Notes under the pieces: model-generated | The model's database searches: none | The model's input: only the letters and a program-made list of their open reading frames with translations | What the model was told of the DNA's origin: nothing | Program-made: the position numbers and the translations under genes | Assembly: GCF_014879935.1 (NCBI RefSeq) | Contig: NZ_JACSRD010000165.1 | Span: forward strand, 1 to 64,000 | Source of the DNA: Prosthecobacter sp. | GTDB taxonomy: Bacteria > Verrucomicrobiota > Verrucomicrobiia > Verrucomicrobiales > Verrucomicrobiaceae | DNA length: 64,000 bases | Direction of reading: 5' to 3' | Shown here: piece by piece, positions 1-64,000 of the stretch | How positions within the stretch are numbered: position 1 is the first letter of the stretch | How the letters are laid out: every line of letters starts with the position of its first letter

Positions 1-1014
1 CACGTCCGTCGTGCGGAAGTAGAACTGCGGGCGGTAGTTGTTGAAGAACGGCGTGTGACGGCCGCCTTCATCCTTGGAGAGGACGTAAACTTCAGCCTTG
101 AACTTCTTGTGAGGAGTCACCGAGCCGGGCTTGGCGATGACCTGGCCGCGCTCGATGTCGTTCTTCTTTGTTCCACGCAGGAGGAGACCCACGTTGTCGC
201 CAGCACGACCTTCGTCGAGCAGCTTGCGGAACATTTCGATGTCCGTGACGGTGGTCTTGACGGTCGGGCGGATGCCGACGATTTCGACTTCGGACATCTT
301 CTTGATGATGCCACGCTCGACACGGCCGGTGCAGACAGTACCACGGCCTTCGATGGCGAACACGTCTTCCACAGGCATGAGGAAGTCCTTGTCGATCGGG
401 CGCTCAGGCAGCGGGATGTAGCTGTCCACGGCATCCATGAGCTTGAGGATGTTGGCTTCGTGAGTGGCGTCGCCTTCAGCGGCCTTGAGGGCGGAGCCCT
501 TCACAATCGGGATTTCATCACCCGGGAAGTCATACTTGGAAAGGAGGTCGCGAACTTCCATCTCGACGAGGTCGAGGAGTTCGGCGTCGTCCACCATGTC
601 CACCTTGTTCATGAACACCACGAGGGCCGGCACGCCCACCTGACGGGCAAGCAGGATATGCTCACGGGTCTGGGGCATCGGGCCGTCGGCGGCGGACACC
701 ACCAGGATCGCTCCGTCCATCTGGGCGGCGCCGGTGATCATGTTCTTCACGTAGTCAGCGTGGCCGGGGCAATCGACGTGCGCGTAGTGGCGCTTCTCGG
801 TTTCATACTCCACGTGGGCGGTGTTGATCGTGATGCCGCGCTCTTTTTCTTCCGGAGCAGCGTCGATCTGATCATATGCACGGGCCTGGGCCATGCCCTT
901 CTTCGAAAGGACGGTGGTGATGGCGGCGGTGAGGGTCGTCTTGCCGTGGTCAACGTGGCCGATGGTGCCGATGTTGACGTGCGGCTTGTTGCGTTGGAAT
1001 GCTTCTTTAGCCAT
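1..1014 (-). CDS. tuf: Translation elongation factor Tu (3' end cut by window)
   Basis: EF-Tu is the GTPase that delivers aminoacyl-tRNA to the ribosome. The reading frame starts at an ATG ending at 1014 and stays open to base 1, giving 338 residues of an expected ~394, so about the last 56 residues (end of the third beta-barrel domain) lie outside the window. Visible motifs are the P-loop GHVDHGKT at residues 19-26, the switch II DCPGH, and the guanine-specificity NKVD. The ATG is preceded by a pyrimidine-rich leader with no Shine-Dalgarno sequence. It lies directly downstream of a tRNA-Thr gene on the same strand, the tRNA-tuf arrangement known from other bacteria, and is likely co-transcribed with it. 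Confidence 0.98.
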
Positions 1015-1097
1015 GGAGTAGGTTAGGTGAGGGGGTGCGCTTGGGACTGGTTCGTTTGTCGTGTTTCGAAGACCCCGCAAAGTGCTGCCGCCTGAAC

Positions 1098-1172
1098 TGG
1101 AGCTGTTGATGGGACTTGAACCCACGACCTCGTCCTTACCAAGGACGTGCTCTACCACTGAGCTACAACAGC
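1098..1172 (-). tRNA. tRNA-Thr (anticodon GGU)
   Basis: Read on the minus strand this folds into a full cloverleaf. The acceptor arms GCTGTTG (1166-1172) and CAACAGC (1102-1108) pair perfectly. The anticodon stem CGTCC/GGACG encloses the loop TTGGTAA, whose central triplet GGT reads threonine ACC/ACU codons. The T arm carries GGTTCAAGTCC. The discriminator base is followed by an encoded CCA (1098-1100). It lies 83 bases upstream of tuf on the same strand. Confidence 0.96.
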
Positions 1173-1239
1173 AAATGTTCTGGCGGCGGCCCCCTGAAGG
1201 ACCTCCTCCTCTTTCGACAAGAAAACCGGGACACAAGAA

Positions 1240-1262
1240 TCTCTTGAACTGGCGTCAAGAGA
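1240..1262 (-). repeat. Perfect 8-bp inverted repeat in the tRNA-Thr/tuf leader
   Basis: TCTCTTGA (1240-1247) and TCAAGAGA (1255-1262) are exact inverted copies around a 7-base loop. It lies between the candidate promoter and the tRNA, so if transcribed it would form a leader hairpin. There is no adjacent T run, so it is not a typical terminator; a processing or regulatory role is only a guess. Confidence 0.4.
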
Positions 1263-1297
1263 CAATACGCCCCGGCTTTTACCGAAAAAGTGGCGCG

Positions 1298-1325
1298 AAA
1301 GTAGGGCGAGGGGACAACCTGTCAA
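1298..1325 (-). promoter_or_regulatory. Candidate promoter for the tRNA-Thr/tuf unit
   Basis: On the minus strand a perfect -35 hexamer TTGACA (1320-1325) is followed after 16 bases by TACTTT (1298-1303), a moderate -10 match. It would start transcription about 120 bases before the tRNA. This is a consensus match only; the 293-base gap 1173-1465 otherwise shows no gene. Confidence 0.35.
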
Positions 1326-1465
1326 AGATTATTTCCAAACTTTGCGAAAGACCTGGATGCCCTCACTCGCTTTCTGCTTTCCCGCAAAGCTCGTCGGGCG
1401 GGATTTTGGTGTTGGATTAACACCCGCAGCCCCTATTCTCCACGTGAACGCACCACACACGACCT

Positions 1466-1915
1466 ATGAAAACACTGCTGGTTTCCGCCCTCGCACTTCT
1501 CGCCATCTCCACAGCCGCCTTGGCCAAAACCGGGTGGGATGACGACTATGAAAAGTCTCTCGCCAAGGCAAAGGAGGAGAACAAAATGGTCCTGCTCGAC
1601 TTCACCGGCTCCGACTGGTGCGGCTGGTGTGTGAAGCTGGACGACGAGGTGTTTTCGAAGTCAGCCTTCAAAAAGTTCTCAAAGGAACACCTCGCGCTGG
1701 TCGAGCTCGATTTTCCACACGGCAAAAAACTCCCGAAGAAGACCGCTGAACAGAACAACGCTCTCAAGAGCAAGTTTGGCGTGAGCGGCTACCCCACCAT
1801 TGTCCTGCTCGACAAAGACGGCAAAGAAGCGGCACGTTGGGTGGGCTACAAAGCGACCCTGCTCGATGAATTGAAAGCCAAGGTCGATGCCGCCAAAACC
1901 TCCGCCGCCAAGTGA
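1466..1915 (+). CDS. Exported thioredoxin-fold protein with CGWC motif (copy 1)
   Basis: A 149-residue protein with a signal peptide (hydrophobic residues 4-18, likely cleavage after ALA at residue 20) and a thioredoxin-like fold. The redox motif is C52-G-W-C55 in the context SDWCGWC, and the cis-proline lies in GYPT at residue 110. It would act in the periplasm as a thiol reductant or isomerase; the partner is unknown. A close paralogue follows after 25 bases and a VWA protein follows that, so the three probably form one unit. No Shine-Dalgarno sequence precedes the ATG. The WCxWC type is common among exported thioredoxin-like proteins in Planctomycetes and Verrucomicrobia. Confidence 0.9.
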   Translation: MKTLLVSALALLAISTAALAKTGWDDDYEKSLAKAKEENKMVLLDFTGSDWCGWCVKLDDEVFSKSAFKKFSKEHLALVELDFPHGKKLPKKTAEQNNALKSKFGVSGYPTIVLLDKDGKEAARWVGYKATLLDELKAKVDAAKTSAAK

Positions 1916-1940
1916 GTCCAGATTCCACCCGCCCGTCGCC

Positions 1941-2366
1941 ATGAAAACACTGCTCGCATCCCTGTTGTTGCTGGTCACCGCCACCGCTTTCGCCGAGCCC
2001 AAGGCCGGCTGGAGCGAGGACTACACGGCCTCCCTCGCCAAAGCCAAGGCGGAAAAGAAGGATGTCCTGCTCGATTTCACCGGTTCTGACTGGTGTGGCT
2101 GGTGCATCAAGCTCGACAAGGAAATTTTCTCCACAGCCGAGTTCAAGCAGCTCGCCGAGAAGAAGCTGGTGCTCGTCGAACTCGATTATCCGCGCAGCAA
2201 AACACTCCCGGATGAGGTGAAGAAGCAAAACGCCGAGTTGAAGGCAAAATTTGGCATTCGCGGCTACCCCACCATCATTCTGGTCAACTCACGCGGGAAG
2301 GAAGTGAAACGCTGGGTTGGCTACAATGCGAACATGCTGGCCGAACTGAAAAAAGAAGTCCGTTAG
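1941..2366 (+). CDS. Exported thioredoxin-fold protein with CGWC motif (copy 2)
   Basis: A 141-residue paralogue of the preceding gene. It opens with an almost identical signal peptide (MKTLLASLL...), and the C52-G-W-C55 motif and GYPT cis-proline loop are at the same spacing. The ATG at 1941 is chosen over an in-frame upstream start because it begins exactly at the signal peptide. The two copies are colinear along their whole length but diverged at many positions, which indicates an old tandem duplication. Probable periplasmic thiol-disulfide function; redundancy or divided substrate specificity cannot be told from sequence. Confidence 0.9.
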   Translation: MKTLLASLLLLVTATAFAEPKAGWSEDYTASLAKAKAEKKDVLLDFTGSDWCGWCIKLDKEIFSTAEFKQLAEKKLVLVELDYPRSKTLPDEVKKQNAELKAKFGIRGYPTIILVNSRGKEVKRWVGYNANMLAELKKEVR

Positions 2367-2371
2367 CCGGT

Positions 2372-3721
2372 ATGCGGCTGCCTCCGGTCCGTTCCGTCGC
2401 CATCCTGCTCATCGTGACAGGCCTTCACGCGGCGGACCCGGATGAAACGCGCCTCAAGGACATCGTCAAAGAAGCCCGGGCCGGCGATCAGGAGGCTCTC
2501 GGACCGCTACGCGATTTTCACAGCCACAAATCGGGTGCCAGCGCGGTTCTTTCGCTCGCCACCGACAGACGCGTGGGCCTCGGAATCAAACTGCGCCTGG
2601 CCGAGATCGTTTCGACCTGGCCGCCAGGTGAGGCTCGCAAGTCGCTCGGGGACTGGCTCCTCAAGCATCCTTCCTGCGAGAACAACGAACTCCTGTTTTT
2701 CGCTGAGATCGGGCTTCCGGAGGCCCGAAGCGTCTTTTGGAGCATCCTTGCCGGGATCAAAGGCCCGCTCGCAGCCATCCGCGATCCCGAACGCGTGGCC
2801 TTGGCGGCGAGAGCACTCGGTGCGTTTCAGGACAATCCTGAACCGGTGGTCTCTCGCATCGCCTCCTTGCTCGATCCTGCCTGCCAGCACGTGATGCGTG
2901 CATGCGGGGCTGACGCACTGGGCGGAATTCGGCATCCACTCGCCCTCGAATCGCTGCTTCCTCATCTCAATGACGACGCGATCGGCAGCATCGCCCGCCG
3001 CTCGCTCTACCGGCTCACCGGCACTGATTTCGGCCTCGATACAGACAAGTGGACAACCTGGCTCAAGGCGCAGGATTCCCAGATTCCGTGGAAGATGCTG
3101 ACGCGGACCGACTTCGACAATTACCTCAAGCTTCAAAAGCTCCTCAAGCCACTCGATGACGATCCCGCAGGCAACTTGGCCTCGTTTTACGGCATCGAAT
3201 TCAAAGCCAAGGCCGCGCTGTTCATCCTCGATGTGAGCGGCAGCATGAACGCCGACGGCCGCATCACGAAACTGAAGGCGCAAATGAGCAACCTGCTCGT
3301 CGCCATGGGCAACCACTCTGACAAGCTTCGCTATGGCATCATCACTTTCGGTGAAGCCATTGACTCGTGTTTTTCGCGGGGCATGGCCGTCAATGACGAC
3401 AAGAGCCGTCGCCAGGCGGAGCGCTTCCTTGATCGCATCGAAGCCGAGGGCGGCACGCCGATGTGCGCGGCCCTCACCCACGCCCTCACCCGCATCCTCC
3501 CGGAGGGCAATGTGGACACGATCTACTTCCTCAGCGACGGCCAGCCGTGCGATGGCACGCCCGCACAGGTGGTCGAGCTCGCACAGCGCATCCACGAGAC
3601 GTTTCAGACACGCATCCACACCGTCAGCATTGGCGAGGATCCTGCGCCAGATGCAGACACCCCTTCCCTGCTGCAGCAGATCGCCACCGCATGCGACGGC
3701 ACCTTCGTCATTCCGCCGTGA
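2372..3721 (+). CDS. Exported VWA-domain protein with HEAT-like N-terminal region
   Basis: A 449-residue protein starting 5 bases after the second thioredoxin gene. It has a short signal peptide (VAILLIVTGLHA), then a helical region of about residues 30-230 with HEAT/ARM-like periodicity, then a von Willebrand factor A domain from about residue 280. The metal-ion-dependent adhesion site is visible as D287-V-S-G-S, with a later conserved threonine in GGTP and SDG near residue 390. VWA domains bind protein ligands through a divalent metal, so this is probably a periplasmic scaffold or sensor. The link to the two thioredoxins is by position only. Confidence 0.85.
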   Translation: MRLPPVRSVAILLIVTGLHAADPDETRLKDIVKEARAGDQEALGPLRDFHSHKSGASAVLSLATDRRVGLGIKLRLAEIVSTWPPGEARKSLGDWLLKHPSCENNELLFFAEIGLPEARSVFWSILAGIKGPLAAIRDPERVALAARALGAFQDNPEPVVSRIASLLDPACQHVMRACGADALGGIRHPLALESLLPHLNDDAIGSIARRSLYRLTGTDFGLDTDKWTTWLKAQDSQIPWKMLTRTDFDNYLKLQKLLKPLDDDPAGNLASFYGIEFKAKAALFILDVSGSMNADGRITKLKAQMSNLLVAMGNHSDKLRYGIITFGEAIDSCFSRGMAVNDDKSRRQAERFLDRIEAEGGTPMCAALTHALTRILPEGNVDTIYFLSDGQPCDGTPAQVVELAQRIHETFQTRIHTVSIGEDPAPDADTPSLLQQIATACDGTFVIPP

Positions 3722-3794
3722 ACGTCGCAAACCGGCAAAACTGCGCCGCCTGCTTGTGCGTATTCAAAGAGTATCCTAAACTTACACCCACATT

Positions 3795-3962
3795 ATGAAA
3801 ACCATCGCATCCTTCTTGTTCCTTGCCGTTGTCGCCCTGTCCTCCTGCCGTGGCGGCGGCGGTCCAGCCACCCGTGTCGGACGCGGAGTGGATCACGCCT
3901 TCTACAAGGCCGGCCAGGGCATTTCCACGGCCGGACGCGCCATCGAAAACACAGCGCGTTAA
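3795..3962 (+). CDS. Small lipoprotein, entericidin-like in size and layout
   Basis: A 55-residue protein with a textbook lipoprotein signal: hydrophobic residues 4-15 and lipobox ALSSC with the acylated cysteine at residue 18. The mature part is a short Gly-rich stretch (RGGGG) followed by an amphipathic segment containing repeated AG..IxxAGR-like units (FYKAGQGISTAGRAIENTAR). The layout resembles entericidin-type cell-envelope lipoproteins, but I cannot prove homology. It sits alone between the VWA gene and a strong terminator, so it is either the last gene of that unit or has its own promoter. Confidence 0.75.
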   Translation: MKTIASFLFLAVVALSSCRGGGGPATRVGRGVDHAFYKAGQGISTAGRAIENTAR

Positions 3963-3988
3963 GCCCAGGGATCGCATTTCCAGGCCAG

Positions 3989-4031
3989 CTCGCTGATTAC
4001 GCGGCGTTCCGCGTGATCAGCGGGCTTTTTT
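3989..4031 (+). terminator. Rho-independent terminator
   Basis: A 14-bp stem (3991-4004 with 4009-4022, one G-T mismatch) closes a CGTT loop and is followed by GGC and a run of six T. It lies 27 bases after the small lipoprotein gene and ends transcription of the thioredoxin/VWA/lipoprotein region. Confidence 0.92.
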
Positions 4032-4097
4032 GTCCTGTCGCATCCGATCAATCCCCCACCTTGACCGGGCAGATAATTCCGCTTTGATCCGCCACCC

Positions 4098-4616
4098 ATG
4101 AAGCTCTTCCATCTCCTGACACTCCTGGCCCTCGTTTCTCTGGTGAGCTGTGCCACCGCCCCGAAAATCAACCGCATGCCCGTCACAGGTGGAGAAGTCG
4201 TCACCATCGCGAATCGCGGCATTTCGGTCGCATTGCCCACCGGGTGGCGCTTGACCACCTCACAGCCGGCCGACACCCTCTTTCTCGCTGATGCGGATGG
4301 CGGTGCCCTGCGATTCGCCCTGGTCAGCCCGTCAGGGAAACCCAAGGACATCAATGTCGCCAGCGCCAGCTTCCAGAACGGCGTGAAGGGCGCCCTCGCG
4401 GAAAATGGCTTCACCAAAGTCACTCGTGCTGAATTGATCAACGTGTCCGGCGTGAACGCCTTCGTTTGTGCCGCCACCGCGAAGTCCGAGTCGGTGATGC
4501 AGGTCCACCTGATCCACCGTGGAAAGGCCCTGCTGCTGGTGTTTTACTCGAAGAAGACGCCAGTCACCCAGGTGGCCTCCATCAAGGCGATCCTCAATTC
4601 ATTCCAAGTCCGCTGA
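4098..4616 (+). CDS. Lipoprotein of unknown function
   Basis: A 172-residue protein. The N-terminus is a lipoprotein signal with lipobox LVSC and acylated cysteine at residue 18. The mature domain begins with a short linker and reads as an alternating beta/alpha fold (RGISVALPTGWRL..., later LIHRGKALLLVFYSKK), reminiscent of small lipid-anchored domains that bind or refold at the membrane. I do not recognise the family. It follows a terminator, and miaA starts 63 bases downstream. Confidence 0.8.
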   Translation: MKLFHLLTLLALVSLVSCATAPKINRMPVTGGEVVTIANRGISVALPTGWRLTTSQPADTLFLADADGGALRFALVSPSGKPKDINVASASFQNGVKGALAENGFTKVTRAELINVSGVNAFVCAATAKSESVMQVHLIHRGKALLLVFYSKKTPVTQVASIKAILNSFQVR

Positions 4617-4679
4617 GGCCTGCCAGCCGCCCCTGACGGCTCAATCCAGGTCGCGGCGTGATGCAACGTCGCACCCGTC

Positions 4680-5615
4680 ATGCTTCCGCCGAACACTTTC
4701 TTCATCGCGGGCCCCACGGCCTCCGGCAAATCGGCGCTCGCCGTTGCTCTCGCACGAGAAATCGGCGGCGAGATCGTGAATGCCGATGCCTTCCAGCTCT
4801 ACGCCGGGATGGACATCCTGACGGCCAAACCCACCGCAAGTGAGATGGCTGGAGTACCGCACCACCTCTATGGAGTGCTGCCGCTGACCGACTCCTGCGA
4901 TGCCCAGCGCTACCATTCGCTCGCCCAGCCCGTCATCGAAGCCATAGCGGCGCGCAGCCGCGTTCCCATCGTCGTTGGCGGCTCGGGACTTTACATCAAG
5001 GCACTCACGCACGGCCTCTCTCCCCTTCCTGCGGCCTCGTCAGAGTTGCGGGCGCTGTTTGCTCACCTGACTCCCGGCGAAAAGGTGATCTGGTTGCTAC
5101 AGCGCGACCCCGAGGCCGCCACCACGGTCAATCTGCGCAATCCACGCTATGTCGAGCGAGCGCTGGAGATCTGCCTGCTCACCGGCCGGCCGCAGTCGGC
5201 ATTGAGACGTTCCTTTGAGCAAGACGAACCGCAGGTGAACGGCGTCATCCTCGAATGGAACCGCGAGACGCTCTACGACCGCATCAATCGACGCACGCTC
5301 GCCATGATCGACGCCGGGCTCGTCCAGGAGGTCGCTGCCTTGCGCGATCTCTCGCCCACGGCCGGAAAAGCCATCGGCATCCAGCAAGTTCGCGAGCACC
5401 TCGCCGGCCGTGCCACGCTCGAACAAACCATCGCCGCCATCCAGCAGGCCACGCGGCACTATGCGAAGCGCCAGATCACCTGGTTTCGCCGCGAACGCTG
5501 CTTCCAAACGATTTGCCTCGATTCCCTTCCCACGGCAGAGTACGTGCGTCGTCTTCTCGAACTCTTTCCATGCCTCCGCCCGTCCAGCCTGTCCGCCCAG
5601 TCTTCGTCAACCTAG
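4680..5615 (+). CDS. miaA: tRNA dimethylallyltransferase
   Basis: MiaA transfers the dimethylallyl group of DMAPP to N6 of A37 in tRNAs reading UNN codons. The 311-residue product has the P-loop GPTASGKS at residues 11-18, the substrate-binding segment NADAFQLYAGMDILTAKP, GGSGLYIKAL, and the C-terminal motif KAIGIQQVREHL followed by ATRHYAKRQITWFRR, all diagnostic of the family and at normal spacing. Its length matches the family. The 3' end overlaps the aroB start by 46 bases, which suggests translational coupling. Confidence 0.96.
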   Translation: MLPPNTFFIAGPTASGKSALAVALAREIGGEIVNADAFQLYAGMDILTAKPTASEMAGVPHHLYGVLPLTDSCDAQRYHSLAQPVIEAIAARSRVPIVVGGSGLYIKALTHGLSPLPAASSELRALFAHLTPGEKVIWLLQRDPEAATTVNLRNPRYVERALEICLLTGRPQSALRRSFEQDEPQVNGVILEWNRETLYDRINRRTLAMIDAGLVQEVAALRDLSPTAGKAIGIQQVREHLAGRATLEQTIAAIQQATRHYAKRQITWFRRERCFQTICLDSLPTAEYVRRLLELFPCLRPSSLSAQSSST

Positions 5616-6670
5616 GTCCCCGCAGTTACTTGGTGCAGGTCGGACGCGATCTTTTGAAGACGCTCGGCGAGGAGGTGAACAAAAAGCTCCCCGACCGCGT
5701 GAACTGCATGGTGGTCACGGATTCGAATGTGGGGCCTCTTTATGCCGAAAAAGTGATCGAAAGCCTCCGAGCCGCCGGCAAACAACCGCACCTCGTCACC
5801 GTCCCGGCGGGTGAGTCGTCCAAATCTCTCTCCTGGAGCGAATCCGTGCTCAGCGAGATGGCCCGCGCCGGTCTTGATCGCAAAAGCTTTCTCGTCGCCC
5901 TCGGCGGCGGCGTGATCGGCGACCTGGGCGGCTTCTGCGCGGCCATCTACCAGCGCGGCATCCCCTACGTCCAGGTGCCCACCACCGTGCTCTCGCAGGT
6001 GGACAGCTCGGTCGGTGGCAAGACCGGTGTGAACCTGCCCGATGCCAAGAACATGGTTGGCTGCTTCCACCAGCCGGTTCACGTCATCGCCGACATCGAC
6101 ACGCTCAATTCGCTGCCCACACGCGAGTGGAATGAAGGCTTCGCCGAAATCATCAAACACGCCGCCATTCGCGATGCGTCGATGTTCGACGCCATCCGCT
6201 CCCTCGCCGAAGGCAAGGGTGATCTCGTGGCCCTCATCCGGCGGAACATCTCCATCAAGGCCGTGATCGTCGAGGCCGATGAGTTCGAAACCATCGGCAC
6301 GCGTGCGCTGCTCAATTTCGGCCACACGCTTGGCCACGCCATCGAAGCCGCCGCCGGTTATGGCCGTCTGCTGCATGGCGAGGCCATCAGCCTCGGCCTC
6401 CGGGCCGCCGCGTGGCTTTCCATGCAGATCTCCGACCTCACTTCCGACGACTACGAGCGCATCGTCGGCCTTTTGAAGCTTTGTGATCTTCCCACACGCC
6501 TGCCGGATGACCTCGACATCGAGGAGATCATGCGCATCACCCGCATGGACAAGAAGTTCGAGAACGGCAAGATCCGCTTCGTCCTCCTGCGCAAACCCGG
6601 AGACGCCTACGTCAGCAAGGATGTGATCGAAGGCCATCTGAAGCAGGCGCTCGAAGAACTGCGCAAATGA
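5570..6670 (+). CDS. aroB: 3-dehydroquinate synthase
   Basis: AroB converts DAHP to 3-dehydroquinate, the second step of the shikimate pathway, using NAD+ and Zn2+. The 366-residue protein shows the nucleotide-binding GGGVIGDLGGF, the active-site segment VDSSVGGKTGVN, and the metal ligands in NEGFAEIIKHA and NFGHTLGHAIE. The ATG at 5570 is chosen because the protein family begins here; the upstream in-frame extension is read from within miaA and has no family similarity. It overlaps miaA by 46 bases in another frame. Confidence 0.96.
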   Translation: MPPPVQPVRPVFVNLGPRSYLVQVGRDLLKTLGEEVNKKLPDRVNCMVVTDSNVGPLYAEKVIESLRAAGKQPHLVTVPAGESSKSLSWSESVLSEMARAGLDRKSFLVALGGGVIGDLGGFCAAIYQRGIPYVQVPTTVLSQVDSSVGGKTGVNLPDAKNMVGCFHQPVHVIADIDTLNSLPTREWNEGFAEIIKHAAIRDASMFDAIRSLAEGKGDLVALIRRNISIKAVIVEADEFETIGTRALLNFGHTLGHAIEAAAGYGRLLHGEAISLGLRAAAWLSMQISDLTSDDYERIVGLLKLCDLPTRLPDDLDIEEIMRITRMDKKFENGKIRFVLLRKPGDAYVSKDVIEGHLKQALEELRK

Positions 6671-6729
6671 CGACCTGATGAACGAATGACGACGTACCGA
6701 CCAGAACCGAAGCCGCGCAGCACAGCCTG

Positions 6730-6760
6730 CATTCGTCACTCGTCATCCGTCATCCGTCAT
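6730..6760. repeat. Short tandem heptamer array before the BatA-like gene
   Basis: On the minus strand the segment reads as four imperfect 7-base units (ATGACGG, ATGACGG, ATGACGA, GTGACGA) ending in ATG. A related single copy in the opposite orientation (GAATGACGAC) lies near 6685, so the 95-base spacer has inverted as well as direct repetition. It ends 6 bases before the start codon at 6766. Confidence 0.7.
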
Positions 6761-6765
6761 TTTTG

Positions 6766-8601
6766 ATGCGTTTCCTCGCTCCCAGCTACTTCCACTTTGC
6801 CTGGCTTGCTCTCATCCCGCTCGCACTGTGGTTGTTCCGCCGCCAGGCGAAGCGCGTGCCTGTTTCGACGCTGCTCTTCTTCAAATCACTCGCACGTGAG
6901 CATCAAGAGTCCGCCTGGCTGCGGCGGATCAAAAAGTGGCTCTCATTGCTGCTGACGTTGCTCGTGCTGCTCTTCGCCATCTTCGCCCTGGCACGGCCCA
7001 GCAGCAATCTGTCCGCCGACTCGCCCGGTGCTGTCGTCATCATCGTCGATTGCTCCGCCTCCATGGCCGCCAAGGATCAGCAAGGTCGCTCGCGGCTCGA
7101 TGAGGTGCGGCAGCGCGTGAAGAATCGTGTGCGTTCCCTGCCTGATCAGGTGGTGCTCTCGCTCATCAACTTCGATTCACGCCCGCGAGTGCTGCTTTCC
7201 CGCAGCCGGAACCGCCGGGAGTGCCTGCGGCTGCTGGATGAACTCACCCCCATGCCCGTCGAAGGCGATGTCGAGGCCGCGCTGAACGTCGCCAGACGAC
7301 TGGCCGATCTCGAATCACGCTCGCGTGTCTGGCTCGCGGCTGATTCCGCGCCCTCCGCCCCCCACGATCTTGATTTGATTCCGGCCGCTTTGGCAGAGCC
7401 GCTGAATGCGGGCATCACGGGCTTTCAGATTCGCGTCAGCCCTCTCGCTCGTGATCGATACGAGGCTTTTGTCAAAATCAGCGCCGCAGCCAGCAACGCC
7501 GCCAAAGTCACCTCGACGCTCGAGGTCTCGCTCGCCGGCCGGATCGCCCAGTTGCGGGAGCTGGAGCTCGCTCCAGGCGAGTCTTCCGCGCTCATCCTGC
7601 CTCTCGAAGGTCTGCGCGGCCAGCGGCTGGAGATGCGACTGACCACCGCAGGTGATTGTTTCGGCTGGGACGACGGACTTTCCGCCCCGCTGCCAAAAAC
7701 GAAGCCGCTGAGCGTCGCCTGGTTTGCCGAAAAGCCCGATCCCTTCACCGAACTCGCCCTTTCCTCACTCATCGAGGCTGGCCGCATCGAGATGAAGAAG
7801 GGCAATCCCGCCTCATGGCCGCCGAAGGAGTCGCCAGATGTGTTCGTCTTCGAAAACTGGCTGCCGAAAGACTGGCCTGCGGACAAACCGGTGATCGCGC
7901 TCACACCGCAGCAGAACGCCGGCCCGTTGCAGACCCGCCCCATGCGCGGTCTGCCGCATGACAGCGTCCGCGCGGTGCAGCCGGATCACCCAGTGCTTTT
8001 CCGCGTCAGCAACAGCCGCATCGCCATCACCCAAACCACCGTGCTCGATCTTCCGGTGTCCATCGAGCCGTTGTGGATCGCCGGCAACGAGCCCGTGCTC
8101 GCCGCAGGCGAATCCAACGGCCAGCGTCTCGTGGTCACGGCATTCTCTCCCGCACAGTCTGAGCAACTCGCCCTGCTTCCTTCCTTCCCGCTCGTTCTCG
8201 GAAACTCGCTCTACTGGTGCGCGGAGAACAGCCAGGCGCTCGCCGACATCCGCACTCTGCACACCGGCGCGATGCTTGGCGCTGACGGCCTCGTGCAGTG
8301 GCATGCATGGGATGGCTCACAATTCATCGACACCTCCGATGATCCGGCCAATGGCCTCCTGACGCTCAACCGCATCGGCACCTGGGAAACGGGAGGCGAT
8401 CGCAGCGGTTCCTGTGCTTTGATCTCCGATGCTGAGACGCATCTGCCGAAACAGGACCCTCAGACCGTCGCCTCCCCCCAGCAGGCGTCCCAGATCGTCA
8501 CAGCGACGGCTTTCAGCACTTGGCCGAAACGTTTGATCTGGCTGGTGATCGCCCTGCTGCTGCTGGAAAGCTTCCTTTTCCATCGCAAAGCAGTGTATTG
8601 A
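6766..8601 (+). CDS. BatA-like membrane protein with VWA domain
   Basis: A 611-residue protein of the aerotolerance (Bat) type. Residues 1-25 form a first membrane segment with the typical FHFAWLALIPL motif of the BatA N-terminal domain, and residues ~55-78 form a second. A VWA domain follows, with MIDAS D95-C-S-A-S. A long beta-rich region comes next, and a C-terminal membrane helix (RLIWLVIALLLLESFLF) ends the protein. Bat/VWA proteins usually sit with MoxR ATPase and DUF58 genes; none of these is within the window, so its operon partners are elsewhere or absent. The ATG at 6766 is preferred to a TTG three bases earlier. Confidence 0.85.
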   Translation: MRFLAPSYFHFAWLALIPLALWLFRRQAKRVPVSTLLFFKSLAREHQESAWLRRIKKWLSLLLTLLVLLFAIFALARPSSNLSADSPGAVVIIVDCSASMAAKDQQGRSRLDEVRQRVKNRVRSLPDQVVLSLINFDSRPRVLLSRSRNRRECLRLLDELTPMPVEGDVEAALNVARRLADLESRSRVWLAADSAPSAPHDLDLIPAALAEPLNAGITGFQIRVSPLARDRYEAFVKISAAASNAAKVTSTLEVSLAGRIAQLRELELAPGESSALILPLEGLRGQRLEMRLTTAGDCFGWDDGLSAPLPKTKPLSVAWFAEKPDPFTELALSSLIEAGRIEMKKGNPASWPPKESPDVFVFENWLPKDWPADKPVIALTPQQNAGPLQTRPMRGLPHDSVRAVQPDHPVLFRVSNSRIAITQTTVLDLPVSIEPLWIAGNEPVLAAGESNGQRLVVTAFSPAQSEQLALLPSFPLVLGNSLYWCAENSQALADIRTLHTGAMLGADGLVQWHAWDGSQFIDTSDDPANGLLTLNRIGTWETGGDRSGSCALISDAETHLPKQDPQTVASPQQASQIVTATAFSTWPKRLIWLVIALLLLESFLFHRKAVY

Positions 8602-8616
8602 AACTTGTTCACAGCC

Positions 8617-8691
8617 GTTTCGTTTATTCACACGAAACAAGCCTCAAAAAATCCCACATCTTGGTTAGGATCCCCTAACAAACCCCAAGAT
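8617..8691 (+). promoter_or_regulatory. Two inverted repeats in the smc upstream region
   Basis: The 190-base gap before smc is AT-richer than its surroundings and holds two hairpin-forming elements: GTTTCG (8617-8622) with CGAAAC (8633-8638), and a nested pair ATCTTGG-TTAGG (8658-8669) with CCTAA (8674-8678) and CCAAGAT (8685-8691). Neither has a T tract. They could be operators or a structured leader; no known site is recognised. Confidence 0.4.
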
Positions 8692-8791
8692 AGGGTGAAA
8701 AATCGGGTTCAGGGTTGCAGCCTCTCGGCCTGAAATGGTTCTGTCCACCTCAGAACCTCCTTCGTCAGCTTCACGCGCACCTTTTCCTGCC

Positions 8792-11700
8792 ATGTATCTC
8801 AAAAGCCTCACTCTCCACGGCTTCAAGTCCTTCGCCGACAAGACTCACTTTGAATTCCACAAAGGTGTCACAGGGATCGTCGGCCCGAACGGATGCGGCA
8901 AATCCAACGTGGTCGATGCCATCCGTTGGGTGCTCGGTGAAACCTCCGCCAAGGCCCTGCGTGGCGATGAAATGGCGGACGTCATCTTCAACGGCACCGA
9001 CAAACGCAAGCCCGTCGGCCTTGCGGAAGTCACCCTCACCATGGCGGACTGCGAGCAGGCACTGAACGTCGATTTCAACGAAGTGTCCCTCACCCGCCGC
9101 GTGTTCCGCGACGGCCGCAGCGAGTATCGCCTCAACAACACCGTCTGCCGTCTCAAGGACATCCATGATCTCATCGCCGGCACCGGGATCGGCCGCGCAG
9201 CCTACTCGATCATGGCTCAGGGCCAGATCGACATGCTTCTCAGTTCGAAGCCGGAAGACCGCCGCACGGTGTTTGAAGAGGCTGCTGGCATCACCAAGTT
9301 CAAATCGCAGAAGAAGGAAGCCCTGCGCAAACTCGAATACACCGAGGCAAACCTCCTCCGCGTCGCCGACATCATCGCCGAGGTGAAGCGCCAGATGGGC
9401 AGCCTGCAGCGCCAGGCCGCCAAGGCCCGCCGCTATCAGGCTCTGCTGGAAGACACGCGTCTCCTCGACACGCATCTGGCTCACAAGCAGTACACGGAAT
9501 TCTCCGGCGAGAAATCCGAGACGGAAAACCAGGTCCGCATGCTCACCACTCAGCTCGATGAGGTGCAGCGTGATCTTCAGACCTCCGAAACCGAGGCGGC
9601 ACAGACCCGCGAGGCCTATCACGCCATCGAATCCCAGATCAGCCACCTCCGCCAGCAGGCGCAGGAGCTCCGCTCGCAGATGCAGAGCGCCGAAGGCCGC
9701 ATCGGCTTCAATCGCGAGCGCAATGAGGAGCTGGAGGGCCGCATCAAGCAGAACGACGAGCAGATCAGCGCCAGCCAGCAGCTTCTCGACGAGGCGCGGC
9801 ATCAAATGGCCATCGCCGACGAGCAAGTGCTCACCATCCGGGAGAACATCGAGAACCGTCAGCAGGCAGTCAACGAGCACAACAGCCTGCATCAGAGCAT
9901 CCTTCCGGAGCGCGGCCGCCTGGAGAGCGAACGCCGTGCCGTGCGCGAGTCGATCCGCCAGTTTGAAGGCCAGATCGCCGCCTCAGATGCCCGTGCGCAA
10001 AGCCTGGGCAACCAGATCAGCGCCGACCGCCAGCGCCACGAAACCCTGGGCCGCGAACGTCAGGCCGCCGCGCAGGCGAAGGAGGCCAGCCAGATCGAAT
10101 ACGACGAGCTTCAGCGCCAGATCCAGGAGCTGGAGGAGACACGCAACGAACTCGACGAAAAAGCCAAGGAGTGCGCCCGTGAGATCATCGAAAAACGCCG
10201 TCAGCGCGATTCGATGCATCAGGAGCTGAACGAGCTTCAACGCAGCGTCACCCAACGCAAATCACGGCTCGAAGTCATCGAGCAACTCCTGCAAAAGGGC
10301 GAAGGGCTGCCCGAAGGCACCCAGAGCGTGCTCCGTGGCCTCGACAATCCGGACGTGTATTCCACCGGCGTGCGAGGTCTGCTGGCTTCCAGCATCGAAG
10401 TGACGGACCCCGCCTTCATTCCCGCCGTGGAGGCCGCGCTGCGTGATCATCTGCAGGCCGTTCTTCTCACCGAAAGCGAACTCGCCGCCCAGATCGTGGA
10501 TCGTCTCAACGATCACAAGATGGGGCGCGCCACGCTCTTCCCGCAGGACTTCTGCAATCTCCACCGCAACGGCGACCGCGAGCTCATGCCCGCCGGTGCC
10601 ATCGCCTGGGCGACCGACAAGGTGCGCGTGAAGACCGGCGTGCAGAGCCTCATCGATCATTTGCTGCACAACGTGCTCGTCGTCGATGACATGCACACCG
10701 CATTGCGTCTGAAGCGCGAAATGCCGCACCTCGCCATCGCCACGATGCGCGGCGAATTCATCACCACCGACGGCATCATCTACGGCGGAGCGTCAAAGCA
10801 GGAGGAATCATCCACGCTTCGACGCGAGGCGGAGGTGCGCCAGCTCCGCACCGAGGTCGAAGCGCTCGATTTCCAGCTCCTGGAGAAGGAGGAGGCGCTT
10901 CAGCAACTGAACGCGCAGCTCGAAGACCAGCAGCGTGAGGAAATCACCCTGCGCGAGCAGAGCCAGCGTGCGCGCGAAGGCTTCTCACAGCTTCAGGGCA
11001 AGACCTCCGTCGTCCAGCGTGCCCTCCAGCAGGCCGTGGCGAAGCTGGAAAGCGTGGAATGGGACCAGGCGCAGATCGATGAGCGCATTGGCGGCTCTGA
11101 AAGCCAGATCAGCCAGATGCGCGAAGCCTCCGCCATCGCCCAGGAACAGCTTGAAGGCTCCCGCGTCCGCGAAGCGGAGCTGGAAGTCGAGATGGAGTCC
11201 TTCCTGCGTCGCGAACTCGAATCCAGCGAGCGTCTGAACGAACTGCGCACCTCGCTGGCCCTCGAACAGAGCGCCTTGCAGTCCCTCGAACGCCAGAAAG
11301 CCCCCATGGCCTCCCGTTTGCAGGAGCTGCAGGTGGCCGTGGAGCGTTACGACCAGGAGATCAACACCTGGCGCATGCGCATCAATCAAAGCGAGGCCGA
11401 AAACGTCCGCCTGAACGAGCAGATCGAGTCCCAACGTGGTGCCATCGGCGCCATCGAGGACCACTTGAACTCGAAGAGCGACGAACGTGCCGCCTTCTTC
11501 GAAAAAGTGTCCGAACTCGAAACGCGGCTCGTCGGCCTGCGCCAGAGCTACAACGGCCTCAACGAGTCGCGCAACCGCGCCGAGGTCACCCTCACCCGTG
11601 TCGATCTCCGCCTCGAAAACCTCATCAACCAGGTTCAGGAGCGCTACTCCTTCCACATCGAGGCCTTCGAGCCCGATTACCACGTGCTCATGGTCACGAT

Positions 11701-12799
11701 CGAGGAGCAGAAGAAGAATCGCAATCGTGGCAAGCGCGGTGCAGCCAGCGCTGCGGAATCCGAGAACGCAGACTCGGGCGAAGACACGGTTGCAGCCGAA
11801 TCTGCCGAAGTCGAAACACCTGAAGCCGAGGAGAAGCCTGAGATTCGTGGCATTTCCAACCGCGATGATGAAGTGGACATCGACGATGTCGTCGTTCCGG
11901 GCCAGGAGGCTGAACCCGACTGGGCGTTCGTCATGGAGGTCGTCTATGAACTCCGCCAGAAGCTCGAAGGCATCGGCCCCGTGAACCTGGATGCCATCCA
12001 GGAGTTCGAAGAACTGGAGGAGCGTCATCGCTTCCTCGAAACGCAGCACGGCGACCTCGTGAAGTCGAAGGAGGAGCTGCTCCAGGTGATCGCGAAGATC
12101 AATGAGACCACGAAGACCATGTTCAGCGAGACCTTCCAGCTCGTGCGTGGCTACTTCCAGAACAACTTCAAGGAGCTCTTCGGTCCGCAGGCCAAGGCGG
12201 ACCTGATGCTGATCGATGAAGGCGATCCGCTCGAGTCCGGCATCGAAATCATCGCCAAGCCGCCGGGCAAAAAGCTCCAGACCATCAGCCTCCTCTCCGG
12301 TGGCGAGCGCAGCATGACCGCCGTGGCGCTGCTGTTCTCGATCTATCAGGTCAAACCCTCGCCCTTCTGCGTGCTGGACGAGCTGGATGCCCCTCTCGAC
12401 GAGACCAACATCGGCCGCTTCCTCAAGATGCTCGACAATTTCATCGACAACTCCCAGTTCATCATCGTCACGCACAACAAGCGCACCATGAGCCGCGCGG
12501 ATGTCATCTACGGCGTCACCATGCAGGAGTTCGGCGTGTCGAAGCCTGTCGGCGTCCGCATGACCACCGAGGACACCCGCACTTTGAAGAAGTCGGACCA
12601 GGAACTCGCCCTCGAAGCGCCAGCGAAGCCGAAACGCGGCCGCAAAGCCGCCGATTCGGACGAAGCAGAGGCCACAGACGACGAGTCCACCGATGCAGCA
12701 GCCGAAGACGAGGAGCCAAAGAGCGAACTCGATGCCGAGCAGGAACGCCTGACCGCCATCGAGGAGCGCGAGGAACAGTCCCCTGCGGTGCTGGTGTGA
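8792..12799 (+). CDS. smc: Chromosome segregation protein SMC
   Basis: The ATPase core of the condensin-like complex that loops and segregates the chromosome. The 1335-residue product has the N-terminal GFKSFA and Walker A GPNGCGKSN (31-39), Q-loop QGQID, two long coiled coils, a hinge at about residues 515-660, and the C-terminal signature LLSGGERS near 1167 followed by Walker B CVLDELDAPLD. The ATG at 8792 is chosen because MYLKSLTLHGFKSF is the canonical start. It is longer than the usual ~1150-1200 residues because of an acidic insertion at about 970-1046 and an acidic/basic tail from about 1262. A terminator follows. Confidence 0.96.
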   Translation: MYLKSLTLHGFKSFADKTHFEFHKGVTGIVGPNGCGKSNVVDAIRWVLGETSAKALRGDEMADVIFNGTDKRKPVGLAEVTLTMADCEQALNVDFNEVSLTRRVFRDGRSEYRLNNTVCRLKDIHDLIAGTGIGRAAYSIMAQGQIDMLLSSKPEDRRTVFEEAAGITKFKSQKKEALRKLEYTEANLLRVADIIAEVKRQMGSLQRQAAKARRYQALLEDTRLLDTHLAHKQYTEFSGEKSETENQVRMLTTQLDEVQRDLQTSETEAAQTREAYHAIESQISHLRQQAQELRSQMQSAEGRIGFNRERNEELEGRIKQNDEQISASQQLLDEARHQMAIADEQVLTIRENIENRQQAVNEHNSLHQSILPERGRLESERRAVRESIRQFEGQIAASDARAQSLGNQISADRQRHETLGRERQAAAQAKEASQIEYDELQRQIQELEETRNELDEKAKECAREIIEKRRQRDSMHQELNELQRSVTQRKSRLEVIEQLLQKGEGLPEGTQSVLRGLDNPDVYSTGVRGLLASSIEVTDPAFIPAVEAALRDHLQAVLLTESELAAQIVDRLNDHKMGRATLFPQDFCNLHRNGDRELMPAGAIAWATDKVRVKTGVQSLIDHLLHNVLVVDDMHTALRLKREMPHLAIATMRGEFITTDGIIYGGASKQEESSTLRREAEVRQLRTEVEALDFQLLEKEEALQQLNAQLEDQQREEITLREQSQRAREGFSQLQGKTSVVQRALQQAVAKLESVEWDQAQIDERIGGSESQISQMREASAIAQEQLEGSRVREAELEVEMESFLRRELESSERLNELRTSLALEQSALQSLERQKAPMASRLQELQVAVERYDQEINTWRMRINQSEAENVRLNEQIESQRGAIGAIEDHLNSKSDERAAFFEKVSELETRLVGLRQSYNGLNESRNRAEVTLTRVDLRLENLINQVQERYSFHIEAFEPDYHVLMVTIEEQKKNRNRGKRGAASAAESENADSGEDTVAAESAEVETPEAEEKPEIRGISNRDDEVDIDDVVVPGQEAEPDWAFVMEVVYELRQKLEGIGPVNLDAIQEFEELEERHRFLETQHGDLVKSKEELLQVIAKINETTKTMFSETFQLVRGYFQNNFKELFGPQAKADLMLIDEGDPLESGIEIIAKPPGKKLQTISLLSGGERSMTAVALLFSIYQVKPSPFCVLDELDAPLDETNIGRFLKMLDNFIDNSQFIIVTHNKRTMSRADVIYGVTMQEFGVSKPVGVRMTTEDTRTLKKSDQELALEAPAKPKRGRKAADSDEAEATDDESTDAAAEDEEPKSELDAEQERLTAIEEREEQSPAVLV

Positions 12800-12825
12800 G
12801 GCTCCTTCGCAATCCATGAACAAAG

Positions 12826-12857
12826 AGGCCTTCGGCATGTGCTGAAGGCCTTTTTGT
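12826..12857 (+). terminator. Rho-independent terminator after smc
   Basis: AGGCCTTC (12826-12833) pairs perfectly with GAAGGCCT (12844-12851) around a 10-base loop and runs into TTTTTGTTT. It lies 27 bases after the smc stop codon. Confidence 0.88.
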
Positions 12858-12882
12858 TTGTCACGCGGCGCTGTTCCGGCTC

Positions 12883-14316
12883 ATGTCGGGCATGACTTTC
12901 ACGATCGAAGCCTTCCACTTCCACGTCCTGCCGATGCGGACGCGGTTTCCGTTCAAGTATGGCATCGCCAGCATGAGCGCACTGCCGCATCTGTTTGTCA
13001 CGGCGGATCTGGTGGTCGATGGGGAGCCTGTTCAGGGATTGGCGAGCGAAGGACTGCCGCCGAAGTGGTTCACGAAGGATCCGGACACCTTGTTCGAGGT
13101 GGATCTGGCTGAAATGCTGGCGGTGATCCAAAATGCCTCGCGCATCGGACGGCTGGCAGGTGAAAAGGGCACCAGCTTCTTTGCCTGGTGGAGGAATCTC
13201 TATGCCGAACAGGAAAGCTGGTCGCAGGTGCGGTCTGTTCCATCCTTGCTGGCAAATCTGGGCGTCAGCTTGATCGAGCGTTCCGTTCTCGACGGGCTGT
13301 GCAAGGCCTTGGGCCAGCCGCTGCATGCGGTGCTGCGAACCGATGCGTTGAAGATTGATCTCGGCAGTGTTCGTGAGGAACTGCGCGGCATGCGCATCAC
13401 AGATGTGATTGCCGCCGAGCCGCTGTCACGTGTCCATGCGCGTCACACCATCGGCCTTGGCGATGCCTTGACGGCTGCGGATGGAAGTCTGGACGACGGA
13501 CTGCCTTTCACGCTGGAGGAATCCATCCGCGCCTATGGCCTGCGTTACTTCAAGATCAAGGTCTGCGGCAAGCTGGACGCGGACCTGCCGCGCTTGCGAG
13601 ACATCAGCCGCATTCTCACTTTGAACTGCCCTGACGGCTTCCACTCCACGCTGGATGGCAACGAGCAGTTCTACGATCTGGCGTCGTTCTGCGAATTCCA
13701 TGAAGCCCTGCGGGCGGACCCGGCGCTGGAGCCGCTTTTCCGCAGCATTTTGCTCATTGAACAGCCGCTGCATCGCTCAAAGGCGCTCACTGAAGAGGTG
13801 CGGTCCGGCCCGGGCATGATCATCGACGAGAGCGATGGTTCCTTGAAGGATCTGCCGCTGGCCTTGGACCTCGGCTATCGCGGCACGAGCCACAAGAACT
13901 GCAAAGGCATCGTGAAGGGCCTCGCGAATGCCGCGTTGCTCAATAAGCGGGGCACCAGCATCCCCGGCGGGCCGATTTTGAGTGGCGAGGACCTGGCGGG
14001 GATGGGACCGGTGGCGATGCTGCAAGATTTGAGCATGGCAGCACTGCTCGGGATCACCCACCTGGAGCGAAACGGCCATCACTACTTCCGCGGGCTGAGC
14101 ATGTATCCGCAGGAGATCCAGGAAGCTGCGTTGCAGGCGCATGCTGGCTTCTACCACCGGCATGCGGAGGGCTTCCCCACCCTCCGCATCGGCCAAGGGG
14201 TGCTGGACACAGGCACGCTCAACGCGGCTCCTTTTGGCTGCGGCATGGAGATCGATGCCAGCCGGTTCGAGCCTCTCAATGATTGGATCAAACGTGGCGG
14301 CATGAACGAACTGTGA
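12883..14316 (+). CDS. Enolase-superfamily enzyme (muconate lactonizing/mandelate racemase-like)
   Basis: A 477-residue member of the enolase superfamily, whose enzymes abstract a proton alpha to a carboxylate at a Mg2+ site. The catalytic layout is visible: K224-x-K226 (FKIKV), metal ligands D258 (LDGNE), E293 (LIEQPL) and D315 (IIDES), and a lysine-bearing strand SHKNCKG (K338/K341) opposite. That two-lysine pattern belongs to the muconate-lactonizing/epimerase subgroup. It is longer than typical members (~350-400) owing to an N-terminal extension. The substrate cannot be predicted. A second ATG at 12892 could be the start. It is flanked by the smc terminator and a convergent gene. Confidence 0.85.
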   Translation: MSGMTFTIEAFHFHVLPMRTRFPFKYGIASMSALPHLFVTADLVVDGEPVQGLASEGLPPKWFTKDPDTLFEVDLAEMLAVIQNASRIGRLAGEKGTSFFAWWRNLYAEQESWSQVRSVPSLLANLGVSLIERSVLDGLCKALGQPLHAVLRTDALKIDLGSVREELRGMRITDVIAAEPLSRVHARHTIGLGDALTAADGSLDDGLPFTLEESIRAYGLRYFKIKVCGKLDADLPRLRDISRILTLNCPDGFHSTLDGNEQFYDLASFCEFHEALRADPALEPLFRSILLIEQPLHRSKALTEEVRSGPGMIIDESDGSLKDLPLALDLGYRGTSHKNCKGIVKGLANAALLNKRGTSIPGGPILSGEDLAGMGPVAMLQDLSMAALLGITHLERNGHHYFRGLSMYPQEIQEAALQAHAGFYHRHAEGFPTLRIGQGVLDTGTLNAAPFGCGMEIDASRFEPLNDWIKRGGMNEL

Positions 14317-14344
14317 TGCGGATCACCGAAGCCGAGGAGAGCCC

Positions 14345-15055
14345 TCAGTGGTGGGCGCCCTCAGGATTCCGCTCGATCTCCGGACTGGCCCGGCGCTGCG
14401 GAGCTGCCCTGACCGAGCGGGGCGTGGGAGCGACGACCACGCCCGGAGCGCGCGTGGCACCGCCGGCGAGTTCCTCATCCGCCCGACCGGATGTCACACC
14501 CGTCGTCGTTCCGATGGAACGGCTGGTGCTTTCCTCCCGCTCGGCGGCAAAACTGCTCCCCTCCTCGCGGTCATCCATCGTCCCACGAAGATAGGCTGTG
14601 ACCGTGCGGCCAAGATTCTGCCGGAGGTGCTCTGCCATGCGCGTTTCATCGCGAAGGATGGACTCGCAGGTGTCCACGATCTCCAGCATCTGCGCTTCCT
14701 TTGCCGCGGCGATCAAAGCCGTGTAACAGGCCACCTCAAAGTGCTCTGACGCATAGGCGGCGAGGAGGCACTTCACCTGCTCGACCTTGGCAAACATGAC
14801 GCTGGCCCCCTTCATCCACTCCATGCCCTGGGCCATCATCGTTTTCAGAGTGGAGGTGTCATCCCCCAACTGGTGGAGGCAGTTCCGCACAGCCTCGGCA
14901 TGAGCCTGGGTTTCGCCGAGATGGGCGTTGGCACGATCACGCGTGGTCATCGGCAGCTTGTCGTTGTCGATCTGCTTTTGAAGGGCCATTTCCATGGCTT
15001 TTTCCATGGCATAGGCATCGCGCAGCCAGTCGATCAGTTCTTCTTTGGTTTTCAT
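14345..15055 (-). CDS. DUF892 (YciF-type) ferritin-like protein
   Basis: A 236-residue protein. The first ~165 residues form a ferritin-like four-helix domain with the YciE/YciF pattern (EELIDWLRDAYAMEKAME..., ETQAHAEAV near residue 50, YASEHFEVACYTAL near 110, DETRMAEHL near 145). Carboxylate and histidine pairs on the helices would bind a di-metal centre. A low-complexity Ser/Thr/Arg/Pro-rich tail of about 70 residues follows. The ATG at 15055 opens the domain; longer in-frame extensions have no family similarity. YciF-type proteins are linked to osmotic, desiccation and oxidative stress. It lies 137 bases after a PRC-barrel gene on the same strand. Confidence 0.88.
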   Translation of the reverse strand: MKTKEELIDWLRDAYAMEKAMEMALQKQIDNDKLPMTTRDRANAHLGETQAHAEAVRNCLHQLGDDTSTLKTMMAQGMEWMKGASVMFAKVEQVKCLLAAYASEHFEVACYTALIAAAKEAQMLEIVDTCESILRDETRMAEHLRQNLGRTVTAYLRGTMDDREEGSSFAAEREESTSRSIGTTTGVTSGRADEELAGGATRAPGVVVAPTPRSVRAAPQRRASPEIERNPEGAHH

Positions 15056-15192
15056 GAGGAATGGAGGTGGTTGGTTGAAGAGGGTGAAAACAAATCGCTC
15101 AGTGAACAGGGCTTGAACGTCAGGCGGTGCCATGAAGCCCTTCTCGGGAATCATGGCACCACCTCGGTTCACGCAAACGATCCGTCGTGTCC

Positions 15193-16131
15193 TCACCGCG
15201 CGGGACGCTGCCGTCGCACCTCGACGCGAGGGGAACTGTGGAAGAGGTCCCGCAGGGTGCCTGTCATGGTGTCAGGACGAGCCTGGGCATTCTGCGCTGC
15301 GTTCACCTCGGTGTAGTAGGAGTCCGTGCGACCGTCCGAGAACATGAAGTGCGGCTGCTCCTTCAAACCGGCGAAGGTCTCATTGATCAGCAGGCCGTCG
15401 TGCCGGGCGTTGTAGCGCAAGGCTGACGGTTGAAGAACATGGCGGCCCGTGCCGCCCATGGCGAAGGTGTTGTCCACCACCTTCACGATCCGTCCGCCTG
15501 GCAGGTCCATCAGAAGGGTGCCCACCTTGCCCATGTAGCGGCCCTGCAGGTTGCGAATCTCCATCTTGTGAATCGTTTCGGTGGTGTGCACGAAACCCAG
15601 CGAGGGGCGGCCTTTCCTGTGCCCCGCATGAGAGAACCACGGATCAATGCCGAAATAGCGGCTCACCGCTGCCACGCGCTCCGGGCGTGAGGCGGTGGAC
15701 ACTTGCGACATGCGGATCTGTGGCGCGGCGATGAAGCGTGCCTTGCTGACGTTCAGCCGGGCGATCTCGGCGGTCGGACTGAAGGTCAGGGCCGTTGGAG
15801 GCACCGGGGTCACCCTGTCGCCACCATTCCAGAACCCTCCGCCAGAAGAGATCAAGACCTCGACCAACCGGGCATTTTCCATGTCGGCGGTGATGGCTTT
15901 GATCTCGCCAAGCCGCTCATTCTGTAAGTTCCAGACGTCCATGCCGATGATTTCGGTGAAGCGTGTCACCGGGCTGTAGATCTCGCCATTCGGCTGCGGT
16001 GTGCCGGCGGTGCCGCCGCCGTAGATCGTGACTCCGGGCATCTCGACACCGGACGTCGCCGCGTTTTGCGCGTGCAGACAGAAGCAGGAGGCAGCGAGGA
16101 GGCTGCCAATGAAGGTGGGGTTCAGTTTCAT
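15193..16131 (-). CDS. Exported protein with two PRC-barrel-like domains
   Basis: A 312-residue protein with a signal peptide (hydrophobic residues 8-19, cleavage near LHA-Q). The first domain at about residues 60-140 (MDVWNLQNERLGEIKAI...) is a clear PRC-barrel. A second related barrel lies at about 205-280 (EIRNLQGRYMGKVGTLLMDL...). PRC-barrels are small beta domains seen in stress-related envelope proteins and in RNA or electron-transfer proteins. The start at 16131 is the ATG that opens the signal peptide. Next to the DUF892 gene it suggests a shared stress role, by context only. Confidence 0.82.
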   Translation of the reverse strand: MKLNPTFIGSLLAASCFCLHAQNAATSGVEMPGVTIYGGGTAGTPQPNGEIYSPVTRFTEIIGMDVWNLQNERLGEIKAITADMENARLVEVLISSGGGFWNGGDRVTPVPPTALTFSPTAEIARLNVSKARFIAAPQIRMSQVSTASRPERVAAVSRYFGIDPWFSHAGHRKGRPSLGFVHTTETIHKMEIRNLQGRYMGKVGTLLMDLPGGRIVKVVDNTFAMGGTGRHVLQPSALRYNARHDGLLINETFAGLKEQPHFMFSDGRTDSYYTEVNAAQNAQARPDTMTGTLRDLFHSSPRVEVRRQRPAR

Positions 16132-16320
16132 GGGGGGCTTGCAGTGGGGGGGTATCAGCGCACCCGCCGGACTTTGGCACCCACCCAATGGGAGCCTGGC
16201 CCGACGACCGCTTCGCATGAGAGTTCGCAGAGCGTGATCTCACGCGCTGTCAGTTCAGACTCCGGTCCGCAGGTCAGAGTTGAAGGGTGCCGCAGAATCA
16301 GACTTTCCCGGATGAACGGC

Positions 16321-17484
16321 TCAGCGTGCCGCAGAAGCCCCGAGATGACGCCTGTAAATATCTTCCAGGCGATCCAGCATGTGATCGAGGCTGTGATGTT
16401 GCTCAACCATGGCACGACCGGCCTGGATCATGCGCTTGGTGTCATCCGGATGGTCGATGGCTTCGGCAATACGTGCTGCGAGAGCGGTTGAATCTCCCGC
16501 AGCAGTAATGCGACCGGTTTTTCCTTCCTGGATGATCTCGGGAATGCCGCCGCAGTCACTGCCAACGACGGCAGTGCCGCAAGCGAGGGCCTGAAGGCCG
16601 ATCTGCGGCACCCCCTCGTGCTTGATCGAGGGGATGCAGAGAACGTCGAGAGCGCGGAGGACGTTTGGAATGTCTTCGCGGTGTCCCGTGAAGACCACCT
16701 GCCCTTCCACGCCATGCTGGCGGGCGATTCCCGCGTAGTTTTCCACCGGCGCACCGCCACCGACGACGACAAACTGGAAATCGCGTCCGGCCGCGCGCAG
16801 GCGGCGGACTGCATCGAAGAAGACCGCGTGGCCTTTCCATGAGCGGAGCACCGAGACCATGCCGATCACAGGCGGTGCCCCGGGATCACAGTTCACCGGC
16901 AGTTCCGCTTCCGCCCCCTCGGGGTGGAAGCGGGACACATCAATGCCGGTGGGCAGAGTGGTGATGTGACCGCCAGAGAGATGGAAGATGCTCTGAAAAT
17001 GATCGGTGATCTTCTGGCTCGTGGTCAGCACGTGATCCGCGAAGGTGGTGAACGCATGGCGGCTGACCCAGGCGTTCGGATAGCTGACATCGATGTGCCG
17101 GCTGCGGATGAGCAGCGGCGTGCGGGCCAGCCGCGCGGCGATGCCCAGGAGCCAGCCGTCGCGGGAGCTGTGGGTGTTGACGATCTGGATTCGCTCGCGC
17201 CGCAGCCACAGCGCCAGCCGGACGGCGTCAATCGGCAGCAACCGCCGATCAAAAGCGCATTCACGCCGGCCCATGCCAGCCTGCGTCGCCCGCTTCAGGA
17301 TCTGGCTTTGCGGATGTGCGAGAACCCACACAGGGCAGCCCCGACGCTGAAAGCCCGACAACTCAGCCATCACACGATGCTCCTGCCCGCCCCAACCACG
17401 GGAGGCTTCGGAGTGCAGGATGCGCCAGCGGGCGCTCGAGTCGGGAGCAGGATCGGTTTGCACGCAGCCGTCTCTTGTCCGCAC
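16321..17484 (-). CDS. GT4-type glycosyltransferase
   Basis: A 387-residue GT-B fold retaining glycosyltransferase (GT4 family). The N-terminal acceptor half has a Gly-rich loop (SRGWGGQEHRV) and THSSRDGW. The C-terminal donor half has GMVSVLRSWKGH, TGHREDIPNVLRALDVLCIPS and the E-x7-E region KHEGVPQIGLQALACG, followed by DCGGIPEII, all typical. It would add a sugar from a nucleotide-sugar to a glycan at the cytoplasmic membrane. It marks the left boundary of the glycan locus and is divergent from gmd, with a 92-base gap between them. Confidence 0.9.
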   Translation of the reverse strand: MRTRDGCVQTDPAPDSSARWRILHSEASRGWGGQEHRVMAELSGFQRRGCPVWVLAHPQSQILKRATQAGMGRRECAFDRRLLPIDAVRLALWLRRERIQIVNTHSSRDGWLLGIAARLARTPLLIRSRHIDVSYPNAWVSRHAFTTFADHVLTTSQKITDHFQSIFHLSGGHITTLPTGIDVSRFHPEGAEAELPVNCDPGAPPVIGMVSVLRSWKGHAVFFDAVRRLRAAGRDFQFVVVGGGAPVENYAGIARQHGVEGQVVFTGHREDIPNVLRALDVLCIPSIKHEGVPQIGLQALACGTAVVGSDCGGIPEIIQEGKTGRITAAGDSTALAARIAEAIDHPDDTKRMIQAGRAMVEQHHSLDHMLDRLEDIYRRHLGASAAR

Positions 17485-17576
17485 CGGGCTGGAAATAAAG
17501 CGGAAATCCCTCCGGGCTCAGGAAAATCAGTTTGCACCTGCCATCATCTCCCTTTTCATGCATCCTCGATTGTTTC

Positions 17577-18584
17577 ATGAAAAAAGCGCTTATCACCGGT
17601 ATCACAGGCCAGGACGGTTCATACCTGGCCGAATTGTTGCTAAAAAAAGGCTATGAGGTCCACGGTATCATCCGCCGTTCTTCGAGCTTCAACACCGGTC
17701 GTATCGATCACATCTACCAGGACCCACACGTGAACGGCGCCCGCCTGGTGCTGCATTACGGCGATCTGGCGGACGCGGTGCAGATGGTGAAGCTGCTTTA
17801 CGACCTGAAGCCGGACGAAATCTACAACCTGGGCGCCCAATCACACGTGAAGGTGTCTTTTGACATCCCGGAATACACTGGAGACGTCGATGGGCTGGGT
17901 GCCCTCCGCATCCTGGAAGCGATTCGCGAGACGGGGCTCGACAAAAAGACACGTTTTTACCAGGCCTCGTCTTCCGAGATGTTCGGGAAGGTCCAGGAGG
18001 TTCCGCAAACCGAGAAGACGCCGTTCTGGCCGCGATCCCCTTATGGCTGTGCGAAGGTCTTCGCCTACTGGCTCACGGTGAACTATCGCGAGAGCTACGG
18101 CCTGCACGCGTCCAATGGCATTCTCTTCAACCACGAGAGCCCCCGCCGTGGCGAGACCTTCGTGACGCGCAAAATCACCCGTGCCGCCACCCGCATCAAA
18201 ATGGGCCTGCAGGACAAGCTTTACCTGGGCAATCTGGACGCGAAGCGCGACTGGGGCTTCGCCGGCGAATACGTCGAAATGATGTGGCTCATGCTTCAGC
18301 AGGAGCAACCGGACGACTATGTGGTGGCGACGAACGAGACGCACAGCGTGCGCGAATTCTGCCAGGAGGCCTTCAGCCTCCTGGGACTGGACTGGGAAAA
18401 ATACGTGGTGCACGACGCCCGCTACGAGCGCCCGGCCGAGGTCGATCTGCTCATCGGAAACCCGGAGAAGGCCCGCAAACAGCTCGGCTGGGAGCCGAAA
18501 GTGAAGTTCAAGGAACTGGTGAGAATCATGGTCGAAGCCGATCTGAAGCTTGCCGAACATGAAGCCAGGGTGAAACAGCTCTGA
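17577..18584 (+). CDS. gmd: GDP-mannose 4,6-dehydratase
   Basis: Converts GDP-D-mannose to GDP-4-keto-6-deoxy-D-mannose, the first step to GDP-L-fucose. The 335-residue SDR-type protein has the NAD(P)-binding GITGQDGS at residues 8-15, [15 protein letters not shown], the catalytic SSSEMFGK segment, YGCAK as the YxxxK pair, [16 protein letters not shown] and [13 protein letters not shown], all hallmarks of GMD. The ATG at 17577 fits the family start; an upstream GTG/ATG extension does not. It is followed after 2 bases by the next enzyme of the pathway. Confidence 0.96.
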
Positions 18585-18586
18585 AG

Positions 18587-19525
18587 ATGATGAAGCTGTA
18601 CATTTCCGGTCACACAGGCATGGTGGGAAGCGCCCTGGTGCGGCGGTTTCAGCGGGAACCCGACGTCACTCTGGTGCTGCGCAGCCGCAAGGAGCTGGAT
18701 CTCACCGACCAGGCCGCAGTGAAAGCATTCTACGCCGCTGAAAAACCCGACGCCGTGATCATTGCCGCCGGCAAGGTGGGCGGCATCCACGCCAACAACA
18801 CCTATCCTGCCGAATTTCTCCACGAGAACCTCGCCATCGCCACCAACGGCATCCACGGAGCCTGGATCAACGGCGTCAAGCGCCTGCTGTTCCTCGGCAG
18901 TTCCTGCATCTATCCCAAGCTGGCACCGCAGCCGATGCGTGAAGACTGCCTGCTCTCCTCGGCCCTCGAACCAACCAACGAAGCCTACGCCATCGCCAAA
19001 GTCGCCGGCCTGAAGATGGCGGAGTACTACCGCAAGCAGTATGGCGTGGTATATCACTCCGCCATGCCGACGAACCTGTATGGCCCGGGCGACAACTACC
19101 ACCCTCAGAACTCGCACGTGATGCCGGCGCTCATAAGGCGTTTCCACGAGGCCAAACAGGCCAGCCTGCCCGAGGTGACCGCGTGGGGCACAGGCAGCCC
19201 TCGGCGAGAATTCCTGCATGCCGACGATCTGGCAGACGCCTGCGCCTTCCTGATGAAGCTGGAGAACCCGCCCGACCTCGTGAACGTGGGCTGCGGCACC
19301 GATGTGACCATCCGTGAACTGGTTGAACTGGTGGCAGAAACCGTCGGTTACCAAGGCAAGATCGTCTGGGATGCCTCGAAGCCGGACGGCACGCCCCGCA
19401 AGCTGCTGGACACCTCGCGCATCAACAATCTCGGCTGGAAACCGCACATCTCGCTCAAGGACGGGCTCGTTCGGACTTATCAGTCGTTCCTGGAGGAACT
19501 GGCCGCAGGCAAACTGCGTGCCTAG
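18587..19525 (+). CDS. fcl: GDP-L-fucose synthase
   Basis: The bifunctional 3,5-epimerase/4-reductase that turns GDP-4-keto-6-deoxymannose into GDP-L-fucose. The 312-residue protein has GHTGMVGSA near residue 10, [15 protein letters not shown] with the catalytic serine and cysteine, [15 protein letters not shown] with the YxxxK pair, and [12 protein letters not shown]. Start is ATG at 18587 or the adjacent ATG at 18590. It follows gmd by 2 bases, so the pair is one unit supplying GDP-fucose to the locus. Confidence 0.96.
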
Positions 19526-19617
19526 CCCCGAGACCGGGCTCGCATCCTGCTCAGAAAGAACGGCGTTTCTTGGTTGCGCATGCCGAATGCAAAACCCAAA
19601 GTGACATTCTGCCCGAC

Positions 19618-20238
19618 ATGCCTCCCACGGACTCAAGCCTCAACATCACCCAGACCAAGTTTCTCCTCGGAACCGCAGAACGTGAGATGCTGACCGGCCA
19701 TCATGGCCTTGTGGTGTGGATGACTGGACTTTCGGGAGCGGGCAAATCGAGCATCGCAGTCGGCCTGGACCATCATCTCAACCGCCAGCGCCATCTGTCC
19801 TACATCCTGGACGGCGACAACCTGCGCTCCGGCCTGTGCATGGACCTTTCCTTCAGCGAACAAGACCGCAGCGAGAACATCCGACGCGCGGGTGAAGTGG
19901 CCAAGCTCATGGCCGAGGCCGGGCTGATTGTCATCTGCGCCCTGATTTCGCCCTTTGCCATGGACCGCAAGAAAGTGCGGGAAAGCTGCGACAAGTCGGC
20001 AGTCCCCTTCATGGAGGTGTTCATCAACGCCCCTCTTGAGGTCTGCGAGCAGCGTGACCCCAAGAAACTCTATCAGCGCGCCCGCGCGGGCTCCATTCCG
20101 GGCTTCACCGGCATCGATTCGCCTTACGAGGCACCGGTGAATCCCGAGGTCGAACTGCGCACCGACCTGCACAGTCTCGATGACTGCATCCGTCATCTCG
20201 CGGCCAATATCACGAAACGCACGGCCTTGGAAGGCTGA
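19618..20238 (+). CDS. cysC: Adenylylsulfate (APS) kinase
   Basis: Phosphorylates APS to PAPS, the sulfate donor. The 206-residue protein has the P-loop GLSGAGKS at residues 37-44, LDGDNLRSGL, FSEQDRSENIRR, FISPF-like LISPFAMDR, and PGFTGIDSPYE, all typical of CysC. The ATG at 19618 is preferred over an upstream in-frame TTG. No sulfate adenylyltransferase (cysD/cysN or sat) is in the window. A PAPS-type sulfotransferase is encoded at 34465, so this kinase probably feeds glycan sulfation rather than cysteine synthesis (inference). Confidence 0.94.
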   Translation: MPPTDSSLNITQTKFLLGTAEREMLTGHHGLVVWMTGLSGAGKSSIAVGLDHHLNRQRHLSYILDGDNLRSGLCMDLSFSEQDRSENIRRAGEVAKLMAEAGLIVICALISPFAMDRKKVRESCDKSAVPFMEVFINAPLEVCEQRDPKKLYQRARAGSIPGFTGIDSPYEAPVNPEVELRTDLHSLDDCIRHLAANITKRTALEG

Positions 20239-20272
20239 ATGTGAATCTGGCGCCTTTCTCCCCATTTCCCGC

Positions 20273-21427
20273 ATGAGTCGCAAAGTTTGCATCGTCGTCA
20301 CCGCCCGCCCCAGCTACTCCCGCATCCGCAGCACGATGCTCGCACTCCGAGATCTGCCTGGCGTGGAGCTTCAGGTGGTGCTGGCAGCCTCTTCGCTGCT
20401 CGACATCTACGGCAACGTGGCAGAGTTCATCCAAAAGGACGGCTTCACAGCCAACGCTCGCGTTTACAACGTGATCGACGGCCAGAGCCGCCTCACCTCG
20501 GCCAAGACGACCGGCCTTGGGATGATCGAGCTCGCCACGGTCTTCGATAATCTGCAGCCAGACATCGTGGTCACCATTGCGGACCGGTTTGAAACGATGT
20601 CCACCGCGGTGGCCGCAGCTTACATGCACATTCCACTGGCGCACATCCAGGGCGGCGAGATCACCGGCTCCATCGACGAGAAAGTGCGGCATTCGATCAC
20701 CAAGCTGGCTGACACGCACTACGTCTCCACTGAGCAGGCACGAGATTACGTGATCCGCATGGGCGAACCGCCGGAGCGTGTGTTCAAGACCGGCTGCCCG
20801 TCGATCGACATCGCTGCCGATGTGCTCAACGCCCCAGACCTCTCCGCCGATATCTTCGAAAAGTACGGCGGCGTGGGTCACAAACTCGAGCTCTCCAGCG
20901 GTTTCATCGTGCTCATGCAGCACCCGGTGACAAACGAAGCCCCTGTGGCGCGGAAACAGATGGACGCCTCCCTCGAAGCCGCACGCCGCCTCAATCTGCC
21001 GGTTCTTTGCTTCTGGCCGAATCTGGATGCGGGTTCGGATGGCATCTCGCGCGCGATCCGTATTTTCCGCGAGAAGGGACTGGATGAGCACTTCCACTTC
21101 TTCAAGAACATCGCTGGCAATGACTTCCTGCGCCTGCTCATGAAATCGAGCTGCATCGTCGGCAACTCCAGCGTCGCCATCCGCGAATGCTCCTTCCTTG
21201 GCGTTCCGGCCGTGAACATCGGCACCCGCCAGCAAGGCCGTGAGCACGCGCCAAACGTGCTGCATGCAGGACATGATGCGGATGAAATTCTGGCCGCCAT
21301 CTCGAAGCAGGTGGCTCACGGCCGTCATGAGACCTCACATCTCTACGGCGACGGACAATCGGGGCCGCGAATTGCAAAGCTGCTCTCCGAGGTCCCGCTC
21401 GAAACCGCGAAGAAACTGAATTACTGA
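20273..21427 (+). CDS. neuC: UDP-N-acetylglucosamine 2-epimerase (NeuC-type)
   Basis: A 384-residue GT-B-fold epimerase of the hydrolysing NeuC type, which makes N-acetylmannosamine (or an analogue) for sialic-acid-like sugars. Seen are VTARPSYSRIRS at the N-terminus, ADRFETMSTAVAA, HIQGGEITGSIDEKVRHSITKLAD with the catalytic Asp/Glu/His region, KTGCPSIDIA, and GNSSVAIRECSFLGVPAVNIGTRQ near the C-terminus. The start at ATG 20273 fits the family. It lies 34 bases after cysC and upstream of a methyltransferase and a neuA-type gene, so it begins the nonulosonic acid group. Confidence 0.92.
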   Translation: MSRKVCIVVTARPSYSRIRSTMLALRDLPGVELQVVLAASSLLDIYGNVAEFIQKDGFTANARVYNVIDGQSRLTSAKTTGLGMIELATVFDNLQPDIVVTIADRFETMSTAVAAAYMHIPLAHIQGGEITGSIDEKVRHSITKLADTHYVSTEQARDYVIRMGEPPERVFKTGCPSIDIAADVLNAPDLSADIFEKYGGVGHKLELSSGFIVLMQHPVTNEAPVARKQMDASLEAARRLNLPVLCFWPNLDAGSDGISRAIRIFREKGLDEHFHFFKNIAGNDFLRLLMKSSCIVGNSSVAIRECSFLGVPAVNIGTRQQGREHAPNVLHAGHDADEILAAISKQVAHGRHETSHLYGDGQSGPRIAKLLSEVPLETAKKLNY

Positions 21428-21498
21428 CAGCACACAGCCTCACAAACGGCTCAAGAGGCGCTCTCAACGGCCTTTCACTGACTTCCAGCACTCATCTC

Positions 21499-22434
21499 AT
21501 GTATCCCTCCCCTCTCAGCCGTCCTGAGCGCATCAAAAATCTGGGTTATGACTTCGCCCGTCAGCCCAAGGAGCGAATCCGCCGCTGCAACCTCTCCGGA
21601 GCCAGCGACTTCATAACGATCACGCATGTGGACCGCTATGGCTACCCTGCCCGCGCTGATCTTTGCCGCACCTCAGGGCTGGTCTTCCTGAACCCTGTTA
21701 TGACGCAGGACGCCTACACGGAGTTCTACAAGCACACCTACCGTCCGCTGGTCAGCGCCTTTCACAACCGCCTCATTGATGCCCGCACGATCCAGGATGA
21801 GCAGCGTGGCTACGCCGCCGAGGTGATCGAATTTGTCGCCCCTGAATTCCAGGGCAAGCCCATGCGCAACTTGCTCGACATTGGCGGCTCCACCGGAATT
21901 GTCGCAGCCGAGTTTGTGAAAGCCTTCGGCTGCAAGGCCACCGTGGTCGATCCAGCGCCCGACGAGCTCGTTTTTGCCGGCGAAATGGGAATGCAAGCAA
22001 TCCCAGGCTTCATCGAAAATGTGAACCTGGAGAAAGGAGCGTACGACTTTGTGATGATCTGCCAGAGCATCGACCACCTCCTGGATGTCGATCTGGCCAT
22101 CAAGCGCATGCGTGATGCCATGACGGATGATGGCGTGTTCTTCATCGACATCGTGGACTTCCGGGCGGCCTATCTGCGCAACCAACGCATCGAGGACGCG
22201 ATCAAGATCGACCATCCCTACTATTTCACGCGCCAGACCATCGAAGCCTACCTGCGCAAGCATGGTCTCCGGGTCGAACGTGTGAATTTTGCCGCGGATC
22301 ATCTGCATGTCGGCTTCCTGTGCCGCAAGTGCGAGCCGAAGGAAGATTTCCTCCCCGAAACTGCATGGATCGAGTCCTTCATCGACGAGGTCCGCCAGAT
22401 CCAGAACGCTCCGCTGTCTCTGCGTCATGGCTAA
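21499..22434 (+). CDS. Class I SAM-dependent methyltransferase
   Basis: A 311-residue protein. An N-terminal part of about 100 residues (with C-x-L-S-G and YPARADLCRTSGLVFLNP, resembling a degenerate zinc-ribbon-type leader of sugar methyltransferases) precedes a Rossmann domain with SAM motif I LLDIGGSTGIVAAEF, then VVDPAPDELVFAGEMG, and MICQSIDHLLDVDLAIKRM. The likely target is a sugar or glycan in this locus. Its stop overlaps the start of the cytidylyltransferase gene by 8 bases, so the two are coupled. Confidence 0.85.
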   Translation: MYPSPLSRPERIKNLGYDFARQPKERIRRCNLSGASDFITITHVDRYGYPARADLCRTSGLVFLNPVMTQDAYTEFYKHTYRPLVSAFHNRLIDARTIQDEQRGYAAEVIEFVAPEFQGKPMRNLLDIGGSTGIVAAEFVKAFGCKATVVDPAPDELVFAGEMGMQAIPGFIENVNLEKGAYDFVMICQSIDHLLDVDLAIKRMRDAMTDDGVFFIDIVDFRAAYLRNQRIEDAIKIDHPYYFTRQTIEAYLRKHGLRVERVNFAADHLHVGFLCRKCEPKEDFLPETAWIESFIDEVRQIQNAPLSLRHG

Positions 22435-23137
22435 GCCGCGAATCATCGGCCTCATCCCGGCCCGAGGCGGCTCCAAAGGCATTCCTGGCAAAAATCTGCG
22501 CTCGCTCGGCGGCAAGCCGCTGCTTCAACTCGCTCATGAAGCCGCCATGAACTCCGGGGTGGTCGAACGCGTCATCCTTTCGACCGATTCAGAGGAAATC
22601 GCCACCCTTGGACGCAAAGTCGGCATCGAAGTTCCCTTTCTCCGCCCTGCTGAATTCGCGCAGGATGACACGCCCATGATCGCGGTGCTCAAACACCTGA
22701 TTGAGCATCTGCGTGCCAGTGGCGACGTGCCGGATGCGATCATGATCTTGCAACCCACGGCCCCTCTCCGCAGGGCCGAGCATCTGCGCAAGGCCGGTGA
22801 ACTGCTGGTCCCCGAGGAAGTGGATTCAGTGGTGGGGGTCACTGAAATCCCGCAGCACTACGCGCCTCACTACGCAATGAAGGTCACGCCGGAAGGACGA
22901 CTCACACACTACCTTCCAGACAGCGCCAGCATCAAACGCCGTCAGGATGTGCCCAAAGCGTATTCGCGGGATGGCACGGTTTACCTTTTCCGTCTCTCGA
23001 CGCTTGAGAAGTACAACGACATCTATGGAGCCAATTGCATCCCGCTGGTGGTGCCTTCGGATGAAACGCTGAATCTCGACACGCCCGAGGACTGGGAGCA
23101 GGCGGAGCGGGTCTTTGCACGAACGGCGTCCCGCTGA
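22427..23137 (+). CDS. neuA: CMP-nonulosonic acid (acylneuraminate) cytidylyltransferase, copy 1
   Basis: Activates a sialic-like 9-carbon acid with CTP. The 236-residue protein opens with the signature IPARGGSKGIPGKN and then LGGKPLLQLA, VILSTDSEEIA, MILQPTAPLRRAEHL, and near the end NLDTPEDWEQAE. These match NeuA/PseF/LegF-type enzymes. The ATG at 22427 lies inside the end of the methyltransferase gene (8-base overlap). Which acid it uses cannot be told. Its stop codon directly abuts the stop of the convergent asnB-type gene. Confidence 0.92.
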   Translation: MAKPRIIGLIPARGGSKGIPGKNLRSLGGKPLLQLAHEAAMNSGVVERVILSTDSEEIATLGRKVGIEVPFLRPAEFAQDDTPMIAVLKHLIEHLRASGDVPDAIMILQPTAPLRRAEHLRKAGELLVPEEVDSVVGVTEIPQHYAPHYAMKVTPEGRLTHYLPDSASIKRRQDVPKAYSRDGTVYLFRLSTLEKYNDIYGANCIPLVVPSDETLNLDTPEDWEQAERVFARTASR

Positions 23138-24967
23138 TCAGTCGAGAAACTGCCGCGCCCAGATTTCGAGATTGATCCACTGCCAGATGAAGAAGGAGTT
23201 CTGGTTGTCGCCAGCCAGGTAGCGATCATAACGCTCCTTCGCACGATCAGGGCAGATCCATCCACGTTGCCGGAAAGACGCGCTGCCGAGGATGTCTTCG
23301 ACGAAGGGCCTCCACTCGTTCGCCAGCCACTCCCGCTGCGGGCTTTGCACGGTGCGTTTGGGTGCCTCGGCGACGGCTGGATCAATTTGCCGGCGCAACA
23401 ATTCGCGCACCGGCGCCTTGGTGCCGCGCCGGTTCATCAAGATCTCCGGTGACAATGCCAGCCCCCATTCAACCAGTTCGTGGTCCATGAACGGAACACG
23501 CAGTTCCTTAGAGTACATCATCGAGATGCGGTCGTTGAAGCGGAGCGCTCGTGGAATCTTGGTGGCGAGGAGGTCGCTCATCGCCAGATCACGTGCCGAG
23601 TGGCCTGTGGATGGCGGGAGCGTTGGAGTTCGGATTTCCGCGTTCCGCAAGACACTGCCCATGGCTTCGGCGTGAAAAGGGATCGTGCCATCGATGGCCG
23701 CACCGCCGCCGACGCGGGCGTGGGCGAGGTGCTTTTCGATGCCGGCCCGCGGTTCCTGCCAGAATGCCATGTACTCAGACAAAGCGGCCTCATAGGCCGG
23801 TGTGCCCAGCTTCTGGGCGAGGTCGGCCAGGTGGTACTTTTTGTAGCCGAGGAAGATTTCATCGACGCCGTTGCCGTCCAGCAAGACCGTCACGCCAAGC
23901 GAACCCGCGCACTCATACAACGGAGCAAAGCCAATGACCGGAACACCCCCAAACGGCTCCGCCTGATGCCGTAACACGGATTCGAACCGTGCCAGGCAAT
24001 CTTCCGCGTCCTGCATGATGTAATGACAATTCACGCCCGTGCCCTGCGTCGCACGCCTTACCCAATCTCGCTCGCTGTAAGGATCTGCGTAATCCTGGGT
24101 GAAACCATGGATCTCCGGATGAAACCGGGTGACGTAATGGATGAGCGTGGACGAATCGACTCCGCCAGAGACGTTCACCCCGACAGGCACATCACTGATC
24201 AAGTGACGTTTGACCACAGCCGCCAGCAGATGGTCCAGTTCTTCGAGGATGTCTTCTTCTTTGCACGCAGTGCGACCCGCAGCCTTGGCTGCGACGTCAT
24301 ACCAGCGGACGATCTTCACTGCCGCGGGATCATCGAGACTCACCCGCATGCAGCAGCCTGCCTCAAGGCGGATCACCCCTTCAAAGAAGGTGGGCGTGCC
24401 GATCTCGTAGGTGCCGGTGGCCAGGAAGGTCTTGATCGTGTTCAAGTCAGGCGAACGTCGGCCCAGCATCGCAAGCAACGGCGGAATCTCGCTGGCAAAC
24501 AGCCACTGGCCGTCTCGGGACGCGTGGTAGAATGGTTTGATGCCAAAACGATCACGTGCCGCGAACATGGCCCGCTCGGCACGATCATAAATGGCGAAGG
24601 CGAACATGCCATTGAGGTGATCCAGCATCTTGTCCCCCATCGCGGCGAACAGTTCGACCAGCACCTCCGTGTCGCCGTCGGTGCGCCATTCATGCCCGGG
24701 CAGCAGCGCTCTCAGCTCACGATAGTTGAACACTTCCCCGTTGAAAACGATCAGGTAGCGGCCGCAGGCGGATGCCATGGGCTGGTTGGCACGATCATTG
24801 AGGTCCAGAATCTTCAGACGCTTGTGGCCGAGCACGCAGCGTGAGCCTTCCAAGGATTCGAGCCGCCACGCATCAGGACCGCGGTGATTCATCAGATCAA
24901 GGGCACGACGGCAGAGGTCTTGATCGAAAAGTTTTTGCAGGCTCAGCCCGCCAAGAATGCCACACAT
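23138..24967 (-). CDS. asnB: Asparagine synthetase (glutamine-hydrolysing)-like amidotransferase
   Basis: A 609-residue two-domain protein. The N-terminal Ntn glutaminase starts with the catalytic Cys2 (MCGILGG) and shows NHRGPDAWR and FNGEVFNYRELR. The C-terminal ATP-pyrophosphatase domain has the PP-loop NVSGGVDSS and GFTQDYADPYSERD. The length fits the AsnB family. In glycan loci such proteins often amidate a sugar acid or other carboxylate rather than making free asparagine, and that is a reasonable reading here given the uronate and nonulosonate genes (inference). It is transcribed against its neighbours: tail-to-tail with neuA, and head-to-head with the gene at 24989. Confidence 0.88.
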   Translation of the reverse strand: MCGILGGLSLQKLFDQDLCRRALDLMNHRGPDAWRLESLEGSRCVLGHKRLKILDLNDRANQPMASACGRYLIVFNGEVFNYRELRALLPGHEWRTDGDTEVLVELFAAMGDKMLDHLNGMFAFAIYDRAERAMFAARDRFGIKPFYHASRDGQWLFASEIPPLLAMLGRRSPDLNTIKTFLATGTYEIGTPTFFEGVIRLEAGCCMRVSLDDPAAVKIVRWYDVAAKAAGRTACKEEDILEELDHLLAAVVKRHLISDVPVGVNVSGGVDSSTLIHYVTRFHPEIHGFTQDYADPYSERDWVRRATQGTGVNCHYIMQDAEDCLARFESVLRHQAEPFGGVPVIGFAPLYECAGSLGVTVLLDGNGVDEIFLGYKKYHLADLAQKLGTPAYEAALSEYMAFWQEPRAGIEKHLAHARVGGGAAIDGTIPFHAEAMGSVLRNAEIRTPTLPPSTGHSARDLAMSDLLATKIPRALRFNDRISMMYSKELRVPFMDHELVEWGLALSPEILMNRRGTKAPVRELLRRQIDPAVAEAPKRTVQSPQREWLANEWRPFVEDILGSASFRQRGWICPDRAKERYDRYLAGDNQNSFFIWQWINLEIWARQFLD

Positions 24968-24988
24968 GCTCGTTTACGGTGAAAGTGC

Positions 24989-26590
24989 GTGAGACTGGCG
25001 GCAAAGCAACGCATCCGCAAGATCAAAGCCGATGAGAGCCACCTCCCTGACGGCTTGCATGGGCATCAAACAACGCTACCAGTCGCCTTTTCCACGGCCC
25101 ACCGATCTCCCGACTTGGACCCCAAGCTTTCATCGCCACCCATCGACCAGACGCCGGGCCTCAGCGCCCGTATTTTTCATGCCAACGTCCTGGAAGCTGG
25201 AAAAAAGGCGGTCCTCTTCCCTGTCGAGACCATCAGTCGTGAACTGGACTTCAAGCTGGTGCTCGCGGGCTTCTGCGTCACGCCGGAAAACCAAATCTTC
25301 CTGGGCAACCACACCGACATCTATGAGCTGGGCAAAAAACTCAACCACGGCCTCTACGTCGGCAAAAACGTGCTCAACGTCTCACCGACTCGGCTGCGGG
25401 TCTGCTACGACGATCTGAAGAAGAACCATTTCCGTGTCATCTACCTCGACGAGGAAGGTGCGATCTTCGCGGGCGGCCCTGAGGACTGGAAACAGGACAT
25501 GATCCGCAAATTCGACCCGCGCTGGCTCAATGCGGAGGATCATGCGTGCTCCTGGGGCACCTTTCAGGACCAGCTCTATCACGATCTGAAGCCAGCCTGC
25601 GAAAACAACATCGTGATGACCGGCCATCCCCGGTTCAGCCTGTGCCACGAGCGCTTCCTGCCGTTGTATCAGAAGGAGATCGACGAACTCAAACAACAGC
25701 ACGGCAGATTCATCCTCGTCAGCACCAACTTCACCCGTGGCAATTTCGGCGCGGGCGCCGACTACTTCTTCAAACGCTACCACGTGACGCCTGATTCGCC
25801 GCTTCGGGCCCCGCTGGTGGAGGAATTTGCCTACCATCATCAAAAGCTCGGCCTTTTCATTCGGCTGGTCAGCCGCCTCAGCGACTCCTTCCCACAACAC
25901 AAGATCATCCTGCGTCCGCATCCGAGCGAGAGCCATGCGATCTATCAGGCGATCCTGCAGCACATTCCGCGGGCTGAGATTCACGTGCATGGCTCTCTCA
26001 CCGCCTGGCTGCGTGCCGCCGATGCGCTGATTCATTGCGGGTGCACCACGGGCATCGAAGGCTGGCTCTCCGGCACCTACGTCGTCAATTACCAACCGCT
26101 GCATGCGGATGCTTTTGAACGCAGAGTGCCGAATCTCGTCGGTGAACGTTGTGAAACTGAAAACGAGGTCGTTTCACGGCTTCAGCAAGCCCTCGCTTCC
26201 CAGCATCCTCCCCGCACGATTCTGGCACCCGAGGCACTGGCTCTGATCAAGAGCCTGATCGACAACGTTGAGCAGTCCACCGAGAGCTTCGGGAAGCTCG
26301 CAGCCCTTGTGCAGTCGGTTGAAAAGGAACTGCCGCCGGCCACGGCTCTTGGCTCTCTCAGCCCGTTCTCGCGACGTGGAGCCAAGGAGAAAGTGAAGAC
26401 GTTTGTCCGTTCGCACTACCCGCGCTTCATCAAGCCGTGGAAGCCGCGCAGTTCCTACCGCTTCCAGCGTTTCCCCGGCCTCGATCCGGCAGCAATCGAC
26501 TCGAAACTTACTTTTGTGAGCGAACTCACAGGCCGCCGTCTCGTGGCGAAATATTGGAGTTCCAAGTTGATGAGCGTCACCTGCGGGTAA
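24989..26590 (+). CDS. Surface carbohydrate biosynthesis protein (GT-B-like)
   Basis: A 533-residue protein resembling the surface-polysaccharide biosynthesis family related to CDP-glycerol glycerophosphotransferases. From about residue 70 it reads KKAVLFPVETISRELDFKL..., then VYLDEEG-like IYLDEEGAIFAGG, MTGHPRFSLC, FILVSTNFTRGNFG, ILRPHPSESHAIYQ and ADALIHCGCTTGIEGWLSGTYVVNYQP, a donor-site pattern seen in GT-B enzymes. It probably transfers a sugar or polyol phosphate. The start is uncertain: GTG at 24989 is the first available, and no in-frame ATG precedes the conserved part. Confidence 0.75.
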   Translation: MRLAAKQRIRKIKADESHLPDGLHGHQTTLPVAFSTAHRSPDLDPKLSSPPIDQTPGLSARIFHANVLEAGKKAVLFPVETISRELDFKLVLAGFCVTPENQIFLGNHTDIYELGKKLNHGLYVGKNVLNVSPTRLRVCYDDLKKNHFRVIYLDEEGAIFAGGPEDWKQDMIRKFDPRWLNAEDHACSWGTFQDQLYHDLKPACENNIVMTGHPRFSLCHERFLPLYQKEIDELKQQHGRFILVSTNFTRGNFGAGADYFFKRYHVTPDSPLRAPLVEEFAYHHQKLGLFIRLVSRLSDSFPQHKIILRPHPSESHAIYQAILQHIPRAEIHVHGSLTAWLRAADALIHCGCTTGIEGWLSGTYVVNYQPLHADAFERRVPNLVGERCETENEVVSRLQQALASQHPPRTILAPEALALIKSLIDNVEQSTESFGKLAALVQSVEKELPPATALGSLSPFSRRGAKEKVKTFVRSHYPRFIKPWKPRSSYRFQRFPGLDPAAIDSKLTFVSELTGRRLVAKYWSSKLMSVTCG

Positions 26591-26609
26591 ATTCAGCCTT
26601 TCTCCCTCC

Positions 26610-27713
26610 ATGAATCTCTCTCGAATCAAAATCTACGGCGCAGGCTCCATCGGCAACCATCTGACCAACGCGGCGCGCAGCCTCGGCATCAGTGTTTGCG
26701 TGGTGGACCGTGACCGCGAAGCCTTGCGCCGCATGCGGGAGGAGATCTATCCCTCACGTTATGGCCGCTGGGACGACGCCATCCAACAGTTCGATGCCGA
26801 TAACGACCCGGAAGGCGGCTTTGACCTCATTTGCGTCGGCACACCGCCTGCGGCCCATATTCCTCTGGCACTGAAAGCCTTGAAGGAGAAGCCGAAGGCC
26901 ATCCAGGTCGAAAAACCCCTCTGCATGCCGGACATGGCCTCCGCGGAAGAGTTGCGGAAGCTGGCACATGACAACGGCGTGAAGGTTTTTGTCGGCTATG
27001 ACCACGTGGTGGGCAAGTCTGCCCGTCAGGCCGTCGAGATGGTCAAATCAGGCGTGATCGGCGACGTGCTCACCCTTGATGTGGAGTTCCGTGAGTTCTG
27101 GGGTGGCATTTTTGCCGCGCATCCTTGGCTGGATGGCCCGCATGACAGCTACCTTGGCTTCTGGAAGCAAGGAGGCGGTGCCAGCGGTGAGCACTCACAC
27201 GCGCTGAATCTGTGGCAGCATCTGGCTCGAGAATTTGGCTTTGGCCGCGTCTCCCAGGTGGATGCGCTGATGCGTTATGTGTCGAACGAACGCGTGGACT
27301 ATGACGAGCTTTGCTCCATGCATGTGATCACCGACACCGGCTTCTGCGGACGCGTGATTCAGGATGTGGTGACCCAGCCTGTGCGCAAGGTGGCCATCAT
27401 CCAGGGCAGCAAAGGCACCCTGACGATCCATGTGAATCACAGCAAGGCCGGTGACGCCCTGATCCTGCATCTCACAGGCCAGGAACCGGTTGTCACCCCA
27501 GTCTCCAAGACCCGTCCGGATGATTTCATCGAGGAAATGAAGCACATCGATGCCTCCTTGAATCCAGGGGCTCCTGTCAGCCCTCTCGATCTCGATTATG
27601 GCCTCGACACCATGATGGTGGTGGCTGCTTCGCATCGCTCCCACTCTGAGGGCCGACGCATCGTGCTTCCTCCTTCGCCTGACTACAGCTTGAACTCGCT
27701 GCGGTTCGCCTGA
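26610..27713 (+). CDS. Gfo/Idh/MocA-type NAD(P)-dependent oxidoreductase
   Basis: A 367-residue oxidoreductase. The N-terminal Rossmann domain has IYGAGSIGNHL, a VVDRDREALRR acidic end of beta-2, CVGTPPAAHIPLALKAL, and the family motif VEKPLCM. The C-terminal alpha/beta domain carries GGASGEHSHALNLW, where the histidine is the likely catalytic base. Members oxidise or reduce sugars, often nucleotide-linked. Placed between a surface-glycan gene and a NeuB-type synthase, it may modify the nonulosonic precursor (inference). Spacing to both neighbours is about 20 bases. Confidence 0.88.
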   Translation: MNLSRIKIYGAGSIGNHLTNAARSLGISVCVVDRDREALRRMREEIYPSRYGRWDDAIQQFDADNDPEGGFDLICVGTPPAAHIPLALKALKEKPKAIQVEKPLCMPDMASAEELRKLAHDNGVKVFVGYDHVVGKSARQAVEMVKSGVIGDVLTLDVEFREFWGGIFAAHPWLDGPHDSYLGFWKQGGGASGEHSHALNLWQHLAREFGFGRVSQVDALMRYVSNERVDYDELCSMHVITDTGFCGRVIQDVVTQPVRKVAIIQGSKGTLTIHVNHSKAGDALILHLTGQEPVVTPVSKTRPDDFIEEMKHIDASLNPGAPVSPLDLDYGLDTMMVVAASHRSHSEGRRIVLPPSPDYSLNSLRFA

Positions 27714-27733
27714 TCCTTCAAATAGCCTCCTTC

Positions 27734-29257
27734 ATGCAGAACCGATTCGATTTCCGCGGCCTCTATGTCCTGGACATGGCCAACAACCATCAGGGACAGC
27801 TCGACCATGCCCTGCGCATCGTCAGCGAACATGGCAAAGCAGTCGCCAAACATGGAGCAAAGGCCGCGTTGAAGTTCCAGTTCCGCCACTTCGACACCTT
27901 CATCCATCCCGCGCATAAGTCCGGCTCCAGCAACAAGCACATTCCGCGCTTCCTGGCCAATGCGCTGAGCGATGACGACTTTGCCACACTGACGCGTGCC
28001 GTGCGTGAGGCCGGCATGCTCACGATGGCCACTCCGTTTGATGAGGAATCGGTCGATCTCATCGAGAAGCTCGACATCTCCATCATCAAAATCGCCAGCT
28101 GTTCCGCACGTGACTGGCCGCTGCTGGAAAAGGCCGCACGGCACAACCGCCCGTTCATCGTTTCGACCGGAGGCCTGACGCTTGCCGAGATCGACGACGT
28201 GGTCAGCTTCCTGGAGCACCGCAGCGTGGACTTCGCGCTGATGCATTGCGTGTCGGTTTATCCGACTCCGCCGGAGCACCTGCAGCTCAACCAGATCACC
28301 ACGCTGAAACAACGCCATCCGCGCATCACCGTGGGTTTCTCCACCCACGAGGACCCGGCGGATACCCGCCCGGTGATGGTAGCAGTGGCAAAAGGAGCAG
28401 AAATGCTCGAGCGCCACGTCGGTGTCGTTACAGACAAGATCCAGCTCAACGCCTATTCATCCACGCCCGAGCAAACAGATGCGTGGATCGCGGCCGCGCA
28501 AGACGCACGGATCATGTGCGGGGCCACCACACGTCCCGTTTCGATTCCGGTCGAGCAGGAGTCCCTCAAATCACTCAAGCGCGGCGTGTTCGCAGCCCGG
28601 ACGCTCCAGACCGGAGATGCCTTGGAACGCGACGCGGTTTACTTTGCGATGCCGATGACAGAAGGCCAGCTCACCAGTGACTTGTGGAAGCCCGGCATCA
28701 AGACCATGACCGAAGTGGCTCAGGACGGCGCCATCATGATGACGGGTGTCCAACTGCCGCCCGTGCCCCCGAAGAAGCATCTGATCCATGCCATCCATGA
28801 GATCAAGAGCATGCTGAATGAGGCAAGGATCTTCCTGCCAGTGGACTTCAATCTCGAGTTTTCCCATCACTACGGCGTGGAAAAGTTTGACGAAACGGGC
28901 GCGGTGCTGATCGACTGCATCAACCGCGAGTACTGCAAGAAAATCGTCATCCAGCTTCCAGGACAGGCCCATCCGAACCACTTCCACAAACGGAAGGAAG
29001 AAACGTTCCAGGTGCTGGCCGGAGAGCTCGAACTGGTGCTCGAAGGCAGGCTGCGTGTGCTTTATCCGGGAGATCTGCACCTCATCCCACAGGGGGCTTG
29101 GCATAGTTTCTCGACCAAGACGGGTGTCATCTTCGAGGAAGTCTCCACCACCCACCACAACGATGATTCGTTCTATGAGGATAAGCTCATCAACGAACGT
29201 GGACGGGATTTCCGCAAGACTGTGGTCAAGCAGTGGGGCCGTTATCAGCTCGACTAG
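27734..29257 (+). CDS. neuB: NeuB-type nonulosonic acid synthase fused to a cupin
   Basis: A 507-residue three-part protein. Residues ~1-265 are the NeuB TIM barrel, which condenses PEP with a 6-carbon N-acyl sugar (MANNHQG, ALKFQFR, IIKIAS, IVSTGG, MHCVSVYPTPPEH, VGFSTHE). Residues ~280-335 are the SAF/antifreeze-like domain (LKSLKRGVFAARTLQTGDAL). Residues ~365-507 form a cupin with the metal-binding HFHKRKEETFQVL and later IPQGAWHSF. Plain NeuB enzymes are about 340-350 residues, so the cupin is an added module. It is followed after 2 bases by a HAD hydrolase. Confidence 0.9.
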   Translation: MQNRFDFRGLYVLDMANNHQGQLDHALRIVSEHGKAVAKHGAKAALKFQFRHFDTFIHPAHKSGSSNKHIPRFLANALSDDDFATLTRAVREAGMLTMATPFDEESVDLIEKLDISIIKIASCSARDWPLLEKAARHNRPFIVSTGGLTLAEIDDVVSFLEHRSVDFALMHCVSVYPTPPEHLQLNQITTLKQRHPRITVGFSTHEDPADTRPVMVAVAKGAEMLERHVGVVTDKIQLNAYSSTPEQTDAWIAAAQDARIMCGATTRPVSIPVEQESLKSLKRGVFAARTLQTGDALERDAVYFAMPMTEGQLTSDLWKPGIKTMTEVAQDGAIMMTGVQLPPVPPKKHLIHAIHEIKSMLNEARIFLPVDFNLEFSHHYGVEKFDETGAVLIDCINREYCKKIVIQLPGQAHPNHFHKRKEETFQVLAGELELVLEGRLRVLYPGDLHLIPQGAWHSFSTKTGVIFEEVSTTHHNDDSFYEDKLINERGRDFRKTVVKQWGRYQLD

Positions 29258-29259
29258 CG

Positions 29260-29913
29260 ATGGCTGTTTCTGCAATCGCCTTCGATCTCGATGGCACTCT
29301 GATCGATTCCAATCAGGTGAAGCGACGTGGCTTTGACCACGTGTTTGAAGGCTACCCTGACTGGCTGGCTCATGTGGCCGCAGTCCTGGAAACCCACCGG
29401 AAATCCTTTCGAACGGTGGTCATCCGGGAGGTGCTCCGGCGTATGAATGCCGAGGGCTGGCCGGCCACCCAGCCGACCGAAGAGCACGTCGCAGAACTGG
29501 CCGAACGCTATAACCGTTTTTGCATTGATGGAGCAGTCGCCTGTCCCGAGATCGCCGGAGCCGGGGAGATGCTGCATAAACTGGCATCCACCCATGCCTT
29601 GTTCATCAACACCGCCACCGCGACGGAGGCAGCAGTGGAGATCATCAATCGCCGTGGCTGGACACGCCACTTCAAAGCCGTCCTGGGTTTCCCCCCCTCG
29701 AAAGAGGAAAACTTGGCTGACATCGCCCGGATGGAAGACCTCCTGGCAGGCGACATGCTCATGGTTGGTGACGATGATCACGATCTTGAGGCCGCGTCGG
29801 CATTTGGCTGCCCATCCGTCGCCCTGTTGGGGCCGACTTCACACTTTACTCGCCCTTTGCCACTGGCTATATCCTCCCTCGCCGAACTGCCGCCTCTTTT
29901 AGACCAAATATGA
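29260..29913 (+). CDS. HAD-family hydrolase
   Basis: A 217-residue phosphatase-type HAD protein. Motif I is FDLDGTLIDSN at the N-terminus (nucleophile and general acid Asp), a threonine/serine motif II lies in INTATAT, the lysine is in PPSKEEN, and motif IV is VGDDDHDLEAA. A cap domain lies between motifs I and II. It starts 2 bases after the NeuB-cupin gene and overlaps the next gene by 4. The position suggests a phosphatase for a nonulosonate-9-phosphate or its precursor, as in routes that condense a sugar 6-phosphate (inference). Confidence 0.85.
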   Translation: MAVSAIAFDLDGTLIDSNQVKRRGFDHVFEGYPDWLAHVAAVLETHRKSFRTVVIREVLRRMNAEGWPATQPTEEHVAELAERYNRFCIDGAVACPEIAGAGEMLHKLASTHALFINTATATEAAVEIINRRGWTRHFKAVLGFPPSKEENLADIARMEDLLAGDMLMVGDDDHDLEAASAFGCPSVALLGPTSHFTRPLPLAISSLAELPPLLDQI

Positions 29914-30797
29914 CTCAAAACCGGATCAAAGACCTCCTGATTCAGCTTGGCCTGAGCGCCCCAGACTCTTTCACGCAAATTTTCGACCGCGTACGGGACC
30001 GCGAGGACATCGCCGTGCTGCGCTGCAACCAGAGCGGAGCCATATTGCTCAGCAGGACAGACCACATGGAGATCGGCCACTACCAGGAAAAGGAAGTGCT
30101 GTCCTATTACAATGCCGACTCAGTCCAGTCAGCCGCGTTGAAGACCGAGATCGATGACAGCCGTCGTGAGCAGATGTTCAAGGACCTCGTTCGCAACAAG
30201 TCACTGGTGGATGTCGGCTGCGGCGCTGGTGGATCGCTCAAGAAGCTGTCCGCCTATGCGAAATCAGCCGTCGGTGTCGAACCACAGCGCTTGGCCCGCA
30301 GTCTGGCTGAAAATTTGGGCCTCAACATCAAAGCGGACATCAACGATGTCCCCGAAGGCTCATGTGATGTCGCCACGCTGTTCCATGTTTACGAACACAT
30401 CACCGACCCGATCGAGTTTCTAAAGCTGGTTCGCAAACGCCTTCGTCCTGGGGGCAAGATTCTGATCGAAGTTCCCCACAGCGGCGACTTCCTCATCAGC
30501 TTCCTGGCAAACGAGGCATTCATGAAGCACACCTTCTGGAGTGAGCACATCATCCTCCACAGCCGTGTGACTTTGGAGCGCTTTGCCAAAGAGGCAGGTT
30601 TTGTCAATCCCGTCATCCGCGGCTACCAGCGCTACCCGCTGGCCAATCACCTGCACTGGCTCGCCAACGGCAAACCCGGCGGCCATCTGAACTGGTCCTT
30701 CCTGCGCGATGAGCAACTCGACGCGGCCTACACGTCCGTCCTGGCCAATCTCAATCTCACCGACACGATCATCCTGGAAGCCTCCAACCCGCTTTAG
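29910..30797 (+). CDS. Class I SAM-dependent methyltransferase
   Basis: A 295-residue protein starting inside the HAD gene's stop (ATGA overlap). The SAM-binding motif I is LVDVGCGAGGSLKKL near residue 95, followed by VGVEPQRLARSLAENLG, CDVATLFHVYEHITDPIEFL and LRPGGKILIEVPHSGDFL, typical of the UbiE/glycan methyltransferase type. The first ~90 residues are a separate N-terminal segment. Its target is probably a sugar of this locus. Coupling to neuB and the HAD gene suggests the same pathway. Confidence 0.87.
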   Translation: MTQNRIKDLLIQLGLSAPDSFTQIFDRVRDREDIAVLRCNQSGAILLSRTDHMEIGHYQEKEVLSYYNADSVQSAALKTEIDDSRREQMFKDLVRNKSLVDVGCGAGGSLKKLSAYAKSAVGVEPQRLARSLAENLGLNIKADINDVPEGSCDVATLFHVYEHITDPIEFLKLVRKRLRPGGKILIEVPHSGDFLISFLANEAFMKHTFWSEHIILHSRVTLERFAKEAGFVNPVIRGYQRYPLANHLHWLANGKPGGHLNWSFLRDEQLDAAYTSVLANLNLTDTIILEASNPL

Positions 30798-30841
30798 GCT
30801 TTCCGGAGCGCCTGCCCTCACCCACATTGATTCATGTAGTC

Positions 30842-31271
30842 GCCATGGAGGACATGCCTTTCTACTACAAGGATCTACCCCCCTACAGACTTGCAGAACA
30901 GTGTGCAGTTGACCCTCTCCACGACTGAGGACCATGAGGTGAACGGCTTCATTGCACGTCGCTACGTAAACAGACCGAAGCATGAATACGGCCTGATCTT
31001 CATCGACGGCCCCGAGATTCCCAGCCAGAAGGAGGACCCGCGTTATCTCGACGGTGATATGCTCGATGTGGTGGAATGGAACAAGAAGCCCTTCACCGCC
31101 TACCTCGACTGCCGCATCGGCACCCGGGACGTCATCAAGGCGCTCATGCCCCGCGCCACCCTTCACTGGAACAAGCAGCACAAGTTCTCGCGCGTATCGT
31201 TTTCTCCTGCCACAAAACAAGGCATGATCACAGCTTGCCGCCGGTCAGGGCGAGTATCTGACCAGACATGA
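30842..31271 (+). pseudogene. Truncated, frameshifted methyltransferase-like fragment
   Basis: The longest part is an open frame from the TTG at 30891, which reads HEYGLIFIDGP, DGDMLDVVEWN, AYLDCRIGTRD and NKQHKFSRVSF, resembling the C-terminal half of a Rossmann methyltransferase-like family ('FIDGP' is the usual strand). The matching upstream piece, MEDMPFYYKDLP, lies in another frame and joins it at a run of six C (30878-30883). No SAM-binding N-terminal half is present. The fragment also runs 44 bases into the convergent SDR gene. I read it as a degraded remnant; a short novel gene is less likely. Confidence 0.5.
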
Positions 31272-32418
31272 AGCCGCTGTCGCGGCCTATGAGATACTTG
31301 ACCATGGCCAGTACGTCCCCGGCCCCGCATAGACGTCCGGCAGGAACGAGAGCCTTCTCTTTCAACATCACACGTTCTGCCGTGGCATGATTCATGCCGA
31401 GAGGCATGAACGACGGACAGATGGCATTCACCGTGATCTGGCGCCTGGCGGCCTCTGGAGCGAGCAGGCGGACACAGTTCTCAAGGCACGCCTTGCCCAG
31501 CGAATAGGCGCTCAGGTGAAGGTTCGGATCCTTGGAACCATAGGTGGAGCCAACCGCGATGAACCTGCCTCCCTGATCCTGCGAGCGCTCAAACAGCACA
31601 CGCATCAATTCAATGGGGATGCGTGTGCCGTGGCGCACTTGTTCCTCAATCATGGCCAAATCACTGGTGATCAGGCTGGAACGGGACGGTCGCGGCCATG
31701 CCGCGTGAATAATGCCATAAAGAGGCATCCGGCCCAGTGCGCCCTCCAGTCCATCACGCCAGTTTGGATTGTCGAAATCCAGTGTGATCCAGTTCAATCC
31801 AGAGCCGTCATTCCCGGAGCTGAGACGGGTGGTGGCGTACACTACAAACTCCGATTTCAGCGACTCCGCAATCTCCCGTCCCAAACCTCCGCCAGCCCCG
31901 GTGACAAGCACCGCATGCCTGCCATCCTGATATGCTTTTTCTTGAGGTGTTTGAAGAGCGGAGGTCTCCGCCACGCAGCTTTCCTTTTCCTCGTGGTAAC
32001 CAAAAGAGATGAAAACACTGGCAGTCAGGCACCGGGAAGCCTTCTCCATGACCGTAACTTTCAACTGTCCCATGCGGGTGGTTTCGTTCCACGACGTGAT
32101 CTCGCCTCTGACCACAACCTGGCACGGATAGTACAACGGAGCCGGAAACTGGCTCTGCATGCTGCCGATCACCACCTGCCTACCCGGCAGATGCATGCCT
32201 GCCATGGCGGATGCTAGCCCGAGTTGAAAAACTCCATGAACGATGGGTCGCTGGTACTGCGTCATGGCCGCATAATCCACGCTCAAGTGCAGAGGATTGA
32301 AATCCCCCGAGACTGCCGCGAAGGCGCGAACCTCCTCCGGTCCAATCGACTGTTCCCATTCATGCGCCAGGCCCGCTTTGAGGGCATGCGGTGGGAAATA
32401 CTGTGCTTCAGGCGTCAT
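31228..32418 (-). CDS. MaoC-like hotdog domain fused to a short-chain dehydrogenase
   Basis: A 396-residue fusion. Residues ~1-145 are a MaoC-type hotdog hydratase/dehydratase domain (AFAAVSGDFNPLHLSVDYA with the catalytic Asp/His pair, then RPIVHGVFQLGLASAM). Residues ~165-396 are an SDR reductase with TGAGGGLGREIAE as cofactor loop, GSTYGSK with the serine, YSLGK as YxxxK, and VNAICPSFM. Together these could dehydrate and reduce a beta-keto or beta-hydroxyacyl chain. It is the last gene of a coupled operon with an acyl carrier protein and an FkbH-like gene: its ATG lies 11 bases inside the ACP gene. Confidence 0.87.
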   Translation of the reverse strand: MTPEAQYFPPHALKAGLAHEWEQSIGPEEVRAFAAVSGDFNPLHLSVDYAAMTQYQRPIVHGVFQLGLASAMAGMHLPGRQVVIGSMQSQFPAPLYYPCQVVVRGEITSWNETTRMGQLKVTVMEKASRCLTASVFISFGYHEEKESCVAETSALQTPQEKAYQDGRHAVLVTGAGGGLGREIAESLKSEFVVYATTRLSSGNDGSGLNWITLDFDNPNWRDGLEGALGRMPLYGIIHAAWPRPSRSSLITSDLAMIEEQVRHGTRIPIELMRVLFERSQDQGGRFIAVGSTYGSKDPNLHLSAYSLGKACLENCVRLLAPEAARRQITVNAICPSFMPLGMNHATAERVMLKEKALVPAGRLCGAGDVLAMVKYLIGRDSGFMSGQILALTGGKL

Positions 32419-32647
32419 GCAGGCTTTCCTGAATCCATGCGAGGAAGAGTTCGAAAGACATCATCTCCTCAAAATTTTCCGGGGGCATCTGCAATCCAAA
32501 CTCCTCATCCACCAGAGTGACCAAGGTCACCATCGCGACGGAATCCCAGTCTGCAACGGAATGGCTCGTGGCGCGGCGCACTTCATCGTCCCTGAGTTCC
32601 GGGAACACATTTTTGAAACAATTGATCAAACGCTCTTCGTGGCTCAT
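32408..32647 (-). CDS. Acyl carrier protein
   Basis: A 79-residue acidic protein with the ACP four-helix pattern. The phosphopantetheine attachment site is DWDSVAMVTLV (serine near residue 36, DSV in place of the usual DSL), followed by EEFGLQMPPENFEEM. The start at 32647 (MSHEERLIN) is chosen because it overlaps the preceding fkbH-like stop as ATGA; an in-frame start 21 bases earlier also exists. It carries an acyl or glyceryl-type group as a thioester, presumably loaded by the neighbouring FkbH-like protein and processed by the MaoC-SDR fusion (inference). Confidence 0.9.
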   Translation of the reverse strand: MSHEERLINCFKNVFPELRDDEVRRATSHSVADWDSVAMVTLVTLVDEEFGLQMPPENFEEMMSFELFLAWIQESLHDA

Positions 32648-34356
32648 GCGGATTGGAAGGTGAAGCAAAGCTCCGGGCGTGCCTTCAAAAAGGCATCGCG
32701 TCGGATCATGCAGTCGCCTGACGCTCCACAGGCGTCAAGCACATTAAAAAAGGCACCGTTGCGCTCTGTTCGAAGTGCCGTCGTGTGAATTTCCCGAACA
32801 CCTGTCTTTTCGAACAGCCAGGCAAGACAGGCGTGCTCGATCCTGCGGTTGAAGGCCCTGCAACTCATGACCCAATGCTCCAAGGTGAGCACGCCATCAT
32901 CAACCATGCCCGTGATGACCGCGATCCGCCCCAGCGGGCCGAAACGGTCTTCATACGCGAAAGTAAACGCCACCACGTTCTGCCTGGACAACGCCGCCGC
33001 CCACTCGGCCTCGGACGGACGTCGACCGTTCATGTTGAACTGGTTTGTCTTCAGTACCAATGCCAGCGACCTGGCGTCTGTTTCCCGGCGTGTGTCGGTG
33101 ATGACTAGGCGTGCGTTCAATGACTGGTGAAAGCGGTCCTCGTCGAAATCCTCCGCGCATGCATTGTATGCGGCCTGGGAGCGAATGGAGGCTGCTCTGA
33201 TGGCATCTTCCGCCATCAGACGCCCCCTTGCGAAGAGGTCTCGAATCTCCACCAGGAAATCATCAAACGCCGCCACATTCGCAGGCGGGAACAACCGACA
33301 GTGAATGGCAGGAAACGCCTCCTTAATCCGCTCGATCTCACGCTCATCGTCATCGACAAAAAGCACATGCCCCGCCCCGATGTTCCAGGCCGCCAGAATG
33401 CGCGAGATGGACTCCACCTTGCTACCCCAATGAACCTCCAGAGGAAAAAACAGGCAGGGGTTGATGAGCAGGTCGTTCCGCTGAAATGCCTTTTCCACAA
33501 CCGCCGGGTCATTCCTGCTGGCCACCGCGAGAAGGACACCCGCATCAGCAAGCACGGCCAACAACCTCTGATAGAGGCCGTGCCGCTGCGCCTTGCCGTC
33601 CAGATCCCAGCGAATCCCATCCACACCATCTTCCCCCACAATTCCTCTCCAAAAGGTGTTGTCGAGATCTGTGACCAGCCCACGCAGGGGCTCTGGTGGC
33701 CGCATCAGGCTCACGATCTCTTTTGCCAAGGCCGAGCAGGCTTCCGTCGTGAAAGGAAGACCACTCGTCAGAAGCTGGTTCAAATCCAGTCTGCGCACGG
33801 GAAGCCGGGCCACTAGGCCATCGACATCCAGACACTTGATGCCGGGCTCGACGGCCAGTTCTGCAGTCATTTCCGCAACCAGAAGACGCATCTGCGCCCG
33901 CTCCGCTCCCGCGTGTGAGCCCTGCAGCATGTCGAACGGGGGCAACGGAAGAAGCGGCGGCACAAAAATTACCGGCTGGCGGACCGCCAGCTGCCTGCAA
34001 AGCACCGTCAGCCGTCCTGCTGCCTGGCGGGCCTCCATCAGCGAGGCAGCGCTTCTCGTACCAGCAAGGGCTCCATTGCCACGCCATGACAGGCAGGGAT
34101 TCAAGTCTTCCCAGCTCATCATCACGATGCAGCCTTCCGCAGGATTTCCCTCGGCTTTCTCCAAATTGGCTGGCAGGCTGCCATAGGCTCCGCCCACGAC
34201 CTGGAGATCCTCCTCCGGCCGGATGAGCCTGAAGCAGGCACGCAGAAAGGTGCCCAGATGCAACGGCTCAAAACTAGCCGCCAGCCGCCAGCGACTGACA
34301 CCCTTCGTTGCGGGCGGCGCGGCGCGCAGCATGGACATGGCTTCGCCCAGCTTCAT
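32644..34356 (-). CDS. FkbH-like HAD/acyltransferase-type protein
   Basis: A 570-residue protein of the FkbH-like family. After an N-terminal region of about 220 residues comes the HAD-type motif LVTDLDNTFWRG near residue 230 with GIVGEDG, then LAVASRNDP, HWGSKVESI, VLFVDDDEREIE. From about residue 400 a GNAT-like domain reads LVLKTNQFNMNGRRPSEAEW, DRFGPLGRIAVI and MSCRAFNRRIEHA. In polyketide clusters FkbH loads a glyceryl unit from 1,3-bisphosphoglycerate onto an ACP. Here it is the first gene of a three-gene coupled operon with an ACP and a MaoC-SDR fusion. The upstream region is AT-rich. Confidence 0.9.
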   Translation of the reverse strand: MKLGEAMSMLRAAPPATKGVSRWRLAASFEPLHLGTFLRACFRLIRPEEDLQVVGGAYGSLPANLEKAEGNPAEGCIVMMSWEDLNPCLSWRGNGALAGTRSAASLMEARQAAGRLTVLCRQLAVRQPVIFVPPLLPLPPFDMLQGSHAGAERAQMRLLVAEMTAELAVEPGIKCLDVDGLVARLPVRRLDLNQLLTSGLPFTTEACSALAKEIVSLMRPPEPLRGLVTDLDNTFWRGIVGEDGVDGIRWDLDGKAQRHGLYQRLLAVLADAGVLLAVASRNDPAVVEKAFQRNDLLINPCLFFPLEVHWGSKVESISRILAAWNIGAGHVLFVDDDEREIERIKEAFPAIHCRLFPPANVAAFDDFLVEIRDLFARGRLMAEDAIRAASIRSQAAYNACAEDFDEDRFHQSLNARLVITDTRRETDARSLALVLKTNQFNMNGRRPSEAEWAAALSRQNVVAFTFAYEDRFGPLGRIAVITGMVDDGVLTLEHWVMSCRAFNRRIEHACLAWLFEKTGVREIHTTALRTERNGAFFNVLDACGASGDCMIRRDAFLKARPELCFTFQSA

Positions 34357-34464
34357 GACACGCGGTTCAGCAGGGTTCCTTCGTTTGGCATGGGTGTGGA
34401 GAAGGGGGAAATAATGATGTTATCTTATTGACGCAAACTCTTGTTTTCGCTTTTTTGAAGTCCT
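34357..34464. promoter_or_regulatory. AT-rich divergent intergenic region
   Basis: The 108 bases between the divergent fkbH-like and sulfotransferase genes are clearly AT-richer than their surroundings. A plus-strand TTGACG at 34428-34433 is a plausible -35 for the sulfotransferase, but no good -10 follows at normal spacing. The region is a likely bidirectional promoter on position; no operator was recognised. Confidence 0.35.
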
Positions 34465-35283
34465 ATGATCCATCGGTCTCTTAAAGCAGCACTTCGACAT
34501 GATTCCCTTGGAGGAACCTTCTGTCGGCTGCTGTTGGGATACCCTGCTCCGTCGCTGGTCCGGCAACGTTGCATCTTCATTGCGTGCTTCCCAAAATCGG
34601 GTTCCACCTACATGGCCCGCCTGCTTGAGGCTGCCACTCACCGCAGTGGCTTGAAAGCCGCCTATCTGATGGGACACAATGAACAAAACATTGATGAGAA
34701 GGCCTTGGCACGCTGCGTCCGCAAGTTATCCGTCGTCCAGCAACATACTCAAGGAGGAGACTGTAATGTGAATTTGCTGGCCAAGTTTCATCTGCAGCCC
34801 ATCATCTTGACCAGAAACCTGCCCGACATTGCGATTTCGCTACTCGACCATCTTCATTTGCATCAACACACTAGAAATCCCATGGCCTTCGCTCCCGGCA
34901 ACTTTTTCGATTGGCCGCAGGAGGAACAATTGCGTTGGATCATCTGGGCCTACATGCCCTGGTACTTTAGTTTTTATCAGTCTTGGAAAACCAACGGAAG
35001 CCGGATCAATGCCCTTTGGGTCGAATTCAACGATATGATCTCCCGTCCGGTCGAGGTGGTCGGCGGACTGCTTCAGAAGATGGGATTGCCATGTGATATC
35101 AAGGCTCTCGAACAATCCACGGATCCCCACAACAGTGGAAAACACACACGCATTAACAAGGGCGTCACCGGACGTGGCTCCCAGCTTTCTGCAGAACTAA
35201 AGGCCCACCTTTGGGATTTGGCCGATGTGTGGAAATTCGGGCTTGAAGATCGTGAGCGACTGGGCCTGGAACGTCATATCTGA
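34465..35283 (+). CDS. PAPS-dependent sulfotransferase
   Basis: A 272-residue sulfotransferase that would move sulfate from PAPS to a hydroxyl or amine on a glycan. The 5'-phosphosulfate loop is FPKSGSTYM at residues 42-50. The 3'-phosphate-binding segment is LTRNLPDIAISLLDHL near residue 115. The C-terminal motif TRINKGVTGRGSQLS corresponds to the conserved RKGxxG region. It is AT-richer than its neighbours, as is its upstream region, which hints at separate acquisition. The APS kinase at 19618 supplies the donor (inference). Confidence 0.88.
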   Translation: MIHRSLKAALRHDSLGGTFCRLLLGYPAPSLVRQRCIFIACFPKSGSTYMARLLEAATHRSGLKAAYLMGHNEQNIDEKALARCVRKLSVVQQHTQGGDCNVNLLAKFHLQPIILTRNLPDIAISLLDHLHLHQHTRNPMAFAPGNFFDWPQEEQLRWIIWAYMPWYFSFYQSWKTNGSRINALWVEFNDMISRPVEVVGGLLQKMGLPCDIKALEQSTDPHNSGKHTRINKGVTGRGSQLSAELKAHLWDLADVWKFGLEDRERLGLERHI

Positions 35284-35290
35284 ACACGAC

Positions 35291-36421
35291 ATGACGTCCC
35301 TCGTCCCGACCATTGAATGGTGCCCTGTCAGCCGTGTTCCAGCCTTGATGGCATTCATCGACGAAGTCTGGAAGACAGGCCATGTTCTAGGTCGGGACGC
35401 CAGTCTGCTTCGATGGCAATATCAGCACCCCCTGCTCCCAAACCGCCTCTCAGTGCTGATCGCCACGGATTCCGATGTCATTTTAGGAATGCTGGGCGTG
35501 ATCTTTCACCAGTTTAACGACCATGGAACCCGCATGCCCGCCGCCATGCTGGCTACCTGGGTGACCCGCAGGGAAAAACGTGCAGCCGGCCTGGGATTGC
35601 GGATGTTGAACTCTCTCCATGCCTCCGACGTTAAAGTCATCGGCTGCCTGGGTGCCGACACCAAAACCACAGTTCCCATCTGCCGCGCCTATGGATATGC
35701 CGTACTCGACCATGTGCCGCGCTTCATCAAAGTCTTTGATCCTGAGGCGCTTTCCGCGCTTCTCGCATCTGCATCTCCGGCATCAACCGGATCCCAGTTC
35801 GAGGCCTGGACACAGCCCCAGCCCACAAAGCGCCTTTCGTCGTCCGGCGAGGTCACACGCGTCACCCCATGGGGGCATCACTCCGCCGACATGTGGGATG
35901 AGTGCTGGCATGAGCGTCTGGCACCGCATTTGAGATCCTTCGAGAAGGACGCCAAATTCATCGGACGGAGATACCTAGCACACCCGGCTTTTGTTTACAC
36001 CATCCTCATGGCTTGTGACCCATCAGACAAGTGCCAGGGTCTGGCCATCTGCCGTATCGAGCAGGTCCGGGACAGGAGCGAAAAGATTTTGCACGTCTGC
36101 GAGTTTTTGGCGGCGTCCCAGACGGCGGCGCATGCCTTGCTCGCAGCGATATCTGAGATTGCGATGAAAGAGTCCATTTGCTTTGCCACATGTCATTTCA
36201 CCCATGAGGAAGCCGGTCGCTGGCTTGAAGAAGACGGTTTCCGAAAGGAAAACCCAAGTCAGCCCATGGCCCCCACTCTTTTCCAGCCATTGGACTTTCG
36301 GCGTCATTCCTTGAACGGAGTCATCTGGCTGGCCAAAGGCAGACCAACCGCCGGGGCGCTGCTCGCCTCTTCCGACTTTTATTGGGTTCGTGGCGACGGG
36401 GACCAGGACCGGCCAAATTGA
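35291..36421 (+). CDS. GNAT-like N-acyltransferase
   Basis: A 376-residue protein. The first half shows a GNAT-type fold with SLLRWQYQHPL, ILGMLGVIFHQF, and a pantetheine-binding loop in VTRREKRAAGLGLRML. The second half is a less clear, possibly degenerate GNAT repeat. Related two-GNAT proteins acylate amino sugars or peptides. The ATG at 35291 lies 7 bases after the sulfotransferase stop, so the two are likely co-transcribed. The acceptor and acyl donor are unknown; an ACP-bound donor from the operon at 31.2-34.4 kb is one possibility (speculative). Confidence 0.72.
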   Translation: MTSLVPTIEWCPVSRVPALMAFIDEVWKTGHVLGRDASLLRWQYQHPLLPNRLSVLIATDSDVILGMLGVIFHQFNDHGTRMPAAMLATWVTRREKRAAGLGLRMLNSLHASDVKVIGCLGADTKTTVPICRAYGYAVLDHVPRFIKVFDPEALSALLASASPASTGSQFEAWTQPQPTKRLSSSGEVTRVTPWGHHSADMWDECWHERLAPHLRSFEKDAKFIGRRYLAHPAFVYTILMACDPSDKCQGLAICRIEQVRDRSEKILHVCEFLAASQTAAHALLAAISEIAMKESICFATCHFTHEEAGRWLEEDGFRKENPSQPMAPTLFQPLDFRRHSLNGVIWLAKGRPTAGALLASSDFYWVRGDGDQDRPN

Positions 36422-36457
36422 TTTTCGCAGCCACGTTGCTCAAGTATCCATCGCCAC

Positions 36458-37885
36458 ATGTCATCCCCATCCCTCAAGCTGCTTTTCTTTGTCGAGAATC
36501 CCACCTCGCTCCAGCATCTCACGCGTTCGAGGCTGCTGCACCATCTCACCGATGAGCAGCAAGGCTTCGTGTGCACGGTCGTCCTGCCGCCCACTCTCAG
36601 GCTTTCTGACGAGGAGTTGAAGCACCTCCAGCATGTCCGCTTTCACTACCTCGACTTTCACCGGCTACGGCCTGTGGATTTTCAGGCAAGGACGCTCAAG
36701 AAGTCCCTGCATGCCGTGGCCAGGGATCTGCTCACCGTCACCGCCCCTCATTCCACTCTTTCCCAAGACCGGCACCATCTCTTCAAACAAAAGGGCAGAA
36801 GCGCACGCCTGCGTCTGCTGTATGCCGACCTGCTGAAGAAAGCGGGACTGAAGAGCCACCACATCGGGCGGATGGCGCAGAACTTTGGCGTCTATCCGGA
36901 GATCGCCTCGCTGTTGGACGCAGAACCACCCGATTATGTCATCTATTTCAACATCCTGATCGGGCAGATGGATTTTCTGCGGGAGGTGAAACGACGCGGC
37001 ATCCCGCTCATCCTGGACATCCCCAACTGGGACCAGGCGTCCTCCAAGGGCCCCATGACCGTGCTGCCGGACCATGTTTTTGTCTGGTCGAATTTCATCA
37101 AGAAAGACTTCTGCGAGATCCATCATTTCCCCCCCGAGCGCGTGCGCACGATCGGCGTGCTCCAGTTTGACTACTATTTTCAGGGCAACAAGCCTCTTTC
37201 CCGTGAGGAGTTCTGCAAGATTCACAACATTCCCGTTGAGTCGAAGATCGTCTTGTATGCCTATGGGCAGCCACCCGGCATCAGGGCCTGCGGCCCGTTT
37301 GTCAAAGAGATCATCGACATCATCGGAGACAACAAGCAGGGCTTCCGCTGCCATCTGATATTCCGCGCCAGCCCGCGCGTCCCCTTTCCGACAATGCTCA
37401 ACGACGAGCCCAACATCAGCATCCAGCATCCTTCCGGCCATGAATCCCCGGACGGCCTGGGGTGGATTTCATCCCCCAATGAGGACCGCATGCGGATGAG
37501 CACATTGATGCACAGCGACGTCGTCATCAACATATTCTCCACCATGATGCTTGATGCACTGTGCCTCCGGAGGCCCGTCATCAACATAGGCTATGTGTGT
37601 GGTGCGACCGAGGACCAGCCGAACCTGATGGAACGCTTTTTCAAATACACGCACCTGAGCGCCGTGATGAAAAGTGGCGGCACCTGGATTCCCCGCAACC
37701 GGGCCGAACTCGGCCAGGCGATCAAGGAGGCGTTGACAGCCCCGGCATCCTGCGGATCCGCCGCCCAGGAACTCCTGCAGGAGATCTGCGGCCCTTCAGA
37801 CGGGAAATCCTACCTTCGCTGGGTGGACGCCCTGCAAAAAGCACATGCCTACGAGTCTGCGAAGACGGAAAGGGCCAAGCCATGA
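36458..37885 (+). CDS. Putative GT-B glycosyl/glycerophosphotransferase-like protein
   Basis: A 475-residue protein with a GT-B-like layout. The N-terminal half begins LKLLFFVENPTSLQHL. The C-terminal half has DHVFVWSNFIKKDF, RTIGVLQFDYYF, VLYAYGQPPGI, LIFRASPRVPFP, MHSDVVINIFSTMMLDALCLRRPVINIG, the last resembling the donor-site pattern of CDP-glycerol phosphotransferase and surface-carbohydrate proteins. I cannot name its substrate. It overlaps the following deacetylase by 4 bases (ATGA), so the two are coupled. Confidence 0.68.
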   Translation: MSSPSLKLLFFVENPTSLQHLTRSRLLHHLTDEQQGFVCTVVLPPTLRLSDEELKHLQHVRFHYLDFHRLRPVDFQARTLKKSLHAVARDLLTVTAPHSTLSQDRHHLFKQKGRSARLRLLYADLLKKAGLKSHHIGRMAQNFGVYPEIASLLDAEPPDYVIYFNILIGQMDFLREVKRRGIPLILDIPNWDQASSKGPMTVLPDHVFVWSNFIKKDFCEIHHFPPERVRTIGVLQFDYYFQGNKPLSREEFCKIHNIPVESKIVLYAYGQPPGIRACGPFVKEIIDIIGDNKQGFRCHLIFRASPRVPFPTMLNDEPNISIQHPSGHESPDGLGWISSPNEDRMRMSTLMHSDVVINIFSTMMLDALCLRRPVINIGYVCGATEDQPNLMERFFKYTHLSAVMKSGGTWIPRNRAELGQAIKEALTAPASCGSAAQELLQEICGPSDGKSYLRWVDALQKAHAYESAKTERAKP

Positions 37886-38823
37886 CCTCCCGGATTCTGG
37901 TCATTTCATATCACTATCTCCGCAGCAAGGAGGACATTCCTCACCCGGGCATCCACCCGCTCACACCGGAGTCTTTTTTGCGTCAGATCCATTCGATCCA
38001 GCAAAACCATCCCGTCTTGTCCCCCTCGCAGTTTGAAACGTGGATGGACGGCAGTTCCGCAGATGCCTCGTCCGTGCTGCTCACCTTTGATGACGGCCTG
38101 CGTGACCACCTTTATGCGGCGGCCGAACTGGAGAAGTCTGGCCTGCGCGGCGCCTTTTTTGTATGCTCCAGACCAGCCCTGGACAACAAGGCCCTTCCTG
38201 TCCACAAGGTCCACTGGCTGCGCGCCCACACACCTCCTGGGGATTTCCTCAACCAGTTTGCGGCACTGCTTTCCGACGACTGGCAGCAGATGGTCGCCCA
38301 GCCTCCTGAAGACATCCGGCGTGCCGCTGCGGAAACCTACCAGTTCGACGCCCCGGACACACAGGTTCTGAAGTACCTCATCAACTTTGTCCTGCCTTAT
38401 GAATGCGTGGACGAAATCACGTCCCGCATGCTGGTCGGCCATGGCCTGGACGAGATGACATTCTGCGCGCTAAGCTATCTGACGAATGAGGAGATTCATG
38501 ATCTGTCCCGACGCGGCCACCTGATCGGCTGTCATGGCCATCTCCATCTGCCGTTCTCTCGCCTTGCGCGTGGGAAGCTTCAGGAGGATGTGGCCAAAAA
38601 TAAAGCCTACATCCATACCGTCACCGGTGCCCAAGCTGGTTGGCTGGCCTACCCTTATGGCAGTGACTGGTCATTGCCTGCGGACACCGGGATGTTTGCC
38701 GCCAGGGCCGGCATCCGCGCCGCCTTCACCTACACGCGGGGATGGAACACGCAATCAACCCCGCGCCACCGCCTGTGCCGCATCGACTGCAACGAGCTTG
38801 AGGCGCATCTGACAGTCTGCTAA
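37882..38823 (+). CDS. Polysaccharide deacetylase (NodB-type)
   Basis: A 313-residue protein of carbohydrate esterase family 4. The first metal-binding motif is LTFDDGLRDHL near residue 75 (TFDDG). The second is GCHGHLHLPFSRL near residue 216 (HxxxH type). A later AYPYGSDW fits motif 3. No signal peptide is seen, so it probably acts on a cytoplasmic, lipid-linked or nucleotide-linked intermediate, or is exported by another route. CE4 enzymes remove N- or O-acetyl groups from GlcNAc-type residues. It starts within the stop codon of the gene before it. Confidence 0.88.
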   Translation: MTSRILVISYHYLRSKEDIPHPGIHPLTPESFLRQIHSIQQNHPVLSPSQFETWMDGSSADASSVLLTFDDGLRDHLYAAAELEKSGLRGAFFVCSRPALDNKALPVHKVHWLRAHTPPGDFLNQFAALLSDDWQQMVAQPPEDIRRAAAETYQFDAPDTQVLKYLINFVLPYECVDEITSRMLVGHGLDEMTFCALSYLTNEEIHDLSRRGHLIGCHGHLHLPFSRLARGKLQEDVAKNKAYIHTVTGAQAGWLAYPYGSDWSLPADTGMFAARAGIRAAFTYTRGWNTQSTPRHRLCRIDCNELEAHLTVC

Positions 38824-38866
38824 GGGACGGCGGCGGGGCGGGCGCAATCACATTCAGACACACCAG

Positions 38867-40066
38867 ATGAAAATATTGATCATACAATCAAAGGGGATCG
38901 CCCTCAACAACACCGGCCAGGGAACGGCCATCATCCAGTTTGCGCTGATCGCCGGGCTATTGAAGGAAGGGCATGAGGTGAGCTACCTGCTTCTATCTGG
39001 CAAAAGCAGATTTCAAAAAAACCTCCCGCTCATGGAGACAGTGCTGCGGCAGGAGTCGATGCGAGGCCTTGACTGTCGGCAGTTTGAATCCAACAACTAC
39101 AAGGAAGACCAGGCAACCCTGCGGCAGCATTACGACCAGTTGAAGCCTGACGTTTGCATTGTTTACCAATTTGAAGGCATCAAACTGGTGAGAGAAACCA
39201 TTCCTGACGCATTTGTGTTGGGCTGCTCCATTGACCTGGAGTTTTTGCCCAAGCTCATGCGAGTGCTGGTCCTGCTGCGCTATGAGACGCTTCCCAACAA
39301 GCTGAAAATCCTCGCCAGGAGCCCGTCAATGCTCAAGGAAGCTTTTAAAAAGTGGCGAAAGACACTGAAATACTATGCTCTTGCCGACGCGCACATCAAC
39401 CATGCGGCGCATCATGCCAAATGGATTGCCGACAAGTTTCATCTGCCGGTCATCTACACGCCCAACCCTGTGGCTGAGGCTGTGACCTCCATTGGCCCAA
39501 AATCCGTTGACGCGCTTGCCTCCCCGCCCCGCTTCCTCCTGCTGGGTGGACTCCAGGGGGTCGCAACCTTGAGCGGCCTGTATTATTTTGCAGACCAGGT
39601 GCTGCCTCACTTGGCGGACGATATCAAGGCCCGCAAAATCGAGGTCCGGCTCATAGGCAGGGACACGCTTGAAGGCAAGCTCCTCAAACAGTTTTCAGAG
39701 GCCGGCATCACTTTTTGCGGCTTCGTGCCAGACCTGACGGATGAGATGTCAAAGGCCTCGGCCATGCTTGTCCCCACGGAGATCGATCTGGGGTTCAGAA
39801 CCCGCATATTGGACGCGTTCAGATACCGGCTTGCCGTGATAGCTCATCAATCAAACCAGCTTGGCTTCCCGGAGCTGGAACATATGAAAAACTGCATGCT
39901 GTCCGATGACGCGGAAAAGTTTGCCGGGTTAGTCCGCGATCTGGCTAATTCCCCGCAAAAAGCCATTGAAATCGGCGAGCAAGGACACGAGGACTTTCTC
40001 AAAAAATTCGGGGCGGGCGAAAGCATAAAAACGATCTCCAACTGGTTGAAGAAAATTAAGCGCTAG
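38867..40066 (+). CDS. GT4-like glycosyltransferase
   Basis: A 399-residue GT-B protein. The N-terminus MKILIIQSKGIALNNTGQGTA is the typical acceptor half with a Gly-rich loop. The C-terminal half has PRFLLLGGLQGVATLSGLYYFAD, VRLIGRDTL, GFVPDLTDEMSKASAMLVPTEIDLGFRTRILDAF, and the following SNQLGFPEL, fitting the GT4 donor domain with an E-x7-type region degenerated to GFRTRILDA. Base composition is AT-richer than adjacent rfb genes. It ends 5 bases before rfbF. Confidence 0.82.
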   Translation: MKILIIQSKGIALNNTGQGTAIIQFALIAGLLKEGHEVSYLLLSGKSRFQKNLPLMETVLRQESMRGLDCRQFESNNYKEDQATLRQHYDQLKPDVCIVYQFEGIKLVRETIPDAFVLGCSIDLEFLPKLMRVLVLLRYETLPNKLKILARSPSMLKEAFKKWRKTLKYYALADAHINHAAHHAKWIADKFHLPVIYTPNPVAEAVTSIGPKSVDALASPPRFLLLGGLQGVATLSGLYYFADQVLPHLADDIKARKIEVRLIGRDTLEGKLLKQFSEAGITFCGFVPDLTDEMSKASAMLVPTEIDLGFRTRILDAFRYRLAVIAHQSNQLGFPELEHMKNCMLSDDAEKFAGLVRDLANSPQKAIEIGEQGHEDFLKKFGAGESIKTISNWLKKIKR

Positions 40067-40071
40067 CTGTG

Positions 40072-40860
40072 ATGCATCCAAAAATACGCAAGGTCATTCT
40101 GCTTTGTGGCGGCCTGGGGACACGACTCCGGGAGGAAACCGAATACCGTCCAAAGCCCATGGTTCCCATCGGCGGGCAGCCCATCGTCTGGCACATCATG
40201 AAGTCCTACGCCCATCATGGCTTCAAAGATTTTGTGCTCTGCCTGGGCTACAAGGGGGAGGTGGTCAAGGACTACTTTCGCAACTATCTTTGGAACCGCA
40301 GCGACGTGACCCTCAAGCTCGGCCGCAATCCACAGATCATTTACCATAACACGCACGAGGAGGAGGATTGGACGGTGACACTCCTTGAGACCGGCATGCA
40401 AACCATGACCGGCGGTCGTCTGCTCCGCGCCATGGAGCACATCGGCGACGAAGATGTCATGCTCACCTATGGCGACGGGCTGACAGACTCCGACATCGCC
40501 GCCTCCGTGCGCTTTCACTATGAACAGAAAGCGCTCGTGACCATGACGGCTGTGCGTCCTGCTGGCCGTTTCGGCGAACTGGGAATAGATGGCCACACCG
40601 TGCAGTCTTTCCAGGAAAAGCCCGAGCGGGAGACTGGCTTCATTAACGGTGGCTACATGGTACTCGACAAGTCAGTGCGTGAACTCCTCACCGGAGATGA
40701 CTGCATCTTCGAGCACGCGCCACTACAAAAACTGTCCGATTCAGGTCGCCTGAAAGCCTTCTGCCACGACGGTTTCTGGCAGTGCATGGACACCTACCGC
40801 GAGTTTGAGATGCTTAACAAAATGTGGGACAGCGGCAACGCCCCCTGGAAAGCCTGGTGA
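40072..40860 (+). CDS. rfbF: Glucose-1-phosphate cytidylyltransferase
   Basis: Makes CDP-D-glucose from CTP and glucose-1-phosphate. The 262-residue protein has LCGGLGTRLREETEYRPKPMVPIG, which is specific to RfbF/DdhA, then YGDGLTDSDI, INGGYMVLD and WQCMDTYREFE. The ATG at 40072 is chosen over a GTG three bases upstream. It is followed after one base by rfbG, so the CDP-6-deoxyhexose route begins here. Confidence 0.95.
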   Translation: MHPKIRKVILLCGGLGTRLREETEYRPKPMVPIGGQPIVWHIMKSYAHHGFKDFVLCLGYKGEVVKDYFRNYLWNRSDVTLKLGRNPQIIYHNTHEEEDWTVTLLETGMQTMTGGRLLRAMEHIGDEDVMLTYGDGLTDSDIAASVRFHYEQKALVTMTAVRPAGRFGELGIDGHTVQSFQEKPERETGFINGGYMVLDKSVRELLTGDDCIFEHAPLQKLSDSGRLKAFCHDGFWQCMDTYREFEMLNKMWDSGNAPWKAW

Positions 40861-40861
40861 C

Positions 40862-41956
40862 ATGTTTGCGGGCATCTACCATGGCAAACGCGTGCTATTG
40901 ACCGGCCACACCGGCTTCAAGGGGGCATGGCTCACCCTCTGGCTCCATGCGCTGGGGGCTAAAGTGAGCGGCTACGCACTCGCCCCGCTCCACGCGGAGG
41001 ACTTAAGGCACTTCATTCCAAGTGATGTGCTCGAGCACGAATGGATCGCTGATCTGCGTAACCGGGACACACTCACCGACGCCATCCAGACCGCGAAACC
41101 AGATCTCATCATGCATCTTGCCGCACAGCCGCTTGTGCGTCTGTCGTATGCCGAGCCACTGGAGACCTTCTCCGTCAACGCCTGGGGCACCGCGTTGCTG
41201 CTGGAAACGGTGCGCGCCACAAACTGCGCCGCTCAGGTCATCGTCGTCACGAGCGACAAATGCTACCTCAATCAAAACCTTGGCCGCCCGTTTTCCGAGG
41301 ACGATCCGCTCGGCGGGCACGATGTGTACTCAATGAGCAAGGCCGCCACGGAGCTCGTCGCGGCGGCCTGGCATGCCTCGTTTTTTTCCAGGGAGCCAAA
41401 TCTGGGCCGAATCGCCACCGTGCGCGCTGGTAACGTCATTGGTGGCGGTGATTACGCTGAGGACCGCATTCTGCCGGATTGCGTGCGTGCGCAAATCGTC
41501 GGGCAACCGGCCATCCTGCGCAATCCGAACGCCACACGGCCCTGGCAGCATGTTTTGGAGTGCCTCAGTGGCTATTTGAGCGTCGGCCAGCACCTGCTGG
41601 ACCAGCCTTCCTCCAAGGAGCTGCTCAATCTCAATTTTGGTCCTGATCCCGAGTCGGAGCGCAGCGTCGGTGAGATCGTGAAAGCCTTCTTTGAAGCCTG
41701 GCCGGGCCGTTGGGAGGCACGACCAGACCCGAATGCCCCGCCGGAGGCTACTCGGCTGACATTGAACCATGCCAAGGCCACGCGTGTGCTTGGCTGGAGG
41801 CCCGTGTGGGGATTCGAAAAGGCCACGCAGGCCACCGCCGAGTGGTATCGCGCCCGGCACACGGAAAAAGATGCTGACATGCTGTCATTCACCCGCCAAC
41901 AGATTCAGGGTTACGCCGCACAGGCCCGAAATGCAGGGCTCCCCTGGACAAACTGA
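40862..41956 (+). CDS. rfbG: CDP-glucose 4,6-dehydratase
   Basis: Converts CDP-glucose to CDP-4-keto-6-deoxyglucose. The 364-residue SDR protein has LLTGHTGFKGAWLTLWL, HLAAQPLVRLSY, VTSDKCYLN and YSMSKAATELV, plus GNVIGGGDYAEDRILPD, all typical of RfbG/DdhB. The ATG at 40862 immediately follows the rfbF stop. The product is the branch point for 3,6-dideoxy or branched 6-deoxy sugars; no rfbH (3-dehydratase) follows. Confidence 0.95.
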   Translation: MFAGIYHGKRVLLTGHTGFKGAWLTLWLHALGAKVSGYALAPLHAEDLRHFIPSDVLEHEWIADLRNRDTLTDAIQTAKPDLIMHLAAQPLVRLSYAEPLETFSVNAWGTALLLETVRATNCAAQVIVVTSDKCYLNQNLGRPFSEDDPLGGHDVYSMSKAATELVAAAWHASFFSREPNLGRIATVRAGNVIGGGDYAEDRILPDCVRAQIVGQPAILRNPNATRPWQHVLECLSGYLSVGQHLLDQPSSKELLNLNFGPDPESERSVGEIVKAFFEAWPGRWEARPDPNAPPEATRLTLNHAKATRVLGWRPVWGFEKATQATAEWYRARHTEKDADMLSFTRQQIQGYAAQARNAGLPWTN

Positions 41957-41964
41957 CCCCAGCC

Positions 41965-43194
41965 ATGCCCGAAGCTCATCGTTGCCGTTCCTGCGGCTCC
42001 ACACACTCCCATCCCGTGATCGATCTCGGCCTCCAGCCGCTGGCGAACAACCTGCTTCGCCCAGAAGATCTCAGCAAACCAGAACCGCGCTTCCCCCTCG
42101 CGGTTTTCGTCTGTGGCGACTGCTGGCTCATGCAGATCACGGACACAGTGCCGCCCATCGATCTGTTCAGCGACTACATCTACTTTTCCTCCTTCTCCGA
42201 CGCCATGCTCCGTCACGCCCGTGCCGCCGTGCAAAAGCACATCATGGAGAAAAAGCTCGGCGCTGACAGCTTTGTCATTGAGATCGCGAGCAACGACGGC
42301 TATCTGCTCAAAAACTTCGTCGAAGCGGGCGTGCCCTGTCTCGGATTCGAACCCGCAGCGAACATCGCCGAGGTCGCGCAGAAAAATGGCGTCGCGACGC
42401 ACTGCGAATTCTTCGGTCAGTCCACAGCCGCTGGTTTGCGTGATCAAAAGGGCCGGGCAGACCTCATTCTTGGCAACAACGTCTTCGCTCATGCGCCGGA
42501 CACGAACGACTTCGTCGCCGGTGCTGCCGAGCTGATCAAGCCGCACGGCTGGGTGGTGTTCGAGTTCCCCTACGGCGTCGAGATGATCGAGAAGGTGGAG
42601 TTCGACACGATCTACCACGAGCACGTCTATTACTTGACCCTCACCCCGCTCATCCCGCTCTTTGCCCGGCATGGCCTGGATGTCTTCCACGTCGAGCGCC
42701 TGCCCATCCACGGCGGCTCGCTGCGCCTCTACGCCTGCAAAAAAGGTGTCGAGGCCATCCACAGTTCCGTGAAGCAGACGCTGGAGGCGGAAACCACGCA
42801 AGGGGTACGCAGCGCAGGCTATTACCAGCGCTTCAGCGAGCAGGCCGAGCGTGTGAAGACGGATTTGATCACCTTTCTCGGTGAGCAAAAACAAGCCGGC
42901 AAACGCGTGGCCGCCTACGGAGCCTCCGCGAAGGGCAGCACCCTGCTCAACTACGTCGGCGAAGCCGCGAAGAGTCTCGAATTCATCGCAGATCGCAGCA
43001 CCTACAAGCAGGGTCGTCTGAGTCCCGGCCAGCATGTGCCCATCGTGGCTGCGGAGGAACTCGCAATCCGTCGGCCCGACTACGCGGCGCTGCTGGTGTG
43101 GAATTTCGCCGAGGAAGTCATGGCGCAGCAGCATGAATTCCGCGCCAAAGGCGGCCGGTTCGTCATTCCGCTGCCCAAATTGATCGTGGCATGA
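41965..43194 (+). CDS. Zn-binding sugar C-methyltransferase (TylC3/NovU type)
   Basis: A 409-residue protein of the three-part sugar C-methyltransferase family. The N-terminal zinc-binding domain has C-x2-C (CRSCGS) and C-x2-C (VCGDC). The central SAM domain has VIEIASNDGYLLKNF, LGNNVFAHAPDTNDFV and EFPYGVEMIEKVEFDTIYHEHVYY. The C-terminal domain has VAAYGASAKGSTLLNY. Family members methylate C3 or C5 of NDP-4-keto-6-deoxyhexoses. It sits between CDP-glucose 4,6-dehydratase and an RfbC-type epimerase, so a C-methyl CDP-sugar is expected. It overlaps the next gene by 4 bases. Confidence 0.9.
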   Translation: MPEAHRCRSCGSTHSHPVIDLGLQPLANNLLRPEDLSKPEPRFPLAVFVCGDCWLMQITDTVPPIDLFSDYIYFSSFSDAMLRHARAAVQKHIMEKKLGADSFVIEIASNDGYLLKNFVEAGVPCLGFEPAANIAEVAQKNGVATHCEFFGQSTAAGLRDQKGRADLILGNNVFAHAPDTNDFVAGAAELIKPHGWVVFEFPYGVEMIEKVEFDTIYHEHVYYLTLTPLIPLFARHGLDVFHVERLPIHGGSLRLYACKKGVEAIHSSVKQTLEAETTQGVRSAGYYQRFSEQAERVKTDLITFLGEQKQAGKRVAAYGASAKGSTLLNYVGEAAKSLEFIADRSTYKQGRLSPGQHVPIVAAEELAIRRPDYAALLVWNFAEEVMAQQHEFRAKGGRFVIPLPKLIVA

Positions 43195-43742
43195 AATTTC
43201 ACCCTGCCACGCTAGAAGGAGTCCTGATCGTCGAACCGGAGCCGCGCCGCGACGAGCGCGGTTTCCTGGCCCGGACCTACTGCGAGCGTGAATTTGCCGC
43301 CCAGGGACTCAACACCCGCTGGGTGCAGCAAAATCACACGTCCACCCGCGAGAAAGGCAGCGTGCGGGGCATGCACTGGCAGGCAGAGCCACTGCCGGAG
43401 ATCAAACTGGTCCGCTGCCTCGCCGGACGTGTGCTTGATGTGATCGTCGATGTACGTCCGAACTCACCCACCTTCGGAAAATGGCATGCGGAGGAGCTTT
43501 CCGCCGAAAACATGCGGGCGCTCTACATCCCGGCGGGCTTCGCGCATGGCTTTCAATGTCTGGAGGATACCTGCGAGCTGTTTTATCTCATGTCCGAGTT
43601 TTATCAGCCGGACCTGGCGCGTGGATTGCGCTGTGACGAACCGCAGGTCGGCATCGCGTGGCCGCTGTCTATCTTGAACCTTTCCCCGCGTGATGCCAGC
43701 CTGCCGCTGCTGAGCGAGGCGGTCGTACCCACCCCAGCCTGA
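43191..43742 (+). CDS. rfbC: dTDP-4-dehydrorhamnose 3,5-epimerase-like protein
   Basis: A 183-residue cupin of the RfbC family, which epimerises C3 and/or C5 of 4-keto-6-deoxy sugars. Seen are DERGFLARTYCEREFA, QNHTSTREKGSVRGMHWQ with the catalytic histidine region, GRVLDVIVDVR, YIPAGFAHGFQCLEDT and LMSEFYQPDLARGLRCD. The length is standard. In this neighbourhood its substrate is probably a CDP-linked, C-methylated intermediate rather than dTDP-rhamnose; the rest of a dTDP-rhamnose pathway is not in the window. Confidence 0.92.
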   Translation: MKFHPATLEGVLIVEPEPRRDERGFLARTYCEREFAAQGLNTRWVQQNHTSTREKGSVRGMHWQAEPLPEIKLVRCLAGRVLDVIVDVRPNSPTFGKWHAEELSAENMRALYIPAGFAHGFQCLEDTCELFYLMSEFYQPDLARGLRCDEPQVGIAWPLSILNLSPRDASLPLLSEAVVPTPA

Positions 43743-43752
43743 CCGCTATCCC

Positions 43753-44577
43753 ATGCCAGCGACATTCACCATTCTAGGCTCGCGCGGTTATGTCGGCTCG
43801 CACCTGGCGGCGTATTTGCAGTCCTTGCCGGACAGCATTGTGAGGCTGGACGCTGGAGCGTCTCTCACGGGCAATCTGGGGCACGTTTTCTTCTGCATCG
43901 GCGTCACCACAGATTTCGCCAGCCGCCTGCACGACACGATGCGTGCGCACGTCTCGAAGGTCATCGAGATTCTCGACACGCACGAGTTTGAATCCTTCAC
44001 CTACCTTTCCAGCACCCGCGTGTATGAGCGCGGCGTCGGTGGTGATGAGTCGGCAGTGCTTTCGTCGCAACCGGCCAGCCTGGCGGATTTCTACAAAATC
44101 TCGAAAATCGCAGGTGAAGCGGTGTGCCTGACTCATCCCAATCCCGCCGTGCGTGTGGCTCGTCTGTCGAATGTGATCGGCTTTGAGCTGCCGCCGCTGA
44201 CCTTTGTGCCCAGCCTCATTCGAGACGCGCTGAATCACGGGCGAATCGTCCTGCGAACCTCTCCGGACTCTGCCAAGGACTACATCCTCATTGAGGATGC
44301 GCTGGCGGCGCTCGTCCACATCGCCCGCAGCGGTCGTGAGCGCGTTTACAATGTCTCGTCGGGCATACAGATCAGCCACCGGCAGATCGCGGAACGCATC
44401 GCCGCGACGCTGCGCTGCGAATGGGAGGCGCACGTGGGCGGAGCGGTCTCCATCTTCCCCGACACGCCTGCCACACGGCTGCAGACCGAGCTTGGCCTCC
44501 ACGCCGGTTCCATCTTGGACAAACTGCCCGCCCTCTGCTCCCGTTACGCGGACTTGAAGCAGCCAACATCGAACTGA
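43753..44577 (+). CDS. NAD-dependent epimerase/dehydratase-type sugar reductase
   Basis: A 274-residue extended SDR with FTILGSRGYVGSHLA at the N-terminus, FFCIGVTTDFASR, YLSSTRVYE with the serine/threonine, FYKISKIAGEAVC as the YxxxK pair, and VRVARLSNVIG. It is shorter than typical epimerases and follows the RfbC-type gene by 11 bases. It most likely reduces the 4-keto group to finish the CDP-deoxysugar, a role inferred from position. Confidence 0.83.
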   Translation: MPATFTILGSRGYVGSHLAAYLQSLPDSIVRLDAGASLTGNLGHVFFCIGVTTDFASRLHDTMRAHVSKVIEILDTHEFESFTYLSSTRVYERGVGGDESAVLSSQPASLADFYKISKIAGEAVCLTHPNPAVRVARLSNVIGFELPPLTFVPSLIRDALNHGRIVLRTSPDSAKDYILIEDALAALVHIARSGRERVYNVSSGIQISHRQIAERIAATLRCEWEAHVGGAVSIFPDTPATRLQTELGLHAGSILDKLPALCSRYADLKQPTSN

Positions 44578-44585
44578 GAACCGAG

Positions 44586-45104
44586 ATGCCCATGCCACCC
44601 GACTCTTCCAATGCGCTCACTCTGGGCGAGGGCGTTTACATAAGCCCGGACGCGCGCATCCACCCGTCGACACGCGGCACGCGCATCATCATCGGTGCGC
44701 ACACGCAGATTTACGATTTTGTCTGCATCCGCGCGGTTGGCGGCGCGGGAGACCTGGTCATGGGAGAGCACTGCTACATCAACCCACACTGCGTCATGTT
44801 CACCGGCAACGGTATCACGCTTGGGGACTATGTTCTGCTGGCTCCCGGCGTCATGCTCATGCCAGCGAATCATGCTTTTGGCCGTCGGGACATCCCCGTC
44901 CGTCATCAGGGCTTCTTGGAGAGCAAGGGCGGCATTTTCATTGAGGACGATGTCTGGATTGGCGCCAACAGCGTCATTCTCGACGGAACCCACATCGGCA
45001 AGGGAGCCATCATCGCCGCCGGCAGCGTAGTGCGGGGGCAGGTGCCGCCCTATGAGATTTGGGGCGGCACTCTTGCGGTGAAAATCAAGAGCAGGCCGGC
45101 TTGA
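44586..45104 (+). CDS. Hexapeptide-repeat acyltransferase
   Basis: A 172-residue left-handed beta-helix protein with repeated [LIV]-G-x4 hexads. Examples are LGEGVYISPDARIHPS, IGAHTQIYDF, MGEHCYINPHCVMF, LGDYVLLAPGVML, IEDDVWIGANSVILDGTHIGKGAIIAAGSVVRG. The histidine in ANHAF is the usual catalytic position. Such enzymes O- or N-acetylate sugars with acetyl-CoA. The ATG at 44586 (or 44592) is preferred to a long upstream in-frame extension lying inside the previous gene. Its 3' end overlaps by 20 bases the end of a convergent methyltransferase pseudogene. Confidence 0.88.
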   Translation: MPMPPDSSNALTLGEGVYISPDARIHPSTRGTRIIIGAHTQIYDFVCIRAVGGAGDLVMGEHCYINPHCVMFTGNGITLGDYVLLAPGVMLMPANHAFGRRDIPVRHQGFLESKGGIFIEDDVWIGANSVILDGTHIGKGAIIAAGSVVRGQVPPYEIWGGTLAVKIKSRPA

Positions 45105-45836
45105 TGAGAAATCCCTGGCTTGTAAGCAGAGAAAGCACCTTCACGCCCTACAACGTGGCAAGTCGATGGTCTGCTTCTGAGCGGCATGGGCGACCCATGC
45201 ATAGTCATCGAATACAATCATGGCACCAGGCACGAGCCGGGGCCAGAAGAATTCGATGGCCGCACGCTCAGGCACAGTTGCATTTAAGTCGATGTGTAGG
45301 AACGCGACTTTATCTGGCCCGGCGGTGTGCAGGACATCTGGCACGATGCCTTGGACCACCTTCACGTTGCTCCACGGTCGGAAATGCGCCACCACCTGCG
45401 TGTAACATTCCGTGAAATCACCGGCATGGCGGCCCATTTCGTCCTTGGTGCTGACCGAGCTGTTGAGACCACGGAAGGTGTTGTAGAGCCAAAACTCCGG
45501 CGTTCCAGCCTTTCCACATAACGCAACACGACCATCGCGGTCCCCCCCGGTTGGTACCGCACTCAACATACTCGCTAGGCAGAAAGGCGGCCTGGCTGGC
45601 AGCCCAGCAAAGAACATGGCAGCGCCAGTGAATGTTGCAGGAGTTCCAGGAGTTAGTTTCTACCGCCTCTGCGTAAGCGCTGGCGAAGTCCGGCTCGCGC
45701 GCAAAGTCGTGCTATGAAGCGTGACCAAGCCGTCTTGATTGTGGGTCCGGCGGTGCAAGGGGATTATTTCGACAGGTTTGCCGATGAGGTCGGGCAGCAT
45801 AGGCTGCTTCTTTTTTCTCCAAAAGAGGAGTCTCAT
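45085..45836 (-). pseudogene. TylF/MycF-like methyltransferase broken by several frameshifts
   Basis: Translating across frames recovers a near full-length macrocin O-methyltransferase-type protein of about 250 residues. It starts at ATG 45836 (MRLLFWRKKKQ...). It continues in a second frame after a lesion near 45708-45712 (DFASAYAEAVETNSWNS, HWRCHVLCWAASQ, EYVECGTNRGG). A third frame follows a run of seven C at 45542-45548 (TAMVVLRYVERLE), and another follows the four-A run at 45491-45494 (FWLYNTFRGL ... AFLHIDLNAT ... VPGAMIVFDDY). A last shift near 45145-45160 leads to GVKVLSLLTSQGFLIKP. Each of the first three is explained by one missing base. Confidence 0.8.
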
Positions 45837-45854
45837 GAGGGGCGGATTTCGAGG

Positions 45855-46607
45855 TTAGCGCACGCGCTTCAAATATCCGTCCAACCCCTCGCTGATCATT
45901 CCCTTCGCGGTCAGGAAGCTGTCAAGTTCAAAGTCCGTGCGCTCGGAGAGGAACTGACGCGCCGCCGTGCATGGGTTGTTTCCCACATCCCACGGTCGGT
46001 TGCTGTAGTAGCCCTTCGGGAAGAACTCAATGAAGGTGTCCGGCAGGATGCAATAGGAGCCGACTGTGACGAGGTCGGCGTACAGCTTCAACTCTTCATA
46101 GACGTGTTGATGCGTGTGGTTCGAATCGAGGAAAACCATCACCGTGCGGGCACCGGCGGCAAGCTCTTTGATTTGGTTGAAAATAGCCGGATCCACCGAA
46201 CTGCCCTGGAGCATGGTGATGTGCTTCGCCATCGGATGCGCCTCAATCTCCGCCCGGTTATGATCCCGAATGTCGATGTCCACCGCGATCACACGGCCAT
46301 CAGTGATGCCCATCATCTGCTGCATCGCTGCGGAGAAAATGATGGAGCCCCCATGGGCAATCCCGGTCTCGATGACCAGATCAGGCTTGATCTGCCACAT
46401 CAACTCCTGCTGAATCACCATGTCACTGGGGAACTTGATGATCGGTCGCCCCATCCATGTGAAATTGTAAGTGTACTTGTATTTGTCCGCGTGAACCATC
46501 CACTCGATCGATTTCCGCTTCAGTTCCTCGTCCTGTCCCATTTTGACGATGTCGGCATGTCGTTCGTCGGAGAACTGCTGAACATCCGGATGTGGAGTAG
46601 TGGCCAT
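45855..46607 (-). CDS. Cephalosporin-hydroxylase (CmcI)-family methyltransferase-like protein
   Basis: A 250-residue class I Rossmann protein of the CmcI family. The SAM-binding region is LVIETGIAHGGSIIFSAAM, followed by VIAVDIDIRDHNRAEIE, HITMLQGSSVD and VMVFLDSNHTHQHVYEEL, and PDTFIEFFP. CmcI-type proteins methylate sugars or small molecules despite the 'hydroxylase' name. The start at 46607 (MATTPHPDV) fits the family; a longer in-frame start at 46676 has no similarity. It is 18 bases upstream of the broken TylF-like gene on the same strand, so the two probably formed one unit. Confidence 0.85.
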   Translation of the reverse strand: MATTPHPDVQQFSDERHADIVKMGQDEELKRKSIEWMVHADKYKYTYNFTWMGRPIIKFPSDMVIQQELMWQIKPDLVIETGIAHGGSIIFSAAMQQMMGITDGRVIAVDIDIRDHNRAEIEAHPMAKHITMLQGSSVDPAIFNQIKELAAGARTVMVFLDSNHTHQHVYEELKLYADLVTVGSYCILPDTFIEFFPKGYYSNRPWDVGNNPCTAARQFLSERTDFELDSFLTAKGMISEGLDGYLKRVR

Positions 46608-46679
46608 GGTGCGCAAGGTGTGGGAATGAAAACCTAGAAAGTGGGAATTAGTCCATTCTGCAACACAAACAAGCATTTT

Positions 46680-46874
46680 TCATTGTTCGTGCTTGCCGCT
46701 GAATCTGCGGCTTGCGGGCCATGCCTGCTCGGCAGCGGCCAACCAAGAATCGGGCTTGGTCACGGCTTCATCAAAAAACATTTGCAGTTTCTCACATGAA
46801 TTTGTCATCTGTAATTCTAAAGAATAAGATTCCTCCCCACGCTGGTCTAAAGTCCACTTCTCATTGTCATTCAA
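46680..46874 (-). other. Short open frame, possible gene remnant
   Basis: A 64-codon frame with a TTG as its best start and no in-frame ATG near it, ending 72 bases before the CmcI-like gene. The composition (FFDEAVTKPDSWLAAAEQ) looks protein-like, but no family is recognised. Its start abuts the start codon of the plus-strand GT2 gene, so it occupies that gene's promoter region. Coding status is doubtful. Confidence 0.25.
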
Positions 46875-47789
46875 ATGAATAAAGATTGCACGATATCCAT
46901 CAACTTGCCGACAAGAAACAGGCTGGACACCATCAAGCTAACGGTGGAGAAAATTAAGAATCAGACATTTCAGGACTGGGAACTGATCATCAGCGACAAC
47001 GCCTCGGACGACGTCCACAAGCTTGAGTACCTGGATCAACTGGCCGCCGGCGACCCGCGCATCAAGGTGTTCAAGCATCCCGAGAATCTTGGAATCCTTG
47101 CCAACTGGATGTTCGCAATCGAACAGTGCAACGGACGGTATTATGTGGCCGTGGCAGATGATGATTACTGGCAGGAGGACAAATTTTTGGAGGCGCTGCT
47201 AGCCATGCATGACGGAGGGACCGGCGTTGTGTTCCCCAATCTGTCCAAAAACCTGCCTGAGTCCGGCCAGTTTCTGGACAAGGTCGTCACCCATTTGTAT
47301 CCCAAGGAGCCAAGCAAATATGAGCTGTGCGAGACCCTGATCAATGACCGAAAGTGCGTCGTAATGCTGGGCTTGTTCGACTTGAATGTCATTCCCAAAA
47401 GCGAACTACTGTCAGTTTACGACCATGGACGCTGCGGCCACTGCGAAAATGTGGGAATGCTGCGTTTGGCGCGAAAATATAAGGCAAAATTCTGTCCTGA
47501 CGTCAGCTATGTTCATACTGACTACAGCAAAAATTACTCTCGTGGTTGCGACAGGGAGTTCGCAGTTCGCGACACGGCCATTGCAATATTCCAGATACTT
47601 GATGAATTCAGGCTCGCATCCAAGGGGGATCCCGGCTTCAACAAGGCGTTTTTAGACCAGTGGAAATTTGCGATACACTACTGCAAGTCAATCGCCAGCA
47701 CGTTTGCCATGGAAAACGGCTCGGTTGTCATAAAAGAGCAAAAAAACGGCGTGTGGAAAAGGTTTCGAAAGGCTGTCGGCCTCAAGTAA
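46875..47789 (+). CDS. GT2-family glycosyltransferase
   Basis: A 304-residue GT-A fold glycosyltransferase. Seen are ISINLPTRNRLDTIKLTVEKI, WELIISDNASDD, the ILANWMFAIEQCNGRYYVAVADDDYW segment with the metal-binding DDD, and a C-terminal helical part with KYKAKFCPDVSYVH. Base composition and codon use are more AT-rich than the surrounding genes, suggesting separate acquisition. It starts directly at the edge of an AT-rich stretch with no Shine-Dalgarno sequence and is followed by a neuA-type gene after 19 bases. Confidence 0.9.
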   Translation: MNKDCTISINLPTRNRLDTIKLTVEKIKNQTFQDWELIISDNASDDVHKLEYLDQLAAGDPRIKVFKHPENLGILANWMFAIEQCNGRYYVAVADDDYWQEDKFLEALLAMHDGGTGVVFPNLSKNLPESGQFLDKVVTHLYPKEPSKYELCETLINDRKCVVMLGLFDLNVIPKSELLSVYDHGRCGHCENVGMLRLARKYKAKFCPDVSYVHTDYSKNYSRGCDREFAVRDTAIAIFQILDEFRLASKGDPGFNKAFLDQWKFAIHYCKSIASTFAMENGSVVIKEQKNGVWKRFRKAVGLK

Positions 47790-47808
47790 AAGGTTCTAAC
47801 GACTTCCC

Positions 47809-48507
47809 ATGATCAAAAGTAAAAAAATCCTCGCCGTGGTGCCCGCTCGTGGCGGCAGCAAGGGTGTTCCGCTCAAGAACATCAAGCTGCTCGCAGGTCA
47901 GCCACTGATCTCCCACACCGCCCAGGTCATCCGGCAGGTGCCGCGCATCGACCGTGCTGTCGTTTCGACTGATCACGCTGAGATCGCACGCATCGCGACC
48001 GAAAATGGTCTCACCTTCTTTGGTCCTCGTCCCGAGGAACTCTCCGGCGACCGCGTTGGCGATCTCCCGGTGCTTCAGCATGCTTTGGAGCAGGCGGAAG
48101 CCGCCGACGGCTGCCACTACGCCATCATCCTCATGCTACAGCCGACTTCACCCGTCCGCCTGCCTGCCGACATTGACGCGTGCATCGACAAGCTGGTGGC
48201 CGGCGGCCATGACGCTGTTTGGACCATCTCGCCGATTGATCTCAAGTTCCATCCCTTGAAGGTCCTGCGCATCCACGAAGGCAAAATGGGGCTCTGGGAC
48301 GAACGCGGGCACCAGATCATCGCACGGCAGCAATTGGAGCCCCTTTACTATCGAAACGGCATCTGTTATGCCTTCACGCGAGAATGCCTCATGGAAACAC
48401 GCAGCATCTACGGCACCAACGCGGGTGCCTGCGTGATCGACCATCCCTTTGCCAACATCGACACCGAAGTCGATTTTCAATCCGCGGAAAAACTCATGAG
48501 CCGCTGA
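47809..48507 (+). CDS. neuA: Acylneuraminate cytidylyltransferase family protein, copy 2
   Basis: A 232-residue nucleotidyltransferase with VVPARGGSKGVPLKNIKLLAGQPLI, VVSTDHAEIARIA, ILMLQPTSPVRLPADID, and a C-terminal NIDTEVDFQSAEKLM. It matches the NeuA/PseF/LegF family, as does the gene at 22427, but the two differ throughout, so this is not a recent duplication. It may activate the product of the second NeuB-type synthase at 52801. Confidence 0.9.
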   Translation: MIKSKKILAVVPARGGSKGVPLKNIKLLAGQPLISHTAQVIRQVPRIDRAVVSTDHAEIARIATENGLTFFGPRPEELSGDRVGDLPVLQHALEQAEAADGCHYAIILMLQPTSPVRLPADIDACIDKLVAGGHDAVWTISPIDLKFHPLKVLRIHEGKMGLWDERGHQIIARQQLEPLYYRNGICYAFTRECLMETRSIYGTNAGACVIDHPFANIDTEVDFQSAEKLMSR

Positions 48508-48544
48508 GAAGGCGGTCCGCACACTCCAAAGTTCACTCAGACTC

Positions 48545-49405
48545 ATGCAGGTTCCCACTCCCAATTCTCCGCCAGAGCTTCCCGACCTCAAGATCGCAGT
48601 CTCGTCCTGCGATTTGTACTGCGACATGTGGCCGCTGTTCTTCCATTTTCTTTTCAAACACTGGCCTGACGCCCCGACGCCCATCTATCTCATCACCAAT
48701 CACCTCTCCTATGACGACCCGCGCGTCGTGACCGTCAAAGTGGGGGATGACACCTCGTGGAGCGATGGCGTGGCACGAGGAATGGCGCAAATCCCGTCAG
48801 AATACAGCTTCCTCTTTTTGGATGACTTCATGCTGACGAAGCCGATGCCGGTCGAGCGTCTTGCCGAAGTTTACCTCCCGCTTCGCGAACAGAACGGCGA
48901 CTGGGTTTGCCTCCGTCCGAAAGCTCCCGCACCGGAAAGTGATCCCCATGCGCTGATCTCTCCCATCACCGACGCCGCGCAATCAGCAGGTTTCCACGCC
49001 GGCATCTGGCGCACCAGGCACCTCCAAAAAATCTGTTCCGAAGTCCAGCTCAACATCTGGCACATGGAAGGCCATATCCGGAAGCTCATTCGCGCCGGCA
49101 CTGCGGGGAACCTTTTCTACATGACTGAAAACGCCGCCGGTCTCGTCTCCTACATCGAGGTGGTGAAACGCTTCTGGCAGAAGGACGGCATCGACTACGT
49201 CCGCGCCAACAACATCCAGCCTGACCTCTGGCGCCGCCCTTTTCCGCCGCAGGGGGACAATGTTTTCGCCCGTTTCATCCGCAGCCTTTTGAAGCGCTAC
49301 GTGCGCATGAAGTCCGCGCTTGAAACCAAACGCCTGCTCAGGGACAACAACGGCGTGGTCAGCTCGACGGTCCGCCATATCAAGCCCGGGCAGCCACCTG
49401 CTTGA
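48545..49405 (+). CDS. Unrecognised protein, possible glycosyltransferase
   Basis: A 286-residue protein. Its start LKIAVSSCDLYCDMWPLFFHFLFKHWPD, the segment PIYLITNHLS, and the short acidic motif FLFLDDFML (a possible DxD-like site) are reminiscent of GT-A glycosyltransferases, but I do not recognise the family. It follows the cytidylyltransferase by 37 bases and its 3' end overlaps a convergent GT9 gene by 26 bases. Role in the glycan is inferred from position. Confidence 0.65.
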   Translation: MQVPTPNSPPELPDLKIAVSSCDLYCDMWPLFFHFLFKHWPDAPTPIYLITNHLSYDDPRVVTVKVGDDTSWSDGVARGMAQIPSEYSFLFLDDFMLTKPMPVERLAEVYLPLREQNGDWVCLRPKAPAPESDPHALISPITDAAQSAGFHAGIWRTRHLQKICSEVQLNIWHMEGHIRKLIRAGTAGNLFYMTENAAGLVSYIEVVKRFWQKDGIDYVRANNIQPDLWRRPFPPQGDNVFARFIRSLLKRYVRMKSALETKRLLRDNNGVVSSTVRHIKPGQPPA

Positions 49406-50315
49406 GCCAGTCTTCAACCTGCACAGGCAACTCTTCCGGCACCAGGTCGGCGATCCGGCGTCCTTTCGCGGCACCCGGATCAATGCCCGGGAAGACCGCA
49501 CGGGAGATCGGCGTCGTCAGATGCCAGTGATTCACATTGGTCGGGCCAAAGAACGTCATGCACGGCCTGCCAAACGCGGAAACCAGGTGCGAGACAAAGC
49601 CATCCACCGCCAGCGCCACGGTGGCCTTCGAAGCCGCCGCCATGACACCGCGGAGGCTGGTGCGTGCGCCCAGATTCGTGACGCCGTCCAGGCCTTCTTC
49701 AATGCTGGCACAAAGTCCTCGCTCCCATTCCGTTGTTCCCCCCGTCAACACCACGGGCATGCCGGTCACGTCCTTGACCCGCTCAATGATGGGCCTCCAA
49801 CACTCCGCGGAGAGGCATTTGCGCTGCCATGCGGACGTCGCATGAATCAACACATACGGTTCCGAGGGAAGCTCCGCTGGCAGCCAGTCATCAGGGGGCG
49901 CATTCAGCCGTGGCGGCTCAAATGACTCGGCATCACCCCCAGGTGTGCAGCGCCAAAAGTAGCGTGCCCGATACATCTGCTCCTGATCACGCAGGTGGAT
50001 GCGATCAAAGATCCACCGGTGGAAGAAGCGCACATAAAAGTCGCTGAAGGTGAGCAGATGCTTCTCGTCGGCACGGCACCACAGGCTGATGAACGCACTG
50101 CGGTCACCAGCATCGTAAGCCAGCAGTCGCCTGACGCGTGGAGCATCTCTCCAACTGGTGAATTTCACGTCCGGCATGAGTCGAACGAGATCCTCAAAAC
50201 CCGGTCTTGCGATCAATCCAACGGGTTCGCCATCCTGACGCGCTAGTCTGGCGAGGGCTGGCTGTAACAGCAACGTGTCGCCCAGTTGTTTGTGATAAAC
50301 CGCCAGCGTTTTCAT
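49380..50315 (-). CDS. GT9-family (heptosyltransferase-like) glycosyltransferase
   Basis: A 311-residue GT-B protein of the heptosyltransferase family. The N-terminus MKTLAVYHKQLGDTLLLQPAL has the typical GD-x-L loop, with PYVLIHATSAWQRKCLSAECW and PVVLTGGTTEWE in the donor half, then FVSHLVSAFGRPCMTFFGPTNVNHW near the C-terminus. Family members transfer heptose or related sugars to LPS-core-type acceptors. The ATG at 50315 is chosen because it starts the conserved region. It lies one base after the stop of the GT61-type gene, so the two are coupled. Confidence 0.87.
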   Translation of the reverse strand: MKTLAVYHKQLGDTLLLQPALARLARQDGEPVGLIARPGFEDLVRLMPDVKFTSWRDAPRVRRLLAYDAGDRSAFISLWCRADEKHLLTFSDFYVRFFHRWIFDRIHLRDQEQMYRARYFWRCTPGGDAESFEPPRLNAPPDDWLPAELPSEPYVLIHATSAWQRKCLSAECWRPIIERVKDVTGMPVVLTGGTTEWERGLCASIEEGLDGVTNLGARTSLRGVMAAASKATVALAVDGFVSHLVSAFGRPCMTFFGPTNVNHWHLTTPISRAVFPGIDPGAAKGRRIADLVPEELPVQVEDWLKQVAARA

Positions 50316-50316
50316 T

Positions 50317-51468
50317 TCAACACGGCTGCCGGTCCTTCTGAAACAACTTCCACGAACGATGCAGCACATCGGCGAATCGGTCTTCGTTGAAGGACCAGTT
50401 TCGATCCGCATCCCACGGCGTGTCACGGGTGAGCAGCACCGACTTGTTGCCACCGAGCAGAGCCAGATTGTGATACGCGCGCCCCCATGAACGACGTCCG
50501 GGCACGATCTGCTCCTCGACCGTCATGATCAGCACGAGTTTGCCCGAGGCGCAGAGAACTTCGGTCAGATTCTGACCCACCGCCCCAACAATCACGGTGG
50601 CGGACGCGAACAAGCGCAACTGATCCGCCAGCGAATGCTCGGACATCTTGACGATTCGAACATCACCGAGAATCTCACGCGCCCGCTCCGCCAGTCGTTC
50701 TTCGTTCACCAGCTTCTTGTTCGGCGCATCCAGACGGGAGGCGAAGATGCAAAGCGGCGCGTCATTGGGGGCGGCCTTCGCCGCCAGCGCATCACGAACC
50801 GCCAGATGATTCCCGGGTGCCGACAATTTCGCCACTCCATCCTCCGCATGGAGGATGGGCGCATACCACAGTTCATCCACTTCCAGTGTGCCATGCACGC
50901 CTTCCACCACCCGGTCTTCCGTGATGCCGAAGCGCGCCAGATAACGGCACTGCCACTTTTTGCGACCGGGGCTGACGAGGATGCGCACCCGTGGCTCGCG
51001 GCGAAAACGTTCCAAGAACGGCATCAGCTTGGGCAGGTAATCGAGAATGAAATGCCCGTGGTTTTCGGAGTTCGGCCCGCAAAGATGAATCAGCGGTCCC
51101 TTCATCTCCTGCGCCATGCCGGAGATCGGTCTGCGCAGCACACGATCCTTCTTTTCCCTGCGTGTCAGAGGATCCACGTTGAAGAGCTCGCCGTTGGCGA
51201 AATAGACCTGCCCTGCGCCGCCGCCCAGACGCACATCGCGCAGCCGGTAGGCATGAGCATCAGACCACCAGTAGCGGGTCGTCGTCTCGTCGGTCCCCAG
51301 AATCTCGGCTTCAAACTTGTTGTCGAACACATGCTCGCCCGCAGTTTGAACCTGCCAGCTTTCGATCAGCGCTTCCGGCGGAGGGATCTCCGTCCGTTTG
51401 AGTGAAGAGACGGCGGATGCAAGGCCTGCGTACCAATCGTGGATCTTGCGTGTCAGATGCGAACTCAT
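50317..51468 (-). CDS. GT61 (DUF563) glycosyltransferase
   Basis: A 383-residue protein. The mid-region shows the DUF563/GT61 pattern GPNSENHGHFILDYLPKLMPFL, VRILVSPGRKKWQCRYLARFGI, then CIFASRLDAPNKKLVNEERL and SLADQLRLFASATVIVGAVGQNLTEVLCA. This family includes xylosyl- and other transferases, and bacterial members act on surface glycans. It is the first gene of a pair with the GT9 gene on the minus strand, divergent from the GT4 gene at 51698. Confidence 0.85.
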   Translation of the reverse strand: MSSHLTRKIHDWYAGLASAVSSLKRTEIPPPEALIESWQVQTAGEHVFDNKFEAEILGTDETTTRYWWSDAHAYRLRDVRLGGGAGQVYFANGELFNVDPLTRREKKDRVLRRPISGMAQEMKGPLIHLCGPNSENHGHFILDYLPKLMPFLERFRREPRVRILVSPGRKKWQCRYLARFGITEDRVVEGVHGTLEVDELWYAPILHAEDGVAKLSAPGNHLAVRDALAAKAAPNDAPLCIFASRLDAPNKKLVNEERLAERAREILGDVRIVKMSEHSLADQLRLFASATVIVGAVGQNLTEVLCASGKLVLIMTVEEQIVPGRRSWGRAYHNLALLGGNKSVLLTRDTPWDADRNWSFNEDRFADVLHRSWKLFQKDRQPC

Positions 51469-51697
51469 GATGTCAGACCACTCGAAGGGCCACCTGCGCC
51501 GAGGATGTGCTTGCCGCCGCGCCCCTGCGCAGCATGCTGTTCATCATTACACAACCACGCATGACCTTTCGAGGACACGACAGAGCCGCCGGGAAATTCG
51601 GGCGCGAAAAACATGGATGCAGGAGGGCGGTCACGAGCCCGCATTCATGCACGATTCCCGCATGTCGTCTCATGTTTTCTTCTCCCAGACGCCGGTC
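51469..51697. other. Intergenic region between divergent GT61 and GT4 genes
   Basis: These 229 bases carry the upstream regions of two divergent glycosyltransferase genes. No RNA gene, repeat or convincing promoter was recognised, and open frames in it are short and without family similarity. Confidence 0.5.
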
Positions 51698-52807
51698 ATG
51701 AAGGTCGCCCATGTGTTCATCCGCATGCCGGTCGGCGGCGCAGAAGATCTGGTCGGTGACATCCTGCGAACCATGCCCGAGGGCGCGGACATGCGGGTCG
51801 TTTGCCTCCAGAACCTCGGCAAGGTCGGTGAAGCCCTTCAGCAGCAGTTCCCCGGTCGTGTCAATCTGCTGCCCTGGGTGCCCGGAAAGCGCTTCCGGAT
51901 TGGTGCCGTCTTGAAACTGAGCCGCTGGCTACGCGACGAGGGCATTCAGCTTGTGCACACACATGTCTATAACGCGCACGTCTATGGCCTGCTCGCCGCC
52001 CGCCGGGCCGGGATTCCGGCCGTGCTGCATCATCACAAGACGTATGCCGAAATGCGCTGGCGGCGGAAGATCATCCTGCGGGCCTTGTCCCATCGTGCGG
52101 CGGGGCACATCACCCTGTCGGCGCAGACGCGGGATGATCTGTGCCGGGTGTTCGGCATTCCGCGGGAAAAAGTCCGCGTTTTCGTCAACCCGGTGGACGA
52201 GGAGACCTTCCATCCGGCCGCAGATCGCGAGCAACTTCGCCGCTCGCTCGATCTGAGTGCTGGCACATTGCTCGTGGGCACGGTGGCCTCGTTGACTCCG
52301 CCGAAAAATCATCTCCTCAATGTGTCGATGACCGCCAAGCTCAACGAACTCGGCTTCACCGGCCGCTTTCTGGCCTTTGGCGAAGGCGGCGAGCGCTCAC
52401 GCATCGCCGAGGCGGCCTCCCAACAGAAACTGCCAAACTTCGACCTCATGGGCGCACGCCGCCCCATCGCCCCGTGGATGCAGGCACTCGACGTCTTCAC
52501 GCTTGGCTCCACCTGGGAGGGACAGCCGATGGTGCTGCTTCAGGCGCTGGCTGCCGAGCTTCCAATCGTGGCGTCCAACATCGAAGGAAATGCTGCGGTG
52601 CTCGGCCCCGACCACCCGGCGTTGTTCGATGTCAATGATGCGGAGGCCTATGCGAACACGGTGTGGCGTGTGTTGAACGACGAATCCTTTCGCGCGGCCA
52701 TTCTGGCGCACCAGAAGCGGCGCAGAGCAGACCTGCCCATGCTCCGCGATTACACCAAGGAATTGGTCGCCTTTTACCAGACCATCGTCGGTTTACCGCG
52801 TCACTGA
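51698..52807 (+). CDS. GT4-family glycosyltransferase
   Basis: A 369-residue GT-B protein. It opens MKVAHVFIRMPVGGAEDLVGD with the typical Gly-rich loop, then HTHVYNAHVYGLLAARRAG, LSAQTRDDL, VFVNPVDEETF, VASLTPPKNHLLNVSM, and the donor motif FTLGSTWEGQPMVLLQALAAELPIVAS with E-x7-type spacing. The ATG at 51698 is preferred; an in-frame ATG at 51647 adds 17 residues without similarity. The 229 bases upstream hold no recognised feature. Its 3' end overlaps the convergent NeuB-type gene by 7 bases. Confidence 0.9.
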   Translation: MKVAHVFIRMPVGGAEDLVGDILRTMPEGADMRVVCLQNLGKVGEALQQQFPGRVNLLPWVPGKRFRIGAVLKLSRWLRDEGIQLVHTHVYNAHVYGLLAARRAGIPAVLHHHKTYAEMRWRRKIILRALSHRAAGHITLSAQTRDDLCRVFGIPREKVRVFVNPVDEETFHPAADREQLRRSLDLSAGTLLVGTVASLTPPKNHLLNVSMTAKLNELGFTGRFLAFGEGGERSRIAEAASQQKLPNFDLMGARRPIAPWMQALDVFTLGSTWEGQPMVLLQALAAELPIVASNIEGNAAVLGPDHPALFDVNDAEAYANTVWRVLNDESFRAAILAHQKRRRADLPMLRDYTKELVAFYQTIVGLPRH

Positions 52808-53844
52808 AAGTCATCAAGGCTCAAAAAATGAGCCGCTTTCACCGCATGTTTGAGCGTTCGGCCGATGACCGACTCCAGGTTTGCGGCGGAGATGCCATGA
52901 CCGGGCTTGCGACAGGACAGGTTGTCGCGAGTGAGCGCCGTGCCCGCTGCGAGGTCGGTAGCGGCGACCAAACTCTGGCCGAACATGCGACGCAAGGGCT
53001 CCATCTGCTCAGCGGAGGCATCTTTGACCATTGGACTGGCCTTCATGCGCTCGATGAAGCGAATGCCTTCGACCATCTTCGCAAACTCGTCGGTGGTGAG
53101 AGAAGCGGAAACATCCGGTCCGAACATCTCGCGACTGAAGGTGATGTGCACCTCAATCAACCTTGCGCCGAGCGTCACGGCAGCCAGTGACGGATACGAC
53201 GTGCCGGAGTGATCCGACAGGCCAATCGGGCAATCATAGCGCTGCATCAACTCACTGACCTGATTGAGACCGATTTTCTCCGGAGGACACGGATACGCCG
53301 TCGTGCATTGAAACACGGCGGCAGGTGATCCCGCCGCCTTCAACAAGGCCACCGTCGCATCCATCTCCTCGAGATAACTCATCCCGCTCGAAACCAGCAC
53401 CGGCTTTCTGGTTGCGATCATCGCATCGAGAAACAATCGATTCGTCACCTCACCCGAGGCCACCTTCCAAGCGGTCACGCCGAGGCGCTCGAGCAGGTCG
53501 ATCGCGGCCAGCGAAAAAGGAGAACTCAGGAAAACGAGGCCCTTTTCCTCGGCGTGCTGTTTCAGCCCCGCCCACTGTTCCGCGGTGAATTCCATGCGTT
53601 TCCAGTAGTCGTAACGGGTGGCATCCTGGCGGCTGAACTTCACCCGCCAGGTGTCGAGCTCGGAACTTTCCTCCGCAGCGATGTGGGTTTGAAATTTGAT
53701 CGCGTCCGCACCGGTCTTCGCCACGGCATCGATGTAGGCGTGTGCGGTTCCCAAGCTGCCATCATGAGCCTGCGCGACTTCGGCGATGAGGAAAGACGGC
53801 GCGGCCGGATCCTGCCAGAGGTCGTTGATGTCGCGCGGATTCAT
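52801..53844 (-). CDS. neuB: NeuB-type nonulosonic acid synthase, copy 2
   Basis: A 347-residue synthase of standard NeuB length. The TIM barrel shows FLIAEVAQAHDG, DAIKFQTHIA, FSRQDATRYDYWKRMEFT, FLSSPFS, WKVASGEV, VLVSSGMSY, CTTAYPCPPEKIGL and GLSDHSG. A C-terminal SAF domain follows (GQSLVAATDLAAGTALTRDNL, CRKPGHGI). Unlike the copy at 27734 it has no cupin. The start at 53844 overlaps the stop of the upstream dehydrogenase gene by one base (TGATG), so the two are coupled. Confidence 0.93.
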   Translation of the reverse strand: MNPRDINDLWQDPAAPSFLIAEVAQAHDGSLGTAHAYIDAVAKTGADAIKFQTHIAAEESSELDTWRVKFSRQDATRYDYWKRMEFTAEQWAGLKQHAEEKGLVFLSSPFSLAAIDLLERLGVTAWKVASGEVTNRLFLDAMIATRKPVLVSSGMSYLEEMDATVALLKAAGSPAAVFQCTTAYPCPPEKIGLNQVSELMQRYDCPIGLSDHSGTSYPSLAAVTLGARLIEVHITFSREMFGPDVSASLTTDEFAKMVEGIRFIERMKASPMVKDASAEQMEPLRRMFGQSLVAATDLAAGTALTRDNLSCRKPGHGISAANLESVIGRTLKHAVKAAHFLSLDDFQ

Positions 53845-55187
53845 CAGGCACGGAAGATGTTCTTGCCGCCTGCCGGCAGCACGTTGCGAGTGTCCACGAT
53901 CACATCCGCCCAGCGGGCGAGCGCACGGTAGTCCACATTCGTGTGATCCGTGCAGATCAGCACCGCATCCGCCTCGGCAACGGTCTTTTGTGTCAGCGGA
54001 CGGCTCTTCCGGGGTTTCAGCTTGGGGAAATGGTGATCGCCCGGGAACTGTGGAATGTAGGAGTCGTGATAGTCCACGCGGCACTTGTTGCGCTCCAGGA
54101 TGTCCATGAGCTTGAGCGTCGGCGACTCGCGGAAATCATCGACATCACGCTTGTAGGCCAGACCGAGCAGCAGCACGCGGCTGCCCCGCAGCGACTTGCC
54201 CTTGCTGCCCAGCGCGTCCTGCAGCTTGGAAACCACGAAATAGGGCATGTTGGTGTTCACCTCACCGGCGAGCTCGATGAACTTCGTCGAGATGTCGAAC
54301 TCACGGGCTTTCCACGTCAGGTAGAACGGATCGATCGGAATGCAGTGCCCGCCGAGGCCCGGACCCGGATAGAACGGCATGAAACCAAAGGGTTTGGTCT
54401 TCGCCGCGTTCACCACTTCCCAGATGTCGATGCCCATGCGGTCGAAGACGATCTTCAATTCGTTCACCATCGCGATGTTCACCGAACGGAAGATGTTTTC
54501 GAGCAACTTCGCCGCCTCAGCCACCTCCGCGCTCGTCACCGGCACGACCTTGGAAATGATCTGCTCGTAGAGCATCACGGCCAGTTTGCCGCTCGCCGCA
54601 TCTGTGCCACCCACGACCTTCGGAATGCTGGCGGTGGAGAAGGTTGCGTTGTTCGGATCCTCGCGCTCGGGGCTGTAGGCCAGAAAGACATTCGTTCCAG
54701 GCTTTAACCCTGCCTTCTTCAAGATGGGTGCCACGATGTCACGCGTCGTTCCGGGATAAGTGGTCGATTCCAGGACCACGAGGCACCCCGGCTTGATGTT
54801 GGCCGCCACCCACTCGGTGGAGGACTCGACATACGAAAGATCAGGCTCCCGCTGCTTGGTCAGCGGTGTGGGAACACAGATCAACACGGCGTCCACATCC
54901 TTCAATCCCGCCGGATCGGCCGTGGCTCGGAACAGACCACTCGTCACCGCCGCCTTGACGCGGGCGTTTTTGATGTGGCGGATGGGAGAGCGCCCCTGAT
55001 TCAGCGCCCGGGTGCGACGTTCATCCGGGTCCACCCCCACCACTTGCAGGCCCTTTTCCGCAAACAGCAGGCCGAGAGGCAGCCCCACATAACCCAGACC
55101 CATGATGCCCACCTTGAGACTGCGATTCTGAAGTTTGGCCTGCCACTGGGACGAAAGCTTGGAGGCCGATGAGTTTTTGACAGGCAT
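53844..55187 (-). CDS. UDP-N-acetyl-D-hexosamine 6-dehydrogenase (WbpA/WecC-type)
   Basis: A 447-residue nucleotide-sugar dehydrogenase that oxidises C6 of a UDP-HexNAc to the uronate in two NAD+-dependent steps. Seen are VGIMGLGYVGLPLGLLFAEKG, CVPTPLTKQREPDLSYV, ESTTYPGTTRD, YSPEREDPNN, KLLENIFRSVNIAMVNEL and the catalytic-cysteine loop GPGLGGHCIPIDPFYL. The last is typical of UDP-GlcNAc/ManNAc rather than UDP-glucose dehydrogenases. It starts the two-gene unit with the second neuB and is divergent from the ABC exporter. Confidence 0.92.
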   Translation of the reverse strand: MPVKNSSASKLSSQWQAKLQNRSLKVGIMGLGYVGLPLGLLFAEKGLQVVGVDPDERRTRALNQGRSPIRHIKNARVKAAVTSGLFRATADPAGLKDVDAVLICVPTPLTKQREPDLSYVESSTEWVAANIKPGCLVVLESTTYPGTTRDIVAPILKKAGLKPGTNVFLAYSPEREDPNNATFSTASIPKVVGGTDAASGKLAVMLYEQIISKVVPVTSAEVAEAAKLLENIFRSVNIAMVNELKIVFDRMGIDIWEVVNAAKTKPFGFMPFYPGPGLGGHCIPIDPFYLTWKAREFDISTKFIELAGEVNTNMPYFVVSKLQDALGSKGKSLRGSRVLLLGLAYKRDVDDFRESPTLKLMDILERNKCRVDYHDSYIPQFPGDHHFPKLKPRKSRPLTQKTVAEADAVLICTDHTNVDYRALARWADVIVDTRNVLPAGGKNIFRA

Positions 55188-55340
55188 AGCGGGCGATAGG
55201 GATGAAGGCGCGCATCAAAGCGCCGGGCGGCCCTCTTGTAAAGCTACGCCCGGCACGGCGTCAACCTGTGATGCCCTGGATCGGGAACGCCAATTCCCGG
55301 TTGTGCGGTGTATGATGCCGCAGTTAGTGACGATTTTATC

Positions 55341-57248
55341 ATGCTCGCCCAAGTCCCCACACCTCGGCACCTGCCCCCCCCACCCACCGACTCGAACCTT
55401 CCCGACGTGGTGAAGAAGACACTGCGTTCCATGTGGAAGTACCTCTTACCCTATCGCTTCCGCTTCTCCCTAAGCATCACCCTCGGAATGCTCAGCGCCC
55501 TATTCAATGGCATCATGCTTATCGGCTTCCAACTGATTTTCTCTCTCGTCTTGAAAGGACAAACTCGCACGCTGGGCGAAGCCACGAAATTGCCTCTAAT
55601 TGGTGAGATCAACTTGGCAGACATTATCGGTGTTGCCGACGACACTCCCGTCGGGCTCACCGGGGTGATGATCGCCTGCTCCTTCATCCCCGTGCTGATC
55701 TTCATCCGGGGTTTCCTCGGCTATCTGTCCAGTTATATGCAGGTCTGGGTGACGAGCAAAATGGTCTATCAGATCCGCAATGATGCCATGTGCAGTGTCT
55801 TGCGGCAATCACCAGCCTTCTTCAACAGTGCTAAAACCGGGGAGATGATGCAGACCGTCACGGCGCAGACCAGCGTGGTCCAACGAAACGGCATGATGCT
55901 CCTCCAAACCCTCGCACAGCGTCCCCTGACGATCGTTTCGATCCTTGTCGTGCTCTTTGCCCAGGACTGGTTTTTCACCCTCATGTCGCTGGTGGTTTTT
56001 CCGGCGTGTCTTACTCCTATCATACGGATCGGCAAACGAGTTCGTAAAATGGGAGCTCGTGAAGAGTACGATTCACGAGCCCTCTCCGTTGCCATGGTGG
56101 AAACCTTTTCTGGAATTCGCCTTGTTAAATCCTACGCACGCGAAGATCACGCGGCGCAACGCTTCGAGCGCACCAATGCCAGCATGACACGCAACATGGT
56201 GCGCTGGACGAAAGCCATGGAACTCGTCGGCCCGGTGGTTGAAACCGTGGCGTCCTTCGGCATCGCGGCGGGCCTCGTCTATGCCTGGCATCGGGGCCTG
56301 GAGGCGGAGAATTTCTTCCTGCTCGTCATGGCCTTGACCCAGATCTACCCGCCGGTGAAGGAGCTCAGCCGCGTGCAGATGCTGCTGCAAAAGACCACGG
56401 TGGCGGCAAGCATGGTCTTTGAGCTTCTCGAACGAAAGCCCGACATCCAGGATGCGCCGGACGCCATCGACGGCGGCCGCACCAACGGTGCCGTGACCTT
56501 CCGGCACCTCACCTTTTTCTACCGGGAACGCGATGGCAGCAAAAAGGAGACGCCCGCCGTTCAAGACATCGATCTCCAGCTCGATCCGGGAAAGTTCTAC
56601 GCCTTCGTCGGCCCCAGCGGCGCTGGCAAAAGCACGCTGTACTCGCTTCTCCTGCGTTTTTACGACCCCGACGACGGCGCCGTCCTCCTCGATGGTCGCG
56701 ACATTCGCAGCCTCACCCAGGCGTCCCTCCGGGCGAACATCGGCGTCGTCAGCCAGGACACGTTTTTGTTCCATGACACCATCCGCGAAAACATCCGCTA
56801 CGGCCGTCTGGACGCCACGGAGGGCGAAATCATCGCCGCGGCGAAAAAAGCGCACGCTCACGAGTTCATCGAGCGAATCAGCGGTGGCTACGACGCCATC
56901 GTCGGCGAAGGCGGCTGCAACCTTTCAGGAGGCCAGAAGCAGCGCATCTCCATCGCACGTGCCATCCTGCGCGACGCGCCCATCCTGTTGCTCGATGAAG
57001 CCACTTCGGCGCTCGACACCGAGAGCGAAAAAATCATCCAGGAGGCCATTCACACGCTTTCGGAAGGCAAGACGGTGGTCGCCATCGCTCATCGCCTCTC
57101 CACCGTGCTTGAGGCGGATCAGATCGTCGTCATGGACCACGGCCGCATCCTTGACCGCGGCACGCACACCGAGCTTCTGGCCCGCAACGCACTCTACCAA
57201 AGGCTCTACCACCTCCAGTTCAGCAGCGAAGAGAAGCAGACGGCGTGA
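55341..57248 (+). CDS. MsbA-like ABC exporter
   Basis: A 635-residue half-transporter: an N-terminal transmembrane domain of about six helices (residues ~30-350) fused to an ATPase domain. The ATPase shows Walker A GPSGAGKST near residue 424, signature LSGGQKQRISIARAI, Walker B ILLLDEATSALD, and the switch histidine in IAHRLSTV. Such proteins work as homodimers and flip lipids, lipid-linked oligosaccharides or peptides. Beside a glycan locus, a lipid-linked glycan or lipid A-type substrate is likely. The ATG at 55341 is used; a GTG 33 bases upstream is also in frame. Confidence 0.92.
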   Translation: MLAQVPTPRHLPPPPTDSNLPDVVKKTLRSMWKYLLPYRFRFSLSITLGMLSALFNGIMLIGFQLIFSLVLKGQTRTLGEATKLPLIGEINLADIIGVADDTPVGLTGVMIACSFIPVLIFIRGFLGYLSSYMQVWVTSKMVYQIRNDAMCSVLRQSPAFFNSAKTGEMMQTVTAQTSVVQRNGMMLLQTLAQRPLTIVSILVVLFAQDWFFTLMSLVVFPACLTPIIRIGKRVRKMGAREEYDSRALSVAMVETFSGIRLVKSYAREDHAAQRFERTNASMTRNMVRWTKAMELVGPVVETVASFGIAAGLVYAWHRGLEAENFFLLVMALTQIYPPVKELSRVQMLLQKTTVAASMVFELLERKPDIQDAPDAIDGGRTNGAVTFRHLTFFYRERDGSKKETPAVQDIDLQLDPGKFYAFVGPSGAGKSTLYSLLLRFYDPDDGAVLLDGRDIRSLTQASLRANIGVVSQDTFLFHDTIRENIRYGRLDATEGEIIAAAKKAHAHEFIERISGGYDAIVGEGGCNLSGGQKQRISIARAILRDAPILLLDEATSALDTESEKIIQEAIHTLSEGKTVVAIAHRLSTVLEADQIVVMDHGRILDRGTHTELLARNALYQRLYHLQFSSEEKQTA

Positions 57249-57261
57249 CAGCGCCGATGGC

Positions 57262-57331
57262 ATGCCCGCCAGACAATTACACACCTGGACGGCAAGCTTT
57301 TCCTCGCCATGTGCATGATCATGGCGGGCAT
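57262..57331. repeat. 10-bp inverted repeat around a 50-base loop
   Basis: ATGCCCGCCA (57262-57271) and TGGCGGGCAT (57322-57331) are exact inverted copies in the 112-base spacer between the ABC exporter and the epimerase gene. Without a T run next to it, it is not a standard terminator; it may be a protein-binding site or chance. Confidence 0.4.
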
Positions 57332-57360
57332 TTGCCTGCGTCTGTTTTGATTCCCCCCTC

Positions 57361-58311
57361 ATGAAAGCTCTCGTTACCGGCGGTGCCGGCTTCATTGGTT
57401 CCCACATTGCCCAACACCTTTGCCGCATGGGCGCGGAAGTGCTCGTCCTGGACGACCTGAGCACCGGCACGCCAGAAAACCTCGCCTGGAAATCCAGCGG
57501 CGACTCGCTCGAACTGATCCAGGGCGACAGCCGGGATGAAGGCCTGCTGGCAAAGATCGTCCCAGGCTGCGACTGGGTGTTTCATGAGGCGGCCGTGGCC
57601 TCGGTGCCGCAATCGGTCGCCCAACCGCTGGAAACCAACCAGCACAACCTCGACGCCACGTTGAAGCTGCTCATCGCGGCACGGGACGCCAGGGTGAAGC
57701 GTTTCCTCTTTGCCTCGTCATCGGCCATCTACGGCGAATCCGAGGTCGTCGCGAAGCACGAGACTCTTCCGGTGCAGCCCATCACGCCCTATGGATTGCA
57801 AAAGTATGCCAGCGAACGCTACTGCCAGCTCTTCCACCAGCTCTACGGCCTCCCCACGGTGGCGCTTCGTTACTTCAACGTCTTCGGTCCGCGACAATCG
57901 TTCACGTCGCAATACTCCGGCGTCATCGCCCGCTTCTGCTCCGCCATGCTGAAGGGCGAAACACCAGTGATCTTTGGCGACGGCAGCCAGTCGCGCGACT
58001 TCATCTTCATCGACAACGTGGCGCAGGCGAACCTGCTCGCAGCCCAGGCACCGGTGGAGAAGGCCGCCGGACGTGTGTTTAACGGCGGCACCGGCGGCAG
58101 CGTGTCCCTGCTGCAACTGGTCGAAGGCATCAACGAACTCACGCAACAGGCGATCCAACCCCGCTTTGAGCCCGCCCGGCCCGGCGACATCCGCCATTCC
58201 CAAGCGGACATCAGCGCGATCCGCGACGCGCTCGGTTTCGCACCGGCAGTTTCCTGGAAGGACGGCCTCGCACAAACGCTCGATTTCTACCGGAAACAGG
58301 CCCAGGCGTGA
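57361..58311 (+). CDS. NAD-dependent UDP-sugar C4-epimerase (WbpP/GalE-like)
   Basis: A 316-residue extended SDR. The NAD loop is VTGGAGFIGSHIAQHL, then VLDDLSTGTPENL, HEAAVASVPQSV, SSSAIYG, YGLQKYASERYC as the YxxxK pair, and RYFNVFGPRQ. Residues such as ASVPQS favour the GalE-like/WbpP group that handles UDP-HexNAc. It could interconvert UDP-GlcNAc(A) and UDP-GalNAc(A), acting with the dehydrogenase at 53844 (inference). It ends 70 bases before the antiporter gene. Confidence 0.88.
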   Translation: MKALVTGGAGFIGSHIAQHLCRMGAEVLVLDDLSTGTPENLAWKSSGDSLELIQGDSRDEGLLAKIVPGCDWVFHEAAVASVPQSVAQPLETNQHNLDATLKLLIAARDARVKRFLFASSSAIYGESEVVAKHETLPVQPITPYGLQKYASERYCQLFHQLYGLPTVALRYFNVFGPRQSFTSQYSGVIARFCSAMLKGETPVIFGDGSQSRDFIFIDNVAQANLLAAQAPVEKAAGRVFNGGTGGSVSLLQLVEGINELTQQAIQPRFEPARPGDIRHSQADISAIRDALGFAPAVSWKDGLAQTLDFYRKQAQA

Positions 58312-58381
58312 CCGCCTTCGTCGTCAGAGGTCATCGCGGACTTGATCACAGCGCCTGCTGCGGCCAAAGAACATCCCGCCC

Positions 58382-60076
58382 ATGATGTTCGCGCCCATCA
58401 TCTCCGCCGCAGCCACCATTCCGCCTCTTTTCGCGCTGCTGGCTTTGATGCTGGCAGGGGTGGTTTTGGTTTCTCTGCTGTTGCTGCGGTTGCGGCAGTC
58501 GATGCTGGCCGGATACTTCCTTTGCGGCGTGATCATCGCCAACTCCGGCGTGCTGGACCTGCTCGGAGGCGGTGAATCGCACGAGCGGGTGTCTCAGATG
58601 GCCGAATTTGGCGTCATCCTGCTCATGTTCACCCTCGGGCTGGAGTTCTCGCTCGGCGAACTGCGATTTCTGCGTCGCCTCGCATTCGTCGGCGGCGGAT
58701 GGCAGATGGGCCTGTGCATGACTGCGGCAGCCACCGGAGCGGCGATGCTGCACTTCTCCTGGCAGGGCGCGGTGCTGCTGGCTGTGGCGATGGCCATGAG
58801 CTCGACGGCGGTCAGTTTGAAAAGCTTCCAGGACCTCGGCCTCGAAGCCAGTCCCGGCGCGCGCATGACGCTCGCCGTGGCGATCTTCCAGGACCTGTTC
58901 GTCATCGTGTTCTTCATGTTCATGCCGCTCCTGCTGCCGCATGAGGGTGAAAATGAGGCCCTGCTGCCCCGTCTCGGCTCCCTTGCGCTGCGCGGCGGGG
59001 TGTTTGTCCTCCTTTCAGGTGCGGCGGCACGCTGGGGCATTCCCTGGGTGCTGAATGCGGTCACCAAGACGCGCAGTCGTGAGCTTTTCACCCTGTCAGT
59101 GATCGGCTGTTGCGTCGGCCTGGCCTTCATCGGAGGATTGCTCGGTCTCGGCCTAGCACTGGGTGCCTTCATCGCCGGACTGGCCGTCAGCGAGTCGATC
59201 TTCAAGCACCGCATCCTGTCGGACGTGATGCCGCTGAAAGACCTCTTCCTCACGCTGTTCTTCGTCTCGGTGGGCCTGATGATTGATCTGAAGGCCGTCG
59301 CCCAGCTCTGGCAGCCGATCCTGGGTCTCACATCGGCGTTGATGATCATCAAAGCGGTGTTCGTCACCGTCATCGCACGCCAACTCGGTCTTCCGCATCG
59401 GCAGGCGCTGATGGCGGGCATCGGCCTGTGCAGCGCAGGCGAATTTTCGCTCGTCGTCCTGCAAAATGCCTCCTCCGCACGTCTCTGGGACGCGCATACG
59501 CAGCAGACGCTGCTCGCCTCCTGCGCCCTGTCCATGGGACTGCTCCCTGCGTTGCTGAAACTGGGCCTGCCACTGGGCGAATGGCTCGTCAGACACGGCT
59601 GGGGACGTGGAAAGCCGGTGAAATTCGATGCGGGCAGCCTGCGGCAGCGCGTCGCCGGCCTGTCGAACCACGCCATCGTCTGCGGCCACGGTCCAGTCGG
59701 AGAAAAGCTCAACAAGGCGCTGCTTGATTCCGGTGTGCCGACCCTGGTCGTCGAATTGAATGCGGAGACTGTTCACGAACTCCAGCGCCACGGCCAGGTG
59801 GTGCTTTTCGCCGATGCCTCGCACGAGGAGACCTGGGATCTGACGCAGTTAAAACGGGCCCGCATGGTCGCCCTCACCTTCCCTGACGCCACGGTGAACG
59901 CCCAGGCGCTGGCCATCATCCGCGAGCAACGTCCCGACATCGCGGTGCTGGCCCGCGCCCGTTTCAGCTCCGACGTGGATCGTTTGAAACGCCTCGGGGC
60001 CACTCTGGTGGTGAACGATGAGACCGAGGCCGCCCGCTCAATCGTGGAGCAGGCGCAGACGCTGCAAGGCGCTTGA
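58382..60076 (+). CDS. CPA2 cation:proton antiporter with TrkA-N domain
   Basis: A 564-residue membrane protein of the monovalent cation:proton antiporter-2 family. About 12 hydrophobic segments span residues ~10-400, with FGVILLMFTLGLEFSLGELR and GLCSAGEFSLVVL as family marks. From about residue 433 an RCK/TrkA-N nucleotide-binding domain follows (VCGHGPVGEKLNKALLDSG, VVELN). It would export K+ (or Na+) in exchange for H+, gated by NAD(H). The start is one of two adjacent ATGs at 58382/58385. Confidence 0.9.
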   Translation: MMFAPIISAAATIPPLFALLALMLAGVVLVSLLLLRLRQSMLAGYFLCGVIIANSGVLDLLGGGESHERVSQMAEFGVILLMFTLGLEFSLGELRFLRRLAFVGGGWQMGLCMTAAATGAAMLHFSWQGAVLLAVAMAMSSTAVSLKSFQDLGLEASPGARMTLAVAIFQDLFVIVFFMFMPLLLPHEGENEALLPRLGSLALRGGVFVLLSGAAARWGIPWVLNAVTKTRSRELFTLSVIGCCVGLAFIGGLLGLGLALGAFIAGLAVSESIFKHRILSDVMPLKDLFLTLFFVSVGLMIDLKAVAQLWQPILGLTSALMIIKAVFVTVIARQLGLPHRQALMAGIGLCSAGEFSLVVLQNASSARLWDAHTQQTLLASCALSMGLLPALLKLGLPLGEWLVRHGWGRGKPVKFDAGSLRQRVAGLSNHAIVCGHGPVGEKLNKALLDSGVPTLVVELNAETVHELQRHGQVVLFADASHEETWDLTQLKRARMVALTFPDATVNAQALAIIREQRPDIAVLARARFSSDVDRLKRLGATLVVNDETEAARSIVEQAQTLQGA

Positions 60077-60090
60077 AGCCACAAGCGCAC

Positions 60091-60114
60091 ACGCATGCGG
60101 CACCTGCCATGCGT
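60091..60114. repeat. 7-bp inverted repeat between the two antiporter genes
   Basis: ACGCATG (60091-60097) and CATGCGT (60108-60114) are exact inverted copies around a 10-base loop in the 112-base gap. There is no T run. A weak terminator-like or regulatory hairpin is possible. Confidence 0.3.
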
Positions 60115-60188
60115 TAGCAGGCGGGAAGAAGCGGCCTCCTGAGCAGTTCATGCGGACCAGCGGAAACCCGCGCCCGCCTCACCTCGCC

Positions 60189-62225
60189 ATGCACCACGTT
60201 GTTTTCCTCCAGGACCTGGCCGTCGTCATGATCATCGCCGCGATGGTCACCATGCTGTTTCGCCGGCTGAAGCAGCCGGTCGTTCTGGGTTACATCCTCG
60301 CGGGTGTCATCATCGGGCCGCACACACCGCCCTTTCCGCTGATCAATGACCAGCACAACATCGAGACCTTGTCCGAATTGGGCGTGATCTTCCTCATGTT
60401 CGCCCTCGGGCTGGAGTTCAGCTTGAAAAAGCTCTCGCAGGTCGGTGTCACGGCACTGCTGGCCGCCTCGTTTGAGATTCTGCTGATGGTGTGGGCGGGC
60501 TACCAGCTCGGCCGCTCTTTCGGCTGGGGGCAGATGGACAGCGTGTTTCTCGGCGCGATCCTCTCGATCTCCTCCACGACCATCATCATCAAGGCGCTGG
60601 AGGAGATCGGCAAGACCAAGGAACGCTTCGCCCAGATGATCTTCGGCATTCTCATCGTCGAGGACATCCTGGCCATCCTGATGATCGCGATGCTGTCCGG
60701 TTTTGCCACCACGGGGTCGCTGGCCGTTCAGGATGTCGCAGTCACGATCGGAAAACTCGCGTGTTTTCTCGGCGTGCTGCTGGTGGCGGGCCTCATTCTC
60801 GTTCCGCGGCTCCTCAATTGGGTCGCCCGGTTCAAAAGCGATGAAATGATGGTCGTCACGGTGATCGGCTTGTGCTTCGGCGTCTCGCTCCTCGCGGTAA
60901 GAATGGGCTACAGCGTCGCCCTGGGCGCCTTCCTCATCGGCGCCATCATCGCCGAGGCCCGCCACATCGCCCACATCGAGACGCTGATGAAGCCGGTGCG
61001 GGATCTTTTCAGCGCCGTCTTCTTCGTCTCCATCGGTTTGTTGATCGATCCACAGCTCATCATGCGACACCTCACATCCGTGCTTCTCATCACGCTCGTG
61101 GTCGTGGTCGGAAAGGTGCTGGCCTGCGGCTTTGGCACCTACATTGCGGGAAACGACCTCAGATCCTCCGTGCGTGTGGGCATGGGACTGGCACAGATTG
61201 GCGAGTTCTCCTTCATCATCGCCGCACTGGGCCTGTCGTTGAAGGTCACCAGCGATTTTCTGTATCCCATCGCCGTGGCAGTGTCGGCGCTGACCACACT
61301 GCTGACACCTTACCTGATCCGCAGCTCGGATGCCGTGGTGAATGGGATGAGCCGGATGATGCCAGGCGGACTCATGCGCACCCTGGATGCCTACACAAAC
61401 TGGGTGGGCAAGCTGGCCTCCGACAATGGTGCACGAAAGACCCCTGCGATGTTCCTGCGGAAGTGGGGCTGGCAGATCGCGCTGAACCTCCTGCTCATCG
61501 CGGCCGTGTTCATCGCCGCCGTGTTTGCACGCGATCATGTGCATCAGGCATGGCCCACCGCCCCTGGCGGCCTGGATGGCGTGAAAGGCATGCTCTGGCT
61601 CTCCGCCATGATCCTCAGCCTGCCGATGCTGATCGCCATCGTGAGAAAATGGCAGGCCTTTGGCATCCTGGTGGCGGAGATGAGCGTGACGCATGCCGCG
61701 GCTGGCGAACGCACCCCGGCTCTGCGTGGCGTCGTCTCCGGCATCGTGTTCATCGCCGGCTGCGCGGGCCTTTTCCTGCTCATGCTGGTGCTCAGCACCG
61801 CCGTACTGCCGTCGCGAAACTTGCTCGGCATTCTGGTGCTGGTCCTCATCGCCATCGTCCTTCTGCTTCGTCGCGCCTTCATCCAGGTCCACACAAAGGC
61901 GCAGTTCGCCCTTCAAGAGACGCTGAATGAGCCGGCCCTGCCTCACCGCGACCCGCAGGCCCCTTCCCTGCCCTCCCTGCTGCGTGATGCCAGCCTGGTG
62001 ACCGTCGTGATTCCGGAAGGATCGCCCATCGCGGGCAAACTGCTGGCCCATGTGAAGCTGCGCACCCTCACCGGTGCCAGCATCGTCGGCATCGAGCGCG
62101 ATGGCGAAAGCATCATCAATCCCGGCGTCTCGGAGGAAATCCGGGGCGGCGACTCCGTGCTGCTGCTCGGCAGCGCCAGCCAGATTGAAAAAGCGCGGGC
62201 CCTGTTGATTCAGGGCGCAAGCTGA
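60189..62225 (+). CDS. CPA2 cation:proton antiporter with TrkA-C domain
   Basis: A 678-residue second CPA2 antiporter. It has the same core marks (FQDL/VFLQDLAVVMII, ELGVIFLMFALGLEFSLKKL, GLAQIGEFSFIIAAL) but a different C-terminus: after extra hydrophobic segments at about 420-600 it ends in a TrkA-C (RCK-C) domain (VTVVIPEGSPIAGKLLAHVKL, GASIVGIERDG, RGGDSVLLLGS). It lacks the TrkA-N domain seen in the gene before it. The ATG at 60189 starts the first membrane helix; a long in-frame extension upstream lies in the previous gene. Confidence 0.9.
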   Translation: MHHVVFLQDLAVVMIIAAMVTMLFRRLKQPVVLGYILAGVIIGPHTPPFPLINDQHNIETLSELGVIFLMFALGLEFSLKKLSQVGVTALLAASFEILLMVWAGYQLGRSFGWGQMDSVFLGAILSISSTTIIIKALEEIGKTKERFAQMIFGILIVEDILAILMIAMLSGFATTGSLAVQDVAVTIGKLACFLGVLLVAGLILVPRLLNWVARFKSDEMMVVTVIGLCFGVSLLAVRMGYSVALGAFLIGAIIAEARHIAHIETLMKPVRDLFSAVFFVSIGLLIDPQLIMRHLTSVLLITLVVVVGKVLACGFGTYIAGNDLRSSVRVGMGLAQIGEFSFIIAALGLSLKVTSDFLYPIAVAVSALTTLLTPYLIRSSDAVVNGMSRMMPGGLMRTLDAYTNWVGKLASDNGARKTPAMFLRKWGWQIALNLLLIAAVFIAAVFARDHVHQAWPTAPGGLDGVKGMLWLSAMILSLPMLIAIVRKWQAFGILVAEMSVTHAAAGERTPALRGVVSGIVFIAGCAGLFLLMLVLSTAVLPSRNLLGILVLVLIAIVLLLRRAFIQVHTKAQFALQETLNEPALPHRDPQAPSLPSLLRDASLVTVVIPEGSPIAGKLLAHVKLRTLTGASIVGIERDGESIINPGVSEEIRGGDSVLLLGSASQIEKARALLIQGAS

Positions 62226-62240
62226 CTTCACTGGCCGTGC

Positions 62241-62987
62241 ATGATTTCCCACGACGAGCACGGCCGCGCCAGCTTTGGCAGACTCGAAGCGCCCCTTCAG
62301 CTCCTGATCCTCATCAATCTCGTCGCTTTTTCCGTCGAGACACTGCCCGGGCTCGACGCAGGCACGCAGCAGATGCTGGGACTTGTCGAACTGGTCAGCG
62401 TGGCCGTCTTCACCGTCGAATACCTCGTCCGCGTGGCTCTGTCGCGGCCTCGATCCTCCTACGCGTGGTCATTTATCGGCGTGATCGATCTCATCTCCAT
62501 CCTGCCGTTTTATCTCGGACTCATGTTCGATCTGCGCAGCGTCCGGGTCATCCGGCTCATGCGCGTGTTCCGTCTGTTCAAACTGGCGCGCTACTCCGCC
62601 GCCGTGCGCCGCTATCATCTGGCCTTCCAATACGCCCGTGAGGAGCTGATCCTCTTCGGTGCCGCGGCCGTGATCGTGCTCTATCTGGCCGCCGTGGGCA
62701 TCTACTACTTCGAATTCGAGGCGCAGCCGAAGGTGTACTCCTCCGTTTTCCACAGCCTGTGGTGGGCCATCGTCACGCTGACGACCGTCGGTTATGGCGA
62801 TGTCTATCCCATCACCACCGGCGGGCGCATTTTTACCGGTTTCGTGCTCGTCGCCGGCCTGGGGATCGTCGCGGTGCCCACAGGCCTGCTCGCGGCGGCT
62901 CTGTCCAAGGCACGTGAACATGAAAAGGAGCTCGAAAAGGAGGAGGCACGCCAGGGTGCGGCAGCGAAGCACGGCGAGCAGCAGTGA
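62241..62987 (+). CDS. Voltage-gated-type potassium channel
   Basis: A 248-residue six-helix ion channel. S1-S3 lie in residues ~15-110. S4 carries regularly spaced arginines (RSVRVIRLMRVFRLFKLARY). The pore has the K+ selectivity filter T181-T-V-G-Y-G-D187, followed by the S6 helix and a charged, coiled-coil-like tail (AREHEKELEKEEARQ). It forms tetramers in the inner membrane. It starts 15 bases after the second antiporter, so the three genes form a probable K+ homeostasis unit. Confidence 0.93.
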   Translation: MISHDEHGRASFGRLEAPLQLLILINLVAFSVETLPGLDAGTQQMLGLVELVSVAVFTVEYLVRVALSRPRSSYAWSFIGVIDLISILPFYLGLMFDLRSVRVIRLMRVFRLFKLARYSAAVRRYHLAFQYAREELILFGAAAVIVLYLAAVGIYYFEFEAQPKVYSSVFHSLWWAIVTLTTVGYGDVYPITTGGRIFTGFVLVAGLGIVAVPTGLLAAALSKAREHEKELEKEEARQGAAAKHGEQQ

Positions 62988-63050
62988 TTGCGCCGCGCCG
63001 CAGCCTTCCTCCCCAGCTCATTTTTGTCATTCTTTCTCGAATTGAAGAGG

Positions 63051-63123
63051 TGGCTCGGGACGGAATCGAACCGCCGACACGGGGATTTTCAATCCCCTGC
63101 TCTACCGACTGAGCTACCGAGCC
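63051..63123 (-). tRNA. tRNA-Phe (anticodon GAA)
   Basis: On the minus strand a complete cloverleaf is present. The acceptor arms GGCTCGG (63117-63123) and CCGAGCC (63052-63058) pair. The anticodon stem GGGGA/TCCCC encloses TTGAAAA, with GAA as anticodon. The T arm has GGTTCGATTCC. The discriminator is A (63051). The bases after it read CCT, so a full CCA end is not encoded, unlike the tRNA-Thr at 1098. Confidence 0.96.
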
Positions 63124-63208
63124 TCTTGTTTGGAAGGGCCGCTATTGGAGCATGCTTCAATCCAGGCGCAACGGGTTTTTCGTGCACGGTGAAGATTGAT
63201 CCGAGGGC

Positions 63209-63592
63209 CTATTTTCCCTTCGCGGAGAGGGCGATGAGCACCCAGCCGATCATGAAACTCAGTCCGCCGAAGGGTGTGACGGCTCCGAGCCACTTCACGC
63301 CAGTGTAGGCCAACACGTAAAGAGATCCGCTGAACAACACGATGCCCGCGAGGAACAGGCACCAGGCTTTTCGCAGCAGGGCGTTCTGACCGGCGAACAA
63401 CGTGAGCACGAGCAGCACGACCGCGTGCGGGAGATGATACTGCACCGCAGTCTCCCAGTGTCCGAGCTCGCCAGCGGCCTTCAGCTTGTCATGCACACCG
63501 CCATGGGCACCGGAGGCGCCGAGCGCGATGGCAAGGAAGCCCATGAGGGCGGAGACACGAAGGCGAAAAGGATCAGGCTGCATGGCAGGCAT
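63209..63592 (-). CDS. DUF423-family membrane protein
   Basis: A 127-residue protein with four hydrophobic segments and the DUF423 pattern (FLAIALGASGAHG near the start, then QYHLPHAVVLLVLTL, FLAGIVLFSGSLYVLAYTG, and TPFGGLSFMIGWVLIAL). The family includes YgdD and is of unknown function. The start is ATG 63592, with ATG 63583 as an alternative. It is 18 bases downstream of the DUF1501 gene on the same strand, so they may be co-transcribed. Confidence 0.9.
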   Translation of the reverse strand: MPAMQPDPFRLRVSALMGFLAIALGASGAHGGVHDKLKAAGELGHWETAVQYHLPHAVVLLVLTLFAGQNALLRKAWCLFLAGIVLFSGSLYVLAYTGVKWLGAVTPFGGLSFMIGWVLIALSAKGK

Positions 63593-63610
63593 GTTTAAAC
63601 GCACGCGAGC

Positions 63611-64000
63611 TCAAATCCACTCCTTGATCACACGTCCTGAAACATCCGTCAGGCGGAAATCGCGGCCTTGGAAGCGGTGCGTGAGGCGAAGGTGGTCGAA
63701 ACCGAACTGGTTGAGCAGTGTGGCGTGGAAATCGTGCAGATCGACGGGATCGCGGACGACACTCCAGCCAATTTCGTCCGTCTCGCCGTAGATCTGGCCG
63801 CCTTTGATGCCGCCGCCGGCGGCGAGCATGGTGAAGGCAAAGGGATGATGATCGCGACCGGTGGCGTTCGGATTGCCGCCACGGTTCTCACCGAGCGGTG
63901 TGCGGCCGAATTCGCTGCCCCAGATCACCATCGTGTCCTCCAGCATGCCACGCTGCTTCAAATCAGTGAGCAGCGCCGCGATGGGCTGGTCGGCCATGCC
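63611..64000 (-). CDS. DUF1501 (sulfatase-like) protein, 3' end only
   Basis: The frame is open to the window edge, giving the last ~129 residues of a much longer protein. Seen are [41 protein letters not shown], and the C-terminal [34 protein letters not shown]. This is the characteristic end of the DUF1501 family, abundant in Planctomycetes and Verrucomicrobia and related to sulfatase/alkaline phosphatase folds. Catalytic residues of the N-terminal part are not in view. Confidence 0.92.

Follow-up and report, generated by a model that had tools for sequence, protein, structure and literature searches.

An FkbH, acyl carrier protein and MaoC-SDR gene unit in a surface-glycan locus of Prosthecobacter, possibly supplying an acyl group for glycan decoration

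Three overlapping minus-strand genes in a surface-glycan locus of Prosthecobacter sp. encode an FkbH-type protein, a free-standing acyl carrier protein (ACP) and a single polypeptide joining a MaoC domain to an SDR reductase. The stretch of DNA analysed (hereafter the window) comprises 64,000 nt, positions 1-64,000 of contig NZ_JACSRD010000165.1 (assembly GCF_014879935.1). A comparison of 80 loci showed that the three-gene arrangement is not due to chance. The genes probably supply an acyl group to a glycan by way of an FkbH-loaded ACP. Our preferred reading as a whole, to which we give an even chance, is an acyl supply free of ketosynthases in this locus, in which glyceryl-ACP would be dehydrated and reduced and the product then moved to a surface glycan.

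The FkbH-type glyceryl transferase/phosphatase (32644..34356, minus strand, 570 aa) consists of an N-terminal domain, a HAD-IIIC phosphatase core and a C-terminal GNAT-like domain. Its stop codon overlaps the start of the ACP gene (32408..32647, minus strand, 79 aa) by the four bases ATGA (32644..32647, minus strand), and the end of the ACP gene overlaps by 11 bases (32408..32418, minus strand) the start of the gene encoding a MaoC hotdog dehydratase/hydratase fused to an SDR reductase (31228..32418, minus strand, 396 aa). All three reading frames and both overlaps were part of the original prediction and were confirmed in the sequence. A divergent intergenic region of 108 bases (34357..34464) separates the FkbH gene from a sulfotransferase gene on the plus strand. 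The proposed surface-glycan setting was borne out by other genes of the window, which encode NeuC (TIGR03568, over cut-off), a PseF-like protein (under its cut-off), another cytidylyltransferase, two NeuB-family proteins, sugar epimerases/dehydratases, glycosyltransferases, the sulfotransferase and a polysaccharide deacetylase. A phosphopantetheinyl transferase is encoded in the same genome, which counts in favour of the preferred reading; with regard to an amine acceptor, it counts against this reading that no DegT aminotransferase was found on the window contig. Pfam scans of ten window genes gave no match to acyl-CoA dehydrogenase; 3HCDH_N was matched in a Gfo/Idh protein, at a score below its cut-off.

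The FkbH protein matched TIGR01686 with 200.8 bits (cut-off 146.65) and had no Pfam match at E 0.01. Its start agrees with MKLxEAL, the consensus N-terminus of its relatives, the nearest of those found being 31-42% identical. The AlphaFold2 model (mean pLDDT 89.7) has the fold expected for the family, with Foldseek matches to 3slr (BF1531, E 9e-19), MDP-1 phosphatases and GNATs (E about 1e-3). A lack of ACP-loading residues had been named beforehand as evidence against the prediction; the residues conserved in FkbH proteins are present, as they are in L170, a Streptomyces FkbH adjoining a polyketide synthase: D230, D232, T234, S280, K313, D335, D336, S498-C499-R500 and N438-Q-F-N441 are common to the window protein, L170 and five other FkbH proteins. 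Across the subfamily alignment, the six HAD positions (D230, D232, S280, K313, D335, D336) are kept in 79-81 of 81 rows and the NQFN and SCR motifs in 80-81. The HAD positions are catalytic residues, and both motifs belong to the C-terminal part of the protein. Judged by its family, the protein would probably load glyceryl from 1,3-bisphosphoglycerate onto the ACP.

The ACP scored 17.9 bits against PF00550, below the cut-off of 20.8, which counts against the preferred reading. In an alignment of relatives with 71 rows, W34 and S36 of its WDS motif are invariant and D35 is kept in 69 rows; Ser36 is the likely phosphopantetheine site. The predicted fusion was upheld, since MaoC (PF01575, 53.5 bits) and SDR (adh_short_C2, PF13561, 59 bits) matches over cut-off lie in one chain. 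This polypeptide is 39-47% identical to 12 relatives; in all 13 rows (window plus relatives) D39 and H44 of MaoC and T173, G174, G180, Y305 and K309 of the SDR are conserved, while SDR Ser291 is found in 11 rows and replaced by Thr in L082 and L083. We take D39 and H44 to be the Asp/His dyad of MaoC, and the SDR positions presumably represent the glycine-rich motif, the catalytic Ser and YxxxK.

In the pathway we propose, FkbH would take the phosphoglyceryl unit from 1,3-bisphosphoglycerate, load it on the Ser36 phosphopantetheine of the ACP and, by analogy with its family, remove the phosphate to give glyceryl-ACP. On chemical grounds, the MaoC domain might then eliminate the C3 hydroxyl to yield 2-hydroxyacryloyl-ACP, the enol of pyruvoyl-ACP, whose C2 ketone the fused SDR might reduce to give lactoyl-ACP. 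Lactoyl-ACP is proposed because it is the simplest product of MaoC and SDR activities on glyceryl-ACP; we put the chance that lactoyl is the group transferred at somewhat less than even, and the SDR could instead act as a dehydrogenase. MaoC-type dehydratases are known for 3-hydroxyacyl thioesters without an alpha-hydroxyl, which counts against the proposed dehydration of glyceryl-ACP. In the bryostatin loading module BryA, an FkbH-type loading step precedes formation of a D-lactyl starter; unlike the window unit, this module belongs to a modular polyketide synthase. In the last step, a GNAT (35291-36421) would transfer the acyl group to a sugar amine or, less likely, a hydroxyl, the amine perhaps being exposed by a deacetylase (37909-38823).

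The comparison set consisted of the best 80 relatives of the window FkbH with their loci. An ACP adjoins FkbH in 70 of these, and in 12 (hereafter triads) a MaoC-SDR fusion directly follows the ACP. Triads occur in Acidobacteriota, Planctomycetota, Verrucomicrobiota, Myxococcota and one MAG labelled Nealsonbacteria. As judged by candidate start codons, the FkbH/ACP overlap is possible in 11/12 triads and the ACP/MaoC-SDR overlap in 9/12. No single origin is claimed for the triads, because they are scattered over the FkbH tree, in which the window occupies a long branch. In L044, a same-phylum locus that is more distant, hexapeptide transferase, MaoC-SDR fusion, FkbH and ACP follow in this order, each overlapping by 4 bases. 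Of 387 same-phylum genomes, 61 gave an FkbH match at E 1e-3, 56 of them above the cut-off; the MaoC-SDR search of these genomes at E 1e-30, a threshold too strict for the divergent L044 fusion, recovered only the genome of origin. A plasmid tblastn search with MaoC-SDR gave 364 records, none spanning 80% of the query, the matches listed being generic SDRs.

The best phmmer match of MaoC-SDR in the PDB was 1iq6, an (R)-specific enoyl-CoA hydratase, and its SDR half matches FabG-type reductases. Such matches would also suit a short acyl group that is extended or does not derive from glyceryl at all, the fusion supplying (R)-3-hydroxybutyryl or similar in PhaJ/FabG-like fashion. The model would be viosamine of Pseudomonas syringae, for which the cited excerpt describes a vio island with an ACP, a reductase and a ketosynthase III for a 3-hydroxybutanoyl-type product (PMC3927599). 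We consider this unlikely: FkbH would be needless in such a route, and searches for FabF/PKS and FabH gave no ketosynthase match in the window, as originally predicted, or in the sequence stretches examined of 11/12 triads. The remaining triad, L082, has a FabH-like gene and an SDR match just upstream of FkbH, as well as a PglD-like transferase, and fits the hydroxybutyryl route; the triad unit is thus not free of ketosynthases everywhere. FabH-like genes were also found in six of 20 loci with other FkbH proteins (L045, L046, L050, L052, L056, L061). A FabF/PKS-type match occurred in 1/103 loci (L040-L142), the non-triad L051, so that the triplets do not always accompany polyketide synthases, a pattern that would have spoken against the prediction; at least one glycan gene was present in the stretch examined of 8/12 triad loci. 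No glycan gene was matched by the queries in the other four (L083, L109, L125, L129), which counts against our preferred reading.

Several acyltransferases lie close to FkbH. Using window queries only, 24/25 hexapeptide transferase matches fell within 3 kb of FkbH compared with 36% expected by length, while the glycosyltransferase control (12/29) lay at background level. AsnB was rejected as a partner; it occurs in 13/80 loci, but by window query 6/13 matches were within 3 kb (p 0.31), not closer than background. For a tandem-GNAT family, 20/20 matches were within 3 kb, a count biased by its queries, some of which came from these very loci. This family was present in 7/12 triad vs 13/68 other loci (p 0.008, with kinship ignored and the profile seeded from triad neighbours), and polysaccharide deacetylase in 6/12 vs 11/68 (p 0.016, kinship ignored); L093/L135 and L109/L128 are pairs of near-duplicate loci. 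Deacetylase, FkbH, ACP, MaoC-SDR and GNAT occur together in L086, L093, L099, L131 and L135. A general link to nonulosonic acid synthesis was dismissed: PF03102 matched in 8/12 triad genomes, several matches being weak and the strong ones lying at these places relative to FkbH (L135, ~12 kb; L086, ~45 kb on the same contig; L125, ~0.8 Mb; the other two on other contigs).

The proposal that a nearby GNAT is the transferase received a measure of support. The candidate (35291..36421, plus strand; ORF from 35225) is a GNAT-type acyltransferase that probably contains two GNAT domains; it scored 24.1 bits for Acetyltransf_9 (cut-off 25). By hhalign it aligned with the tandem-GNAT family over 288 columns (probability 87%, E 3.9e-6), but control GNATs also scored (E 1.2e-7 over 118 columns; E 0.0015 over 134 columns), and the family HMM did not find it at E 1e-3; the link to the family is thus weak, which counts against the preferred reading. 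Its AlphaFold2 model (mean pLDDT 71.7) gave Foldseek matches to Eis-like two-GNAT proteins and N-myristoyltransferases. In 194 same-phylum genomes it was found at E 1e-6 only in its own. It is possibly a distant relative of the tandem-GNAT family beside the triads; its gene is divergent from the operon and outside it, which counts against the preferred reading. The deacetylase that, in our proposal, exposes the amine of the acceptor sugar (37909..38823, plus strand; PF01522, 53.1 bits) had as top phmmer matches, with 37561-38823 as query, the deacetylases of L097, L099, L093 and L135. The window GNAT and deacetylase lie within 5 kb. An alternative transferase, about 10 kb away, is a hexapeptide acyltransferase (44586..45104, plus strand; ORF from 44421; PF00132, 66.8 bits).

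The 13/68 loci with FkbH and tandem-GNAT but no MaoC-SDR suggest that glyceryl-ACP may be transferred directly there. The decoration in the window might likewise be glyceryl itself, N- or O-linked and unmodified or only oxidised, with MaoC-SDR doing something minor or other, perhaps as in Campylobacter. In the cited excerpts, cj1302 of Campylobacter jejuni is an fkbH-domain gene of the flagellar glycosylation locus (PMC7099621), and a di-O-methylglyceric acid derivative of pseudaminic acid is reported from Campylobacter (PMC3958885); we infer that the two are linked. The likeness to the window is one of description and glycan context, and the excerpt on cj1302 mentions no MaoC-SDR fusion, unlike the window. 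Against unmodified glyceryl stand the possible overlap of the MaoC-SDR and ACP genes in 9/12 triads and the catalytic residues kept in all 13 fusions except for the SDR serine (Ser 11, Thr 2); we give this alternative about one chance in five.

Dedicated ACPs with fatty-acid-synthesis-like enzymes are described, in the excerpts cited, for glycan loci including wfpC-G of Flavobacterium psychrophilum, the Pseudomonas syringae viosamine island and Aeromonas and enterobacterial flagellin islands (PMC6519341, PMC3927599, PMC7874193, PMC4875605), the first two with an acyltransferase predicted to acylate a sugar amine (PMC6519341, PMC3927599). According to these excerpts, the acyl group in such O-antigen and flagellin routes is made by ketosynthases, LuxE or AMP-dependent ligases, whereas in the window FkbH would draw it from glycolysis. 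A ketosynthase in the locus, by which type II FAS-like acyl routes of glycan loci are recognised, was not matched in the window. No FkbH/ACP/MaoC-SDR unit in a glycan locus was found by title and abstract in the open-licence PMC literature, among the matches listed. More tentatively, and with the odds against it, the triads may represent an undescribed pathway, widespread in Acidobacteriota, Planctomycetota, Verrucomicrobiota and Myxococcota and in most cases lacking a ketosynthase, in which 1,3-bisphosphoglycerate would be converted by FkbH-ACP and MaoC-SDR to lactoyl-ACP, and tandem-GNAT and deacetylase would swap N-acetyl for N-lactoyl on surface-glycan sugars; without MaoC-SDR the N-glyceryl form would result, the third gene thus setting the decoration. 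If so, an enzyme class of antibiotic assembly lines would be tied to bacterial cell-surface chemistry, glycolysis would be linked directly to glycan decoration, and FkbH-ACP with a variable third gene and a GNAT or hexapeptide transferase, often with a deacetylase, would be a signature predicting unusual acyl groups. To our knowledge, the surface glycans of the triad-bearing phyla have been little studied.

FkbH is most familiar as an enzyme of polyketide and peptide pathways (excerpts of PMC8949500 and PMC7489565), so the unit might instead feed a small secreted metabolite, its position in a glycan locus being incidental. The window protein shares with polyketide-pathway FkbH (OzmB, Tmn16, Mad7/Mad14) the curated FkbH domain family and an adjoining free-standing ACP, a likeness drawn at the level of the family. 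The window unit differs from those systems in its surface-glycan locus, its MaoC-SDR partner and its lack of ketosynthase, acyl-CoA dehydrogenase and O-methyltransferase. It differs also from methoxymalonyl-ACP operons (FkbG-K type), where FkbH and ACP go with two dehydrogenases and an O-methyltransferase. In 31/80 relatives no glycan gene was matched by the queries used, but at least one was found in the stretch examined of 49/80 loci (a raw count, without a background rate), and FkbH has hexapeptide transferases, GNATs and deacetylases clustered around it; we therefore think a metabolite quite improbable. The Erwinia plasmid locus L041 fits it, with aminotransferase, ATP-grasp and MFS genes as neighbours. 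In favour of the preferred reading, however, FkbH of L041 is fused to an AAC(3)-like domain (PF02522, 85 bits), and the next chain combines an SDR match above cut-off with MaoC and ACP matches below theirs, so that synthesis and transfer of the acyl group look physically joined.

Open reading frames re-derived from the sequence reproduced the minus-strand trio of FkbH, acyl carrier protein (ACP) and MaoC-SDR fusion exactly as in the original prediction. FkbH (32644–34356, minus strand) scored 200.8 bits with the curated FkbH model (cut-off 146.65), and both halves of the MaoC-SDR fusion (31228–32418, minus strand) were above the Pfam cut-off. The ACP (32408–32647, minus strand) reached 17.9 bits in Pfam, below the cut-off of 20.8; its carrier serine lies in a WDS context, and Ser36 was serine in 71 of 71 aligned rows. 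The genome to which the window belongs contains one phosphopantetheinyl transferase of the ACPS family. An AlphaFold2 model of the window FkbH was confident (mean pLDDT 89.7), its best matches among solved structures being BF1531 (3slr) and MDP-1 phosphatases, with GNAT proteins at E ~1e-3. Residues D230, D232, T234, S280, K313, D335 and D336, as well as N438-Q-F-N441 and S498-C499-R500, were invariant across the window FkbH, five other FkbH proteins and L170, a Streptomyces FkbH adjoining a polyketide synthase (PKS); at a guess, C499 might have a part in loading. In the MaoC-SDR fusion, the hotdog residues D39 and H44 and the SDR residues Y305 and K309 were conserved in 13 of 13 rows, with the SDR serine present as Ser in 11 and as Thr in 2.

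Relatives were collected by scanning a genome collection with an alignment of the window FkbH and a full-length relative (38% identity) encoded on a Paludibaculum plasmid, where MBOAT, GNAT and glycosyltransferase genes lie close by. The scan gave 312 pattern matches, resulting in 252 relatives, and the counts reported here refer to the best 80 of these 252. An ACP adjoined FkbH in 70 of the 80; in each of the other ten, the sequence continued for over 1.1 kb past FkbH, indicating that the ACP there is absent or too divergent. The MaoC-SDR fusion was present in 12 loci (L082, L083, L086, L090, L093, L099, L109, L125, L128, L129, L131 and L135), every time directly after the ACP and with 39–47% identity to the window fusion. 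These triad loci came from Acidobacteriota, Planctomycetota, Verrucomicrobiota and Myxococcota and from one metagenome-assembled genome labelled Nealsonbacteria. Judged by candidate start codons (ATG, GTG or TTG; starts putative), FkbH and ACP overlapped in 11 of the 12 and ACP and MaoC-SDR in nine, which together with the adjacency indicates that the gene coupling in the window is a recurrent trait. Two pairs, L093/L135 and L109/L128, were near-duplicates, so that independent triads number closer to ten than 12.

The absence of a ketosynthase from the window, also predicted originally, was borne out by searches of six-frame translations of the window and of loci L040–L142, using three FabF/PKS-type ketosynthase proteins and two FabH-family proteins from the window's own genome; neither query set had a match in the window. 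The FabF/PKS-type queries matched only L051, a PKS locus outside the triads. Among the 80 relatives there was a single FabH match, in the triad locus L082, and no ketosynthase of either type was found in the other 11 triads within the locus stretches searched. In L082, the distance from FkbH is 0.9 kb for the FabH-like gene and 2.1 kb for the PglD-like hexapeptide transferase, both upstream, and the gene order is PglD-like transferase, FabH-like gene, SDR match, FkbH, ACP and MaoC-SDR (1994–8053), which argues that the unit can gain chain extension. FabH matches also occurred in six of 20 FkbH loci from outside the 80 (L045, L046, L050, L052, L056 and L061).

If the acyl-ACP were made for a sugar, a transferase would be expected nearby. 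With queries taken from the window only, and an expectation of 36% (the share of locus sequence within 3 kb of FkbH), 24 of 25 hexapeptide-transferase matches and seven of nine polysaccharide deacetylase matches lay within 3 kb of FkbH, compared with 12 of 29 for the glycosyltransferase control; the figure for AsnB was 6 of 13. The window's asparagine-synthase-like amidotransferase (23138–24967) had relatives in 13 of the 80 loci, no nearer to FkbH than background. For a family of proteins with two GNAT domains (tandem-GNAT), 20 of 20 matches were within 3 kb, a figure biased upward by a profile seeded from triad-side genes. Triad loci had this family more often than the remaining loci (7 of 12 against 13 of 68, P=0.008), and the same held for the deacetylase (6 of 12 against 11 of 68, P=0.016); neither P-value takes kinship into account. 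Deacetylase, FkbH, ACP, MaoC-SDR and GNAT occurred together in five triad loci (L086, L093, L099, L131 and L135). In L135, the cassette continues with genes containing Polysacc_synt_2, DegT, CTP_transf_3 and Glyco_tran_28_C domains, whose predicted products resemble PseB, PseC, PseF and PseG. This locus also has a NeuB-family gene ~12 kb from FkbH. The upstream hexapeptide-like match in L125 (Minicystis rosea DSM 24000) was weak (E 4e-7) and without a Pfam match. A small VOC/glyoxalase_4 protein (L089:8141–8626) and its relatives had 21 of 23 matches within 3 kb of FkbH-ACP, based on the L089 query only; it is perhaps a further tailoring enzyme for the ACP-bound acyl group.

The GNAT protein of the window (35291–36421, plus strand) is encoded 0.9 kb from FkbH on the opposite strand. 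Its match to a 19-member GNAT alignment extended over 288 columns, with a probability of 87% and an E-value of 3.9e-6. Control GNATs also scored (E 1.2e-7 over 118 columns; E 0.0015 over 134), so the E-value alone is no proof; its apparent distinction from the controls lies solely in the near full-length, in-order alignment. The tandem-GNAT family HMM did not match it at E 1e-3. Structural matches to its model (pLDDT 71.7) were Eis-like two-GNAT proteins and N-myristoyltransferases. The best phmmer matches to the polysaccharide deacetylase (37909–38823, plus strand) were deacetylases encoded in FkbH loci, and three of these loci are triads. Sugar genes in the window encode NeuC (351.8 bits, above cut-off), a PseF-like protein (177 bits, below the cut-off of 205.7), another cytidylyltransferase, a nucleotidyltransferase accompanied by sugar dehydratases and epimerases, and two NeuB-family proteins (27734–29257 and 52801–54084), one fused to a cupin domain and lacking a SAF match, the other with a SAF domain. 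An APS kinase (19570–20238) and a sulfotransferase (34465–35283) suggest a sulfated glycan. No DegT aminotransferase was found on the window contig, so that an amine would arise only via deacetylation, or else the acyl group would go to a hydroxyl.

In the proposed chemistry, MaoC, acting on a 3-hydroxyacyl thioester, would strip the C3 hydroxyl from glyceryl-ACP to yield the enol of pyruvoyl-ACP, and the SDR would reduce this enol/pyruvoyl-ACP to lactoyl-ACP. The bryostatin loading module is a precedent for conversion of glyceryl to lactyl. The same GNAT was present in 13 loci lacking MaoC-SDR, which fits a third gene choosing the group transferred.

For Flavobacterium psychrophilum, Pseudomonas syringae, Aeromonas and enterobacteria (PMC6519341, PMC3927599, PMC7874193, PMC4875605), earlier papers report or propose that N-acyl sugars are made through a dedicated acyl-ACP pathway, or that glycan loci include ACP genes. 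The flagellar glycan locus of Campylobacter contains an fkbH-domain gene (PMC7099621). Searches of an open-licence library yielded no paper on an FkbH-ACP-MaoC-SDR unit with GNAT and deacetylase.

Other arrangements, those of L044, L043 and L041, came from a non-exhaustive sample of 20 locus stretches and three plasmid regions. In L044, from the same phylum as the window and outside the 80-locus subfamily, hexapeptide transferase, MaoC-SDR fusion, FkbH and ACP form one run with 4-base overlaps, and the outer neighbours resemble glycan genes by eye. L043 (G133:C103, 1619–8498) contains consecutive genes for FkbH, ACP, free-standing MaoC, MBOAT and a further protein, with two transketolase-like genes (by eye) upstream; this row is possibly a membrane O-acylation form of the unit. 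In L041, on an Erwinia rhapontici plasmid (8837–12741), an AAC(3)-like domain (PF02522, above cut-off) is fused to FkbH; the single chain that follows exceeds the cut-off for an SDR domain and stays below it for MaoC (23.6 bits against 27) and ACP (18.3 bits against 20.8). Its neighbours are a nucleotidyltransferase-aminotransferase fusion, ATP-grasp and MFS genes, and the gene set looks like a small-molecule pathway. Proteins of ~480–530 amino acids with a MaoC match were encoded close to FkbH in L110, L048, L073 and L096, the L110 protein also having an SDR domain above the Pfam cut-off and the L048 protein one just below, suggesting a longer variant of the MaoC-SDR fusion.
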